This document shows, in pieces, positions 1-64,000 of a stretch of 64,000 nucleotides of DNA. Each line of letters opens with the position of its first letter. Position 1 is the first letter of the stretch. Source of the stretch: Apostichopus japonicus. Taxonomy: Eukaryota; Echinodermata; Holothuroidea; Aspidochirotida; Stichopodidae. The notes below the pieces were generated by a model. The model did not search any database. It was not told the origin of the DNA and was given only the letters and a program-made list of their open reading frames with translations. The stretch is from assembly GCF_037975245.1 (NCBI RefSeq), contig NC_092575.1, forward strand, positions 25,159,841-25,223,840, read 5' to 3'. The position numbers were made by a program, and so were the translations under genes.

Positions 1-403
1 TCCTGGCTAAGCCCGTGACTTTTAATGAACTTCTGTTAATCAAACTCAAAGCATTTTCGAATAGAAAAAATTTGTTAAGATATTAACAAGAAAAAAACTC
101 TAATTCGGAAGATTCCTACATTAGCAACAAGCATGATTTCACCTCATTTTGTCTCAAAAGAAAACTTGTTCCTTGTTTCCCAATTTGCGCATTGGATATT
201 GCAGTGCTAGTATGCATATTTTCCTTGAGGGGGGGGGGGGGGGACGTTGATGGAGTGATGTGTATACACAAATAAGATAATAAAATAAGAGTTATAAAGG
301 GTACTGAATATAACGCTGCATCATTCCAATCGAATTTCTGCAAAGTGCCCTTTGATGTCGGTGCCCCCCCCCCCCCAGATTAAAAGTGCTTCCGCCGCCC
401 TTG
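1..403. repeat. 3' part of a hAT-like nonautonomous element (family 2)
   Basis: Positions about 35-403 align with two blocks of the repeat at 56412-57412 (56540-56680 and 57215-57410), including a poly(G) tract near 231, a shared GTTGATGGAGTGATG stretch and a poly(C) tract near 364. The right end reads CTTCCGCCGCCCTTG at 389-403, which is the reverse complement of the left end of the other copy (CAAGGGCGGCGGAA at 56412). This supports terminal inverted repeats of a DNA transposon. The left end is outside the window, so no target duplication can be checked; the 8 bases after the end are ACCTGGAT. Positions 2-17 resemble the right end of a family 1 MITE but cannot be verified. Confidence 0.6.
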
Positions 404-779
404 ACCTGGATATCCCCGACATGAGTGTATAAAAGAAACATTTTCTTTTTCATGGATGGTTGGGGGGGGGGAGTGTCTACAAGCCTAGAAGTACAGGTTT
501 ATCATATTCTTTGTTATATTTTATACTTTTTTGTGAGACAAATTGCAGTCTCACCCGACACAGCGACATTATCCCGCCTACGTGTCGTTGAACAATGTTT
601 TTCTGGAGGTAGCTGAGTACTGTGTTAAAATAATAAATAAGGTAACTAAATATAGCAGCTTAAAAAATATACTGTCCCATTTTTCCCCTTCAAAGTGATG
701 TTACCATTTTTTCTTCTTCTAAATTACCAAATTTTTGGGGAACTGTAAATTTCTAAAACGTGAGATTATAAAATAAAGA
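404..779. other. Intergenic, no gene seen
   Basis: AT-rich DNA with a short poly(G) run near 462. I see no supported reading frame or repeat. Confidence 0.5.
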
Positions 780-1260
780 ATGTTTAGATGCAACTTGCAA
801 GGCCTCAGAAGTGCCGTTTCCGGCAATCTGAGAGGCATTGTGTGCCAAAAATTTTCTTGTTCGCTTCGCGCCAACCGATGGTGGCGCTCCGCTTAGATAG
901 TGTCACGGGAACTTTCGGGCACAAAAATCTCTGCCCCCCCAAACTGAAATGGTCCCGTACGCCTTTGATGTCAACTTCACTCAAGTTAAAAGTCTGGCTG
1001 AGTTGGCAAGGCCAGTCAGCATGAAAGAGAAATTTTTTTTTTGCATTTCTGTCACCAAAGTTGCACATCATTTTGGTTCATATTTTGCCTCACAGGTGCC
1101 ATCTCCTGCGATCTGGGGGGTGCTGAAATCTCAAATTTTCTCTGTACGCTCCGCGCCAACCAAGGTGGCGCTCCGCTCAGATAGTAACCTCCGGCCCCCC
1201 CACAAGAAAGAACAGCCTCCCCATGGCCCCCCCACTCAAAAAATCCTAGCTACGCCACTG
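780..1260. mobile_element. hAT-like MITE fragments (family 1), two partial copies
   Basis: Two copies of the family 1 body lie in tandem (about 780-950 and 1090-1260). Each carries the conserved core with the internal hairpin GCGCCAACCGATGGTGGCGC or a variant (851-901 and 1135-1185). The right end is CTAGCTACGCCACTG, ending at 1260, which matches the family's terminal repeat (compare CCTGGCTACGCCCCTG at 9290). The 8 bases after the end are CATCGAAT. I found no matching left end or target duplication, so the left side is truncated or rearranged. Confidence 0.65.
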
Positions 1261-4086
1261 CATCGAATTAGTTTAAACCATTCTGAAACATGTCAAACGC
1301 ATTTTTTTGCGCCTTCCAAAGGGTATGGCACGCCAACGGGGTCATAACGGTTGCCTAATACGATGTACAAGCAATGTAATACGATGTATAAACAATTTAT
1401 CACCACGCATATAACAGACAGCCGATTATCACAGAGCTTTGATCCTTCTCCTTGTATATCACCGCTGTCACTACCCGGGATATTTTCGGTGCGATAGTGG
1501 TGGTGGTTGGGGGGAGGGGAGGGGAAGGGAGGGGGAATACCGAGCTGCAGCAATTTCCCAAAGTGAGCAAACGGTAACTTTTCGCCTGACAGAGTGTATA
1601 GCAGAAGCGAGTAGTAATGTAGAATAATAATATTTCTGTAAATTATTCCCGTTTTCCGAGATATTCGCATATGAAATATGGCAAAATCTGGGAATATTAA
1701 GTGATTGATGAAGTCAAGCTTCTGTGGTTCAGGTCTAAATGTTAATATTAATCCATTTTATCTAATGAATTCTGATAACTCAAACAAACCATGTTTTTTT
1801 TTACTTCATATAAACAATACATCACCTATTGATTACCGCCAATATTTGTCCTTTAAAAGTTAGTAAGACTTAATCTTATGTCTTTTGAGGCCATGAACTA
1901 AACTCTTACGTTGCCTCATAAGAGTTTTATTTTGCATCTGGGGAACTAACCCAATGGTATGTGCTTCATTTCCATCAGCTATTTCAAGGACCATTTCTCA
2001 TAAATTAAAAGTTTCTCAGAAATAGAACCTGGATTGAAAATAGTGGTTTGAAGGGTCTGCAAGTATCAAAATCAATCTTATGTCTAAAGTTCTCCTATAA
2101 TTTATTACACAGTATATGACGGATACAATTTGTTTTTCTATGTTTGTTTATTTAACACATTACCGTATGCAGACTTATTATTGCTACTTAAATTTAATCT
2201 GAATGTCTGTCTTTTTGTCAAAAATTTCTGCGGTTGTAACTCTTTAGATAAGACCTACTTAAGGAAGGTTAGGTCAGTGCAAAAATTAACTCTCCTTGAA
2301 ATTGTAACTATTTAAACTAATACAGCTACCACATCAAAGATGAGAGAGAGAGAGCTCGAATAGTGTGTGAACATGTAGGCCTATAATGATAAGTCGTAAA
2401 TTTGAACGTTAAGGTGGAGCAACCTAGACTCAGCACTTAACTATATTACATGGGAGACCTAACTCGTTTCATACAATTTCATACGATCCGTTTCTTAATT
2501 ATCAATTTATAAACAGCTTGTCTCAATATTTCATTGCATTGTACGAATAACTTAGTACGAAGATGAATGTAAACAGAGTGTTTCATTTCGCCACTCAGTG
2601 AGATAAAAACAAAATTACAGTAGCGCTCGAATTACAAATATAAGAGTATCAACATTTGGCGTATACGAGTTATATTTATAACAATTGTTTCTTCACGCTT
2701 GAAAGCTAGGTTTTGCGTTCGTTTGTAACTAAGCACTCCTCCGACTAAGCTCGATAGAATTATCAAGATTGGTACAGTAGCTTTTACCTCCATCAACTCA
2801 TACAGATTGGATAAAAGCAGTGACCACAATAGCTTTCAGATTTGGAGGGGGGGGGGGTGCAGAGGGAGTCAGACGTTTGTTCACTGGTGCCGAAATTGCC
2901 ACCTGTGGAATCACGTCAGCGTGAAAGTCACTTCTGTGAATTGTATAATAACCCCCACCTCCCTCCCTCTCCCCGTATATTGTAACAATCATTCGCCATC
3001 TTTTTTATGAATGGAATCTTAATCGTTTAATCCTATCCGCAATAAAATGTGTCTCATAAAAAAATTATTTATATTTTGTTAATCTATATGGTTACATTTG
3101 CTAACATATATAAATACGAATTTTATTTTTATAGCGAGTTTTGAACAACAAGCAAGAAATGTCATGTTAACTTTTTGGATATTCATTTATTTATTACATA
3201 AACGGTCTTAGATGAAAAAAAGAGAAGGACGAACTGTAGAAATCATCATCAGTTATATAAAGGCAATAACAATTCCGACGTGATTCTCACACCTGCCGTG
3301 TGATTAATATAGGCCTTGATTGGATGATAATTGGTTCAAAATTTAGATATTTTTTGTATGAGTATCTCAACTTCCGGCGTTATGTACATAGAGATTATAA
3401 TGAAGTGTGGTGCTATATATGGCAAACACAACCAGGTGTTTTAAAGGATGTCGCTTTTCAAACGTAAACGTTCGTAACAATTACTTTACAAACCTGATTA
3501 AAACACTGTTGTTAATCATTAACAAATTAATATTTTCTGCTTAAAAAGATAAATATGATACAAGCTAATATTTGCAGTGTATCGAGAGATACAAGTCGTA
3601 TAAATATGTTACATATTATCTGGCAAATAAATGTTTTTTTTATTCTCTTCTAAGTAAAATGATGAGTTCTTAATTGTCCACAATTTATTATCTGTTATTG
3701 CTAACTCTTTCCTGCAAGCTGATGGGAAATTTCCTCAGTTTACTTCTGTTGCGCGGCAAATCGAAAATTAATTTGAAACTGTGCTTGTAAACATTGTAAA
3801 TCATCATACCATAATCAAATTATGAATGTATCATTTTTCAACAGACTAAATATATACAGTAAGAGCACAACAGCTTGAGTAAGAGTATACAACAGCTTGG
3901 TTGCATTTAATAAATACCAGGGAAACAGAAATTTGTATAAATATTTGGAAATACTCGAAAACACTGAAACGTTTGTCAAAAAAATGAAAGAGAAATTTAA
4001 AGATGGTGCAGTCGCGAGGAGGTATTAAAAACATTACAAATAAATTAACGTAAAACTAAATCAAAGCACAGCAGGTATTTTCTCTT
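1261..4086. other. Intergenic, no gene seen
   Basis: Mostly AT-rich unique sequence. It contains a G-rich run at 1499-1535, a short (GA)n at 2341-2354 and a poly(G) run near 2847. Open frames here are short, lack family motifs and have no convincing splice sites. Confidence 0.5.
1499..1535 (+). other. G-quadruplex-prone G-rich run
   Basis: This stretch has at least five closely spaced G runs (GGTTGGGGGGAGGGG, then GGGG, GGG and GGGGG) separated by one or two A. The pattern is compatible with an intramolecular G4 on the plus strand. No gene start is assigned next to it. Confidence 0.4.
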
Positions 4087-5323
4087 CTACCATCTTTTGT
4101 TAGGCTACCTTAAATATGAATCTCCAGTTTCCAGATATAAAGAGGCCTTCTCAAGAGGACACTGCTGCATAAACAAGACCCAAGGATTACTGAATCGCTG
4201 GATGACGTAATCAGGGAATTTCAGCTAAAAATATCTTTATTTTATCCTTATAATTTTGTAATCATTTATTCCCATAGGTGTAAGAAATATTTCTACAAAA
4301 CAAGATACAAGATACAAGGTTGTCTTGGTGACCACTCCTCATGAACATCCTATCAATTTTGTATAGGTGTGATTAATAATCTTGAGTTACAAAAGTAACT
4401 AAGTTTGGCAATCAGGTGCACGGTAGGCCTACTACACATTATTATTTCTATGTTGTAAAGTCTTGGTGACCTACATTAATTATGTATGATGTTAACAGTT
4501 TATATCGTGGGTATTTCATGTTACCGTCCTTCAATATGAATATCTTGAAAACATAGCTTATTCGAAAACAGAACATTAACGTTTTTTGTAGATAGAAGTC
4601 TGCCAAGTTCAGATGTACTTAGCTTGATAATTATTTAATTTCTAACTTCTGAAAAGAATAATATGACAGTTCAATATATTAGTTTATTTTCTGTTCTGGT
4701 TATTCCCGTCTCTGTGCAATTTCCGAGACGGCGCTAAAACGGTGGTTACGAGCAGTGATGCGGTTACGAAAATCACCAAAAACTTCGTCCACCATATTAA
4801 GATAACTGGCCAATTCTGTCATCACATATGATCAAATTTCTTACAAATCATACAGAAAAGTATCGAGAAATTATACTACGATAAGCAAATGCACTTCTGA
4901 AACTGAATTCGACGAAGAAAATAACTCAATATTATTAAAATAAAACTTAGGTACGTTTGGTGCAAGAGAAAAAGAAAACAAATACATTTATATTGCAAAC
5001 AACAGTCGATGTACAGTCTTTTCGGTAAGAACACAATATTTTATGAAACTTCGTTATCTGCCTTTGAAAAAGGCTTAATTCTTGCACAAATCTGATCTTC
5101 GTGACGACACAAATCTAGGTACAGAGGAAACGATTAATTTAACAGGATCCATTGTCTTCTCGACATAACCATAGGCTGACATTTTTTATTTTGTTTTTAA
5201 CGCACAGAATTGCTCTGTGCGCTTGCCAGTATATATATTTTACTTTTCTAGCCTATATTATCTGCGTCACCAGCTCTGCTTACACGAGAACCATTTCCCC
5301 GAATTGATGTTGAAGACAATCGG

Positions 5324-6373
5324 TTACCTCATTGTATCCGACCTGGTAGCGGAAAATCTATGAAAAACTTTTTTGAGCCCTCTCTGAAAACTTCTATACT
5401 TCAAGGTGTAAATAAATGGGTTTGTGCAGACGTTACTCGCAGCCAATAAAATGGCGATCCTGTGCAATGGCAGTGACCAGTCTTGATGTTTGATTAAGTT
5501 ATGATATAAATAGAGTACTTGGTCAGGTGTCCAACAGATTGCATATACCACACACACGAGGACCATCGTCATCAGGACGTTTTTCCGCCCGCGTTCCCGG
5601 GGAGTCAGTCGCGTCGTCGCCGTCGATTCCGAAGTGGATGCAGTGTATGTGACTTGCGTGAGGGACGACAATACCTTGTTAGGTCGTAACACACAGAATA
5701 TAGACACGTAGACAAACATCATTATTAGTAAAGGGAAAACATAGGTACTCAGAAACGCGATTAAAGCAATAGTCACACTAGCGCCAGTCGATAAGGAAAC
5801 CTTTGTGCATTCACCATCACCGTCTACGTAATGAGTGATAGGGAAATAAGCTGCGGTTGAAGTACCGATGATCCATGCCGCGAGGCAGACGATAACTGCT
5901 GTCCTTTTCTGAGCCTTGATGCGATATTCCAGAGGATAAACTATAGCAAAATACCTCTCCAGTGTTAGAAAAACGAGATTTGTGGTAGAAATTTTAATAA
6001 CAGCCCAATAGATGAACTCAGAAGCCCAAACTTTACAGATGAAATGTGCTAGAAACGAATGATTTGAATGTAGATGCTGAAATTCAATGTTAGGTGGAAC
6101 GAACGTGAACAACAGGAGTAAAGAGGTGGCCAGATCCACAACCGATTGATTTGCTATCAATATATTGGTGAAAATACGAAGTTCTGTGACTTTGTAGAAC
6201 ACGAAAAGAACAAGAGCATTTCCCGATATTCCGAGCGTTGCGATTAATGTGAATAACACGTACATAACCACTGATTTGCCGCTTGTAACATCACCGTGGT
6301 CCGTTGTATTCGACACTATAGTGGTGTTCAGATCCTGTGTTGAGAGAACCGTGTATTCCTGGTTGCCAACCAT
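5324..6373 (-). CDS. Rhodopsin-class (class A) GPCR, copy A
   Basis: Single-exon, 349-aa seven-transmembrane receptor. The N-terminus carries N-glycosylation sites (NTT at 16-18 and 22-24). TM1 has the GN motif (G51 N52), and TM2 has D80 in SVVDLA. C113 at the top of TM3 and C189 in the second extracellular loop form the usual disulfide pair. The DRY motif is E139-R140-Y141, TM4 has W167, TM6 has CWTP (280-283), and TM7 ends NPFIY (318-322), a match to NPxxY. The C-tail is short and basic. All class A activation motifs are present, so it should couple to G proteins at the plasma membrane. The ligand is unknown; the fold and the CWTPDQ TM6 suggest a peptide-type or lineage-expanded orphan receptor. 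The upstream M is chosen; copy B lacks the first seven codons after M. Confidence 0.88.
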   Translation of the reverse strand: MVGNQEYTVLSTQDLNTTIVSNTTDHGDVTSGKSVVMYVLFTLIATLGISGNALVLFVFYKVTELRIFTNILIANQSVVDLATSLLLLFTFVPPNIEFQHLHSNHSFLAHFICKVWASEFIYWAVIKISTTNLVFLTLERYFAIVYPLEYRIKAQKRTAVIVCLAAWIIGTSTAAYFPITHYVDGDGECTKVSLSTGASVTIALIAFLSTYVFPLLIMMFVYVSIFCVLRPNKVLSSLTQVTYTASTSESTATTRLTPRERGRKNVLMTMVLVCVVYAICWTPDQVLYLYHNLIKHQDWSLPLHRIAILLAASNVCTNPFIYTLKYRSFQRGLKKVFHRFSATRSDTMR

Positions 6374-6449
6374 GTTGCCTTACAGAGGTAACGTGAGGAA
6401 GTCAGAAATGAATTTATGGAAACTTTGTACCACGTTCAAATAAGCGACC

Positions 6450-7440
6450 TTTGGCTACACTCAAATGGGAATTGTTTGAGTAAGCACTTTAGAACAGCAT
6501 AATACCGCGACCGGGTATATACACATTATACACATTAGCACCTCCTCACATCTAAACAGGCACGATGCCTTAATCGTACTATCAAACTTCAACACTTGTT
6601 AATGTGAACAGATGTGAAATCAAAACCAATATCTCAAATGCGGTGCTCCATAAGATCATAATGAAATAATGATGACACGACAAACATATATATATATATA
6701 CATATATAAAGATATAAAGATATAAATATATATATAGCCTATATATATACTATGTGCATTTGCCTACAGGCCTCGATGTTATGTGACTAAAGCGGAAACA
6801 ATGAAAGACGGATGAAAATATAGAATACACTATAAAGCGAAAGTGAAAACGTACGCGTATATGGCTGTATTGTGAAAATCAGCTTTCACTTTACAGTACT
6901 GACAGATAAAACTCCTCGTAAGTTTGTCAAACTAAACGCCTCCCTCGATCTTAAAATAGAAGGCCGTTAAACGTCACTGAAGCGAACTCGAATAAAATTT
7001 AAAATTGAATAATTTGTTTCTAATTTACCAAGAACACGTCAAGAATGAGTATAAATACGGGACATGAGTAGTTGTAAACATAAAATTTACAATAAATTAA
7101 TCATATATTAATACGTGGAAAAACTTAACAGGTATAACACGTTCGAGTCCGGTTTCAAATATACTGTCATGCTGTATAGATCAATCAAGTAAAACAGAAC
7201 GCCCATTTTTTTTTCACATTTGCAGCATATATGATGAGCCTTGTAAATATTATTAGGGAATCATTCATTTAATGATGCCATGCGGATCCAGGTTTTGTCG
7301 TTAGAGGGAGACAGACGAAAATATATTAATAGAAATCAGTTTGTACACTCTCAAATGAACTTGAAAAGCGCGGAAAAAAAGGTAGAAAGACATATTGTTT
7401 AAGCAACGATGCGAATTCAATTCTCAACTAATTCTTCTCA
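6450..7440. other. GPCR copy A upstream region
   Basis: Sequence upstream of the GPCR (to its right, since the gene is on the minus strand). It includes a (TA)n-rich stretch at 6688-6750 and is conserved with 20210-21130 of copy B. It probably holds the promoter, but I see no element I would name. No other gene is seen. Confidence 0.4.
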
Positions 7441-7680
7441 AAAGATTGCACTGCACTACATAGTATTGTACTGTATTGTATTGTCCTGTTTTGTATTGTT
7501 TTCAACTGTATTGCATTGTTTTGCATTGCATTGTATCGTATTGTCTTGAATTGTATTGTATTGTATTGCATTGTCTTTATTGTATTGTAATGTGTTGTGT
7601 TGTAATCGTATTGCATTGCATTGCATTATATTGTATTGCATTACATTCCATTCGATTGTGTTTTATTGTTGTTTTTTGTT
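7440..7680. repeat. TTGTA/TTGCA pentamer array, copy A
   Basis: A degenerate pentanucleotide array of TTGTA with TTGCA and TTGTC variants. The corresponding array in copy B is at 21475-21765, where the left end is dominated by CACTGCACTACA repeats instead. Frames across it encode only low-complexity YCIVL-type runs and are not genes. Confidence 0.85.
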
Positions 7681-8314
7681 TAGATTTTTTTTACAGCCTT
7701 TACGACGGAATAATAGATATCATGAAAAACACCGATCCCGGCGTAAAACGCGAACCTTGCCTCATTGGTGGTATTATATAAGTGTCTATACCGATAGCTG
7801 AATAAGAGCAGAGGAAACGAACTCTTCTATCAGATACACGTTCTACCTTTCTCGGGGGATAGACTGGGCTAATTCTGCTACGTCATGCATGTACATGGGA
7901 CTACCTACAATTTGCACTTCTCATGTACATTTCTTCTGCAGTTTATTTAGTTCTTAAACATTCCACGATTAAAAAGTCTTATCTAGTCTATCACAAGTAC
8001 GACTTTACAGGTGAGCTCGAATTATTTGGTTTGCCTATTGTACAGTATAGAAAGCGGAAGCAGGATGTAATTTCTGTCTAGGTGGATATGCTGATAGCAT
8101 CGTTCTCATTTCATTTGACGCATAACAATATGACTCATGTTGTATGATTTCCCATCTAGTAACAAGTACCACCTCAATTCGTTCAATCCAAAATGTTAAT
8201 TTCCCAGTTGCCTTAGAGATATCATACCTTACGTTCCGAAAGCTGTCATTTTGTAAATCACTAGGATCTCAAACCCTGTTACTTTCTCTTTGCTTTTCTT
8301 TTCATGTTGTCAAG

Positions 8315-8405
8315 GTTGTGTGTATGTATGTGTGTATGTGTGTGTATGTAAGGGTGTATGTATGTGTGTATGTATGTGTGTATGGGTGTATGCATGTATG
8401 TATTT
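8315..8405. repeat. TGTATG microsatellite, copy A
   Basis: Imperfect (TGTATG)n/(TG)n tract; the counterpart in copy B is 22417-22486. The reading frame through it is low complexity. Confidence 0.8.
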
Positions 8406-8980
8406 TAGATCCTCCTGCAAGCAGGAACTCGCGAAGAAGCCTCATTGGCTTATCAAAGCCACAAGCTGACCGAAGTCGATCTCTTAGATTCACATTTAGC
8501 GTCCATGATTATGAATTGTCAATTGTCAACAACTCTGTAACTGGACGACATACTTTAATCTTGGAGTGACTCGAATGATATCAGTGTTGACGACAATCAG
8601 ACCAATGACGTCATTAGGTGGTGTTAAGAGTTTCAATAGTTTTTGAATTCAGAATTTGCAAAACCCATCTTCATTACAGAAAAATAACCATTGAATTACA
8701 TGAAGAAGAAACATACAAAGTGATTGAAACAAATTGGTTAATTGATGGTCATATTGAGACTTGATCAAGCCTTTTGTGTGCAGAAACACCAAATATGTCA
8801 TATCTAACAAGCGGAATAAGGATTTTCTTAGCTGCTTTGGAAATCTGTTTATGACAGTTATCTCTATCACAAAGACCTATAATGATGGTTGGGTTTGTGT
8901 CGCCTTTAGGGAGTCCATAACATCATTCTCTCTAGGAGGGTCGAAGTTCTGTCTTTTCCACAGGTCTAGTGTAATGTGAG

Positions 8981-9290
8981 CAGGCGCGTAGCCAAGGGGG
9001 GGGGCGAAGGGGGCAGCCGCCCCCCCTTGAGCATATTTTAAATTTTTTTTTTAATGTTTTTATGATATCGCTAGTAATTTCAAAAGAGAAAATGCTAAGA
9101 TGCAACTTAAAAGGCCTGGGAAGTGCCATTTCCAGCGATCTGGGAGGCAATTTCAGCCAAAATTTTCTTGTACGCTTCGCGCCAATCATCGTGGCGCTAC
9201 GCTTAGATAGTATGAAATGCCGTATGTACGGCTCTGAAAATTTTTCGACATCTTCGCTCCTCCCTTGGCAAATTCCTGGCTACGCCCCTG
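8981..9290. mobile_element. Complete hAT-type MITE (family 1) with 8-bp target duplication
   Basis: The 310-bp element starts CAGGCGCGTAGCCAAGG and ends CCTGGCTACGCCCCTG, which are imperfect terminal inverted repeats with the CAG...CTG ends typical of hAT elements. It is flanked by the 8-bp direct repeat AATGTGAG (8973-8980 and 9291-9298). The paralogous position in copy B (23060-23067) holds a single AATGTGAG and no insert, which is an empty site. The inside carries poly(G) and poly(C) tracts near the left end and the family core hairpin at 9161-9211. There is no coding capacity, so it must have been moved by a transposase supplied elsewhere. Confidence 0.93.
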
Positions 9291-9754
9291 AATGTGAGTT
9301 AAGCACCCGCAAATTGTGCACCTAGGTTACCTAAAGCTGTTAATTATATTTTAATAAGAGTGAAAGTCAACCCTCTATTTAGAATAATCATCCTTGATAA
9401 TGTTATAATTGAGAGGCAATCCATTAGTTGTGCCTGCAGATGGACAAGACATCAAAGTGTCAATATATATGAAATTGTGCAATGCAATCTTAAAAAAAAC
9501 CCAAAAAACAGAAGACTTAATTAAACTGAAACAAGAATCATTTACAACGAGTATATATGGTAATACACATTTAAAGTGATTATTTTGAGGATAACATATT
9601 TTTAATCAACTAGACGTTATATATACCTTAATTCAATTGGCATTCGGTTTAGAAATAAACTATATTACGTCTTCTCAAGATATCTAATATCATTTAGCGT
9701 AATGTATATTAACTGAATTTACAAATAACTTAAATTCAGTTAAGGAGAAAATTT

Positions 9755-9870
9755 AATTTAATTTAATTGATTACAACATTAAATTTTCATATCCATCATA
9801 TGCTGATTAATCGGTACAACAAGCCTATGATTAAAAACGTTAAAGTTACGGCAAAATTTCATTTTTATAA
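9755..9870. repeat. Terminal repeat segment of the GPCR block (first of three copies)
   Basis: An AATTTAATTGAT... segment of about 115 bp, running to CATTTTTATAA, also occurs at 16640-16750 and 23490-23605. Each copy is followed by a (TA)n or (AC)n/(TA)n array. Confidence 0.8.
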
Positions 9871-9873
9871 CTT

Positions 9874-9879
<6 letters not shown>

Positions 9880-9923
<44 letters not shown>

Positions 9924-9938
9924 GATCTGCAGAGCATA

Positions 9939-9991
<53 letters not shown>

Positions 9992-10003
9992 TCTGCAGAT
10001 CGA
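9880..10003. repeat. (AC)n/(TA)n microsatellite with flanking 16-bp inverted repeat
   Basis: An (AC)n run at 9881-9905 passes into (TA)n. The inner (TA)n is bounded by GATCTGCAGAGCATAT at 9924-9939 and its exact reverse complement at 9986-10001, giving a 78-bp palindrome-like block. Confidence 0.85.
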
Positions 10004-10310
10004 AAATGATTCAGTAATCATTGGGTCTTGTTTATGCAATGTATTTGACTCATAATTGACAAATAAGGAGTATTGTCTTCGAAAATATGTTGGAATTTTC
10101 GGCCCCCCGCATGGGACCTTCGACTGCCAAGTATTGCTGTATATTTCCATATATTCCAATATATTTCTGAACTCCTTATTTTTCAATTATGAGTCATATC
10201 TTATTTCTATGCTTTTCTCTAATCATTGTGGATTTTTGTTTGCGGCTTGCCTATGAAAAAGTGGTAATTCTGTGTAAATTGTCAGATTAAAAAGCGGTCT
10301 GTATACAATC

Positions 10311-10450
10311 AGCGTCCATAGCCGAGTGGTTAGTGTGTCCACATGTAAAGCGGGAGGCCCGTGTGCAAATCCAGGTGGAGCCTGGTGGAGGAAGTTTTTT
10401 TTCACTGTTCTGGATTTTCCAACACATTACAATTTCAGTTACACACATAT
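10311..10450 (+). repeat. tRNA-derived SINE, copy 1 (decayed B box)
   Basis: The tRNA-like head has an A box TAGCCGAGTGG at 10319-10329. The B box near 10361-10372 is decayed (GTGTGCAAATCC instead of GGTTCGAATCC). A body shared with copy 2 follows (TTCTGGATTTTCCAACACAT at about 10409-10428, then ACAATTTCA). The anticodon arm does not fold, so this is not a functional tRNA gene. Confidence 0.75.
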
Positions 10451-10679
10451 TCATTTTCCTTTGTCATACACCTCCATTCATTAATCTGTTCAAAGTAAAT
10501 CTTTCTAAATCTTGCTTTAGAAATCACAAATGATTTCGAGTTGGTTAGCATCAAGTTTGATCTCTAGAGTAAGGCAAAATATGTCACCAAAAACAGAACT
10601 AGTATTGTTCGATACACGTGACAAATGCCTACAGTGGAATTACGACATTCCTTAACCTCGAACCTCTGGACATGCAATC

Positions 10680-10805
10680 AGCGTCAATAGCCTAGTGGTT
10701 AGGGTATCTGTATGTAAAGCGGGAGGCCCGGGTTCGAATCCCGGTGGAGGCTGCAAGTTTTCCAACTGTTCTGGATTTTCCAACACATAACAATTTCAAT
10801 TATAT
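10680..10805 (+). repeat. tRNA-derived SINE, copy 2 (intact A and B boxes)
   Basis: The head has an A box TAGCCTAGTGG at 10688-10698 and a perfect B box GGTTCGAATCC at 10731-10741 inside a CCGGG/CCCGG T-stem. The anticodon arm is not foldable, so it is tRNA-related rather than a tRNA. The body matches copy 1 (TTCTGGATTTTCCAACACAT) and ends in an AT-rich tail. The head resembles serine or leucine tRNA at the AGCCNAGTGGTTA stretch. RNA polymerase III transcription is plausible. Confidence 0.8.
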
Positions 10806-10861
10806 ATTATATATATATTATATATTATATATAATATATATAACATATATAATATATATAT
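10806..10861. repeat. (TA)n-rich array
   Basis: TATATA/ATAATA low-complexity DNA joining the SINE tail to the truncated 3' LTR of the Gmr1-like element. Confidence 0.75.
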
Positions 10862-10894
10862 ACTTGAATGGTAACTTAAGTGGGTTACATAACA
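10862..10894 (-). repeat. 3' LTR remnant of Gmr1-like element 1
   Basis: On the minus strand it starts TGTTATGTAACCCACTTA directly after the polypurine tract GGAGGGAGAG. It matches the outer end of the 5' LTR (16428 downward), with a 24-base internal deletion, and stops at the (TA)n array. Confidence 0.75.
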
Positions 10895-11002
10895 CTCTCC
10901 CTCCTGAGGAAAAGGTTTGGTCCATAGAACAAAGCTTTAATACATATGAAGATCCTTTCTTAAGGAATTACACATTGAAGAAGATAAATATTCGAATGCA
11001 TT

Positions 11003-11570
11003 TTATGCTCTTGATAATACATCTGGAATGACATTTTCTTTTCCTTTACTGTTCCTAATACATAAATTATACTGTTGCAAAAATAAGCTCCATCGAATCA
11101 ATCTTTGATTCTTGTTTCTCATCTTTTGCAAAAACGTTAAAGGATTATGATCAGTTAGCACGATAATTGGGAATGAAGTAGTGCCTAAGTATACATCAAA
11201 ATGTTGAAGTCCTAATAACAAAGATATAGCTTCCTTCTCAATGGTGGAATAATTCTTTTGATGTGAATTGAACTTTTTAGAAAAATAACACACTGGGTGA
11301 TCGACACCGTGATCATCGACTTGTAAGAGAACAGCGCCTACACCAAAAACACTTGCGTCTGTTGCTAACGTAAACTGCTTAGAAAAAAATTGGAGCTCTT
11401 AAAACAGGGGAACTCATTAAGATTGCCTTGATTTTATCAAAAGCATTTTGACAACTCTCTGTCCAAACAAATTTTGTGCTCTTACTCAATAAATTCGTGA
11501 GCGGAGCAGCAACATCGGAAAAATTCCGACAAAATATCCTATAGTACCCAGCCATACCTAAAAATCGCAT
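11003..11570 (-). pseudogene. RNase H and RT thumb of Gmr1-like element 1
   Basis: The last pol segment. 11570-11379 encodes the RT thumb (MRFLGMAGYYRIFCRNFSD), and 11293-11003 encodes RNase H with LTDHNPLTFL and the closing DVLSRA. A frame break lies between them near 11380. The order places it after RT, as in all Ty3/Gypsy elements. It would degrade RNA in the RNA-DNA hybrid during reverse transcription but cannot be made as a continuous protein here. Confidence 0.85.
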
Positions 11571-12100
11571 TATTGCTTTTTCGTAGCTGGGACGGGATAT
11601 TTGTCAATAGCCTCAACCTTGGCCTTGACGGGTTTTACCTCGCCTTGACCAACCACGTGACCTAGAAAAATAACATTTGCATGTGCAGTCTCACTTTTGA
11701 CAAGATTTACAGTAAGATTTGCCTCAGTTAACTTCTCAAAAAGTGATCTAATACGAGTTACATGCTCATAACATGAGTTGCTATACACAATAATGTCATC
11801 AATATAAACTTCACAATTTTCTAAACTGGCAGTTATATTGTTTAACAAACGTTGGAATGTCGCTGGAGCGTTCTTCATTCCGAACGGCATTACTTTATAT
11901 TGAAATAACCCATCGGGTGTAACGAATGCCGACACTCTCTTAGCTCGATCAGTGAGTGGTATTTCCCAGTACCCTTTTAGCAAGTTAAACTTCGTTACGA
12001 ACCGTGCATTACCAATTCTATCAATACAATCATCCACTCTATAGGGATGGGGTATGAATCGGTCCGTGTAACGGTGTTTACTTTCCGATAATCGGTACAA
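11570..12100 (-). pseudogene. Reverse transcriptase core of Gmr1-like element 1
   Basis: RT palm region. Motif A reads KFNLLKGYW, where Ty3/Gypsy RTs have Asp at the N position, so one catalytic aspartate is lost. Motif B is MPFGMKNAPATFQR, and motif C is YIDDIIVYS with both aspartates kept. It is separated by a frameshift near 12055 from the upstream frame carrying the RT fingers, and the next frame starts at 11570. It would copy element RNA into DNA if intact. Confidence 0.9.
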
Positions 12101-13200
12101 AATCTAAAACTTCCGTCTGGTTTGGGAACCAAAATACATGGAGAAGACCACTCACTGTCGCTAGGTTCAATAATATCATGTTTCAACATATACTGAATTT
12201 CATCACGCAGATGCTTAGATTTTACAGGATTCATTCTATATGGGTGTTGCTTAATTGACTTCGAATCACCCACATCAACATCGTGACACACTAGGTTAGT
12301 CCTGGTCGGACTGTCTGAAAATAGATGTGAAAAATCTCGCAATAATGAACCGATTTGCTCACTTTGAACAGTTGACAAATGGCATAACTTCTTATCAAGG
12401 TTTGACATTACATCAGAATTTTGCAATTTAATACACATTTCTGGAACATTTTGACCTTCGACCTCATCTTCACAATCTACTTCAGAAGTAACAATTGATG
12501 ACGTAATCTTGAAACTATTATCCTTAGAGTTTCTCTCGTAATATTTCTTAAGCATGTTAATATGACACAGTCTCTTGGATTTACGTCTGTCCGGAGTCAA
12601 AACAATGTAATCAGTGTCACTCACCTTTTTGTGAATAACATAAGGGCCAAAATATCGAGCATGCAATGGTGAATTAGGAACTGGCAAAAACACTAATACC
12701 TTGTTTCCAGGTGAAAATGATCTATCTACCGCACGTTTGTCATATTTAAGTTTCATGCTATTTTGAGCACTCTTTAGGTTTTCTCTGGCAATCTCACATG
12801 CTCTGTGAAGTCTGTACTTGAACTTACAGACATAATCAAGAATATTCAGGTCTTCTGTCTCGCACATCCACTTTTCTTTCAACATTTTTAGTGGACCACG
12901 AACTCTGTGACCAAACACAAGCTCGAACGGGCTAAACCCTAATGACTCTTGAATTGACTCTCGGGCAGCAAACATTAAGAAATGAACACCTTCATCCCAA
13001 TCTTTTACATTTTCAAAGCAATATGTCCTAATCATACTTTTCAATGTTTGGTGGAATCTTTCCAACGCTCCTTGGCTTTGTGGATGATAAGCGCTAGATG
13101 TAACTTGTCTAATATTCAAATGATACATAGCTTGTTGGAAAACTCTTGACATAAAATTTGAACCCTGATCGGATTGAACACACTTTGGTAAACCAACCAA
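11995..13200 (-). pseudogene. Integrase second half plus RT N-terminus of Gmr1-like element 1
   Basis: A 401-codon frame that joins two pol domains. It starts in the integrase catalytic core with VQSDQGSNF (second Asp of DDE) and GALERFHQTLK (the Glu). It continues through the GPF/Y-like module (GFSPFELVFG) and a linker, and ends in the RT fingers (ILVPKPDGSFRFCTDYRKVN). This frame proves directly that integrase precedes reverse transcriptase in one continuous polyprotein. A frameshift near 13205 splits it from the first half of integrase. Confidence 0.92.
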
Positions 13201-13213
13201 AGTAAAGAATTAA

Positions 13214-13744
13214 TCAAAACTTTACACACGGTCTAATAGCCTTAATATCCCTAACAGGAATAGCTTCGGGGAACCTTGTCGATGCGCACATTATAGTAAG
13301 CATATACTGGTTACCAGATTTAGTTTTCGGTAGAGGACCGACGCAATCTATGATCACTCTACTAAAAGGCTCTTCAAAAGCGGGAATTGGTTTAAGTTGT
13401 GCTGGTGGGATTGTTTGATTCGGTTTACCCACTAGTTGACATGTATGACATGTTCTACAGAAATAAGAAACATCTATCTTAAGATTTGGCCAAAAGAAGT
13501 GATTCAAAACACGATGGTATGTTTTGTTAACGCCAAGATGACCAGAAAAAGGCGTCTCATGTGCCAAACTTAATACATCAGACCTATAGACTTTAGGAAC
13601 GACTACTTGGTGATAAACTCGCCACTCATCAAAGGCGGATACATCTGGTGGTCTCCACTTTCTCATTAATATACCCTTTTTAAGGTAAAAACAAACCGGG
13701 ACGTTTTCTGCTTCGTCCTCGGTGATTGCCTTGTCGCACAGCAA
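13214..13744 (-). pseudogene. Integrase first half of Gmr1-like element 1
   Basis: Contains the integrase zinc-binding HHCC motif (HLGVNKTYHRV...CRTCHTC) and the first catalytic Asp in RVIIDCVGPLPK. It is in the same frame as the gag-protease segment, separated from it only by one TAG at about 13835-13837. It ends at a frameshift near 13210. Confidence 0.9.
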
Positions 13745-13834
13745 GGTTAGTTCAGGATCTTTTTCCTGCTCTAACAGGAGTTGTTCTCTTGACAGGGAAT
13801 CAGAAGAGAACTCCTCAAAAGGAACAGAGTTTGA

Positions 13835-15187
13835 CTATTCTGGGTTCGCACCGTTTGGTAACGAACTTAGGGGACCCAAAGGAGGGTCGGGATCATTATA
13901 AAGGCGACCCAAAAAGGTATCAGCCAAATTAAATTCCGCTTGGGAATTATGGAAAGCCTCTTTTGGAGGACATTTCTTAGGAGACTCCCTATGTTTGGAG
14001 TTAGTCTCGTTTGAAAAGGAAGAATGATCCGAATTTGAAACTTCTTGAAGTTTTTGAGACATACCGCGAGTCACAGCACATGCAGGGAAGAGATAGGGAA
14101 TGTCTTTCTGTAACTGCTCTGTGTTATCACCAGTGCTCGGCTTGTCAGTGACAATTGGATTGACTATTACTCTTCCACCTGCCAAATCATTGCCCATTAG
14201 AAACTGCACCCCTTTTGCAGGAAGATAAGGTCTAACACCCACCATAACCATACCCGATACAATGTTTGATTGAAGATGGATGTTATGAACTGGCACAGGA
14301 ATAGAAATACACCCCACCCCCTGAAGCAATACATCTCCGCCAGCTGATGTTTGTTCAGACAGTGGCAATATGCCTTCCAATAGCAGAGATTGATCAGCAC
14401 CCGTGTCCCGTAATACCCTAATTTTCACAGGCGGGAGATCCCCGTTAAGAGATACAAAACCTTCAGAGACAAATGGTAAAAATTCGTCTTGGATTTCATT
14501 AGTACGCCTAGTAATTTTGTCAGTTCTCACAGGTGTTACAAGCTTATGGGGTGATCTATCTACAATTGCTAATGCATTTGGTGACATTTCCCTCTCCCGT
14601 TCTCTCTTTCTAGCCAATTTGAAACAATTTGCCATTAGGTGACCTTTACTACGACAATAACCACAAACAGGTACACCAGGGTCAACCCTGTTAGAGCTGA
14701 CATAGTCGTCTTTACTGCGACTTGGGTATGATTGCCGTTTGTTAACAGAATCATACGACTGGGAAGGATTACTAGCCCTAACATAATTAAAATGCGACTT
14801 ATTTGTTACATTTCTAAAAGATTGGTGAGTGAGGGTATAATCGTCTGCCATTACAGCAGCTTTAGATAAAGAATCAACTTGGAGTTCATCAAGGTGAACT
14901 CTAATTTCGTTACTTAGACAGTTTTGGAACTCTTCAACCAGCATAAGTTGTCTCAGTTCCTCGAATTCCTGAACCTCTTTAGAAGAACACCAGCGGTTGA
15001 AATGATTTTCTTTCACCCGAGCAAATTCAACATAAGTTTGATTTGGTTGTTTCTTGCAATTTCGAAACTTTTGCCTATACGTTTCAGGTACAAGTTCATA
15101 TGCATTAAGAACTGCTGTTTTTACAATATCATAATCAAGGCTATCTGCCAAATAATGCAGAATAAATTTCTTGTGCCTTGCCAACAA
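13835..15187 (-). pseudogene. Gag and protease of Gmr1-like element 1
   Basis: A 450-codon frame. Its N-terminal third resembles a retroviral gag/SCAN-like capsid segment (ELVPETYRQKFRNCKKQP). A CCHC zinc knuckle (CGYCRSKGHLMANC) for nucleic-acid binding follows, then the aspartic protease active site (RDTGADQSLLL). The C-terminal linker ends at a TAG, after which the same frame continues into integrase. A frameshift near 15150-15187 separates it from the gag start. Confidence 0.9.
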
Positions 15188-15767
15188 AAGAACTTTGAAT
15201 CAGCAGTACCCATTTATCTTTTGGCCATAACAACAAATGCGCCAGTATCTCAAAATGACAAAAGAAATTGTCTACATCAACTTCTTTAAACTTAGGAATT
15301 AAAGACAAATATTTACTAATGTGTAAACCAGAAACCAGGGAAATGGGTGAGCCAGGGTCTGCAGCCGATGATTTTAAATCTAATTCTTTCAATCTGATTT
15401 CTTTCTCCATTTTAATTACCATCAATTTAATATCTTTTTGGGCTTGTAGTTGTAGCTCTAATTTTCTCAACTCTAACGTGCTTGCACCCTGACTAAAGCT
15501 CACATAGGACAAATCCCCAAGTTCCGATTCCTCTAATTTATTTTCATCAACCAAATGTTCTGCTACTAACTTCTTAATTTCATCCTTTCTCATGTTCGTT
15601 TTAAAGTCAACGTGAAAATGTTTGGCAACCTGAATAATGTCAGATTTTTTAAGAGAATTGAGCTCATCAATAGATGGCGTATCGATAAACTTTTTCAAAT
15701 CGAAAGACATAATGAATGTCTGAATTAAGGACGTTCGTCTAATTCGAATTCCCGGACAGGCCCCCAA
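15141..15767 (-). pseudogene. Gag N-terminus of Gmr1-like element 1
   Basis: A 208-codon frame starting just inside the primer-binding site. The likely start is the internal MSFDLKKF, about 20 codons in. It contains a Lys/Glu-rich predicted coiled coil (around residues 95-135) followed by gag-like FKEVDVDNFFCHFEILAHLLLWP. It passes into the next gag frame through a frameshift near 15150. Confidence 0.8.
15750..15766 (-). other. Primer-binding site of Gmr1-like element 1
   Basis: On the minus strand TGGGGGCCTGTCCGGGA lies 4 bases inside the 5' LTR end. The TGG start, complementary to a tRNA CCA end, and the position are typical of an LTR-element primer-binding site. I do not assign the tRNA. 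Confidence 0.7.
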
Positions 15768-15770
15768 TTA

Positions 15771-16424
15771 TGTTACGTGACCGTTCTCAGACTTAATGTG
15801 GAGAACAGATCACGTGACATAAAAAGAAGAACACGAGGATGGAAGTAAGTTTAAAGCATTTAATAAGCTATTTACATGGCAGAACAAAGTATAAATATGA
15901 ACATAATACGTAACTATAGATTCTTAATTCAATTAACGTCTTTCTGGACTTGGAGAGTTTCTGTTTATTTCTTGAGTTACTTTAGTGCTAGGCGGATAGT
16001 GTCCAGGTTTGCATTAGAAGCAGTTCGGCTGGATGTAGATAAAGTTCAGGTAGAGCGACGAGAATCCATTAGAGTGAGTAGGTCAGAGTTCCGACAAAAG
16101 TATAGAGTTAAATATATACTGTGTTTAAAATGGGCACAGTAATCAAGCCAAGGAACCATCAGAGGTGTGGCGACAACCTCTGAACGGAACGAACGGAGAA
16201 AACGGAGAGAGCGCTCAATCGTGCGTCTGTGGCTTTTATACCCGGAGTGTAAAGGAATGTTCCAGTAAGTTATGAATATTCATGAAGTCCGCAGAAACAC
16301 TTTGTTGGCGAGTTCCAGTTATGTAGAGCGCGTGAGCACATCTGGGATCGTAACAATTGGAAGACTCGGAGACTTGAATGGTAACTTATATTACGAAATA
16401 GGGTAGATGAATAAGTGGGTTACA

Positions 16425-16428
<4 letters not shown>
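15771..16428 (-). repeat. 5' LTR of Gmr1-like element 1
   Basis: On the minus strand the outer end matches the 3' LTR start (TTATGTAACCCACTT, lacking the first TG) and the inner end is CACGTAACA at 15771. TGTTA/TAACA inverted ends are expected for an LTR. The length is about 658 bp. The outer boundary is uncertain by a few bases because it runs into (TA)n. Confidence 0.75.
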
Positions 16429-16476
<48 letters not shown>

Positions 16477-16520
16477 CCTATATACATATATATAGGCCTA
16501 TATATATATATATATATATA
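16429..16520. repeat. (TA)n array with TAGGCCTA interruptions
   Basis: Dinucleotide repeat broken twice by AGGCCTA words. Confidence 0.9.
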
Positions 16521-16640
16521 TATAGTTTTTATTTATTTATTTATATTTCTAAAGCATGTTAACATGGTGAATACACATACCTAATTCTGTGCATTAGAGA
16601 GAAGTAGCTGATCTCATGGTTAAAGCGACCATTTAATTAA
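16521..16640 (+). repeat. Partial copy of the LINE-upstream repeat segment
   Basis: The stretch with CATGTTAACATGGTGAATACACA and GTGCATTAGAGAGAAGTAGCTGAT is a diverged copy of 16895-16985 and 30545-30630. It is cut off where the GPCR-block terminal segment starts. Confidence 0.65.
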
Positions 16641-16743
16641 TTAATTTAATTGATGACAACATGAAATCTGTATATCCATCATGTGCTGATTAATCGATAC
16701 AACAAGTCTATGATTAAAGACGTTAAACGGCAAAATTTCATTT

Positions 16744-16750
<7 letters not shown>
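16640..16750. repeat. Terminal repeat segment of the GPCR block (second copy)
   Basis: Matches 9755-9870 and 23490-23605 (TGCTGATTAATCGATACAAC is shared). It is followed by (TA)n at 16749-16875. Confidence 0.8.
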
Positions 16751-16810
<60 letters not shown>

Positions 16811-16905
16811 AAATATATATATAGGCTATATATATATATATGTATATATATGTATATATATATATATATATATATAATTTTATTTATTTATATATATATA
16901 TTAAT
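16749..16905. repeat. (TA)n array
   Basis: Long dinucleotide array with a few TG and GGC interruptions. The open frames across it are artefacts of the repeat. Confidence 0.9.
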
Positions 16906-17556
16906 GCATGTTACCATGGTGAATACACATACCTATTTCTGTGCATTAGAGAGTAGTAACTGGTCCGATGTTAAAGCGACCAATGGAATATATTGTATAC
17001 TACCGATATACAACATGCACGGTAGCCTACCGTGCATGTTGTATATGTAACCATAGGTATCATATTAGACAAGTGAGTCTGAAACTGAAAAACTTATCCA
17101 CGCAGTAATGTCCAGTAGGCTTGATTACATAAATTCTTAACTAGCTGGCGCACCTTCTACCCAATTACCCAGACTGTAAAGCATCCAGCACACGGCTGTT
17201 CGAATTGTTCACAGAGCGAATAAATATTCTGTCATTACTCCAATACTGAAAGAGCTGCATTGGTTACCGATAGGCCTAAATGATAAATCTACGCATACAT
17301 TTATAAATCCTCATCTGGCCTTCCGTGCTATGGCAACTTACTTATGTGATATCTTACTTCAAGAAACTAAAAATAGGTCATATACTGCATCTTAACCAAC
17401 TTAATGCTCCAGTGTCTCGTTTGAAAACGATCGGGGATCGCGGCTTTCGTCATGCATGCTGCCCTCGTATGTAAAACTCAATCTCGGTAGATATATTAGG
17501 CCTCTGTACTTATTGGATCAGGTTAAGCATTGTCTTAAAATTCATCTTTGTTTCTA
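16905..17556 (+). mobile_element. CR1/L2-like LINE 3' fragment, copy 1
   Basis: Aligns with 30540-31560 (minus the MITE inserted there). Between 17120 and 17280 the translation, allowing small indels, gives the C-terminal RT region of CR1/L2-like LINEs: a RLDYINSL-like stretch, APSTQL, then IQHTAVR, HRANKY and ITPILKELHWLP. The fragment ends at 17555, where it is joined abruptly to a copy of the MULE/SWIM gene tail. It carries the single TTATTGGATC site that corresponds to the MITE-filled site at 31153-31541. Confidence 0.8.
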
Positions 17557-17937
17557 CCTTTCATGATAGCAGTTCTCACAAGTTTTTCAGCTTGCTCAGC
17601 CATTTTAGCCAGACCACTTAAGGCATCGTGTTCCACTGAGGTGGTTGGTAATGTCACATTCTGAACATTAGTGACGCATTCTGCAACTGCAGCAATGGCT
17701 TGGGACTCGTGGGCTGATGCACCAACATCTACGACATAATCAACTTGATGTGTAGCGTTGTTGGTTTCCTCATGACATTGTACTGAAGCGATGCCCGTTG
17801 ATGGAGCGATGTTCTCCATATGAGTCGGTAAGGTCCTTCTGACATTAGTTCTATCCAGGCTTTTAACTGCACCAAGACCACTACTACTTGCATCCACATT
17901 AGTAGCACTGGCTGTTTCCTCATGATATTGTACTGAA
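17555..17937 (-). pseudogene. 383-bp duplicated tail of the MULE/SWIM gene
   Basis: The copy is colinear with 34824-35206 without indels; I count about seven mismatches. It includes the STGIASVQCHEETNN and EHDALSGLAKMAEQAEKLV stretches in the same frame. The minus-strand frame stays open across 17535-18083, but its ends are foreign sequence and it has none of the transposase, zinc cluster or SWIM parts. It is most likely a non-functional gene fragment at a duplication breakpoint. Confidence 0.88.
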
Positions 17938-18614
17938 ACGTTTGTAAAAAAAAGGAAAGAAAAATCAAGAAGGTTACAAATAATAAAAATAAAAATAAAT
18001 CTACCATCTTTTGTTAGGGTATACCTTATATATGAATCTCCAGTTTCCAGATATAAAGAGGCCTTCTCAAGTGGACAGTTCATAGCTTATTAGAAAACAG
18101 AACATTAACGTTTTTTGGAGATAGAAGTCTGCCAAGTTTAGATGTACTTAGCTAGATAATTATTTAATTTCTAACTTCTGAAAAGAAGAATATGACAGTT
18201 CAATATATTAGTTTATTTTCTGTTCTGGTTATTCCCGTCTCTGTGCATTTTCCGAGACGGCGCTAAAACGGTGGTTACGAGCAGTGATGCGGTTACGAAA
18301 ATCACCAAAACTTCTTCCATTATATTTAGATAACTTACTTGCCAATTCTGTCATCACATATGATCAAATTTCTAACAAATCATTCAGAAAAGTATCGCGA
18401 AATTATACTACGTAAAACATATGCATTTCTGAAATTGAATTCGACGAAGAAAATAATTCAATATTATGAAAATTCAAATTTAGGTACGTTTGGTGCAAGA
18501 AAACTGGGTGACATTTTAACAAATACATTTATATTGCAAACAACAGTCGATGTACAGTCTTGTCGGTAAACACAATATTTTTATGAAACTTCGTAATCTG
18601 CCTTTGTAAAAGGC

Positions 18615-18880
18615 AGTTTACATCATAACTTACTTCAAGGTGTAAATACGGTACTGTAAATAAGGTGTAAATAAGGTATCATAACTTACTTCAAGGTGTA
18701 CTTCAAGGTGTAAATAAATGGGTTTGTGCAGACGTTACTCGCAGCCAATAAAATGGCGATCCTGTGCAATGGCAGTGACCAGTCTTGATGTTTGATTAAG
18801 TTATGATATAAATTGAGTACTTGGTCAGGTGTCCAACAGACTGTATATACCACGCATACGAGGAACATCGTATGCACAAA
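18615..18880 (-). pseudogene. GPCR 3' fragment (third copy)
   Basis: 18705-18870 encodes a TM6-TM7 scrap (VCWTPDQVLNLYHNLIKH...SNVCTNPFIYTLKY) closely matching both full GPCRs. It is preceded by a small patch of repeated ACTTCAAGGTGTAAATA units. It interrupts the paralogous sequence exactly where copy A reads uninterrupted near 5070, so it is an insertion of about 270 bp. There is no TM1-TM5, hence non-functional. Confidence 0.88.
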
Positions 18881-19129
18881 TTAATTCTTGCACAAATCTG
18901 ATCTTAGTGACGACACAAATCTAGGTACAGGGGAGACGATTAATTTAGCAGGATCCATTCTCTTCTCGACATAACAATAGGCTGGCATTTATTATTTTGT
19001 TTTTAAAGCACAACATTGCTCTGTACACTTGCCAGTATATATTTATTACTTTTCTAGCCTATATCATCTGCGTCACCAGCTCTGCTTACACGAGAACAAA
19101 TTCTCTAAATTTACGTTGAAGATATTCGG

Positions 19130-20164
19130 TTACCTCAATGTATCCGACCTGGTAGCGGAAAATCTATGAAAAACTTTTTTGAGCCCTCTCTGAAAACTTC
19201 TGTACTTCAAGGTGTAAATAAATGGGTTTATGCAGACGTTACTCGCAGCCAATAAAATGGCGATCCTGTGCAATGGCAGTGACCAGTCTTGATGTTTGAT
19301 TAAGTTATGATATAAATAGAGTACTTGGTCAGGTGTCCAACAGATTGCATATACCACACACACGAGGACCATCGTCATCAGGACGTTTTTCCGCCCGCGA
19401 GTTAGCCGCCCGCGAGTTAGCCGCCTCGTCGCGGTCGATTCCGAACTGGATGCAGTGTATGTGACTTGCGTGAGGGACGACAAAACCTTGTTAGGTCGTA
19501 ACACACAGAATATGGACACGTAGACAAACATCATTATTAGTAAAGGGAAAACATAGGTACTCAGAAACGCGAGTAAAGCAATAGTCACACTAGCGCCAGT
19601 CGATAAAGAAACCTTTGTGCATTCGCAATCACCGTCTACGTAATGAGTGATAGGGAAATAAGCTGCGGTTGAAGTACCGATGATCCATGCCGCGAGGCAG
19701 ACGATAACTGCTGTCCTTTTCTGAGCTTTGATGCGATATTCCAGAGGATACACTATAGCAAAATACCTCTCCAGTGTTAGGAAGACGAGATTCGTGGTAG
19801 AAATTTTAATAACTGCCCAATAGATGAACTCAGAAGCCCAAACTTTACAGATGAAATGTGCTAGAAACGAATGATTTGAATGTAGATGCTGAAATTCAAT
19901 GTTAGGTGGAACGAACGTGAACAACAGGAGTAAAGAGGTGGCCAGATCCACAACCGATTGATTTGCTATCAATATATTGGTGAAAATACGAAGTTCTGTG
20001 ACTTTGTAGAACACAAAAAGAACAAGAGCATTTCCCGATATTCCTAGCGTTGCGATTAATGTGAATAACACGTCCATAACCACTGATTTGCCGCTTGTAA
20101 CATCACCGTGGTCCGTTGTATACGACACTATAGTGGTGTTTTGATTCTGTGTTGAGAGAACCAT
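19130..20164 (-). CDS. Rhodopsin-class (class A) GPCR, copy B
   Basis: Single-exon, 344-aa paralogue of the receptor at 5324-6373, with all the same class A motifs: GN in TM1, LERY at the end of TM3, CWTP in TM6, NPFIY in TM7 and the TM3/ECL2 cysteine pair. Differences: the N-terminus lacks GNQEYTV because of a 21-bp deletion between AACC repeats at the start codon. One N-glycosylation site is lost (SNTT to SYTT). An extra Cys sits beside the ECL2 Cys (GDCECTK for GDGECTK). In the third intracellular loop, RLTPRERGRK is replaced by RLTRGRLTRGRK through a 15-bp tandem duplication. The frame is intact, so it is probably functional, with possible divergence in coupling at the loop. The ligand is unknown. 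Confidence 0.87.
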   Translation of the reverse strand: MVLSTQNQNTTIVSYTTDHGDVTSGKSVVMDVLFTLIATLGISGNALVLFVFYKVTELRIFTNILIANQSVVDLATSLLLLFTFVPPNIEFQHLHSNHSFLAHFICKVWASEFIYWAVIKISTTNLVFLTLERYFAIVYPLEYRIKAQKRTAVIVCLAAWIIGTSTAAYFPITHYVDGDCECTKVSLSTGASVTIALLAFLSTYVFPLLIMMFVYVSIFCVLRPNKVLSSLTQVTYTASSSESTATRRLTRGRLTRGRKNVLMTMVLVCVVYAICWTPDQVLYLYHNLIKHQDWSLPLHRIAILLAASNVCINPFIYTLKYRSFQRGLKKVFHRFSATRSDTLR

Positions 20165-20209
20165 GTTGCCTTACAGAGGTCACGTGAGGAAGTCAGAAAT
20201 GAATTTATG

Positions 20210-20477
20210 GAAACTTTGTACCACTTTCAAATAAACGACCTTTGGCTACACTCAAATGGGAATTGTTTGAGTAAGCACTTTAGAACAACATAATACCGCG
20301 ACCGGGCATATATACATTATGCACATTAGCACCTCCTCACGGAGTAGTACACATCTAAACAGGCACGATGCCTTAATCGTATTATAAAAACTCAACACTT
20401 GTTAATGTGATGTGAAAAACCAATATCTCAAATGCGGTGCTCCATAAGATCATAATGAAATAATGATAATATGACAA

Positions 20478-20516
<39 letters not shown>

Positions 20517-21470
20517 TATATATATGTATATATATTATTTGTATTTGCCTACAGGCCTCGATGTCATGTGACTAAAGCGGAAACAATGAAAGACGTGGAT
20601 GAAAATATAGAATACACTATAAAAGCGAAAGTGAAACGTTCGCGTATCGCTGTATTGTGAAAATCAGCTCTCACTTCACACAACTGAGAGATAAACTCCT
20701 CCTAAGTTTGTCTAACTAAACGCCTCCCTCGATCTTAAAATAGAAGGCCGTTAAACGTAACTGGAGCGAACTCGAATAAAATTTAAAATTGAATAATTTG
20801 TTTTTAGTTTACCAAGAACACGTCAAGAATGAGTATAAACAAGGGACACGAGTAGTTAAATTTACAATAAATTAATCATATATTAATACGTGGAAAAACT
20901 TAACAGGTATAACACGTTCGAGTCCGGTTTCAAATATACTGTCATGCTGTAAAGATCAATCAAGTAAAACAGAACGCCCATTTTTGTCACATTTGCAGCA
21001 TATTAGGAGTCTTGTAAATATTATTAGGGAATCATTCATTTAATGATACCATCATGCGGTTTGTCGTTAGAGGGAGACAGGAGAAAATATATTGGTAGAA
21101 ATCGAAGTAACTACAGCTGAATATCGATGCATTAAATAAAAACATTGGTAAAGTGCAGTGTTAATGATGTATCAACGGTACCTTGTTTGAGCAAAAACGA
21201 TGTTTGCAACTTAGTTTTGTTACAAACAATTCTGAAAAGGCCGACTACTGTACCTCCGTTCCCACCCCAAGCGTCTCCTGGGCTTGGCTTAAAGCAGTAA
21301 GGGGAGCGGGGGAGGGGGGGGGGGTGCTTTCGTTTTAACAACGAACTATGCACAATAAGGGTTGTTCGATTTTGGTCAGTTTGTACACCCTCATATGAAC
21401 TTGAAAAGCGAGAAGGGAGAAAGACATATTGTTTAAGCAACGATGCGACTTAAATTCTCAACTTCTTCTA
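20210..21470. other. GPCR copy B upstream region
   Basis: Upstream sequence of the second GPCR, conserved with copy A up to about 21110. It includes (TA)n at 20479-20530. 21120-21360 differs from copy A, holds a G-rich run at 21300-21325 and shows no gene. Confidence 0.4.
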
Positions 21471-21474
21471 AAAA

Positions 21475-21765
21475 GATTGCACTGCACTACACTGCACTAC
21501 ACTACACTACACTGCACTGCACTACACTGCATTGTATTGTATTGTACTGTATTGTTTTGTCTTGTCTTGTATTGCTTTCAATTGTATTGTACTGTATTGT
21601 TTTGCATTGTATTATATTGTATTGTATTGACTAGAATTGTATTGTATTACATTACATTGTGTTGTATTGTACTATATTTTATTGTATTGTGTTGTGTTGT
21701 ATTGTATTCGTATTGTATTGCATTGTATTGTATTGCATTACATTCCATTCGATTGTGTTGGTTGT
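21475..21765. repeat. TTGTA pentamer array with CACTGCACTACA start, copy B
   Basis: Counterpart of 7440-7680. The first 55 bases are (CACTGCACTACA)-type repeats, then a TTGTA/TTGTC/TTGCA array. Confidence 0.85.
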
Positions 21766-22416
21766 TTTTGTTTAGTTTATTACAGCCTTTACGACGGAAT
21801 AATAGATATCATGAAACGCCGATCTCGGCGTAAAACGCGAACCTTGCCTCATTGGTGGTTTTATATTAGTGTCTACCGATAGCTGAAAAAAGCAGCAGAG
21901 ATCACGAACTCTTCTATCAGATACACATTCTATCTTTCTCGGGGGGGGGGGGGGCTAATTCTAGTACGTAATGTACCTGGGATTACCTACAATTTGCACT
22001 TCTCATGTACAATTCCTCTGCAATTTATTTAGTTCTTAAACAGTCCACGATTAAAAAGTCTTATATAGTCTATCACAAGTACGACTTTACAGGTGAGCTC
22101 GAATTCCTTGGTTTGCCTATAGACTACTGTACAGTATAGAAAGCGGGAACAGGATGTAGGATATCTAGGTGGATATGCTGATAGCATCGTTCTCATTTCA
22201 TTTGACGCATAACATATGACTAATGTTGTATGATTTCCCATCTAGTAACAAGTACCACCTCAATTCGTTCAATTCATAATGTTAATTTCCCAGTTGCCAT
22301 AGAGATATCCTACCTTACCTTCCGAAAGCTGTCATTTTGTAAATCTAAATGTAGCTATAGGGTCTCAAACCCTGTTACTTTTTCTTTGCTTTTCTTTTCA
22401 TTTTGTCAAGGTACAA

Positions 22417-22486
22417 TGTATGTATGTTTGTATGTGTGTGTATGTGTGTATGTATGGGTATGTACGCGTGTATGTATGTATGTATT
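22417..22486. repeat. TGTATG microsatellite, copy B
   Basis: Shorter counterpart of the array at 8315-8405. Confidence 0.75.
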
Positions 22487-23489
22487 TTAGATCCTCCTGC
22501 AAGCAGGAACTCGCGAAGAAGCCTCATTGACTTATCATGCAAAGCCACAAGCTGACCGAAGTCGATCTCTTAGATTGACATTTAGCGTCCATGATTATGA
22601 ATTGTCAATTGTCAACATCTCTGTAACTGGACGACATACATTAATCTTGGAGTGACTCGAATGATATCAGTGTTGACGACAATCAGACCAATGACGTCAT
22701 TAGGCGGTGTTAAGAGTTTCAATAGTTTTTGAATTCAGAATTTGCAAAACCCATCTCCATTACAGAAAAATAACCACTGAATTACATAAAGAAGAAACAA
22801 ACAAAAACAATTGAAACAAATTGGTTAATTGATGGTCATATTGAGACTTGATCAAGCCTTATGTGTGCAGAAACACCAAATATGTTATATCTAACAAGCG
22901 GAATAAGGATTTTCTTAGCTGCTTTGGAAATCTGTTCATGACAGTTATCTCTATCACAAAGACCAATAATGATGGTTGGGTTTGTGTCGCCTTTAGGGAG
23001 TCCATAACATCATTCTCTCTAGGAGGGTCGAAGTTCTGTCTTTTCCACAGGTCTAGTATAATGTGAGTGAAAGCACCCGCAAATTGTGCATCTAAGGTTA
23101 CCTAAAGCTGTTACTTAAGTTTTAATAAGAGTGAAAGCCATCCCTCTATTTAGAATACTCATCCTTGATAATTTTGTAATTGAGAGCCAATCCATTCGTT
23201 GTGTCACATGGAAAAGACATCAAAATGTTAACATAAAAAAAAGAAGAAAAACAGAAGACTTAATTAAACTGAAACAAGAATCATTTACAACGAGTATATA
23301 TGGTTATACACACTTAAAGTGATTATTTTGAGGATGATATATTTTTAATCAACAAGAGGTTATACCTTAATTAAATTGGCATTCGGATTAGCAATTTATT
23401 ATGTCTTCTCCAGATATCTAATATCATTTAGCGTTATGTATATTAACTGAAATTACAAATCCCTTAAATTCAGTTACGAAGAAAATTTA

Positions 23490-23639
23490 ATTTAATTGAT
23501 GGCAACATGAAGTCTTCATATCCATCATGTGCTGATTAATCGATACAACAAGTCTATGATTAAAAACGTTTAAGTTACGACAAAATTTCATTTTTATAAT
23601 TTTTAAATTTTTCAAATAAATTAAAAAACTAATATATAC

Positions 23640-23692
<53 letters not shown>
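23490..23692. repeat. Terminal segment of the GPCR block (third copy) and (TA)n
   Basis: The AATTTAATTGATGGCAACATG segment ends copy B and is followed by (TA)n at 23634-23692. Confidence 0.8.
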
Positions 23693-23694
<2 letters not shown>

Positions 23695-25010
23695 CACCCA
23701 CAAAAAGAATGCAAGTGGCAATGCGACACATTCGCCTAGCGGCTATACAAAATCAATATGCGATGTAAAAAAAGAAATACTCCAACCAACTAATGATACA
23801 GAACAAGTTTTATAAATTCAACTTCTTAAGTGAATATGTATTTATTGAGGAGGAACTTTCTCCTTAAAATAATAAAAAAAAGGAACATGGAAAATAAAAG
23901 TCACAACGCTCTGTAATACTGATCAAGAACACATATGACTCCGAATACTTAGAGATAACGGATTGGTTTGGCGCAATCTTTACCAGAGGATGACATATGC
24001 TAGATTTAGCTTAACTACTGAAAAGTTTAAGACTTTCCGAAGTTTTGATACCCTTGGATCTTTTTCAATTGCGAGAGAGCAAACTGGTACGAATAAATTT
24101 AGTCTTAATATATATTTATAGGATATTCTTTTCTCTACAAAAGAATGAGATTACCTCTTCTAGTCTGAAGAGCATTCCCCCCTTTACATCATGAAAATCT
24201 GATTTAACATTTATCTTAAAAAAATGAATTCTGAGTTGTCACTATGATGAATATTGCCTAAAGATGTTGACAATACTTGTTGACATGCGGTTGCTGATAT
24301 CAGGTTGTGGTAGGTGTTATAGTCGAAGTCGGTGAAAAAAACTATCCTCAATCTATCCTCAAACTATCCTCAAACTATCCTCAAAAGCTTCCAGTCTTCG
24401 ATTCAATGTGAGGAGAGTGGCAAATGGTGCCAGTTTTTAAACTGTCAGACGAGCTCTGCAATACAGCTATATTTTATCCGGTCAGGTAATGTACTCTCAT
24501 TCCAACGCTGCCGACAAGCTGCCCTATCCAGAACACTACATATTGAATGAATCTGGAGTCTCCAGGTAATAATTGTGTTTTCAGATTTCACAGTTAAATG
24601 CCAGATATAAATTACAATATACTAGCCCAGGCTTCAATACAGGTATCCTGTATATAGGATCCTGTGCCCCATGATATGAAAATCACACTACTGTAGCTCC
24701 GTCTTTTTCAGCTAAGAGATATAGCAGGACTCAATCCGATGATGGTATTTTGGAGAGTGAATAAAAATCTTATCCAACACTCACTTCAATGGCTGGATGT
24801 GATGTCACGCATAATTACTAGTGCATCAATTAGTATAACTTGGCAATACAATGCATTGTCATCTTGACTATGTCCTGCCCTGGTAGGTTTCTTTTGTGTG
24901 CACTAGCTATGCTATGCTACCCTGTACCTTTGTATTATATTAACTTTGCCCTGACCTGGTGATGTTTCTTTTGTATATATACTTAATTATGCTACCTTGT
25001 ACAGTTAGCC
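23693..25010. other. No gene seen; two small tandem repeats
   Basis: AT-rich DNA ahead of Gmr1-like element 2. It contains about four copies of an 11-bp CTATCCTCAAA unit at 24341-24384 and an imperfect tandem duplication of about 75 bp at 24866-25007 (CCTGCCCTGGTAGGTTTCTT and CCTGACCTGGTGATGTTTCT). No supported gene. Confidence 0.5.
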
Positions 25011-26068
25011 GATTATTGTCAATTCGCCGATTAACCACGACTCCGTACCATGCCATGTGCAATGGGTTGGTAGAGAAATTTAATGGCACATTGAAAGCAA
25101 TGTTAAAGAAGATGTGTGATGAAAGGCCTACAGATTGGGATAGATATATAGATCCCCTATTGTTTGCGTACAGGGAAACGCCACAGGAAAGCACAGGCTT
25201 CTCGCCATTTGAACTGCTATATGAGCGGACCGTGCGTGGTCCTATACGGATTCTTAAGGAATTATGGACCGGCGAATCAGAAGTAAGTGAGACGAAGACT
25301 GTGTACCAGTACGTGTTGGACTTACAGGAAAGTTTGGAGCAAACATGTCAACTAGCACGTGAGGAGCTCAAGAAGTATAGACAAAGGTACAAAACGTACT
25401 ATAACAAGAAAGCAAGAGTAAGAAACATGAAAGTAGGAGAAGAAGTCCTCCTCCTTCTCCCCACTGATAAGAACAAGCTACTTATGCAGTGGAAGGGACC
25501 ATTTCCAATAGTGGAGAAAGTTGGTACAATGAACTACAAAATAGTCTTTGGCCATAGGGTCAAAACATTTCACGCCAACCTGCTAAAGAAATATAACAGA
25601 CGTGAAGTGGCAGCCACTGTGTTCGAGATACCAATACAAAGTATGTATGAAGTTGTCTGCACATCGGTTCTAGAAGATGAACCACAAGAGGAATCTGGTA
25701 TATCTGAACTCAAATCATTTTCCACAGATGATCTTATACATCTTCCACCTATGTTTCAGAAAGAGCGAAGTACTGATGTGAATATCAGCGGACAATTAGG
25801 AAAAACAAAAACTCAACAGGTACAACAAATATTGACAGAGTTTGAAGACAGTTTGACTGACCTACCAGGGAAGACAAAGCTCGGTGAACATGTCATCAAA
25901 GTCAGCGATACAACACCTATAAGGAGTAAATCTTATCCAATACCACATGCTCTTCGAGATGATATCCGCAAGGAGATCCAAAGTATGCTGAGGATGGGCG
26001 TAATATCGCACAGCAAAAGTCCATACGCTTGTCCGTTGGTAGTATTAAAGAACTGGATGGATCCTTGA
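25008..26068 (+). pseudogene. Integrase C-terminal half and RT N-terminus of element 2
   Basis: The frame begins with TTTPYHAMCNGLVEKFNGTL, containing the integrase Glu. It continues through GFSPFELLYE and a GPF-type module, then a linker, and reaches the RT fingers (RSKSYPIPHALRDDI, CPLVVLK). The frame is lost near 26040. As in element 1, one frame crosses from integrase into RT. Confidence 0.88.
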
Positions 26069-26600
26069 GGGCCTGTTGCGACACACGCAAAATTAACATG
26101 ATCACGGAGTTTGATGCTGAGCCTGTTCCAGACCAGGAAGAGATTTTTGCAAAGTTATCCAAGGATTGCTACTTCAGTAAAATCGATCTGAGCAAAGGTT
26201 ACTGGCAAATCCCAATGACAAAAGAGTCGAAACCATTAACAGCATTTGTGACTCATGATGGGTTATACGAGTTCAATATGATGCCATTTGGTCTTGTGAA
26301 TACTGGTGCTACATTCAACAGAGTGATGAGGAAGCTTCTTAAAGGAATTGAGAATGTCCATAGTTATGTTGATGATATCCTGATACACACTCAGCCATGG
26401 AGGAACATCTCCAGAGAGTAAAAGAAGTCTTCACAAGAATCAAGAAAGCCAACTTGACAGCTAGACCTACAAAATGTTTCATTGGGTACAATGAAGTGGA
26501 ATTTTTAGGACATATTATAGGAGAAGGTAGAGTAAAGCCCAAACCTGACAAAATTAAAGCCATTCAGCAAGCAGAGAGACCAACTATAAGACTCAAGTGA
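26029..26600 (+). pseudogene. Reverse transcriptase core of element 2
   Basis: Two overlapping frames (26029-26421 and 26397-26600). Motif A is FSKIDLSKGYWQIPM with the catalytic Asp kept, motif B is MPFGLVNTGATFNR, and motif C is YVDDILIHTQ. Continuation gives EFLGHIIGEG. A frameshift near 26400 breaks it. Confidence 0.88.
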
Positions 26601-27203
26601 GATCATTCTTAGGGTTGGTAGGTTACTACAGGAAGTTTGTACCAAACTTCGCAGCCGTGGCAGTACCACTGACTAACTGTACGAAGAAAGAGGAACCAAA
26701 CGTGATTAGATGGGGCGAGAGCCAGGAACAGGCGTTCCAAACACTGAAGAGTAAGCTTGCAAGCTCCCCATACTTCAGCTCCCTGACCTCCACAGAGAAT
26801 TTACACAGACGCATCTGATACAGGAGTTGGTGCGATCCTTCTTCAGGAGTTTGCGGGTGAAAAATTTCCAGTAGCCTATGCTAGCAAAAAGCTGAACAAG
26901 AGTCAAATGAGATACTCAGTGATGGAGAGAGAATGTTTGGCCGTAGTCTGGGCTGTACTCAAGTTTGAGCCATATCTCTATGGCAAGGAATTTGTAATAG
27001 AGACAGACCATCAACCATTGACATGCATTCGAAAGTCCAAAGTGGCAAATGGAAGGATAATAAGGTGGGCACTGGCATTACAGCCATATCGTTACCGCAT
27101 CCAAGTGATAAAGGGAGCCGATAATGTAGGGGCTGACTACTTGAGTAGAAGTACAGAAATAATGCAAGCCAATTTCTTATCCTTCATCAGCAAAGAGCTG
27201 TAA
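26597..27203 (+). pseudogene. RT thumb and RNase H of element 2
   Basis: 26597-26818 has the thumb/tether (RSFLGLVGYYRKFVPNFA). 26907-27203 has RNase H (ETDHQPLTCIRKSK and ADYLSRS). A frameshift lies between them near 26800-26820; the skipped region still encodes FTQTHLIQELV-like RNase H start residues. Confidence 0.85.
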
Positions 27204-27367
27204 GAAGTTCATTTCCAATAGTGTATGGAAATGTGTGATTTCAGGAAGCTTAGGGAGAAGCAGAGGAAGTTGAAGGAGATTTCAGTACAGGATAGGCTGA
27301 AATAAATATCCTAATGTGAGATATGTATAAATGTGTTAGACACATTTTATTAAAGGAGGGAGTTAAT

Positions 27368-27456
27368 TGTCACATTAGAACAGTATAATTTAGTTAATTT
27401 GTATTTTTATGACAGAAAAAGCAATCTGTCAGCTGTTTATTTTAGAAAGTTTTTTT
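27368..27456 (+). repeat. 3' LTR start of element 2 (truncated)
   Basis: Begins TGTCACATTAGAACAG a few bases after the purine tract. It is cut by a (TA)n array at 27457-27497, after which the Penelope-like element starts. Confidence 0.6.
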
Positions 27457-27498
<42 letters not shown>

Positions 27499-27579
27499 AC
27501 TTTCTGATAGCGACCACTTTCTGATAGCGACAGCTTTGCCAATTGGAAAGGAATCCTTAAGAATGCTTGGTTTGAATTA

Positions 27580-28550
27580 ATGGCTGTGCAAATAAGTATT
27601 TTTCGCAAAACCATTCACGAACTTAGCCAGCAAATTGATTCCAAAACCAGAAAACTGCAAAAAGAACTCCCCAAGAACGAGTTCGAAAGAAATCTTGACT
27701 CCATCTCCAAAATTTGCTTGAACCTCTCACATACCCTAGCTTCAAGACAATGTCACAAAATGAAGAGGGATAATGTCACGTTAAGTCTTCTGGTGAAACC
27801 CAACTTGAAAACTCAAAAAGAACCAGGGGTCGCAGATTCCGCCGGAAAGAGATACAGACCGCATGCAACACCACCAAAAGTGCAGTTGTTACAATTGATT
27901 GCCAACTCACGGCAGGAGAAACAAACCTACTCTCCAAAGGTCTAAATTTTTGCCCTAAACCACGGCAATTTAACGCTCAGAAACTTTCTCTTGACCTAAA
28001 TCTGTTCTATCGACGCTTACGTCTCCGTGAATTTTTGGCCGACGAAAATGGCAATAACACCACGCAACAAACCAACGACTTGCATTCCAATTTTAAGCCA
28101 AAAAGCTCGTGGAATCCACCCAAAGCCCATTGTGCGCCTCTTGAATCATTTATTTCGGCCATTGAAGAGGATGTTAAAACACAGACCTCAGCCCCAGACT
28201 TCCGCGACAATCTCAACAAAGCTGAGAGACAGGCCATTCATGAACTCCGGAAGCGCGATGACATTGTCATCAAGCCAGCCGACAAGGGTTCTGCAATTGT
28301 CGCTATGGGCAAACAATTCTACAGAGAGGAAGCCAACAGACTACTCGGCAACCCTCAACACTACAAACTCCTAGATTCTGATCCTACTCAAGAAATCACA
28401 CCAAACGTGAAAAGAGTCATCCAAAAGATAGTCTCTAACAGTTCCATTGACCGCAAGTTAGGCCAAAACCTCCTGGAAAACGACCCAAAGCCTGGTCGCT
28501 TTTATTTTCTGCCTAAAATCACAAAGAAGGCAATCCCGGGAGGCCCATAA
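27580..28550 (+). pseudogene. Penelope-like RT, N-terminal part
   Basis: Conserved Penelope features appear across two frames joined by a frameshift near 27770: LLSKGLNFCPKP at about 27930-27965 and IVIKPADKGSAIVAM at about 28263-28310, the family's KPADKG signature. The frame fails again near 28540, just before RPIISGNGTATE. Confidence 0.88.
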
Positions 28551-29719
28551 TATCGGGAAATGGTACAGCGACTGAAAATATTTCCAAATTCGTGGATCTC
28601 CTCATCCAACCTCTTGTTTCGGCCCTACCGTCCTATGTGCAGGACACTACGGATTTCATCCGGAAAATTGGGGAAATAAAAAATCTTCCCTTATCTACTC
28701 TGTTAGTAACCTTGGATGTGTCTTCGTTATACACGAATATCCCTAACGAAGAGGGCATTTCGGCCTGCAGAAAAGCATTCAAACCAAAACGTGGCAAAAC
28801 CCCCACGAAGAAAGAATTGGCCGAATTAATGCAACTTATCTTGACCAACAATAATCTGGTATTTGGCAACAAACACTACCTCCAAATTCATGGCACCGCA
28901 ATGGGTACCAAAATGGCACCGTCTTTTGCCAACATCTTTATGGGAAACCTCGAGAAAGAATTTCTATCTCGACAAAACTTGAAACCACACACGTGGTTAC
29001 GTTACATTGACGATATCTTTATGATATGGACCCATGGTGAGGCAAATCTAAAACTCTTCATTGATGACATAAATTCGTTTCATCACACTATCAAATTCAC
29101 TGCTGATTTTTCTGGACATGGCGTTCACTTCCTGGACACCACTGTGACCCTACAAAATGGTTCACTCAAAACAGACTTGTTCAATAAACCCACGAACAAG
29201 CACAACTACCTCTTACCAAGCAGTTGCCATCCACGTCACTGTACCAGAAATATTCCGTACAGTCAAGCGTTGCGCATTCGACGCATTTGCTCCTCTGAAG
29301 TCGATTTTGATTCACGCGCTAAAGAACTGTCACAGCACCTCCTAAACAGACAGTATTTTCGGGGTACTATTGAAAATGCCATCAAAAAGGCTAAAAGCAA
29401 ACCCCGTACCGAAACATTGACGTACAAAACTCGTCAAACCAGTTCCAAAAGGGTACCATTGGTTACTGAATTCCACCCTGGTCTCCCACCACTGGCTAAT
29501 ATTATTCAGAAGAATTTTCACCTACTTCAAGGCACCGAACGCCTGAAATCAGTATTCCCAGAATTACCTGTCATCGCCTTTAAAAGACCCAACAACCTAC
29601 GGGATATCTTAGTTCGGGCAGCCTTTCGGGATGACACCCCATTAGGGGAAAGCAAAACAGAAACTACAGGATCATCGCCCTGTACACAAAATTGCAAAAC
29701 GTGCTTACTTGTCGATTAG
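28541..29719 (+). pseudogene. Penelope-like RT, catalytic part
   Basis: Contains RPIISGNGT, TLDVSSLYTNIPNEEG (motif A Asp), GTAMGTKMAPSFANIFMG (motif B), RYIDDIFMIW (motif C, both Asp kept) and FLDTTV. The catalytic residues are intact but the frame is closed by TAG at 29717-29719. Confidence 0.92.
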
Positions 29720-30139
29720 ACCGGGGCCTTTTAGAGCAACCAAACCAAACGCACGTTCCAAATTCGGCACAAAATTAACTGCCTATCCAAAAATGTCATT
29801 TACCTCATCTACTGCAATATTTGTAACTTACAATACATTGGAGAGTCAAAAAACACTCTTAGAATGAGAATGACACAACATAGATCGGCGATCAAAACAA
29901 AAAAGATCTACCAACCTGTTGCAAATCACTTCAATCTCCAAAATCATTCAATTGAGAATTTGCGTGTTATTGCCATTGACCAGAACGATTCTTGGACAGA
30001 TAAATCTAGGAAAATGAAAGAAAATTTCTGGGAACTAAACCTAAAGACCACGGCACCATTCGGTTTAAACATCAGAAATGATTTGCCGTCCCAGATAAAC
30101 CAAAACAATTCCTTTACAATTACGACGGAATCGGATTAA
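29720..30139 (+). pseudogene. GIY-YIG endonuclease domain of the Penelope-like element
   Basis: In the same frame as RT after two stops, the sequence reads VIYLIYCNICNLQYIGES followed by LRMRMTQHRSAI. This matches the GIY-YIG nuclease core with the paired cysteines usual in Penelope-like elements. It would nick target DNA for priming. It ends at TAA 30137-30139. Confidence 0.85.
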
Positions 30140-30296
30140 AATAATCCGACGCGGATTAAACTAATCCGAATTTCTAGAACTTCTGCTCAATTCAGCAGAA
30201 ATCAGTAAGTCGCTTTGCCTTTACAACCATGCCGACATCTTCTCTATAAAATAGTTTCAATTCCTGCTACTCCTTGTCACTTTCGGTGATCATGCA

Positions 30297-30323
30297 CTGA
30301 AAAAGAGCTATTTTTGCTCGAAA
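30297..30323 (+). ncRNA. Decayed hammerhead-ribozyme-like core in the Penelope 3' tail
   Basis: CTGA (30297-30300), then AAAA, a GAGC/GCTC stem (30305-30308 with 30316-30319) and GAAA (30320-30323) match the layout CUGANGA - stem II - GAAA. The conserved G of CUGANGA is replaced by A, so activity is unlikely. Penelope-like elements are known to carry hammerhead motifs. The assignment is an inference from a short match. Confidence 0.4.
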
Positions 30324-30439
30324 GCTCTGCAAAAACCAAACATTGGCTTTTTTACTTCCTATCACTTACCTAATTCAATTATTGTATCTCACTCGAGATC
30401 CAGCCTTTCTCTAAATGCAGCATAGTTGTTTAACAGCTT

Positions 30440-30445
30440 TTCCGT

Positions 30446-30522
<77 letters not shown>

Positions 30523-30525
30523 GTT
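30440..30525. repeat. (TA)n array
   Basis: Dinucleotide repeat between the Penelope tail and the LINE-associated segment. Confidence 0.9.
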
Positions 30526-30529
30526 TTTT

Positions 30530-31690
30530 TTTAAATTTATTTATATTTATTAATGCATGTTACCATGGTGACTACACAAACCTTATTCTGTGCATTAGAG
30601 AGTAGTAGCTGATCCCATGTTTAAAGCGACAATTATCATGAAAGGATATTGTATGCTACCGTGCATGTTGTATATGTTACCATATGTATCATAGTAGACA
30701 AGTGGGTCAGCTTCGTAAATATCTTGATAGACTAAAACTGAAAAAAACTTTTTCACGCAGTCCAGTAGGCTTGATTACATAAATTCTTAACTAGCTGATG
30801 CACCTTCTACCCAATTATCTAGACTGCAAAAAATTCAGCACACGGCTGTTCGAAGTGTTCACAGAGCGAATAAATATCCTGTCATTACTCCAATACTGAA
30901 AGAGCTGCATTGGTTACAGATAGGCCTACATCTAGGCATACATTTATAAATCCTCATCCTGGCCTTCCGTGCTATGGCAACTTACTTATGTGATATCTTA
31001 CTTCAAGAAACTAAAAATAGGTCATCTAGATCAAAACATCTTAACCAACTTAATGCTCCAGTGTCTCGTTTGAAAACAATCGGGAATCGCGGCTTTCGTT
31101 ATGCTGCCCTCGTTTGTAAAACTCAATCTCGGTAGATATATTAGGCCTCTGTACTCATTGCAAGGGCGTAGGAACCGGGGGGCTGGGGGGGCGCCAGCCC
31201 CCCCAGTGAAAAATATGGGGGCGGAAGTATCATTCCGCCCCCCCCCCCCGCTTCGCAAGTCAGAAAACCCCTTTTTCATTTCCAAATGAGAAAAAAAATC
31301 TCATTTGGAGCACCAAATTGCATTTAAGGCCAGGTGAAAATGCAAAATTCTTTACAAAATGGAGTGGGAGTTGAAGTGTGCTATATTGCACCAAATTGCA
31401 TCTTAGGCCACCTGGAAATACAAAAAAAATCCAAAGGGGGAGGGGGACACCCCCTCCCCTTAGACCCCTCCCCCAGGCCGGCCATCAGTCTTCAGCCCCC
31501 CCCCCCACTCAAAAGTACCTTCCTACGCCACTGACTCATTGGATCAGGTTAAGCATTGTCTTTAAAGTCATCTTTGTTTCACATTGTTATTATATGTTTT
31601 CTTTTTCTATCTTTCTTTTCTTGTCATCAGCGGTAAAGCGCATTGAGCAACTCGTTGTTGGATTTTGCGCATTATAGGACTAATTATTAT
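30530..31690 (+). mobile_element. CR1/L2-like LINE 3' end, copy 2, with nested MITE
   Basis: Aligns with 16895-17556 and extends to a true 3' end. The translation near 30790-30910 gives LQKIQHTAVRSVHRANKY...ITPILKELHW. The tail reads AAAGCGCATTGAGCAACTCG (31635-31654), then ...GCGCATTATAGGAC and ends in (ATT)n at about 31682-31694, the usual 3' end of such LINEs. A 373-bp MITE is inserted at 31161. Confidence 0.82.
31161..31533. mobile_element. Complete hAT-type MITE nested in LINE, 8-bp target duplication
   Basis: Starts CAAGGGCGTAGGAACCGGG and ends CTTCCTACGCCACTG. It is flanked by ACTCATTG at 31153-31160 and 31534-31541. The uninterrupted site (TACTTATTGGATCAGG) is seen in the LINE copy near 17510. 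Poly(G) and poly(C) tracts lie close inside both ends. No coding capacity. Confidence 0.92.
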
Positions 31691-31694
31691 TATT

Positions 31695-33680
31695 CCTAGT
31701 ACTTTGTTTAACTAACGCTATTGTGCGTTAAAATACGGGTTAAACCAGAGATCTGTGACGGTACTTGGACACTGTACAATAGCTTGGTGTACACTTCTAT
31801 AGAGTAAAACAACTGGAGTAGGCCTAAGTACTTGTCGCGTCAACTAATTATGAATGAAGCAGCCATTTTCCAAAAAGCAACCGGAAGTCGACTAATATAA
31901 GACACCACAGAAAGACTTTTGTAAAAAAAATGTCCAATGCCGTGGAAACACACTTTGTCTTTACCTCACCAAACCTCACATGAAACGGTACATCAGAACG
32001 CCAGCAGTGCCAAAAGGAAAACCAAAACCATAAACATTTCAGTATATTTGGATTCACATACTCAACTCTCAATAACTCGCTCATTAGGAGCAGCTAAATG
32101 GATGTTACCACGTCTCTAAGGATGTGGGATATTTAGTCATATAGGCCTATACGTTCGTGATGAAATTGTTTGGTCAGAAGATCCAGCTACAACCAAATGC
32201 AAAATACCGGATCTATGTCGCTCGCACAAGAGTATAGGTTCAGCCGAACGGCATATTTGTGTCTCTTCGCACATCCTTTGAGATAATCAATGATGCACCT
32301 CCTCCAAGCGGGCAATCAGTTGGAGAACATTTTTGGGCTATAACTCAGTAATACTATGGAGAAGTACATTATAACGGGGACATCTTCAAGAATTCAAATT
32401 TTCTTTTCATTGGACAATTTCAAGATTGATCTAAAGTGTTTCAAGGCTGCATATTAGGGTTGTATTTGATCTAGATATTCGACAGATCACGGTAACCTAT
32501 GGTCACGAAAGCCTACATAAATCGAGCTCTAAAACGATGCCCTATATAGCGTCATGGCCGTCACAAAACATACCTTCCTAGTTAGCGTGTGGACGAGGTA
32601 AACATGCCACAGGAGAGCCATACCAATTACGATATTGATCAGGAAGTTTACACACCCAACGACCTTTTGCTACAAAGCCGACTACGCCGATATAATGTAG
32701 TTCATGAAATACTCCAATCTTTCAGCTCGATGTGCTAAACTGCCATCAAAGACGACAAACAAATAAGACAATTTGTCAAAACAGTGTTTGTTGTTCAACC
32801 ACAATATATATTCGTCACACCTGAGTATAACTGATTGAAAACAGTAGACCAAAAATATTCCTTAATCAGTATGACAAGATATTCCGTTTTGTACATAATT
32901 CCCCTTTACACGCAGAAGAGTAAGTAACAACAAAACTGCAAGAACCCATAAGATCCTCAGATTAAGACCAAACTGACTGTAAATAGTTATAGAAATAGGA
33001 GCAAAGAGGGTTGGGGGGGGGGGGGGTGGCTTACATGCCAAAGTAAACTTGTATCTTAAAATTCAATTTTTATCCAACCTGAGTGAAGAACATCATCGAG
33101 AAAATGGTTATGGATGATATTGAAACTATTGAAATTCGAAATTTTGTAATGAAAAAGTAGACATAAAATATTAACTAGAGCACCAATGGTGCAGAAGCTC
33201 ATACCTTTTCGAGCTGAAAAAATGTAGGGCCCACAAAACCAATTTTGGGCCCATGAGGGATACCCCCCCCCCCCCCCCATCCGTTAGCAGAATCCTGGCC
33301 ACACCACTGGCTATAATTCCTATTTTCCCCCTTTAAATCCTATTTTACCCACTCTCTCAAACAATACCATGCACTGACCTACCCTATTAAACTTTCTCCC
33401 CTCTACCTTAGCAGACATAACTTCACAAGCACTCCCTACAAGACATAACTTCACAAGCTGCCTACATACCTCAGGCTCAAAGACTTCTAAGAATCGGCAA
33501 GTGCTGATTGGCTATAGGGCTCTCATGCTTACAGTTCAACAGTTAATAACAACTCCCAGTCCTGCTTCAATTCCACTTACAGCCTCTGCAGAGCTTAACC
33601 ACAAATGTAAACAAACACTGCAGACACTGGGAGACAAATTAAAGGAGCTTTGGCAAAAAGTGAAGGCTCAGATTTTTTTA
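31695..33680. other. Intergenic, no gene seen
   Basis: Mostly unique AT-rich DNA with a poly(G) tract near 33013 and a poly(C) tract near 33265. 33291-33309 (ATCCTGGCCACACCACTG) looks like the right end of a further MITE, but no left end or target duplication was found. Confidence 0.45.
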
Positions 33681-33689
33681 AACAATGGG

Positions 33690-34345
33690 GATTAATTGTA
33701 ATTAACTTTTGACCAAAATTTTTTAGGCATCACCTTATTCATACACAATCCAACAATCATCAGTTCAACTTTGAATATGATCCATCAAAACCTTGAGGAG
33801 ATTGAGATATTTGAAAATATTACAAAGAATGACCCCCGATGACCTCCTAAATGACATCTGACCTCAATTTTCCGAACACCCCTCGTAACTCTCATCCCGA
33901 GGAACATTGTGACCAAGTTTCATTATAATTGGCCATACACTGTATGAACAGGAGCAATTTGAAAATATAGGGCCGCGGCCCAGGCCACAAAAGACCCCTA
34001 GTTGATCTTTGATCTCAAATTCATGAACACCCTGAAGGTAAAACTACCATAGTACTATCGTGACAAACCCTCAACATTGTACCATGGAATCTGTAGGAGA
34101 AGAAGCATTTTGCGTATTTCCACAAAATAGCCCATTACGGCCCACAGGTGACCTTTGACCCCAAATTTTGGTCCATCTCTGATGGCCCTATACCCAATGG
34201 TCCTTGTGTCCAAGTTTCATGAAATTCCATCAAACACTGTGCGAGTGGGAGCGGTTTTACCAATTGTTGACGGATAGAGTGATAGAGTGATAGACGCCGC
34301 ACTGTAACAATAGCTCACACCAGCATGCTGGTATGAGCTAAAAAT
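33690..34345 (+). repeat. Dispersed repeat tail ending in a palindrome (RTE-like 3' region)
   Basis: Contains phrases typical of marine-invertebrate RTE-type LINE or SINE 3' regions: TGACCTTTGACC, CCAAGTTTCATGAAATTCCAT and a GATAGAGTGATAGA repeat before GACGCCGCAC. It ends in a 30-bp palindrome at 34311-34340 with one mismatched pair, followed by AAAAAT. The class is inferred from general resemblance. Confidence 0.5.
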
Positions 34346-34697
34346 ATTACGATACAAAGTTTCATCGTTTCAGTTTGGTCACACACTTTTACAGAACATA
34401 AATTCTCCATAATGGGGACTCCTGCGATTCTCACTGATTTTCTGCTACCCTTTGGTACCCTCCTACCCCAATGTACTATTCTTAGTTTTTTCCCCACCTC
34501 TCCATCCACCACTGTCCCACCCCAGCAAAGAAATGGCTGCATACGTTTTACCACCAACTAAGGACTTTGGTTAGGTCATTGCTTTGAAATCCTGTTCTAA
34601 TCAAGATTCTTAGCTCTTTTAGAAAAGGTTTTTTTTTAAACAACAATTTAATGGCAGTTTCACTTTAACATGTGACATCAGATGGTTGCTGACAATC
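34346..34697. other. 3' flank of the MULE/SWIM gene, no gene seen
   Basis: Short T-rich and C-rich stretches; no supported reading frame. Confidence 0.45.
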
Positions 34698-34703
34698 TTT
34701 ATT
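34698..34703 (-). terminator. AATAAA overlapping the MULE/SWIM stop codon
   Basis: The minus-strand end of the gene reads GAATAAAGATTG, so the TAA stop lies inside an AATAAA hexamer. If used, the 3' untranslated region would be only a few tens of bases. Confidence 0.4.
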
Positions 34704-37700
34704 CGTATGTTATCACTTCAACGATGAAAGGCTCTGAGTTATTGTCAAGATCAGCCTCATTCACTGAGTTTTCCACATCCTGATCCACAGAAACTCCATG
34801 TCCTGAAGGTTCCTTTGACAATGTACCTTCCATGATAGCAGTTCTCACAAGTTTTTCAGCTTGCTCAGCCATTTTAGCCAGACCACTTAAGGCATCGTGT
34901 TCTACTGAGGTGGTTGGTAATGTCACATTCTGAACATTAGTGACGCATTCTGCAACTGCAGCAATGGCTTGGGACTTGTGGGCTGATGCACCAACATCTA
35001 CGACATAATCAACTTGATGTGTAGCATTGTTGGTTTCCTCATGACATTGTACTGAAGCGATGCCCGTTGATGGAGCGATGTTCTCCATATGAGTCGGTAA
35101 GGTCCTCCTGACATTAGTTCTATCCAGGCTTTTAACTGCACCAAGACCACTACTACTTGCATCAACGTTAGTAGCACTGGCTGTTTCCTCATGATATTGT
35201 ACTGAATTGATGCCTGTTGATGGAGCATTCTGCTCCATACCAGGTGATAAGGTACTCATGATGGCGTTAGTTGCATCCAAGATTTCAATAGCACCAAACT
35301 CACTACTCATTCCATCAGCTTTAACTCTTTTGCTTTCATTCTCTCCATCACATGACGATTCATCTCTACTTTTACGCTTTGTTTGATGGTCGTTCCTTAA
35401 CTTAGTAAATGTCTGCATGGCCTCAACGAGTTGGTCATCTGTCTCATAGTGAGCCCATTGGAGAATAAAACTTCCGAGAGGCTTGACAAACTTACTAGGA
35501 TCTCTCTGAAAGGCCTCCTTCAACCTAGTGAAAAGTTGCTCCAGTTCACTAACAGTGTCCCCCTCAGCTATAGTTGTCAAAAACTTCTTTGAAGTTGCAT
35601 CTGTTACATGCTCAAATTTCCATTTTTTGATGTGAAAATACCGGATGAGGATGTACTGGTGTTTACATGCGCCTCCTGTAATCCCTGAGGGGCAAGAGCA
35701 GAAACCCATATCCATATCTACAAACACCCTTGGCTCATAAGATTTCGGTTTTCTGGGCATACTGAACACTTGAGGCTGCTCTTCAGTAATTAAATCTTTA
35801 CTAAAGTCAGATAGACAATGGATATGTCCATAACGGCCAGTGAGAATCCTTGACAATTTGCCCGCTGCCAAGTCTTCCAAACGATTCTTAAAAAGCCCAT
35901 TAACTCTGGAAAGCACCAAGTCCAAAAGCTGATAGTTGTTTGCTGATTTTAGCTTTTCAAAAGGTCTGTCTTTCAAAACCCGCATAGCATCACATAGATT
36001 ATTTGTGGCATTTATCGGGAGCTTGAAGCCTCCCAAGTCTGCATGGTACAACGCCCAATGCAGGCGACTTTCAAACACCTCTTTAAAGTGAGTGACTACA
36101 AAGCTGTACTTCCAAATCATCGGGTCCTTCATGATACTAGTAAATTTCGTTTGCACTTCATTTTCTGATGAGCAAATAGCGAGTGTTTTCATCTGTTGGA
36201 AGAGATTATACCTGTCGGCATCAGCTATTTGATGTTCCTCACCAAACAAAAACTGCCAAAAGGCTTGAAGAATGTGAAAGATGCACAAGACTTGTTTTGC
36301 AGAAGGATACATCTGGTCGAGAGCTAATCTCTCCTCCTCGGAATTACTGGTCAGAAATACTTGAGGACCCTTTCTGCCTCTTCCATAGTATGCTCCCACG
36401 CCTATTAAATTATGTAACATCTCTAACCCATGCTTTATGGCAACAGTTGAATCAGATCCTACTATTAAACATCCTAATGGTAGTCCTCCGGCAACACTGT
36501 CTGTCAGAAGCAAGATCAACTGAGGTCGACCAGGGCCACAAACAAAGTTGCTTACAAAAACAACTTCTCCTGCAGCAGGAACCATCTTGTGTACTCTCTT
36601 CATCAGTGGGGTGACAAGAGCAATAACATCTTCACCTTCAACATTTTCGGAGCATATGCAAAGCCCATTCTCATTGTTGTATTTTGAGATGCGTTCTTCA
36701 AGCAACTCCTGTACCTTTCGCCGACTCAAACTCTTGGTATCTTTTCGAAATATGTCATAGTATAATCTGAAATCATGAAAAGGAGTGAACATATCGACAG
36801 AAAGTTTCACCGTTGAGCATGAAAAGATGGCTGGCTGCATTATCAGTTCATTTCTTGCTGAAAAGGAGGGTGCAATCATCTGATAATGAATGCAATAACC
36901 TTTGATGACCAGATCACACAGGTGTTTCTTACCCCACAGGACAATAGCTCATCTCATTCTAGGAGAAATGCTAGCTTCAGCAACTACCTAAGTTACATTT
37001 GAAAAACATATGTATGGTTGTACATTATTTTATGGCCAGTGTGAACGAGCTCAAACCTTTACTAGTAGGTGACTAATTGCAAACATGAGTGATATAAACT
37101 AAAAGCTCCCCTCCTTCTCCTCCACCCCCCCCCCTCCAAAAAAAAACAAGTCCAGATGGTATTAACATAAAATATGGTCATTTTATTGAACTTCACCTGT
37201 AACAAAACTGAGCATCTGGACAAAAATGTCGATCGGAAACCACCTTGTCGCACTCTTCTCCATATTCCTCGGCTAGGTCACGCTTGTGAATTTTCAAGGC
37301 TTCCGTGACTGAGTGTCCATCTTGAAACAGTTTGATAAATTTCATTTTGACCGCGTGAGACACATCCCTGTGACTGAGAATGTTGGGGTCATCAATAGCA
37401 TGGTTGTGGCTGCCGGTAAAAGTAATTGTTGTGGGCCAGTCGGGCAAATGTGAATCTGTAGATCTAGAAGATCATACATTAAAGTTAAAGACATTCCAAA
37501 ATATGCAATTTCATTATAATGCACTGAGAAGTTGTTGTACTTGACATAAACTTAAGATGCTTTTTTCTTCACATCTGACTTTCTGGGCTTAATATGAGTT
37601 AAGGCAACATGATCTATTTTCAAAGCCTGTAGAGCATTACCTGAAATATAACACTGCATTGTGGTCTTTTGTATGCACAGTAAAGTGCGATATTTCATAT

Positions 37701-40700
37701 TCCTATTTCTTATCTTCCTAAGGGTATAATACAAAGCTGCATATAGGTTTCTTGTCACCGTCGGACCATGTAAAATGCATTTTTATCAGTTTTGAAGACA
37801 ACATGATGTGCATCTTGACCAAAATGTCTTGTTGACTGTACCCCAGTAACTAGCTTAAAGATGTACGTTTCATCTGAAAGTACTTAAGTTATTAGGGCCG
37901 TCTACAGTAGTATTTGTGTTGCTGTCAAACACACCATGGTGGTATCATTTTTAGAATAAAGCACTAGACATTTATTTTGGAATTCATCTTTAGCAAAAAT
38001 ATAAGACATTTAATTTGGGATTCATCTGTAAAAAGGATCAGTAGACATTTAAGTAATAACTGCCATTATCTGCAGACTGAAGATATTTCTTGGTAAGAGC
38101 TTCCTTTGAAGATTTGTCTAACAGCCATGGTACGGTAGTTAAACATCGATTTTTAATTTCTTTAATGTTTCATCGGCAGAGTTCCAGAGCTTGTCTAACA
38201 CTTGTACAAGAATATCACCTGTCAGATGATGAGGTTTTGGTGTTGTTAAACACAGACAAGCCAAACACTCTTGACTTAGGTAGTTATGAGAGTTAAATTT
38301 CTTGAGAAAGTTTTGATCCATGATGGTAGATAAATTCATGAATTGACATAAAAATAGTTTTTAACAAAGAGGGTCCACAGAACATGTTGGTACTTTCATA
38401 TCGACTTTATCAAAACATGACACTTTCTGTTTTCTGTAATAAATTCATCCTTAAGTTCATATCCAAGGCAAAACAATCCATTTCCCTTTGCCTTGTGTTA
38501 CGTGCCGACTTAAAACTTGAGTATCCTCTTCCATCTCCTCAACGGACTGAATCCTCTTCAGGAATGCCGTGTCTTACGTTGACTATTTTCAATTCAGTAT
38601 TGACTTGACTAGCATGTTCATTGTAAATGTATCAAAGGATGAAACTAGATCATAACGAATACAACATATGAACAGCATTTGACTAACCTGCACTTTCTTA
38701 TGTGTCCTGTGTTCCCCCTGCGATAAAATAGTTTCTTGACACGGATATTGAGAAAAGCAGGGCAGCCTGTGTTTTTGGTTCTGCGACCTCCTGATGGCTC
38801 CGCCTTCACCCTTGTATTGTGATGGCACATCCTTTCCAGCTGCAGAGAGCAACATATGTTGGCAACAACATATCGTCACATGTTACATTATTGAACAAGT
38901 CACACTGTTAGTTGTTTACAGCAATGTATATGGAGCTCCCTCCCTGTTGAAATTAAGTCTTTAGATTCTATTATTCAATTCAAGCGCTGTCTTAAAACTC
39001 TCCGTTTCTCTCAACTCTATTAGTGTTTGTGCATTCAGCACCCGTAAAGCGCATTGAATAACTTTTGTTGGAGTCTGCGCTATATAAGACTAGTTATTAT
39101 TATTATATATGGGTCATTCCATATCACATCACCAGATTATGAAGTGATTTGACATGGAATGACTCATACGCCATTGCTTTAAGTACCGACTGTACTTTGT
39201 TATTCAAATGACTTTGGGCTTCCATTTAAAAAAAATACAAAAAGACAAATGAGAGTACAATGGTTGCACTCTGTATAGTTCCAAAGTCTCTCAAAACATT
39301 ATTTTTGCAAGTAACTCTTGTGTTTCATATTTCCATCATCGACCAGTCTTAATTTTAAATTTTGATCATTGATAACCACCATAAAAAGCAGGGTTTTCCT
39401 AATCACTCTGGTGGATTTTTTCTTCTTTTCAGTCACTCTGGTGGGCTTATAAATACCAATACCTTTTGCCAACATTTCTTTTTAGTGATATGATATTTTA
39501 AGAGTTAAACCTACTGACTACCAGTAACATTTGACCACAGCTAGGACAGATCTCTATACTTATCTCATCTCACTGCATGTAATGTATAGGGGGAGATGAG
39601 ATATTCTACTTCACCCCACATCAGAAATGTGAAAAGGGTGTCGCAAACTCCTCCCAGACCGCAAGTCCCATCAAGTTTACTATTTGTATTTTTATTTTCG
39701 AGTTCAAACTTGGTGGGTATGAAACCTTGTGCCTGCATGATTGATGACATCAGACAGTAGGTCAAGGGCAGAGGTCGAAAAACCTAAAACTTGCTTTGGA
39801 ATCATTTTCTGCTTGTCAACATGTAGTATAAAGCCATACGAGATGTAAAGAACGATTAGACAAATTTTGTGTTTGGATGTCAAGGGTAGGTTGAGAGGAT
39901 AAACCTGTTTCTGCGTGATTGATGACATCATATAGGTCTAAGGACAGATGTCATAAAACCTAAAAAACTTCTGCTTGTCAACGTGTAGGAAAATGCTTAA
40001 ACCACAAGATATGTAGAGAATGATGAGACTATTTACTAGAATATTCCTTTTTGGAGGTTGAGGGTTAGGTTGAAAGGACCATATAGATCAGAGGTGGAAT
40101 TGGCCCAACTTTGATGTCTTGCATGAAACAACATTGATGGTTAGGTATTTATCATTTACTACTAAACTTTAATCTAAACTATACCTAAAAGAACTGGATT
40201 CCAGCCTTTTAACAAAGATAGCAAGCAGATCTATGCGTTCAGAAGTAACCTAACATTCACTTCCATCATGGAGGATATATGAGATCTGCAACACCAGGGG
40301 TTGCCATCTTGTTCACTTTTCAGACGTGTTACCATATTCTAAAAGACTATAGGGCATTGTGTTATTTACTGTTTAGTTAAAATTATGCATCAAACTGTGA
40401 AAACTTAATCATGATGGTATAATTTATCAACTTTTTAAGTCACTTGTTCTGCAACTTTACTAATGTTTACGACAGCAGTACGGACACATCTTTCATGAAT
40501 CAGAACTTTGACAAGGAATAAACACAAAGGACTAACATGGGCAATTTAAACAACCATATATAAAGAATTAGGAATGATATACTACAGCACTGCTATGAAT
40601 TTATGGTTTACTGTACCTAAGAAGTGTCATTGCTTGTGAACATTTGTTTACAATATTACTATGTGAAAATTAAGGCCATACAACTATGCAACATTAGTCC

Positions 40701-40971
40701 TGCCACATTACCACAGATATACGGTAGAGAGTATTCAATCTACCCTACACAAAAGTATGACTATTCTCACCCGGCATAACAGTTTTCTGCCAGTATTAGG
40801 ATAGGTACACCTTGTTCTCCACGTAGTCCGAGAGAGCTTCTGGTACTGTTTCAGCCAGCTCTTTGCATCCTTCTCTCTCGTTATCTTCAACCTGAGGGTA
40901 GCTTGATAACGATCTGTGTCACCTATCAATAGTTCACACAAGGAGTACTCATATTCAGGAGGCAAGGTTTT
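34699..40971 (-). CDS. MULE-transposase-like protein with FAR1-like zinc cluster and SWIM finger
   Basis: Spliced minus-strand gene with four resolved exons: 40971-40771, 38839-38688, 37463-37197 and 36766-34699. They total 2688 nt (895 aa plus stop) and keep one frame across junctions of phase 0, 2 and 2, with GT/AG at each. A start-codon exon upstream was not found. In order: an N-terminal FAR1/WRKY-like zinc cluster (SWLKQYQKLS, CHHNTR, KNTGCPA, GSHNHAID) built from exons 1-3; CPDAQFCYRLYYDIF at the exon 3/4 join; a MULE transposase core; a SWIM finger (C-x-C-x8-C-x-H at 35700-35659, CSCPSGITGGACKH); and a low-complexity C-tail with an internal repeat (APSTGI). The two expected catalytic aspartates are replaced (VFVSN at about 36552 and FLTSN at about 36348). 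It is therefore probably a DNA-binding, non-catalytic, host-adopted transposase. The alternative is a recent transposon remnant. Confidence 0.8.
36767..38687 (-). other. Introns between exons 2-3 and 3-4 of the MULE/SWIM gene
   Basis: Intron 37464-38687 and intron 36767-37196, on either side of exon 3. The exon 3 acceptor that keeps the frame is CTTCTAG before 37463; a nearby CTACAG would shift it. The exon 4 acceptor GATTTCAG before 36766 is preferred to upstream AGs because it gives the contiguous family motif FCYRLYYDIF. No other gene seen. Confidence 0.6.
38890..39110 (+). mobile_element. LINE 3' end in the MULE/SWIM intron
   Basis: The plus-strand translation gives LWSSLPVEIKS-like and FKRCLKTLRFS residues. 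The tail AAAGCGCATTGAATAACTTT then ATATAAGACTAG is followed by (ATT)n. It is a CR1/L2-type 3' fragment related to but distinct from the one at 31.6 kb. A hairpin with TCATTCCAT/ATGGAATGA arms follows at 39114-39170. Confidence 0.7.
39720..40075. repeat. Imperfect tandem duplication (about 180 bp) in the intron
   Basis: Two blocks share TGATTGATGACATCA, then AAAACCTAAAA, then CTGCTTGTCAACRTGTAG (39739-39830 and 39917-39990). The remainder of the 38840-40770 intron shows no gene. Confidence 0.65.
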
Positions 40972-41039
40972 CTGTAAGAAATGAAAAATGAAATGGTTGA
41001 AAACAGTATATGGCACTGACAAACAAACATTCAGTTAGT

Positions 41040-41665
41040 CACACTAAGTAAGTAACTTTATAACTTTATTATATCCCAGAGGGAAATTGCATGCTGGCAT
41101 AATATACATTTTTAAAAGAGTAAGAGTTCAACATGTAAAAGGATAAATTTACAAATAGAATAAAGGAAAACTACTGTAGTTGACAAGTAAGATAGTTAAA
41201 ATTGTCAAACATGAAAATGCACAGCCCAAGCCAAAACAGATATATACAAGAATAGAAAGAGCCTAACGAATGAAAAGGTTGTTATAAAGCCTAATGCACT
41301 GTGGAATAAAAGATGACTTGTGTCTGTTAGTGGCAGCATATAGGAGTCTCATCCGTCCACTATGAGGAATTACTACCCCGGCAAGATCTGCATATAGGGG
41401 ATGGGTATTGTCCGCAAGTACTGCATTAAGTTTAACTTGAAGAAGACTTTGGTAGGATGAGTCAACCGTTGGCTGATTTTCTCCTAATATACGGCTAGCT
41501 TGTTTAATAATTGTGTCGATACGTTTTTTATCTTCTCAGCCCATGTTCCCACCCCAGCAAAAAATACAATATAACCACACACTGCTAATGACAGAATTAT
41601 GAAACAGGTCTTGAGGAATGGAGGAAAAGCCTACTAAAATTCACAGACAAGCACATATATCCCTT
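41040..41665 (-). mobile_element. Non-LTR retrotransposon 3' fragment (minus strand)
   Basis: The minus-strand translation from about 41620 gives LFHNSVISSVWLYC, CWGGNMG (then a stop), KKRIDTIIKQASRILG, HPLYADL, HSGRMRLLYA and RHKSSFIPQCIRLYN. This is the characteristic C-terminal end of a LINE RT ORF. A 3' UTR follows, ending TTTCCCTCTGGGATATAATAAAGTTATAAAGTTA near 41045. One internal stop and truncation make it inactive. Confidence 0.78.
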
Positions 41666-41669
41666 TTGC

Positions 41670-43680
41670 CAACGAAAACAATATCTGTAACAAGAAGGAC
41701 CACTTCTTGCGTTATATTCTGCCAGTCTAAGACACTGTAAACTGCGGAAATCAGTAATAACAATTATAACTGGAATTTAAATTTGAATCAGTAAACAACA
41801 AGACATAGGCCTCGAACAACAGAGCAACAGAGCTCGAACAATACGGTCATACTGCAAGAATGCTCATTGCATGCATTACGTTGACATTTTAACAACATTT
41901 TTACAAATCAGACAGTTGTTATATTGTTTAGAACTGACTTTTTCTTTGTCAACTGGTAAGAAACCTGTGCTGTAAGAAAGAAACTTTCCTGGTTATGTTT
42001 TGGACCTGTACATGAAACAAGGTTATAATCCAATCATCAAATATGGTAAAAGTTAAACCAAAAGCATCATGCCAGCGGCACTATCTGACTATGCCACTGC
42101 AATATTTGTGCTTTTAACTGTCACCACTCGAGTTAGGAGGTTAGAACAAAACCGATGGCACACTATCATTGTAAAAAACTAGTGCTTACAGTGCATAAAT
42201 GTGGGCAAACATTATGAAATCAAAGAAGAGCAGCTAACTTTGTTAGCAACAAATGCGACATAATAGCACTACATAAGCTGATACTGGGAAAATGTTTTTT
42301 TTTTATGTTGTCCCACGGTTCTACTTTTTGATTGCCCAAATAGCAAACTTGGTTTTCACAAAGTGAGGCAAAATAAAAAAGGACCAACATAACAATGGTC
42401 CAACATGTAGACTATAGGAGAATATTTGTTTTGGTGAATAGCATACTAGCTCTGGTCCAGTCCCCTTTCCCTAGAACTGGCAGTTCATAGGCTTACCACT
42501 CTTTTTGTATTATTTCAGTATCTCCAATGTTGTTGCGGGCAATACCGATTTATCAGTTTACCTAGGCTATTTAACAGTATTAAGCTATATATATGTATCT
42601 AAATTTAATGTACAGTACTTTGGTATGCTGCTTATTAACTAAAAGAACAACCTAACCATTTTAGTATTTGGGGGTTATATGTACAGTAAACAACTAGTCG
42701 ACCTCCAGATGACCTGCAAAGCTGACTTTGGTGGTCCAAATTGTGATAGCAATGAGATGGTGCAATCATTCAGTTTTATTGGTTTTTATGCAACTGTCCT
42801 ACAACTCCTGACTGTCCAAGATCTTTCGGCTTGACCGTAGCTAGCGATGTATTCAGCCCTTAAGTGCCTGATGCTGCATTATTACTACTTGTAATTTCCT
42901 GTACATAGACCTCAGCAATAACTTGTGCTGTATAAAACATAGGCCTACAGTACTGCACAGATTTCCATGGATGGCTTCATACATATTTCATGTCAGCTCC
43001 TACTCCTAGCTTTAATACTTCATTATTGAGTTACAAGTCTATGTTAAAAACAGTATATGAAAACGAAATAAGAGCCTGCTAAGTGCTAGGCTAGGCCTAA
43101 GTTAGGCCTAGGCCCTACTAGTATAGTGAAGGCTTCATAATTGATGCACCTCTGTAATTGACACACCTCCTAATATTCCTAGTTATCACTGTGGCAACCA
43201 TATGTGACAATGAAATTTGATCCATTTTAAAGCATTTTACACACTTCCCCCACACTTTACCCCCACATTTTACACACTTCACTGTTGCAAATATTTTTCG
43301 CATTTGGATATCTTACTCTCTACCTCCCTCAAGGTGAATCCACTACTCTGTGAGAACGATCCGCCTGCTACATATTGGCATGTATAATTTATGAGTAATA
43401 TGGCCTATTCTATTCTGTCGTCAGTCAGCTGTTTACCGTTCAACGAAATTTAAATATTTCTTAGTAGAAGGGACAACAAAAAACTTATGGTTTGATTGTT
43501 ATACACAGATTACTGTTCTCTTAGTCTATTGTTTGTTTTGTTGTTAAGGGAGGTGAGTCGATGTAGGTGGAGTACAGGTAGGTACAGGGTAGATTATTTT
43601 CTTAAGATTTCCTGACTGACTTCCAGAATGGCTTCCCCCACAAAAACAAGCTGCTCCCACCCCCCCCCCCCCAAAAAACA
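41670..43680. other. Intergenic or upstream region, no gene seen
   Basis: AT-rich unique DNA with TAGGCCTA words near 43090. The 5' end of the MULE/SWIM gene may lie here, but I could not identify its first exon. A poly(C) tract occurs at 43660-43674. Confidence 0.4.
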
Positions 43681-43689
43681 AATATTAAA

Positions 43690-44785
43690 AATTTGAGGTT
43701 TAAAATTCCCAAATCGGTAACAAAAAGAGATGCCCTTAAACTCACATGTATAATTTTTTTTATGAAGGGGAAATGCTATCGTTTGTACGATAACAAGTCT
43801 ATGAAGAGGGCCTTTAACTTGGTCAGGAAATTCATTTGTCCAAGTTTTTATCAAACCGAGCTTCCGAGGAACATATGCTCCTATTATATGATGGACACTC
43901 GTCACACATTTCCATGGAGTTAATTGATTACGCCCATTACAGAAACATAATCCTTTTTGTACTCCCCCCTCACACTAGCCATATTCTACAGCTCGTGGAT
44001 GTTACCATGTTTGGACCTTTAAAAACTTTTTATCACCAGGAGTGTCAAAAGTTCATGCGAGAAAATCCTCGGCAAGGTATCACATTTGTAAACTTATTTC
44101 CAAAGCCTTTCTGAAGTCTTTCACCCCAGTAAATTTAGTTACTTCCTTTTGAATGACAGGTATATACCCAGTTGAGCCTGGTGTAGTCAGTAAACTGCAT
44201 TTCATCCCTGCAGAACCTCTTAATGTGGCTGTTCAAAACAAAAGCCAAAGCAAAATAGCTGTCGACACAAATCACTCAAGAGATGATGACAGATTGGACA
44301 CTTTCCTAAGGGACAAGATTTCAACTCCCAAACCACCTATAAACACAAAAAAGAAAGTATAAAAATAGGCCAGGAGGTGTAGCAATCACCGAAGATAGAG
44401 TTGTTCTTAAAATCAGAAAAGTCATAGAAGAGTCCAAAGGCCCATCAAACACATCAGCCAATCGTGATCACTCAAAGGAATCCCCAAAACCAGGAGAAAG
44501 TAACAAGTCACCTTGGGGGAAACATCCAGAAAACCATCTCAACCCCAGAATGACTCTGATTCCAGTCAGGAATGTACTGTAGCAATGATGTATAACTGTG
44601 TTTGTAAGAGGTTCTCTCCTCCAACTTTGAAGGATTTTCCTAGAAAGGAAGTTAAGTTTGTAAACTGGGCACAATGTGAACACTGCACTCATTGGACACA
44701 TTTAGAGTTTTGTATCCCTGATACAAAGGAGAGCCTTGAGAATGGAAAGAACTTCTTATGCCCCAATTGTCTCCAGGAAGAATAA
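43690..44785 (+). pseudogene. Pogo/Tigger-type DDE transposase pseudogene with PHD-like tail
   Basis: The C-terminal half of a DDE_1 transposase: LLLYDGHSSHISMELID with a catalytic Asp, LFVLPPHTSHILQLVDV and MFGPLKTFYHQECQKF at about 43880-44050. After a frameshift near 44100 and a TGA at 44150 come TGIYPVEPGVVS (44156-44191) and ITEDRVVLKI near 44390. It ends with a PHD-like cysteine cluster C-x2-C-x2-W-x-H-x3-C...C-x2-C (about 44670-44775). The N-terminal HTH half is absent. It would cut and paste a DNA transposon if intact; here it is dead. Confidence 0.82.
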
Positions 44786-44789
44786 GAAG

Positions 44790-45775
44790 ACATTATTTAT
44801 TTTCTTATAGTTTTTATATTTTCAAGAAAGACTGATTATACTCCTTTAAGATGAAAGTTCATCAACCTTTCGTGACCTCTCTGTGACCTGACTTGTCTGA
44901 TTCGAGGTGAGAGGCTCAGAGCTTGGTGAACAGCGTACAAAGTCAATGGATGCACGCACACAGTAAGCTATGGACAAATGTGTCAGTTACACCGTATTCA
45001 CAGACTTCACAAGCCAGACTTCTTCGGGTCAGATTCTTTTCAACTGTACGTTTTGTGGGAACAGCTGAATAAATATTTTGGGGTTATTTTATTTTTGAGA
45101 TACTATACATCTGAAAATCGTATACAAGTGAGTGTTTTGGGGTTTTCCTTAAATAGATATCGTTCATCAAATCCTTAAGTGTGCCAATTACGAGCCCACC
45201 ATGGTACTATTTACCCTGACTGTACAACTACTACTACTACAGTACTAGCATTCATGATATGCAGTACCCTCCAGGCTCCAAAGTCAACTAGGCTATTGTG
45301 TTTCATGCTGATAGATTCTTAGCACCAGTCTAAATCTCTGACTTAGGCATAGTACTCAGGGAAAGTTACACTTACTCTGTAGTCTTGGCTACGCTATACT
45401 TAAATGGTTGCAATACAGTTTGGCAGGGCCTTCGCAGGGGCTATTGCCTAGACAAACTGGCCTAGGCCTACAGTAGCTTATGCAAGGACTAACGTAGACT
45501 AGGCCTAGACCTAATTGGGTTAAACGCTAGCAATGTTCTCCATTACTACATTAGAGCTAGTTTGGCAGTATGTGTGAAACCTTTAATTCTGTCAATTCTA
45601 TAGAATCTTCGTCTACTTTGGAAGAACTCGGGCATTTTGTACAAAGTGAGATTTTTGCTTCCATCGCTATTCTCCTCTATGATCCAAATTTCAGCCACTG
45701 ATGCGCAGAGATTTTGGTACATTGGATCGCATGGGGCGCGAAGCAGGCCAAAAGCTTGATCACTTACTATTATAG
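44790..45775. other. Intergenic, no gene seen
   Basis: Unique sequence rich in AGGCCTA words around 45450-45510. No supported frame. Confidence 0.45.
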
Positions 45776-45779
45776 ATAT

Positions 45780-46080
45780 GGAAGGCGGAAAGGGTCAACG
45801 TGAGGCGCCGTCCACTTAGAGATGGTCGTTCACCCAGAAACAGTTCACTTAGAGATCGCTGCTCAAATGCAAGCAGCCGCCCACTTAGAAATTGTCGTTT
45901 AACGTGAGGCGCCGTCCACTCAGAGATAGTCGTTCACTCAGAGACCGTCTACTCAGAGATCGTTACTCAAATGCAAGCAGCCGCCCATTTTGAAATCGCC
46001 GTTGAAGTACAGAAACCGTTCATTCAGAAATGGCCGTTGACTCAGAAATCGACAAATCGTCCACTCAGAAATATATATTT
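45780..46080. repeat. Minisatellite of CACTYAGARAT units
   Basis: A short unit of the form CGTYCACTYAGARAT is repeated throughout. A higher-order period of about 104 bp is visible: AACGTGAGGCGCCGTCCACT occurs at 45798 and 45902, and CTCAAATGCAAGCAGCCGCC at 45864 and 45968. Confidence 0.8.
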
Positions 46081-46182
46081 GGCTTCCATATACAGGCTGT
46101 GCAGTTACAGGCCTATATATGATGTAACACGAACACCTGAAATGCAATGAAACAGTTATTGTCAAATTTAAATGACAATAAT

Positions 46183-46857
46183 TCAGGGACGAGTATGGGT
46201 ATTTAGTCTTGGACTAGTATCTTTATCTGTGCTAGATTTCCAATCTGACTCTAGTACGGGAACCTCAGTAGTATGAATCTATTCGGATTGATACCACACG
46301 ACTCTGCTATAATGTTATGTAAGAGGAAGTACGCAAAGAAATAAGCAGAATTTATGAATCTGAACGATTTGACAAATAAAAATACTCCACCGGTTCCATC
46401 GATCAGCTATCTTCATGTTTGTGAATAGTTCATTGTTTCTATACAATATACTTACAAACAGTTGTGACAACGTTCTTATGCTTATATCACTCTATACTGT
46501 CCCCCTACATCATGCTTCACAGCACTTGTACTGACAGTATGAACAGTTCCTCATCTTTATCTGATTCTAATGGTAGTACCACTCTAGACTGTACTATAAT
46601 ATCATGCTTCACAGCACTCGTACTAACAGTATAAACAGTTCCTAATCTTGATCTGATTATAATGCTGACCTTACTCAATACGTCTCTCCTCCTACATCAT
46701 GCTCCGCAACACTCGTACTGACAGTATTAACAGTTCCAAACCTTTATCTGATAGAAATATTTCATTTAATGCTCATGATGTCGATACGAGTGCTTAGAAT
46801 CGGGACCTGAAATTACAATATACAACACAATTGTAACAGCTGAGCACAACTTACAAA
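46183..46857. repeat. Left arm of a large inverted repeat
   Basis: Reverse-complement match to 47880-48473. The outer edge is TCAGGGACGAG and the inner edge GAGCACAACTTACAAA. It contains three tandem units of about 80-90 bp (from about 46487, 46565 and 46665), each with CATCATGCT(T/C)C...CACTYGTACT and ACAGTTCC. Confidence 0.9.
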
Positions 46858-46892
46858 GGCGATTTCTATTTACAAGTCATCTGTCCCACGTG

Positions 46893-46902
46893 GCTATATA
46901 TG
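46893..46902 (+). promoter_or_regulatory. TATA-like element upstream of the DUF4430 gene
   Basis: CTATATATGA lies about 240 bp before the start codon at 47140, just inside the loop of the inverted repeat. Transcription start not determined. Confidence 0.3.
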
Positions 46903-47139
46903 AGGTATCATGGTCTCAGTCTATGCGCAAGTTCAACCCCACGGATGAGAAAGTGACCAGATGTTTGTAGAGGGGCAAACACAACTCAAGATAAGCTACT
47001 CCATTGTCTGTTATCTGTCAAAGAGCTCAGACTACTTTACTAAGCTGTAATAATTTTCTGCGCATGAACACTAATACGTTTACTGATGAAGCCAACACGT
47101 GTAATACCGGTCCATTACGTTCTTTGCTGTTCTACGAAG

Positions 47140-50100
47140 ATGAAGTACTCTTGCCTTGTGTTCATTCTCCTCTCTGCAGTCGTTTTAACTAATGGAGCAT
47201 TTTGTGGTAAGTGGTTGTACGATTTAGGCCTATATCTGTAATATCGATCGACATGAACAGTGTAAAACAAACCCTTTAGATCGATATCGGCCAATTTGAA
47301 AGAGCATTTTCTCAACATACGTGTTTTTATAATTCTAACCCATGGGGCCGATGTTAGAAAGAAAATCACGTGGCTTCATTATCTTTCCCTTTCATGTTCC
47401 TCTAACAAAATTAGTGCTGAATCATCATGATATGCTATTTTAAGATGAAAAGCAATTGTTCACAATGCACCACGTCTGTCCCTCCCGCCCACCTCACTTG
47501 GGCCGGATATAACTTCAAGTCAAGGCACTGAGCACTCCATACTTACAGAATTAAACTTTACATATATTAAAGACTAAATAATCTACAGTATTTAATTACA
47601 GATATGCCTGCATTAAACACATGCACAATGTTCTAAGCATAAACATAACATATGCTTAAAAGACATAAAAATTGTTTGCTGATGTACAGACTGATATACG
47701 CCATATATACATAAATTATACATAAATGATACAACAATTAGCTTTAACTCACAGAAGAGATTACTCAATTTTCCTTTCTTTCGATTCATCAAAATCCGGT
47801 TGAAAAAGAGTTTACTTATTTGAAAATCTGCGGAAAACACCGGCTTAACGTGATGACTCTATAGTATATAAAGATCACATTTGTAAGTTGTGCTCAGTTG
47901 TTACAATGGTTTGTATATTGTAATTTCACGTCCCGATTCTAAGCACAATGTCATGTATCGACACCATGAGCATTAAATGAATTATTTCTATCAGAAAAAG
48001 GTTTGGAACTATACATACTGTCAGTACAAGTGTTGTGTAGCTGATGTAGAAGGAGAGTATTGAGTGATATCTGCATTATAATCAGATAAATCTTAGGAAC
48101 TGTTCATACTGTTAGTACGAGTGCTGTGAAGCATAATAAATGAGGACAGTATAGAGTGATATAAGCATTGGAAAGTTGTCACAACTGTTTGTAAGTAAAT
48201 TGTATAGAAACAATGAATGATTCACAAACATGAAGATAGCGCTGTTCGATGGAACTGGTGGAGTATTTTTATTTGTCAAATCGTTCAGATTCATAAATTT
48301 TGCTTATTTCTTTGTGATTAGTACTTCCTCTTACATTATATTCTAGCATAGTCGTGTGGTCCTCAATCCGAATATATTCATATACTACTGAGGTACCCGT
48401 ACTAGAGGCAGATTGGAAATCTAGCACAGATAAAGATACTAGTCTAAGACTAATTACCTATCCTCGTCCCTGAGTCTTGTACCGAGAGAAATTCTAAGTG
48501 TACTAGTATCCATGTTGGTGTAATCACACTTATGGTGTTGTACTCATGGTGTTGTACTCGTTCTCTTGGTGTTGTAATCGCACTCACGGTGTTGTAATCG
48601 ACTCACGGTGATGTACTCGTGCTCACAGTGTTGTACTCATACTCATGTTGTTGTATTGTACTCCTTTCGTTGTACTCGTACTCACGGTGTCGTACTTTGC
48701 ACTCGTGGTGTTGTAATCGCACCGTGGTGTTGTTATCGTACTCATATTGTTGTACTTGTACTCATGGTGTTGTACTCGTATTTCTGCTGTTGTACCCGTA
48801 CTCATGCTTTTGTACTCGTACTCATGTTGTTTTACTCACACGCATGGTGTTGTACTCGTACTCATAGTGTTGTACTCATGCATCTGTTGTTGTACCCGTT
48901 CTACAAGTCTTGAAGTTTACATTGAATATGTTCTCGTTCTTTCGTTCGTCAGGTGACCCAGCTCCGAACTATCCAGAGATCACTCCTGATACGGTATTAC
49001 ATACATATTTCCTCTCAGTGACCAGTCTAGGCGAGGAGCCTTTTCATGGGGTCGATCTACTACCAGTTATGGCCCCAGTTAACGCATCTGTCACTCAGAT
49101 AATGTTACTTGCCCAAGAATACACACGGGGAGACTTTTGGTAGGCGACGACGTTAACATTGCAGATCTCCAAAATTTCAAATATTAATATTTCATTGTCA
49201 AATTAATATACGGGCGCTCCGTTAAGTTAGTTTATCCACCAGTGATTACGCATAGAACAACAAGAATTATAACTATCATAATAGTAAAGCGATCACCGAT
49301 ATTTATGATTTAGACACCCTTTTATTAGTAGAGCCATTCTATAACAATTGTCATCGCTTCCATTGTACTTGCAGGTTCGAATCACACTATGACCCAACAT
49401 ACGGTACCTTAGTGTCCGGCATCAATGGCTTGTACAATAATTACCCTTGGTATTGGTTTCTCTACGATATTATGGAAGATGGCATGACTGCATGTGGTAA
49501 GAAACTCTCCCAATATCTTCTGATATACAAAGTGAGGGAAGAAGGTGGGGTAAGAGGGACGGGCCGGGAAGGGGAGGGGGACGGGTAGAAGTATTTATAA
49601 ATATACATTAAGCATATTCAATCTAATATTTCGTTTAGAATATTGTAGACGAACCAAATTATCATGGCAGAACAACATGGATACCTAAAGGCCTACATAA
49701 GTAAAACCTTCTCGCGCAACTACTACCACTACTAGTATTATATGTCACGTCGTTGTATTCATACCACAGTTCACCTGTAGGTACCAATTTCGGGTGTTCC
49801 AGTGCATGATAATGAAGTTACAGTGTAATTCTTCACCTAAAAGAATCAGAGAAGGGGTTTAGAAATGAAAGGTTAGGCTCCGTTGATATGACGGAATTTT
49901 ATCTTGACATGGTAAAATAGATATATATAGCGACTTAATTGCTACCTCCACCGTGAAAGTTTTAGCCTTTCATAGAAACTGGCAACCATAGAAAACGTGT
50001 CACCAGCTCCAGGGCTTCTTGAAAAAAATCGATCACTGTGGGATTTTGTTAAACTTGACTAGTTAGTCTGTATTATTTCCAAATTGTTTTTCTCATTTTG

Positions 50101-50678
50101 GTGTACCCCCCCCCATCCCCCACCTACCCCTGCCTCCTCTCCCTCTCTCTTCTCTCCATTCCTATTCCCCAATACCACATGAACTTCGTTTCTTGATATT
50201 GGTGATATTTTCTTTTAACAATAACCTTTTTGATAAATTGTCGATTTTTTTTATACGCACCACTCTCCTATATGAGTTACTGGCAGGGATTATCAATTGA
50301 TATCGAAACTGAAATATACAATATAATTAATGAGAGGGACGCTTCGTATGGGGGTTTGCCACAGACGACATAAATGGTGATTATATGCGGACATAAATTC
50401 AAATGTAAATCATTATTAAATTCGATGTATATTGTCAGCGTTCAATTGAAATATGCTGACAAATAACATGAATTCTGATTGGCTAGGAATATATGCTGAC
50501 ATTTAAATCGAAGTAATGCCATCATAATCTTCGAATTAATACCAACATCATATGTGAACCATTTATGTCCTCTTTGGCCGACCATAGACTGGGCGGGTGA
50601 GTTGGATGGTTCGAATATACTTATAGTCCCGCCACCTGTTGTAAATGGGTTTGTATGTTAGTTAGCATTGTGTACGTG

Positions 50679-50715
<37 letters not shown>

Positions 50716-51010
50716 GAGGGGCGGAATGGAAGGGGCGGAATGGAAGGGGCGGAATGGAAGGGTGAGGGGTGGAAGGGCGAGGGGCGGAAGGGCAGGGGAA
50801 GGGAGATTTTTTTGTCTCGCACCTAACATCTTTCACACGAAACATTCGCTATAGTTAAGCAGTAAGTTTATTTTGCCCTATTTATGTCGTAAATTTGATC
50901 ATATAATTATTGCTTTATCATTTCAATATTTGACAGGTACTGATTATACGCATGCAAGACCAAACGACCATTTCCATTGGCTGTATGAAGAGTACATCCC
51001 ACAGTACTAA
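47140..51010 (+). CDS. Secreted DUF4430-domain (transcobalamin C-terminal-like) protein
   Basis: Four exons: 47140-47206, 48953-49139, 49375-49496 and 50937-51010. They total 450 nt (149 aa plus stop) with intron phases 1, 2 and 1 and GT/AG at all junctions. Exon 1 encodes a signal peptide (MKYSCLVFILLSAVVLTNG). The mature part has one DUF4430-like domain: VTQIMLLAQEYTRGDFWFES, YGTLVSGINGLYNNYPWYWF, then DGMTACGTDY and FHWLYEEY. The INGL...YWF and late DHFHW...Y features are those of DUF4430, the small beta-domain at the C-terminus of cobalamin carriers. The protein is far shorter than intrinsic factor or transcobalamin (no alpha-barrel domain), so it is a stand-alone domain, probably extracellular. 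Cobalamin binding is not established. AATAAA lies at 51074, 64 bp after the stop. Confidence 0.85.
47880..48473. repeat. Right arm of the large inverted repeat
   Basis: Reverse complement of 46183-46857. It has only two of the roughly 80-bp units where the left arm has three. It lies inside intron 1 of the DUF4430 gene. Confidence 0.9.
48520..48905. repeat. GTTGTACTC minisatellite in intron 1
   Basis: Repeats of GTTGTACTCGTACTCATG and its 9- and 12-base subunits. Open frames (SYSCCCT-type) are repeat artefacts. Confidence 0.88.
49140..50936 (+). other. Introns 2 and 3 of the DUF4430 gene
   Basis: Intron 2 is 49140-49374 and intron 3 is 49497-50936, on either side of exon 3. Intron 3 holds a poly(A) run of about 30 at 50683-50713, followed by GGGGCGGAATGGAA repeats to about 50795. 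Confidence 0.7.
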
Positions 51011-51073
51011 GACGATTCATATCGTGTAGTACGCCACTTGCTGCTGTGAAGATATATTACATTATAGAGATGT

Positions 51074-51079
51074 AATAAA
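51074..51079 (+). terminator. Polyadenylation signal AATAAA of the DUF4430 gene
   Basis: AATAAA 64 bp after the stop codon, a usual distance for a short 3' UTR. Confidence 0.6.
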
Positions 51080-51084
51080 GCCTA

Positions 51085-51635
51085 ATATCTGATATGATAT
51101 TCTGATGATCAAACAGTTTCCAAGTGGTAAATTGCGCCGACACTATCCTCTGTAATAATTCAGAAGTGATGAAGAAATATTATTTTTCTGAGGGTCATTT
51201 AGCCTATCTACATTTGTATCGACCGATTTAATGGGTGGGGTGAGGAGAGTGGTGGGAGGGGGGGGGTAAACGGGATTTGTATTTCAAGAGGGGGGAAAAC
51301 AAACAATAGCCGCGACCGTGTTTGCAATTACAATGTGTACGCTTTTTAGATTATCTTATGACGTAATCATCATATCAATAATTACCATAGTTTTGATGTC
51401 TTAATAAAACACAAATAAGGATGAACTGAAAAAATAAAAATTGCTACATCAAAAAAGAAGGAAAAAAAAGAAATCGTTGCCGAAATGAAAATTATTCGTA
51501 GTTTTGCTAAAACAGTTTCAAGTGTGTGTTTTAGTGGGCGATATACCGATTTTTGTGAAGAATGAATAATTCGTAGTTTGAAGCAGTGAAAAGGTTTCTT
51601 AGAAATGTAATTAACACCACCAACAACAACAATAT
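51085..51635. other. Intergenic, no gene seen
   Basis: AT-rich with a G-rich patch at 51235-51300. Confidence 0.4.
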
Positions 51636-51810
51636 CAGGTGCGTATCCAGGGGGGCGTTGGGGGGCGCGCCCCCCGGGTAAGGAAAGAGGAGAGAAAAAA
51701 AGAGAAGAAAAAAGGGAAAAGGAGGGAAAAAAGAAAAGGAGGAGAGAAAGGAAGGGAAAAGAAAAAAAAATAGAGAGAAAAAGGAGAAAAGGAGGGAGCA
51801 GAAGATAGCC
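51636..51810. repeat. MITE-like left end and purine-rich tract
   Basis: CAGGTGCGTATCCAGGGGGGCG at 51636 resembles the family 1 left end. It is followed by a nearly pure A/G stretch to about 51800. No right end or target duplication found. Confidence 0.45.
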
Positions 51811-52109
51811 AAGACCTCGGGAAGAGAAACGGAGGAACAGTCATAGTTAAAGCGCTGATCCCTATAACATACACAGGGTAGCCAGTGACAGATCAAGGAT
51901 TACGGAGGGGGTGTGCGCCTCACCCTACCCCTTACACCGACAACTCCATTTTTGACGTTTCCTTTTTTCCTCTCTCACTAATGTATCTATATAAATACTA
52001 TATATGGTCTATCATAACGCGTGTGTGTGTATGGACGCCTTAAACAATTGTACAATTGTGCTATATGGAACCAACTGTGGCTGGTCTTGAACTCGACCGA
52101 GTCGTCGGG

Positions 52110-52370
52110 GTACATGACGCATTTCGGGAAGGGGGCGACCGCCCCCCCCCCCCTGAGCAAATTTTCTTTATGACATCGCTAGTAATTTCAAAATAGACAA
52201 TGCTTAGATGCAACTTACAAGGCCTGGGAAGTGTCATTTCCAGCGATCTGGGAGGCATTTTCGGCCAAAATTTTTCTTGTACGCTTCACGCCAACTCATG
52301 GTGGCGCTTCGCTTAGATAGTTTGCCTACAGGCTTCGCCCCTCCCTTGGCAATTATTCGCTACACGCCTG
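52110..52370. mobile_element. hAT-like MITE fragment (family 1)
   Basis: Body closely matches 9010-9290 (poly(C), TGAGCA, ATGACATCGCTAGTAATTTC) and has the core hairpin at 52270-52320. The right end is CGCTACACGCCTG at 52370. The left end is not recognisable. Confidence 0.7.
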
Positions 52371-52471
52371 TTCGAATTTGTAAAGCAAAGAGCAGATATA
52401 ACATCATATCAGTGAGCATTGAAATGCATGTTCCACGATGTACAACCTCAAAAACTGTCAATGTGTGTAGT

Positions 52472-52926
52472 CAAAGGCGTAGGAGCCCAATTGGATTTGG
52501 GGGCTGTAATGACTTGCCCGAAAAAAAGCCAAAATTTTTCGCGGGCAAAGCGCGCGTTCAACATATCAATGCCAATATCATATAAGCAAGCATCGGTCAT
52601 TACAGTGCATGGCATCGTGTACCTTACGGTCCGTGAAAGTTGTACAGTATACCGCCGGATGCTATGTAAACAACCAAATGTCTTATGTAGATGGAGAAAA
52701 ATCATACAGATCCATTTATGTCAAAACTCTCTTTTACAGTAGTAATGTCGGCCAAGCTTACAACTTTATTTTAATTACCAAGGAGATCATTTTTAAGCTA
52801 TTCATTGCTATTTATTTTTCTTTCAGTAGGTGCCCGAAAAAGATGGGGAAAAAAATTGGTTGCGGGGGGGGGGGGGGGGGGGGAGGCGGGCTGCAGCCAC
52901 CGCCTCCTACGGGACCTACGCCTATG
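52472..52926. mobile_element. Complete hAT-type MITE (family 3), 8-bp target duplication
   Basis: Starts CAAAGGCGTAGGAGCCC and ends GGGACCTACGCCTATG. It is flanked by TGTGTAGT at 52464-52471 and 52927-52934. It has an internal poly(G) run of nearly 20 at 52865-52883. The 455-bp interior has no coding capacity. Confidence 0.9.
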
Positions 52927-53439
52927 TGTGTAGTGTTCGGTTTCGATGTACCTGATATCGGAAATATCTGCTATCTTTCATTTCCTTCAACCAAGTTTTA
53001 TAATACCCATTATAAGAGGTTTTAATATTTCTACACCAATAAATTAACTGTGTCTGAATTTTCCAAAATTTCCTCACCAACATTCTTCATCATACTTTCC
53101 TCTACTCGTGCAACTTTGACCTGTCTGTTAGGGGTTCAAGGAGGTTTTTCTATATTGCTTGTCCATAGATTGAATTTTGTGCAACATTATGGGTATGTTT
53201 TGAAGTGATTTTATTCACGAGAAATGTGAATTTTCAAATTCTCAACAAATAATGGGCTTAAAACCTTGGAAAGTGGGGCTTTCGGATATTGTGGGCCGTG
53301 ACGTAGAATCACCTACAAAAGCAATGATCCATAGGACATGCAATGAGGTCGAACATGATGTGTGACAATCTTCAAAAAGGTTATGAATGGAAAAAACTTT
53401 TGGGAAATACCTGGTTCTCAGGCAAAAGTGTACATCTGG

Positions 53440-53603
53440 TTGGTCATTTTCAAGCCCGAGAAGTGCTATTTCCGGTGATCTGGGGGGTATCAAAACCAGA
53501 AATTTTCTTGTACGTTGCGCGCCGACCGATGGTGGCGCTCCGCTTAGATAGTAATTCGCGGCCCCCCCCCCCCCCGGGTTAGAAAATCCTGGATACGCGC
53601 CTG
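53440..53603. mobile_element. hAT-like MITE right-end fragment (family 1)
   Basis: Carries the core hairpin at 53501-53552, a poly(C) tract near 53563 and the right end CCTGGATACGCGCCTG at 53603. The left part is missing. Confidence 0.7.
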
Positions 53604-55985
53604 AATATCAATGCATGAATCATATCATTATCTGTCTTGAATAAATGCGTTTATGGGATTTCTGATTCGAGGGTCTGTTTTGGGGCAAGATTGGCGCTCT
53701 TTTCATTTTTCATTTACCTCTTTGTTATTGCTGTAATATTTGCGGTTTTCTTCATAGGCAGAAAACTGAAAAGACTGCTTGAATATACAAACTTGTTACC
53801 ATGACAACAATACATGTTGAATAAAGCGTGCAGACGGTAATCCCAGGGGGGTTCCCAGAACCTTTTTTTCTGTTTCTTTTGTAAGTTTCTTTCTACATGC
53901 CCAGAATACAAGTCATTGGAAGCTTCTGGTAAGAAATGGTCGGTAAGAGCATATTGTTGCTAACCCCTGTTGAAGCCGTGTTTCTTATGTTTCGTTTCAT
54001 AATAACCGGTTTCATCAGTTGCTAAGCAACGGTTCTCTCTTATGGTTTCAATGGATAAGCTGTCAGTAATCCCAAGAAGCAGACATGTAACCAGCTCTGT
54101 CATGTGGTCCTCTCCATCCCCACTAGGGGGTCGGGGGAGGGGCATCCATTGTTATTTCTCTATCGCCATCCATCGTCATAATTGTACGACCGAACATAAA
54201 CTTTTGTGAGGTGCCTGAAACAACTGAACTTCTGCTTTGCGGTCATCATTAAGTGACACTAAATTCCAACCAATTTGGTAGTTAGGGTCAGGTTTGAAGA
54301 AATTGAAACCGGGAGAAAAAAGAGAGGGGAGGGGGAAAGAAGAGATGAAAAGGGGGTGGGGATATGGACAGGGATAGGAAAGAGCGCGTGAGACAGAGAG
54401 AGGAAAGAGGGGGTGGGAAGATGGGAGTGCTGGAGTTGGATGTGAGTGGATTCTCGTCTCATGTCTTTCTCCATATAGATGGGTCTTTCTGGGGGGGTTT
54501 TATAAGCAAAGTCGCTGAGGAAAGAAGATGCATGCTTTTCGTGACAGTTATACGCTAAAATTAGACTGCACCACTACCCCATATATGATAGAACAGGTAT
54601 GATTAAACGACAGGGTCCTCGACCGAAAGACCGGGCATCTAGCTCTAAGGTGAGTATGCGCACTACCCTTTATCCCATATTTTCCTGGGCTGCGTGAGTC
54701 CGGCCCCTACCCCCCCCCCCCGGCCTCTCGCACATAGTTCATATAATATCTAAATAATATGAACAAAACAGAATCAAGTTTAATCATTATTAATGAGTAA
54801 TTGCTTATTCATTCGAATACTGATTTTGTATAGCGCTTCAAAACCCTCCCTCCACCCTGCACTTCTCGCATATGGATTCATATATCTTCCACGTACAATA
54901 CAGCACAACAACAGAATAAAGTTCACTTAATGTTCCACTTTAAAAAAGGATACCAATAATGTAATCATCAGTAACAAGAAATTGCTTATTCATTCGAATA
55001 CTCTTTTAATTTGATGGCGCCTCGGGAAAAAAGTTTTAAACAAATATAGACTATAGAAAACTTGTTTTCATGCTTCGTGGGTTCTCAGAGGTTTTTAAAC
55101 CACAACAGAACTGAAAAAAAAGATGTTAAAGACAAATCGAAACAAAAAGACAGAAGGGACCACAAATTCCTGTTGTGGGGGCGACTTCAAAAGATCACAA
55201 AAAAAGAAGCCTATCCGGAGCTCTTATCATGTTTCCATGGCAACTGATCCGTTTACGTCAAACTATTGCCATTTAATGCGACTACTTAGACGTTCCTTGT
55301 TATAGAAGTAGTTATTTCAACAACAACAAAAATTCGAAGTTACACATGACCCTAGTTGGCTCACCAACGACTGCTTTTAGTATTGACTGTGATATGCGCC
55401 AAGTATATATCCTTAGACATCCCCGGACTAAACATTAAACAACATAAGCACATGCTTTGGGCACCATGGGAAGGGGGCATAGCAGAGTCCCTCCCCCACC
55501 CTTAGAAATCATGCCCTTACCTCTTTCACTGACTCACTCAATTGTAGTAAAATCCGAAATAGAGTTTTTATTTAATATAGTCGTTGGGGTCTGCAGGGAT
55601 CGGACCTGGAAGAAAACTGAAGAAGGGTTATAAATTTTCAAACTTTTATTTCATTTTCAGCACTTATTGAGTCTTAATGTCTTATCAGTTAAGTAATACA
55701 GAAGGGGCCGAAGGGGCACCATTGTTGGGCTATGCTTAGGACATCAGTTGCCCTTAATCCGACCCTGTCCTCAGTTTGGCAACATCTAAAAGATCTAAGC
55801 TCAGTATTACTACGTGTTGGTTTATTTCTCTGTAACCATGCTATCATCAACGTACTACTCAGGTTACCCTTTCTATTTTTGTCCATACTGGCCCCTTGTG
55901 TAAACTGTTTTTTTCTCAGCAGCAGGAAGATGGGAGCAGAGTGTGTGACGTTACACTCCATCCTTTTTTAAATTTTAAATTTATC
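53604..55985. other. Intergenic, no gene seen
   Basis: Unique sequence with a GGGGA/AGAGA purine-rich patch at 54305-54425 and a poly(C) run at 54709-54722. Frames are short and without motifs. Confidence 0.45.
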
Positions 55986-55994
55986 CACTTAGCT

Positions 55995-56376
55995 ATATAT
56001 ACATATATATAAATATATAAATATATAAATATATAAATATATAAATATATAAATATATAAATATATAAATATATAAATATATAAATATATAAATATATAA
56101 ATATATAAATATATAAATATATAAATATATAAATATATAAATATATAAATATATAAATATATAAATATATAAATCTATAAATCTATAAATCTATAAATCT
56201 ATAAATCTATAAATCTATAAATCTATAAATATATAAATATATAAATATATAAATATATAAATATATAAATATATAAATATATAAATATATAAATATATAA
56301 ATCTATAAATCTATAAATATATAAATCTATAAATATATAAATATATAAATATATAAATATATAAATATGTAAATAA

Positions 56377-56410
<34 letters not shown>
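55995..56410. repeat. (ATAAATAT)n octamer array
   Basis: About 410 bp of ATAAATAT units with blocks of the ATAAATCT variant (56170-56230 and 56300-56330), ending in (TA)n that abuts the next repeat. Confidence 0.93.
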
Positions 56411-56411
<1 letters not shown>

Positions 56412-56413
<2 letters not shown>

Positions 56414-57412
56414 AGGGCGGCGGAACCAGGGGGCACGTGCCCCCCCCCCCCCACTTTTCCTCAGGTTAAAAATGTGCCCTTTTTCTACATGAAAATTGTA
56501 CTCTTGATCACCTTATTAGGTCTGCGATATTTCAGTAAGAGATCTAATCCTATTCTGTGTGTCAAACTCAAAGCTATTTCGAATGGAAGCAATTTTATTC
56601 GGCAGATTCCTACTTTAGCAATTAGCATTTTGTATAAGTACCTGCATGGTTACGCCAATCAAACATCAACTTGTAGTGAACTCAGTAGAAGCTAGCGGAC
56701 AATAGCAGAAACCAAAAGCCGAAAATTACTACCGTGTAGTATAAAGGCCTCATTTAACCATTATCCTGTCACTGGGTTCTCTGAAGCCTAGTCGACTAGT
56801 CGAGAATAAACGTCTTCACACTAGCACGTGTAGCTCGACGCTGCTTGCTACGTCCGAATTTTTCACTCACATGTATCGCAATATTGTTGGGAATCTCGAC
56901 AGGTGGCAGGTCGATTACGGATGCTTTGGGGGTGGGGATGTACCAGACATTCCCTGCATCCCGTCCGCTGCCTCGGGGCACTTTTTCGACAAGCCTTTGA
57001 CAGGCCTTTTTGGCAAATAAATCGTCGTTGTAATGGCATACCATGTAGGGGTTTTCGAGTAGAGGGTAACACCCTCTAACACCCCTCTTCCGCTACCCCG
57101 GGGGCACATTTTCGTAGCAGGCGTCAGAGGACCCAGAAAGTAAGCCCAGCGCGGAAAGTAAATGCGAATTTGACAGTCCTTTTTGGCAAACGAATCGTCG
57201 TTGTAACGGCATACTAGTATGCATTTTTTCCTTGAGAGAGAGAGAGGGGGGGGGGGCGTTGATGGAGTGATGCGTATACGTAGATAAGATAATACAATAA
57301 GAGTTATAAAGGGTATCAGGCTGCATCAGTCCAATCGAATTTCTGCAAAGTGCCCTTCGACGTCGGTGCTCCACCCCCCCCCCCCCAGATTAAAGTGCTT
57401 CCGCCCTCGGAA
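56412..57412. mobile_element. hAT-like nonautonomous element (family 2)
   Basis: The left end CAAGGGCGGCGGAACC is followed by poly(C). The right end is reduced to CTTCCGCCCT after a poly(C) run. The first and last parts match 1-403. The middle (56680-57215) is not in that copy and contains a partial internal duplication (TTTTTGGCAAATAAATCGTC at 57006 and TTTTTGGCAAACGAATCGTC at 57179). No transposase frame. Confidence 0.65.
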
Positions 57413-57509
57413 ATATTAGGTGTTCTGAACTTTCATAAAATATTCAAAAAACCTCATCATATCAGCCTACATATCAATATGACTTACATACTGTACGTGT
57501 TCATCTGCT

Positions 57510-57630
<121 letters not shown>

Positions 57631-57639
57631 ACTTAACAA

Positions 57640-60430
57640 AATTATCATTTTCATATAATTTTCACCTTCCCACCACATGTCCGATTCTTTGTCGTTTCTG
57701 CCAGTGTAATGACCAAACAGACAGTTCCCACAAATCATTAGGTCAGCAGCGATATTGTTACCTTTAAAGCGAATATAAGAAATCAAATTATAGTCCTATT
57801 AATATGAATATGTTTTTCAAGGGTTTTGTTGTATCATGTTTAACCTGTCCAGTTTTACTTCCTCCATTCTGTCCTGATATCGTGTGACTCCCAGGGTCCG
57901 GCGTACAAAACAATAACTTTAATTTGCATCTACGTCAATGAGCCTTTGTTCCGTTTTCACAAATCAGTAGAACTAGTAATTCAGGACATATTTCTATAGC
58001 GTCATCATTACCAAAAAAAAAATACCTTCAGTATACGCCGCATTACCCCAGGAAGGACCACCTCCCTGGAACAGGGTCATATCTATATTGTGTTTGTCAT
58101 GGTTAAGGGGAACGGGGAAAAGGGGGGGGGGTGTTTTCTTTGTAGTGCGGATGTTACTACGTAAGTTATAATGTAAGATCAAACTGTTGAATGATCTCGG
58201 TGTTTCAGCAAAATTTCGATTTTTGATATTAATTTTGAGGAATGTATTTCAAAACTCCATGGATTAAGGGGTTTGTGAAGCAAAATATTGTCCATTTGAC
58301 TGTCAATATCAACGTATGAGAATTGAAGCGAGGCATGTCTTTAACGGTGGTATCGATTTGCGATGCACGCGAGCTTGTTGTGTAACATTTGTATTACACA
58401 CATATTTTTTTATTATAATTAGTTAATGAAGAGAATTTTTGTCTATCGTTTGGGTTTTCAATTGCAAACTGTTAGACATGGCATAAAAACACTGTGTGTG
58501 TGTGCGTGTGTAATGGGGGGGGCTAAAGTCCATCGACCCCCCCCCACACCCCCAGTCCCAACACGCTCCACCGTCCCTGACAGAGTTCGATAACATATCT
58601 TGATCTAAACTGTTTTTGAATTAAAATGCTTAAAAACGAAAGAAAACTTTAAACAGGAGATGGTGGGTCATGTATAATTTGGTAGAATCCAGAACAATCT
58701 GGAATTGAAAGAATATTACAAAGAAATGAAGAATAAAGAGATTGTAACACTTTAACGATCCCCTGTTATTGCTTGAATTGTGTTTTATTTTAACTAGTTC
58801 CTCTTTTGGGGACCTTTTTTTAACTTTTGAACCCGGCATTTTTTGACCAACTTTGTATAATAACAGACGAATTTGCGTCAGTCTATATTGTTACCTGAAG
58901 CGGATATTGGTTCCATCTATTCTGTCAAACGCTCCGAATTGTTTGACCTTTTCCCTTTAAAGCTATTTCCTCAAAGAAATATATGTCAGAAGAAAATTTC
59001 CAAGATTTCTTAAAATTGCTTTTTGCACTTGTCCCATATGTTGTCTCAAATACACTTGATCATCTTTCCTTGCAAATGTAATACGTTCAGCCCATGTAAC
59101 ATATAAACATCGAGATACTACAGTAGGCCTAGCTGCTAATTTACGATTCTGCGACATATTTTACTTTGTTCATTACTTACTTGTAGTAGAAATTTTATAC
59201 AGCACAGAATGATAATTTTTCCAATAAGCAATTTCGTAGCATCATGTATCTGCCTAAGTGCCTAACCTTTGTTCATAGAAAGTATTGATGTTGTAGATCT
59301 GTACTATGGAGATTTGAACAGCCGTCATAGTGGAGAGTGAATTTTGCATTTTGGCGAGTAGATTTGAAGTCACGGTCGCCAAATAGCGAGTACTTTTAAA
59401 GGTATTTCAGTGTCGAGGCCTGGAACCTTTAAAACATGATTTCTCATTGTGAAAATCATGGATAAAAATTTTCATACATGGTAAATGGATTTGCCATATT
59501 TAGTACAAGAATCCTGTTGCTTGTGAGGTCCAATCTCATTTGAGGTCACACAGAGGTCAAACTCTGAAAAACCTATTAAATGATATCTATAACGATGGGA
59601 ATCGTGGATAATCTCATACTTAATGTGTGGATGCATCACATTGAGTACAAGATCCCTATTGTTTTTGGTGGAAGTGTGTATTGTCACGTACAGTAGACTG
59701 ACCTGTGTTTACCATGCTATAGTGTAATTGTACATCAAATAGTGGTTCGGGCCATTTATATTGTAACAGCTATATTTATGGTTTACAAGCAGAAGTCTAG
59801 TGCATTGGAGTCATCGAAACCTCAATGCATTTTTCATTCTGGTTACATTTGCAGCAGAGGAAAGTCAAAGGGGGACACTTTTAAATGGAGATAGAAGCCT
59901 AGCTGAACTAAGATTCTGAATTTAAAATGGAAATAAACTTGGTTTAATCGACCATGGATGTGTTAGCCTTAATGAGCTTTAATCATATCGTTATTTTGAC
60001 TATATATTGATATCAGGTACATATCTGAAACATAAACGTAAACTATCATAAAAACTGCAAACCCGAAACAAGACAATGCATATTTGACCTCAGTCGAGAT
60101 CTCTCAGACTTACCCACAATGCATTTCCACTTGTTTTATTCCTAAATGACACAGAAGAAAATTATTTGGAAGCTTCCTTCAGATCAAGCTATTGGGGTGA
60201 ATTTTCTTAAACTGATGAGAACAAAACTAGATATTTTCCCCATATATTGATGTCATTGTTTATCTTCCATAGAGGTGTGGACGTAGAGGGGTGGGGAGGG
60301 GGGGTTCCTTTAGTATTTCCCTGTAAGGGTCGTATAATATCATGTCAGTTCAGTAATAATCCATTGCAATTTTGATAATTTTACTCTACAAAGTTGCATT
60401 ACCCTTTCGATCCGCTTTGTTTGCAATTTA
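57640..60430. other. Intergenic, no gene seen
   Basis: AT-rich unique DNA with poly(G) near 58121 and poly(C) near 58538. 59460-59690 has two imperfect repeats of a CATGGATAA/TAGTACAAGA-type segment reminiscent of dispersed repeats. No supported gene. Confidence 0.4.
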
Positions 60431-60514
60431 AAAACAACCCGTTTGGACATTGTAACTGTTTTTGCAAAGCGCTGTAGATCGTTGCTATTCCAGAGCTGTA
60501 CTTAACACTATATA

Positions 60515-60517
60515 ATT

Positions 60518-60563
<46 letters not shown>

Positions 60564-60595
60564 CATTATAGTATTATTATAGTGAGCACAGACAA
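60515..60595. repeat. (ATT)n microsatellite
   Basis: (ATT)n preceded by GCAAAGCGCTGTAGATCG, similar to the 3' ends of LINEs elsewhere in the window; it may mark a LINE 3' end. Confidence 0.7.
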
Positions 60596-60599
60596 GTCC

Positions 60600-62030
60600 C
60601 CGCCCTCACCCCTACACCCCACCCAACTAACATATAATTACACTAACTGAACTCACAGTGTGGTGTGTAAAACTAACTATTGACCTCAAATATATCCTGA
60701 ATTGCTTAAGAATGCACCATTTCACGTCTAAAATTTTAATATTTAACTGCAAAATGATTTATGATGAAAATTTTGTCCCAGAATGGTCAACGTTAAAGCC
60801 TTAGTCGAAGATAAGGTACCTTAAATTTCTCTTGGATTCTGTATAGGAGCCTTTCAGAAAAGGTATTCATAACTTGTGTGTTGGTCCGTAAACTAAACAA
60901 TGTCCTGACATCCTTCTTCTCACAAATTCGTGTCGACCACAAAACAGGTTTAATTTGCATCTACGTCAATTGATTGTGTAGTTTTTAAATTAAATCTACT
61001 GCATCATTGCACCAATTAATACAGGTCACAGGTGTTGCAACGTGCATCTATAAATAGATATGAACTACAGAGTATCTTTCTTGCAAATGCATGCGATCTG
61101 TTCTTACGGTACAACGTATTAGACTGATAGGAAGAGCGGGGAAGAGAGGGGGGGGGGAGTAGGTCATTCAGGGTACTGTATATTAATCAATTCAAGGATC
61201 CTCGGGGGATTTTGTGCTCATTAATTATATTTTGCTGTAAACTTTTTTTTAAATTTTGGAATAGGGAAAAACGGGAGGAATAGCGGGGTAGGGGGAGGGG
61301 GTGGGGGATGGGTACAAATTAGATAGAGGGAGGGTGCGTGGAGTGGTGATCATCCCATTTAGAGAGCAGACCTGAGAACATAAACGTAAAAGACAGAGAC
61401 GAACGTGTGTGGGTTTTGAGGGCGTGTGCACTTCAAAAATACATTGGAGAAACTAGAAACCGCTGATAATGTGGTGATATTAATTCTTGGGTTCCTTTGA
61501 TTGAAATTGCAAAAGTACCATTGCCCTATAGGAGCCGTTTATGGTAGCTGACGAGGGGAAATGGTGGGGAGGAGGTCGATTGTTCAAATATAAAAAGAAT
61601 TAAGAGTATACATCTTCTGTGAGACGTGTATTATTGTGCTTAAATGTTGCCACGAGAGAGCAAGCAATATCTTGGTTCTTCTCACCTTGGAACCCAACCC
61701 AGGGGGTTCAACCTCCGAATATTGGTGACCCCTAAACCACCGAACCGGTCAAATAATAGTGTATACCTCAACAAAAAAAAAAAAATCACCCACACTCTTG
61801 TCTGTGTTTTGTGTTCTACAGAAACTTATTAAACCGCAAAGTTTGGTTAACGTTGCACAAAGAATCACTATATTTTTTTTATAATATCATAGCAATAAGA
61901 GGAAAAATTGTAAAAAATGTATAAAAAAACATACATTCTGTTATTGTTACTCAGCCTGTATGACGCACGTATGCATTGTCATTTTTAATTCGCCCACACC
62001 CAAAAAAGAGGAACTTCAGTAGTGTCGATT
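60600..62030. other. Intergenic, no gene seen
   Basis: AT-rich with G-rich patches at 61137-61160 and 61261-61310. No supported gene. Confidence 0.4.
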
Positions 62031-62034
62031 TGTT

Positions 62035-62240
62035 TCAGCCAATCACAAGAGATGTTAGAACGCTCAACTATTAGTTAGTCTACTTCTGATTGGCCACTAT
62101 AACTAAAACGGCACATTTAACAGCGCAGATGATTCGTCAATTAATGTTTGACGTCAAGAAACAGGATTTACACCAAATTGGTCCTTTTTCTATTGAACTG
62201 GAGTCAGAAAAAAATAGTAGAGAAAAGTATATATATGGAC
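62035..62240 (+). promoter_or_regulatory. Putative promoter of the short secreted-peptide gene
   Basis: CAGCCAATCAC near 62037 (CCAAT box), an inverted CCAAT box in CTGATTGGCCA near 62086 and a TATA-like stretch at 62229-62236 lie upstream of a likely first exon (ending AACCAG|GTGAGT at 62322). Confidence 0.4.
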
Positions 62241-62857
62241 TTCGAAATGAACAATTTATTCAAATCTTTCCTGAAATTCAAGAGCGTCGCTGCAGAAGTC
62301 GAATTTGTTATCATCCAACCAGGTGAGTAATTTTCAACAGTAATTTCTCGCTGGACTAAATTAAAGTTAGCCTGGCCAGTGTTAATTTGCATCCTCATAT
62401 AATACATTTGAGAAGCAAGTCTTGTACGAGCCGCTAGCAAACTTTTTTTTTAATAAAGTAACGACCCTTTCGAGGTAAAATCGTTGTACAGAAAAATTAG
62501 CAATTTTATTCATTTTATTATTATAGTTTGCTCTAAACTGGATATTCATGGGTATATACTAACTCGCAAAGACAGTTTACTGTTGTTAGTGTTATTATTT
62601 CCAATGTGTCAATGAGAAAATGATACAAGCATATTGCATTATATTATACATTTTACTATAACAACCGACGAAAAGCCTCTGTATACGTTTCTGTTGTCAT
62701 GGAGATTTTATATATTTTGAATTATTATAATATCATGATTTATTTTTGAATCTGGTTTGTCCATTTAAACAACAAGTTGATATAAGACTTCTTATATCTT
62801 ACCATGTTGTGTTTTACCCTATGCAGCTTACGGAGTCGATTCAGTACTAGCGCCATC

Positions 62858-63579
62858 ATGCATTTCAAATTAGTAAGTAAATATTGATCGTTTCATATCT
62901 TCTTAATTTTTCATTAAAGTTGAATACAGGAAGAGAGTAACCGTAATTTAAGTTTTATCAAGAAAACTTTGTTATTGTTTATTTGTTAGTCGACTGTTTT
63001 ATTATCTGAAACTTCTTCTAGCGTGAGATCAATTATATCATAAATGACAGATTAATTTTCCAGAGGTAATATCTACAACATCATCATGTCCGGACGGACA
63101 TATTTATTTAGAATTCATGTAATGTATTATAATTTTTGGTGTTGCGAAAGAAGAGCTGATGAAGGTTAATAGTATAGGTCTGATGACGTTAGGACAATGT
63201 TGATGTTGATATGTGTTAGATCGTTAAACATGATCTAAACGACACATAAGTTTAGGGATATTAGCCTTGTAAGTATCTCAGCCTCATCAATTAAAACGAC
63301 TGGACTAATAAGTCTAACACACAGACTAATATTGCAGGCTAAAACTTGAAAAGAAAATATAAGACATTTATGTCCTCGAATAAATAACATGTATTCAATA
63401 TCATTCAATGTAAGGCTCAGTCTTCTAAATACAGACGTTTAACTATTGCTTATAATTTATAGATGTGTGTCCTAGGACTTCTGTTCTTTTTTAACTCGGT
63501 GCTTGCACAACGTGATCAAGAGGAACCCACAGAAACTCTAGAGAGCTTCACCGTGCCCTCGGAAGACCAACCCAGATAA
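62858..63579 (+). CDS. Short secreted peptide precursor (43 aa), two coding exons
   Basis: Exon 62858-62872 (MHFKL) with donor TTA|GTAAGT joins at phase 0 to exon 63463-63579 with acceptor TTTATAG. Together they give a strong signal peptide, MHFKLMCVLGLLFFFNSVLA. A 23-residue acidic, Gln/Glu/Ser/Thr/Pro-rich mature part follows, beginning QRDQEEPTE, and the stop is TAA at 63577. The upstream segment of the first exon (from acceptor ATGCAG at 62826) and the exon ending 62322 would be 5' UTR. No cysteines or dibasic sites occur in the mature part. It could also be the N-terminus of a longer product truncated by the satellite that begins right after the stop. Family unknown. Confidence 0.5.
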
Positions 63580-63589
63580 CATCATGCTA

Positions 63590-64000
63590 GCGGTCCACCG
63601 GCGGCCCGCCAGCTGCACCACTGGCGGTCCACCGGCGGGGAAAGCCGGCGGAACGCCAGAGATTTGGCCGGCTTAAATCCGGCGGTCCGCCGGCGACAAC
63701 GCCGGCAGACCGCCAGAGTACCGCCGGTGTACCGCCAAAGAAACGCCAGCGTACCGCCGAAGAAACGCCAGCGTAACGCCGGTGTACCGCCGAAGAAACG
63801 CCAGCGTAACGCCGGTGTACCGCCGAAGAAACGCCAGCGTAACGCCGGTGTACCGCCAAAGAAACACCAGCGTACCGCCGAAGAAACGCCAGCGTACCGC
63901 CAAAGAAACGCCAGCGTACCGCCCGGTGTACCGCCAAAGAAACGCCAGCGTACCGCCGAAGAAACGCCAGCGTACCGCCGAAGAAACGCCAGCGTACCGC
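63590..64000. repeat. GC-rich minisatellite with 11-bp period
   Basis: From about 63715 the sequence is built of 11-base units (GTACCGCCGAA, GAAACGCCAGC, GTAACGCCGGT). They combine into 22-bp and 33-bp higher-order repeats and run off the window end. 63590-63715 is a more degenerate CGGCGGTCCGCC-type lead-in. Long minus-strand frames are a by-product of the 33-bp unit (11 codons). Confidence 0.9.

Follow-up and report, generated by a model that had tools for sequence, protein, structure and literature searches.

The locus on the minus strand between positions 34699 and 40971 of the analysed window (the whole stretch of 64,000 nt, located on contig C15 of a 671.6 Mb genome) encodes a relative of the MULE transposases in which all three residues of the catalytic triad have been lost, and we lean towards reading it as a host gene: an immobile, exapted descendant of an animal MULE transposase that would act in DNA binding. 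Exaptation is favoured because the reading frame is unbroken, a DNA search gave no second full copy of exon 4, the triad is changed at three places, the zinc ligands are kept, and the long relatives in the same genome are broken.

The first-pass annotation of the window had described four exons and three introns with a frame of 895 codons, and this was borne out: four minus-strand exons join in frame at GT/AG junctions to give 895 codons plus a stop (2688 nt), with no internal stop. The exons are:

40771..40971, minus strand: exon 1 of the model, 201 nt; really an internal exon; N-terminal region ahead of the zinc cluster
38688..38839, minus strand: exon 2, 152 nt; holds the zinc-cluster cysteines C72 and C93; relative L012 has a matching exon with both cysteines
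37197..37463, minus strand: exon 3, 267 nt; holds the zinc-cluster histidines H137 and H139; the same exon occurs in relatives L012 and L025
34699..36766, minus strand: exon 4, 2068 nt; holds the MULE core, the SWIM finger and a C-terminal tail that contains an internal repeat, together with the stop codon

The stop-to-stop frame around exon 4 spans 749 codons. Codon periodicity (chi2) was strong in exon 4 (82.9) and present to some extent in exon 3 (17.1), with introns and flanks at 5-11, while the two short exons 1 (7.5) and 2 (5.5) showed no periodicity above that of non-coding DNA. The exon that had been presented as the first does join in frame with the others at its given coordinates, but it is an internal one: it is preceded by a splice acceptor (TTTCTTACAG, followed at the junction by AAAACC), and relatives L012 and L009 have an acceptor at the equivalent place (read by eye). 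Because exon 1 opens at this acceptor and contains no ATG, at least one 5' exon is absent from the model. A search for it between 41 and 47 kb with a donor score of at least 7 gave no candidate, and a search between 41 and 52 kb with a score of at least 6 gave 16 weak candidates, none of which stood out. That the 5' exon and start codon were not found, together with the missing codon periodicity of exons 1 and 2, counts against the host-gene reading. Downstream of the SWIM region a lysine/arginine-rich stretch (KRK...KRVK) was read by eye, which could represent a nuclear signal. Rhodopsin-type receptor genes are also present in the window and point to an animal genome.

The protein had been credited with a FAR1-like zinc cluster, a MULE core and a SWIM finger. 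This holds for the ligands, which are kept, and for the relatives L012 and L013, which pass the MULE and SWIM cut-offs, but the gene's own MULE and FAR1 scores stay under the thresholds: the Pfam MULE profile gave 20.6-22.4 bits (cut-off 27.6) and the FAR1 profile PF03101 gave 11.0 bits (E 0.75), far under its cut-off of 28.1, while the SWIM profile (cut-off 19.6) gave 20.0 bits for a trimmed piece but, with the ORF of exon 4 as query, 17.7 bits. In the protein comparison within the own genome the best relative was L012 (contig C17; 31% identity, E 3e-57), and L013 matched with E 3e-47. Since L012 and L013 score above the cut-off for both MULE (33.2 and 33.7 bits, respectively) and SWIM (26.6 and 27.2 bits), we consider the MULE descent of the gene, as judged from its sequence relatives, to be secure. 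A PDB sequence search with the gene's protein gave nothing meaningful (E 0.45 or worse), and a single-sequence AlphaFold model (mean pLDDT 39.5) was too poor for a fold search or for placing the sites. Viral contigs, scanned once by protein and once by motif, gave no match.

The protein search of the genome recovered at least 34 matches, five of which correspond to the gene's own exons and to a short fragment of exon 4, and the other 29 are located at 18 loci; relatives that are 26-41% identical to the gene thus occur at 18 or more other loci. As the genome searches score the best candidates, the numbers of MULE (38), protein (34) and PF21056 (27) matches are lower bounds. Fourteen of the 18 relative loci were read (those at C17:25.29M, C17:24.48M, C17:19.05M and C6:12.35M were left out), and 24 nine-kb loci were examined, of which eight match the gene's protein. 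The residue comparison given below omits L001-L008, which are other MULE types and among which only L001 (E 0.001) matched the gene's protein at E up to 0.001, and L015/L016, which are the window's own gene and fragment. Among the at least 34 protein matches, nine extend over 200 aa or more, and eight of these contain stops; the ninth, L013, goes out of frame where exon 4 begins, and the 9 kb surrounding it yielded no exons 1-3. L009, L010, L011 and L028 form one family that is spread over contigs C15, C10 and C11; its members share about 91-96% identity, and L011 hardly differs from L028. Among the members found, only this gene has an unbroken frame over exons 1-4. In a tree of the core (14 sequences; L040 was too short to be included) no terminal branch is longer than that of the gene (0.77), and there is weak support (0.88) for its grouping with L036, L037 and L039, which keep the second Asp.

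The proposal that the locus is a domesticated transposase had been based on lost catalytic residues, on an intact frame with introns and on the broken transposons around it. It gains support from the lost residues, the single exon 4 with its fragment, the broken long relatives, a small but significant surplus of silent changes relative to that fragment and the lack of flanking inverted repeats beyond those of shuffled controls, but the introns are no argument for it. All three introns recur in L012, with position and phase unchanged (read by eye), and yet L012 carries a stop in exon 4, and the mosquito MULE Muta1 also has two exons, according to its description (PMC5225508). Because L012 shares both places and phases, the introns belong to the family, and we rejected them as a sign of domestication. 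That other transposons close by in the window are broken is evidence neither for nor against.

The catalytic sites were placed by motif alignment, not by structure, following the triad that is given for Muta1 (D214, D283 and E419; PMC5225508). The sites, and the two further motifs that are located in exon 4, are:

36550..36552, minus strand: first catalytic Asp site; Ser279 (AGC), or an Asp codon deleted directly before it, depending on the alignment
36346..36348, minus strand: second catalytic Asp site; Ser347 (AGT)
36274..36285, minus strand: CxxH motif (C368, H371) between the second Asp and the Glu; kept
35989..35991, minus strand: catalytic Glu site; Asp466, with one adjacent codon lost (CDAMR versus CEAAMR)
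35659..35700, minus strand: SWIM zinc finger CxC...CxH (C563, C565, C574, H576); kept

The motifs that had been reported at the first two Asp sites, VFVSN (aa 276-280) and FLTSN (aa 344-348), are indeed present, and the change extends to the third acidic site (Asp466). In most alignments a gap is found opposite the first Asp, and no acidic residue is left at this site either way; Ser347 is two base changes away from an Asp codon. The triad therefore reads S, S, D, whereas the 14 relative loci keep the first Asp in 7 of 8, the second Asp in 14 of 14 and the Glu in 10 of 10 readable cases, although some of these loci are near copies (L012/L025/L027 and L009/L010/L011/L028), so that the counts overstate the number of independent lineages. 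The single readable relative that lacks the first Asp has N there. In Muta1, replacement of any one triad residue by alanine abolished transposition, as reported in PMC5225508. The zinc-cluster residues C72, C93, H137 and H139 (codon starts 38827, 38764, 37408 and 37402, respectively) all have counterparts in relative L012.

Near-identical copies with flanking inverted repeats, which the first-pass annotation had named as evidence against a host gene, were looked for and not found. A DNA search of the 671.6 Mb with exon 4, in which very common words are passed over, matched only exon 4 itself and one fragment of 383 bp within the window, which the first-pass annotation had not mentioned:

17555..17937, minus strand: partial copy of exon 4, 98.2% identical to 34824-35206; frame open

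When the remainder of the gene was used as DNA query, 63 matches were listed, namely the gene itself and 62 within intron 1 (39560-40322 and 38924-39113 by conversion) that represent dispersed repeats; this search scored the best 40 of 788 candidates, so that unscored copies of exons 1-3 are possible. The protein search, which included exons 1-3, gave none that was closer than the relatives described above among its at least 34 matches. With respect to element ends, an uncontrolled scan of 31-47 kb gave 50 short inverted pairs, of which the 25 shown measure 34 nt or less, and inverted pairs between the flanks (30500-34698 versus 40972-50000) were not above chance, the best score being met by 9 of 40 shuffles. 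Self comparison of L009, L010, L028, L012, L027 and L013 gave no inverted pairs longer than 60 nt (E 1e-5) within 9 kb, a comparison that is blind to shorter pairs and to ends beyond 9 kb and that had no positive control for element ends. Terminal inverted repeats are stated to be absent in some MULE groups (PMC6446971).

The gene and the 383-bp fragment differ at seven positions, five silent and two replacement (dN/dS 0.12), and the probability of finding at most two replacements among seven is 0.009-0.023 without selection; the test involves only these seven differences, which lie in the C-terminal tail and not in the core. The fragment, which is expected to drift freely, appears constrained too, and because of this the differences may be partly old, reflecting allelic variation or divergence between functional copies. 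In an unconstrained frame 111 stops are expected per substitution per site, and the chance of finding none is 0.004 at 5% divergence. Among the relatives, dN/dS was 1.18 for L009 versus L010 and 1.45 for L009 versus L011/L028, with stops present, as expected for decay; it was 1.12 for L012 versus L025 (from five changes) and 0.58 for L012 versus L027, which both contain stops (two in this comparison). The value of 0.07 for L012 versus L013, for which silent sites are saturated, is as expected for lineages that were still functional at their split. A low dN/dS alone therefore also fits a constraint that dates from an earlier mobile life, given the values for L012/L013 and L012/L027.

These observations have to be weighed against other readings of the locus. 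It may be a relic, i.e. a MULE that died recently, is stop-free by chance and serves no host function, and this would agree with the failure to find a 5' exon, with the decaying transposons that make up its relatives in the genome and with a low dN/dS that could be inherited from a mobile past, as the L012/L013 value illustrates. However, the active site has changed in three separate places (Ser347 by two bases, the first site by two bases or a lost codon, the Glu site by a lost codon) and drift of such a size should have brought stops elsewhere in the frame at the rate given above; the excess of silent changes relative to the fragment and the lack, in the DNA search, of any copy of exon 4 beyond that fragment also argue against a relic, which we consider a doubtful though not negligible explanation. 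Kept zinc ligands beside lost catalytic residues could also describe a dominant-negative repressor, a dead transposase that would bind the ends of related MULEs and block the active enzymes, and past silencing would fit the broken state of those relatives that were read at length. Recognition of common ends is questionable at identities of just 26-41%, though, and decay is the normal outcome for transposons anyway, so that such a repressor appears unlikely; that a catalytically dead MULE was kept to repress its own parent lineage, and that the broken relatives are partly its doing, is in our estimate slightly less probable still.

The proteins ZSWIM1 and ZSWIM3 combine a SWIM finger with a core of the RNase-H-like type, as is given in part by the name of the Pfam model PF21056, and the gene could be an ordinary member of this family, since a MULE-like RNase-H-type core and a SWIM finger occur in both. 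PF21056 scores 17.5 bits on L012 (cut-off 27.2) and 28.2 bits on L036 (contig C20), which is near the gene in the tree. The gene itself is absent, however, among the at least 27 PF21056 matches in the genome (E up to 0.001), the strongest of which lies on contig C8 and scores 127.6 bits, and its core piece gave no PF21056 match when scanned at E up to 10. On these PF21056 results we rejected a ZSWIM1/ZSWIM3 identity, which we hold to be very improbable even though the tree neighbour L036 just passes the model. No more credible is a still mobile element, with an enzyme that relies on different residues or is provided in trans: the absence of inverted repeats is compatible with it, as some MULE groups are described without them (PMC6446971), but the only second copy of exon 4 is the 383-bp fragment, and the flanking inverted repeats did not exceed those of the shuffles.

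According to the exaptation that we favour, catalysis would have been lost while the DNA-binding modules were kept, and the protein would no longer be able to cut DNA or to move it. Its N-terminal zinc cluster and its SWIM finger probably mediate DNA binding, for which the dead RNase-H-like core would serve as scaffold; as the FAR1 profile match is not significant, the predicted DNA binding rests on the aligned ligands. By analogy with the plant FHY3/FAR1 proteins, it may be a sequence-specific regulator. DNA-binding proteins have arisen repeatedly from tamed transposases, and those derived from MULEs are well studied in plants and thinly documented in animals. The present genome holds both sides, namely broken relatives that keep the triad and an unbroken relative that has lost all three residues, and domestication is therefore directly testable with transcripts and orthologues.

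Several other tamed transposases are in the service of their hosts. The plant FHY3/FAR1 proteins have an N-terminal zinc cluster, a MULE core and a SWIM finger. They are described as MULE-derived transcription factors and are in that respect like the gene, which represents a separate animal lineage, unlike them, and whose match to the FAR1 profile is not significant. The locus had been called undescribed, and a literature search brought up no paper that we recognised as dealing with it, a weak negative as that search was made without the species name; MULE-derived (FHY3-type) animal proteins, however, were reported in 2023 (PMC10027918), with 23 in Table 1 and Branchiostoma among the animals. 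That report presents the same idea of MULE transposases giving rise to DNA-binding proteins; the word 'catalytic' does not occur in its main text, where loss of the active site is seemingly not discussed. The gene is a further candidate MULE-derived animal factor, not a new kind of thing. Among mobile elements, the animal Phantom MULEs are stated to bear FLYWCH or SWIM fingers in some cases (PMC6446971, PMC5225508), and the active mosquito MULE Muta1 is described with two exons, the residues D, D and E, and long terminal repeats (PMC5225508); the gene is unlike Muta1 in that the triad is absent and no terminal repeats were found. PGBD5 resembles the gene as an intron-containing gene that goes back to a transposase and is known to be domesticated, the age and neural expression of which are given in the title of its report, but it belongs to the piggyBac superfamily (PMC3902484).

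In and around the four-exon MULE-derived gene, the window also contains the following features:

17555-17937, minus strand: partial copy of exon 4 of the gene, 98% identical (sequence comparison)
35021-35323, minus: internal repeat in the gene's C-terminal tail, ~150 bp, 75% identical (sequence comparison)
41263-41535, minus: ORF similar to the final part of a non-LTR reverse transcriptase (recognised by eye)
4086-9979 and 18000-23691: segmental duplication, two copies, identity ~82-94% in pieces
5324-6379, minus: rhodopsin-type receptor ORF, in copy 4086-9979
19130-20170, minus: rhodopsin-type receptor ORF, in copy 18000-23691
27511-30139, plus: reverse transcriptase ORFs (RVT_1 profile on part)
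11003-15767, minus: broken LTR-type retroelement (PF22938 over 11995-13209, otherwise ORF reading)
24944-27203, plus: broken LTR-type retroelement (ORF reading)

The exon 4 fragment is bordered in the copy by an acceptor-like T-rich tract followed by TTTCAG, and on the opposite side by a donor-like AAAG|GTAGAA; these splice-like borders delimit a 375-nt unit in phase (17558-17932), and the fragment may represent an exon that was captured. About 60 bp separate it from the nearby border of the segmental duplication, and it is adjoined by 16800-17554, where parts of 30449-31580, downstream of the reverse transcriptase ORFs, are repeated. The latter ORFs, which we take to be a putative Penelope-like element, scored 43 bits for RVT_1 over 28517-29719 in the profile scan. 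In the same type of scan, 11995-13209 matched PF22938 above its cut-off and scored under the cut-off for rve. The non-LTR-like ORF is positioned in a presumed intron, upstream of the gene's first known exon.

Elsewhere in the same genome a relative of the gene, L036 (G000:C20:16141900-16143300), reached 28.2 bits with the RNase-H-like model for ZSWIM1-3, whose cut-off is 27.2, and was weakly grouped with the gene in the tree. L036 is possibly a bridge from the animal MULEs to ZSWIM1/3.
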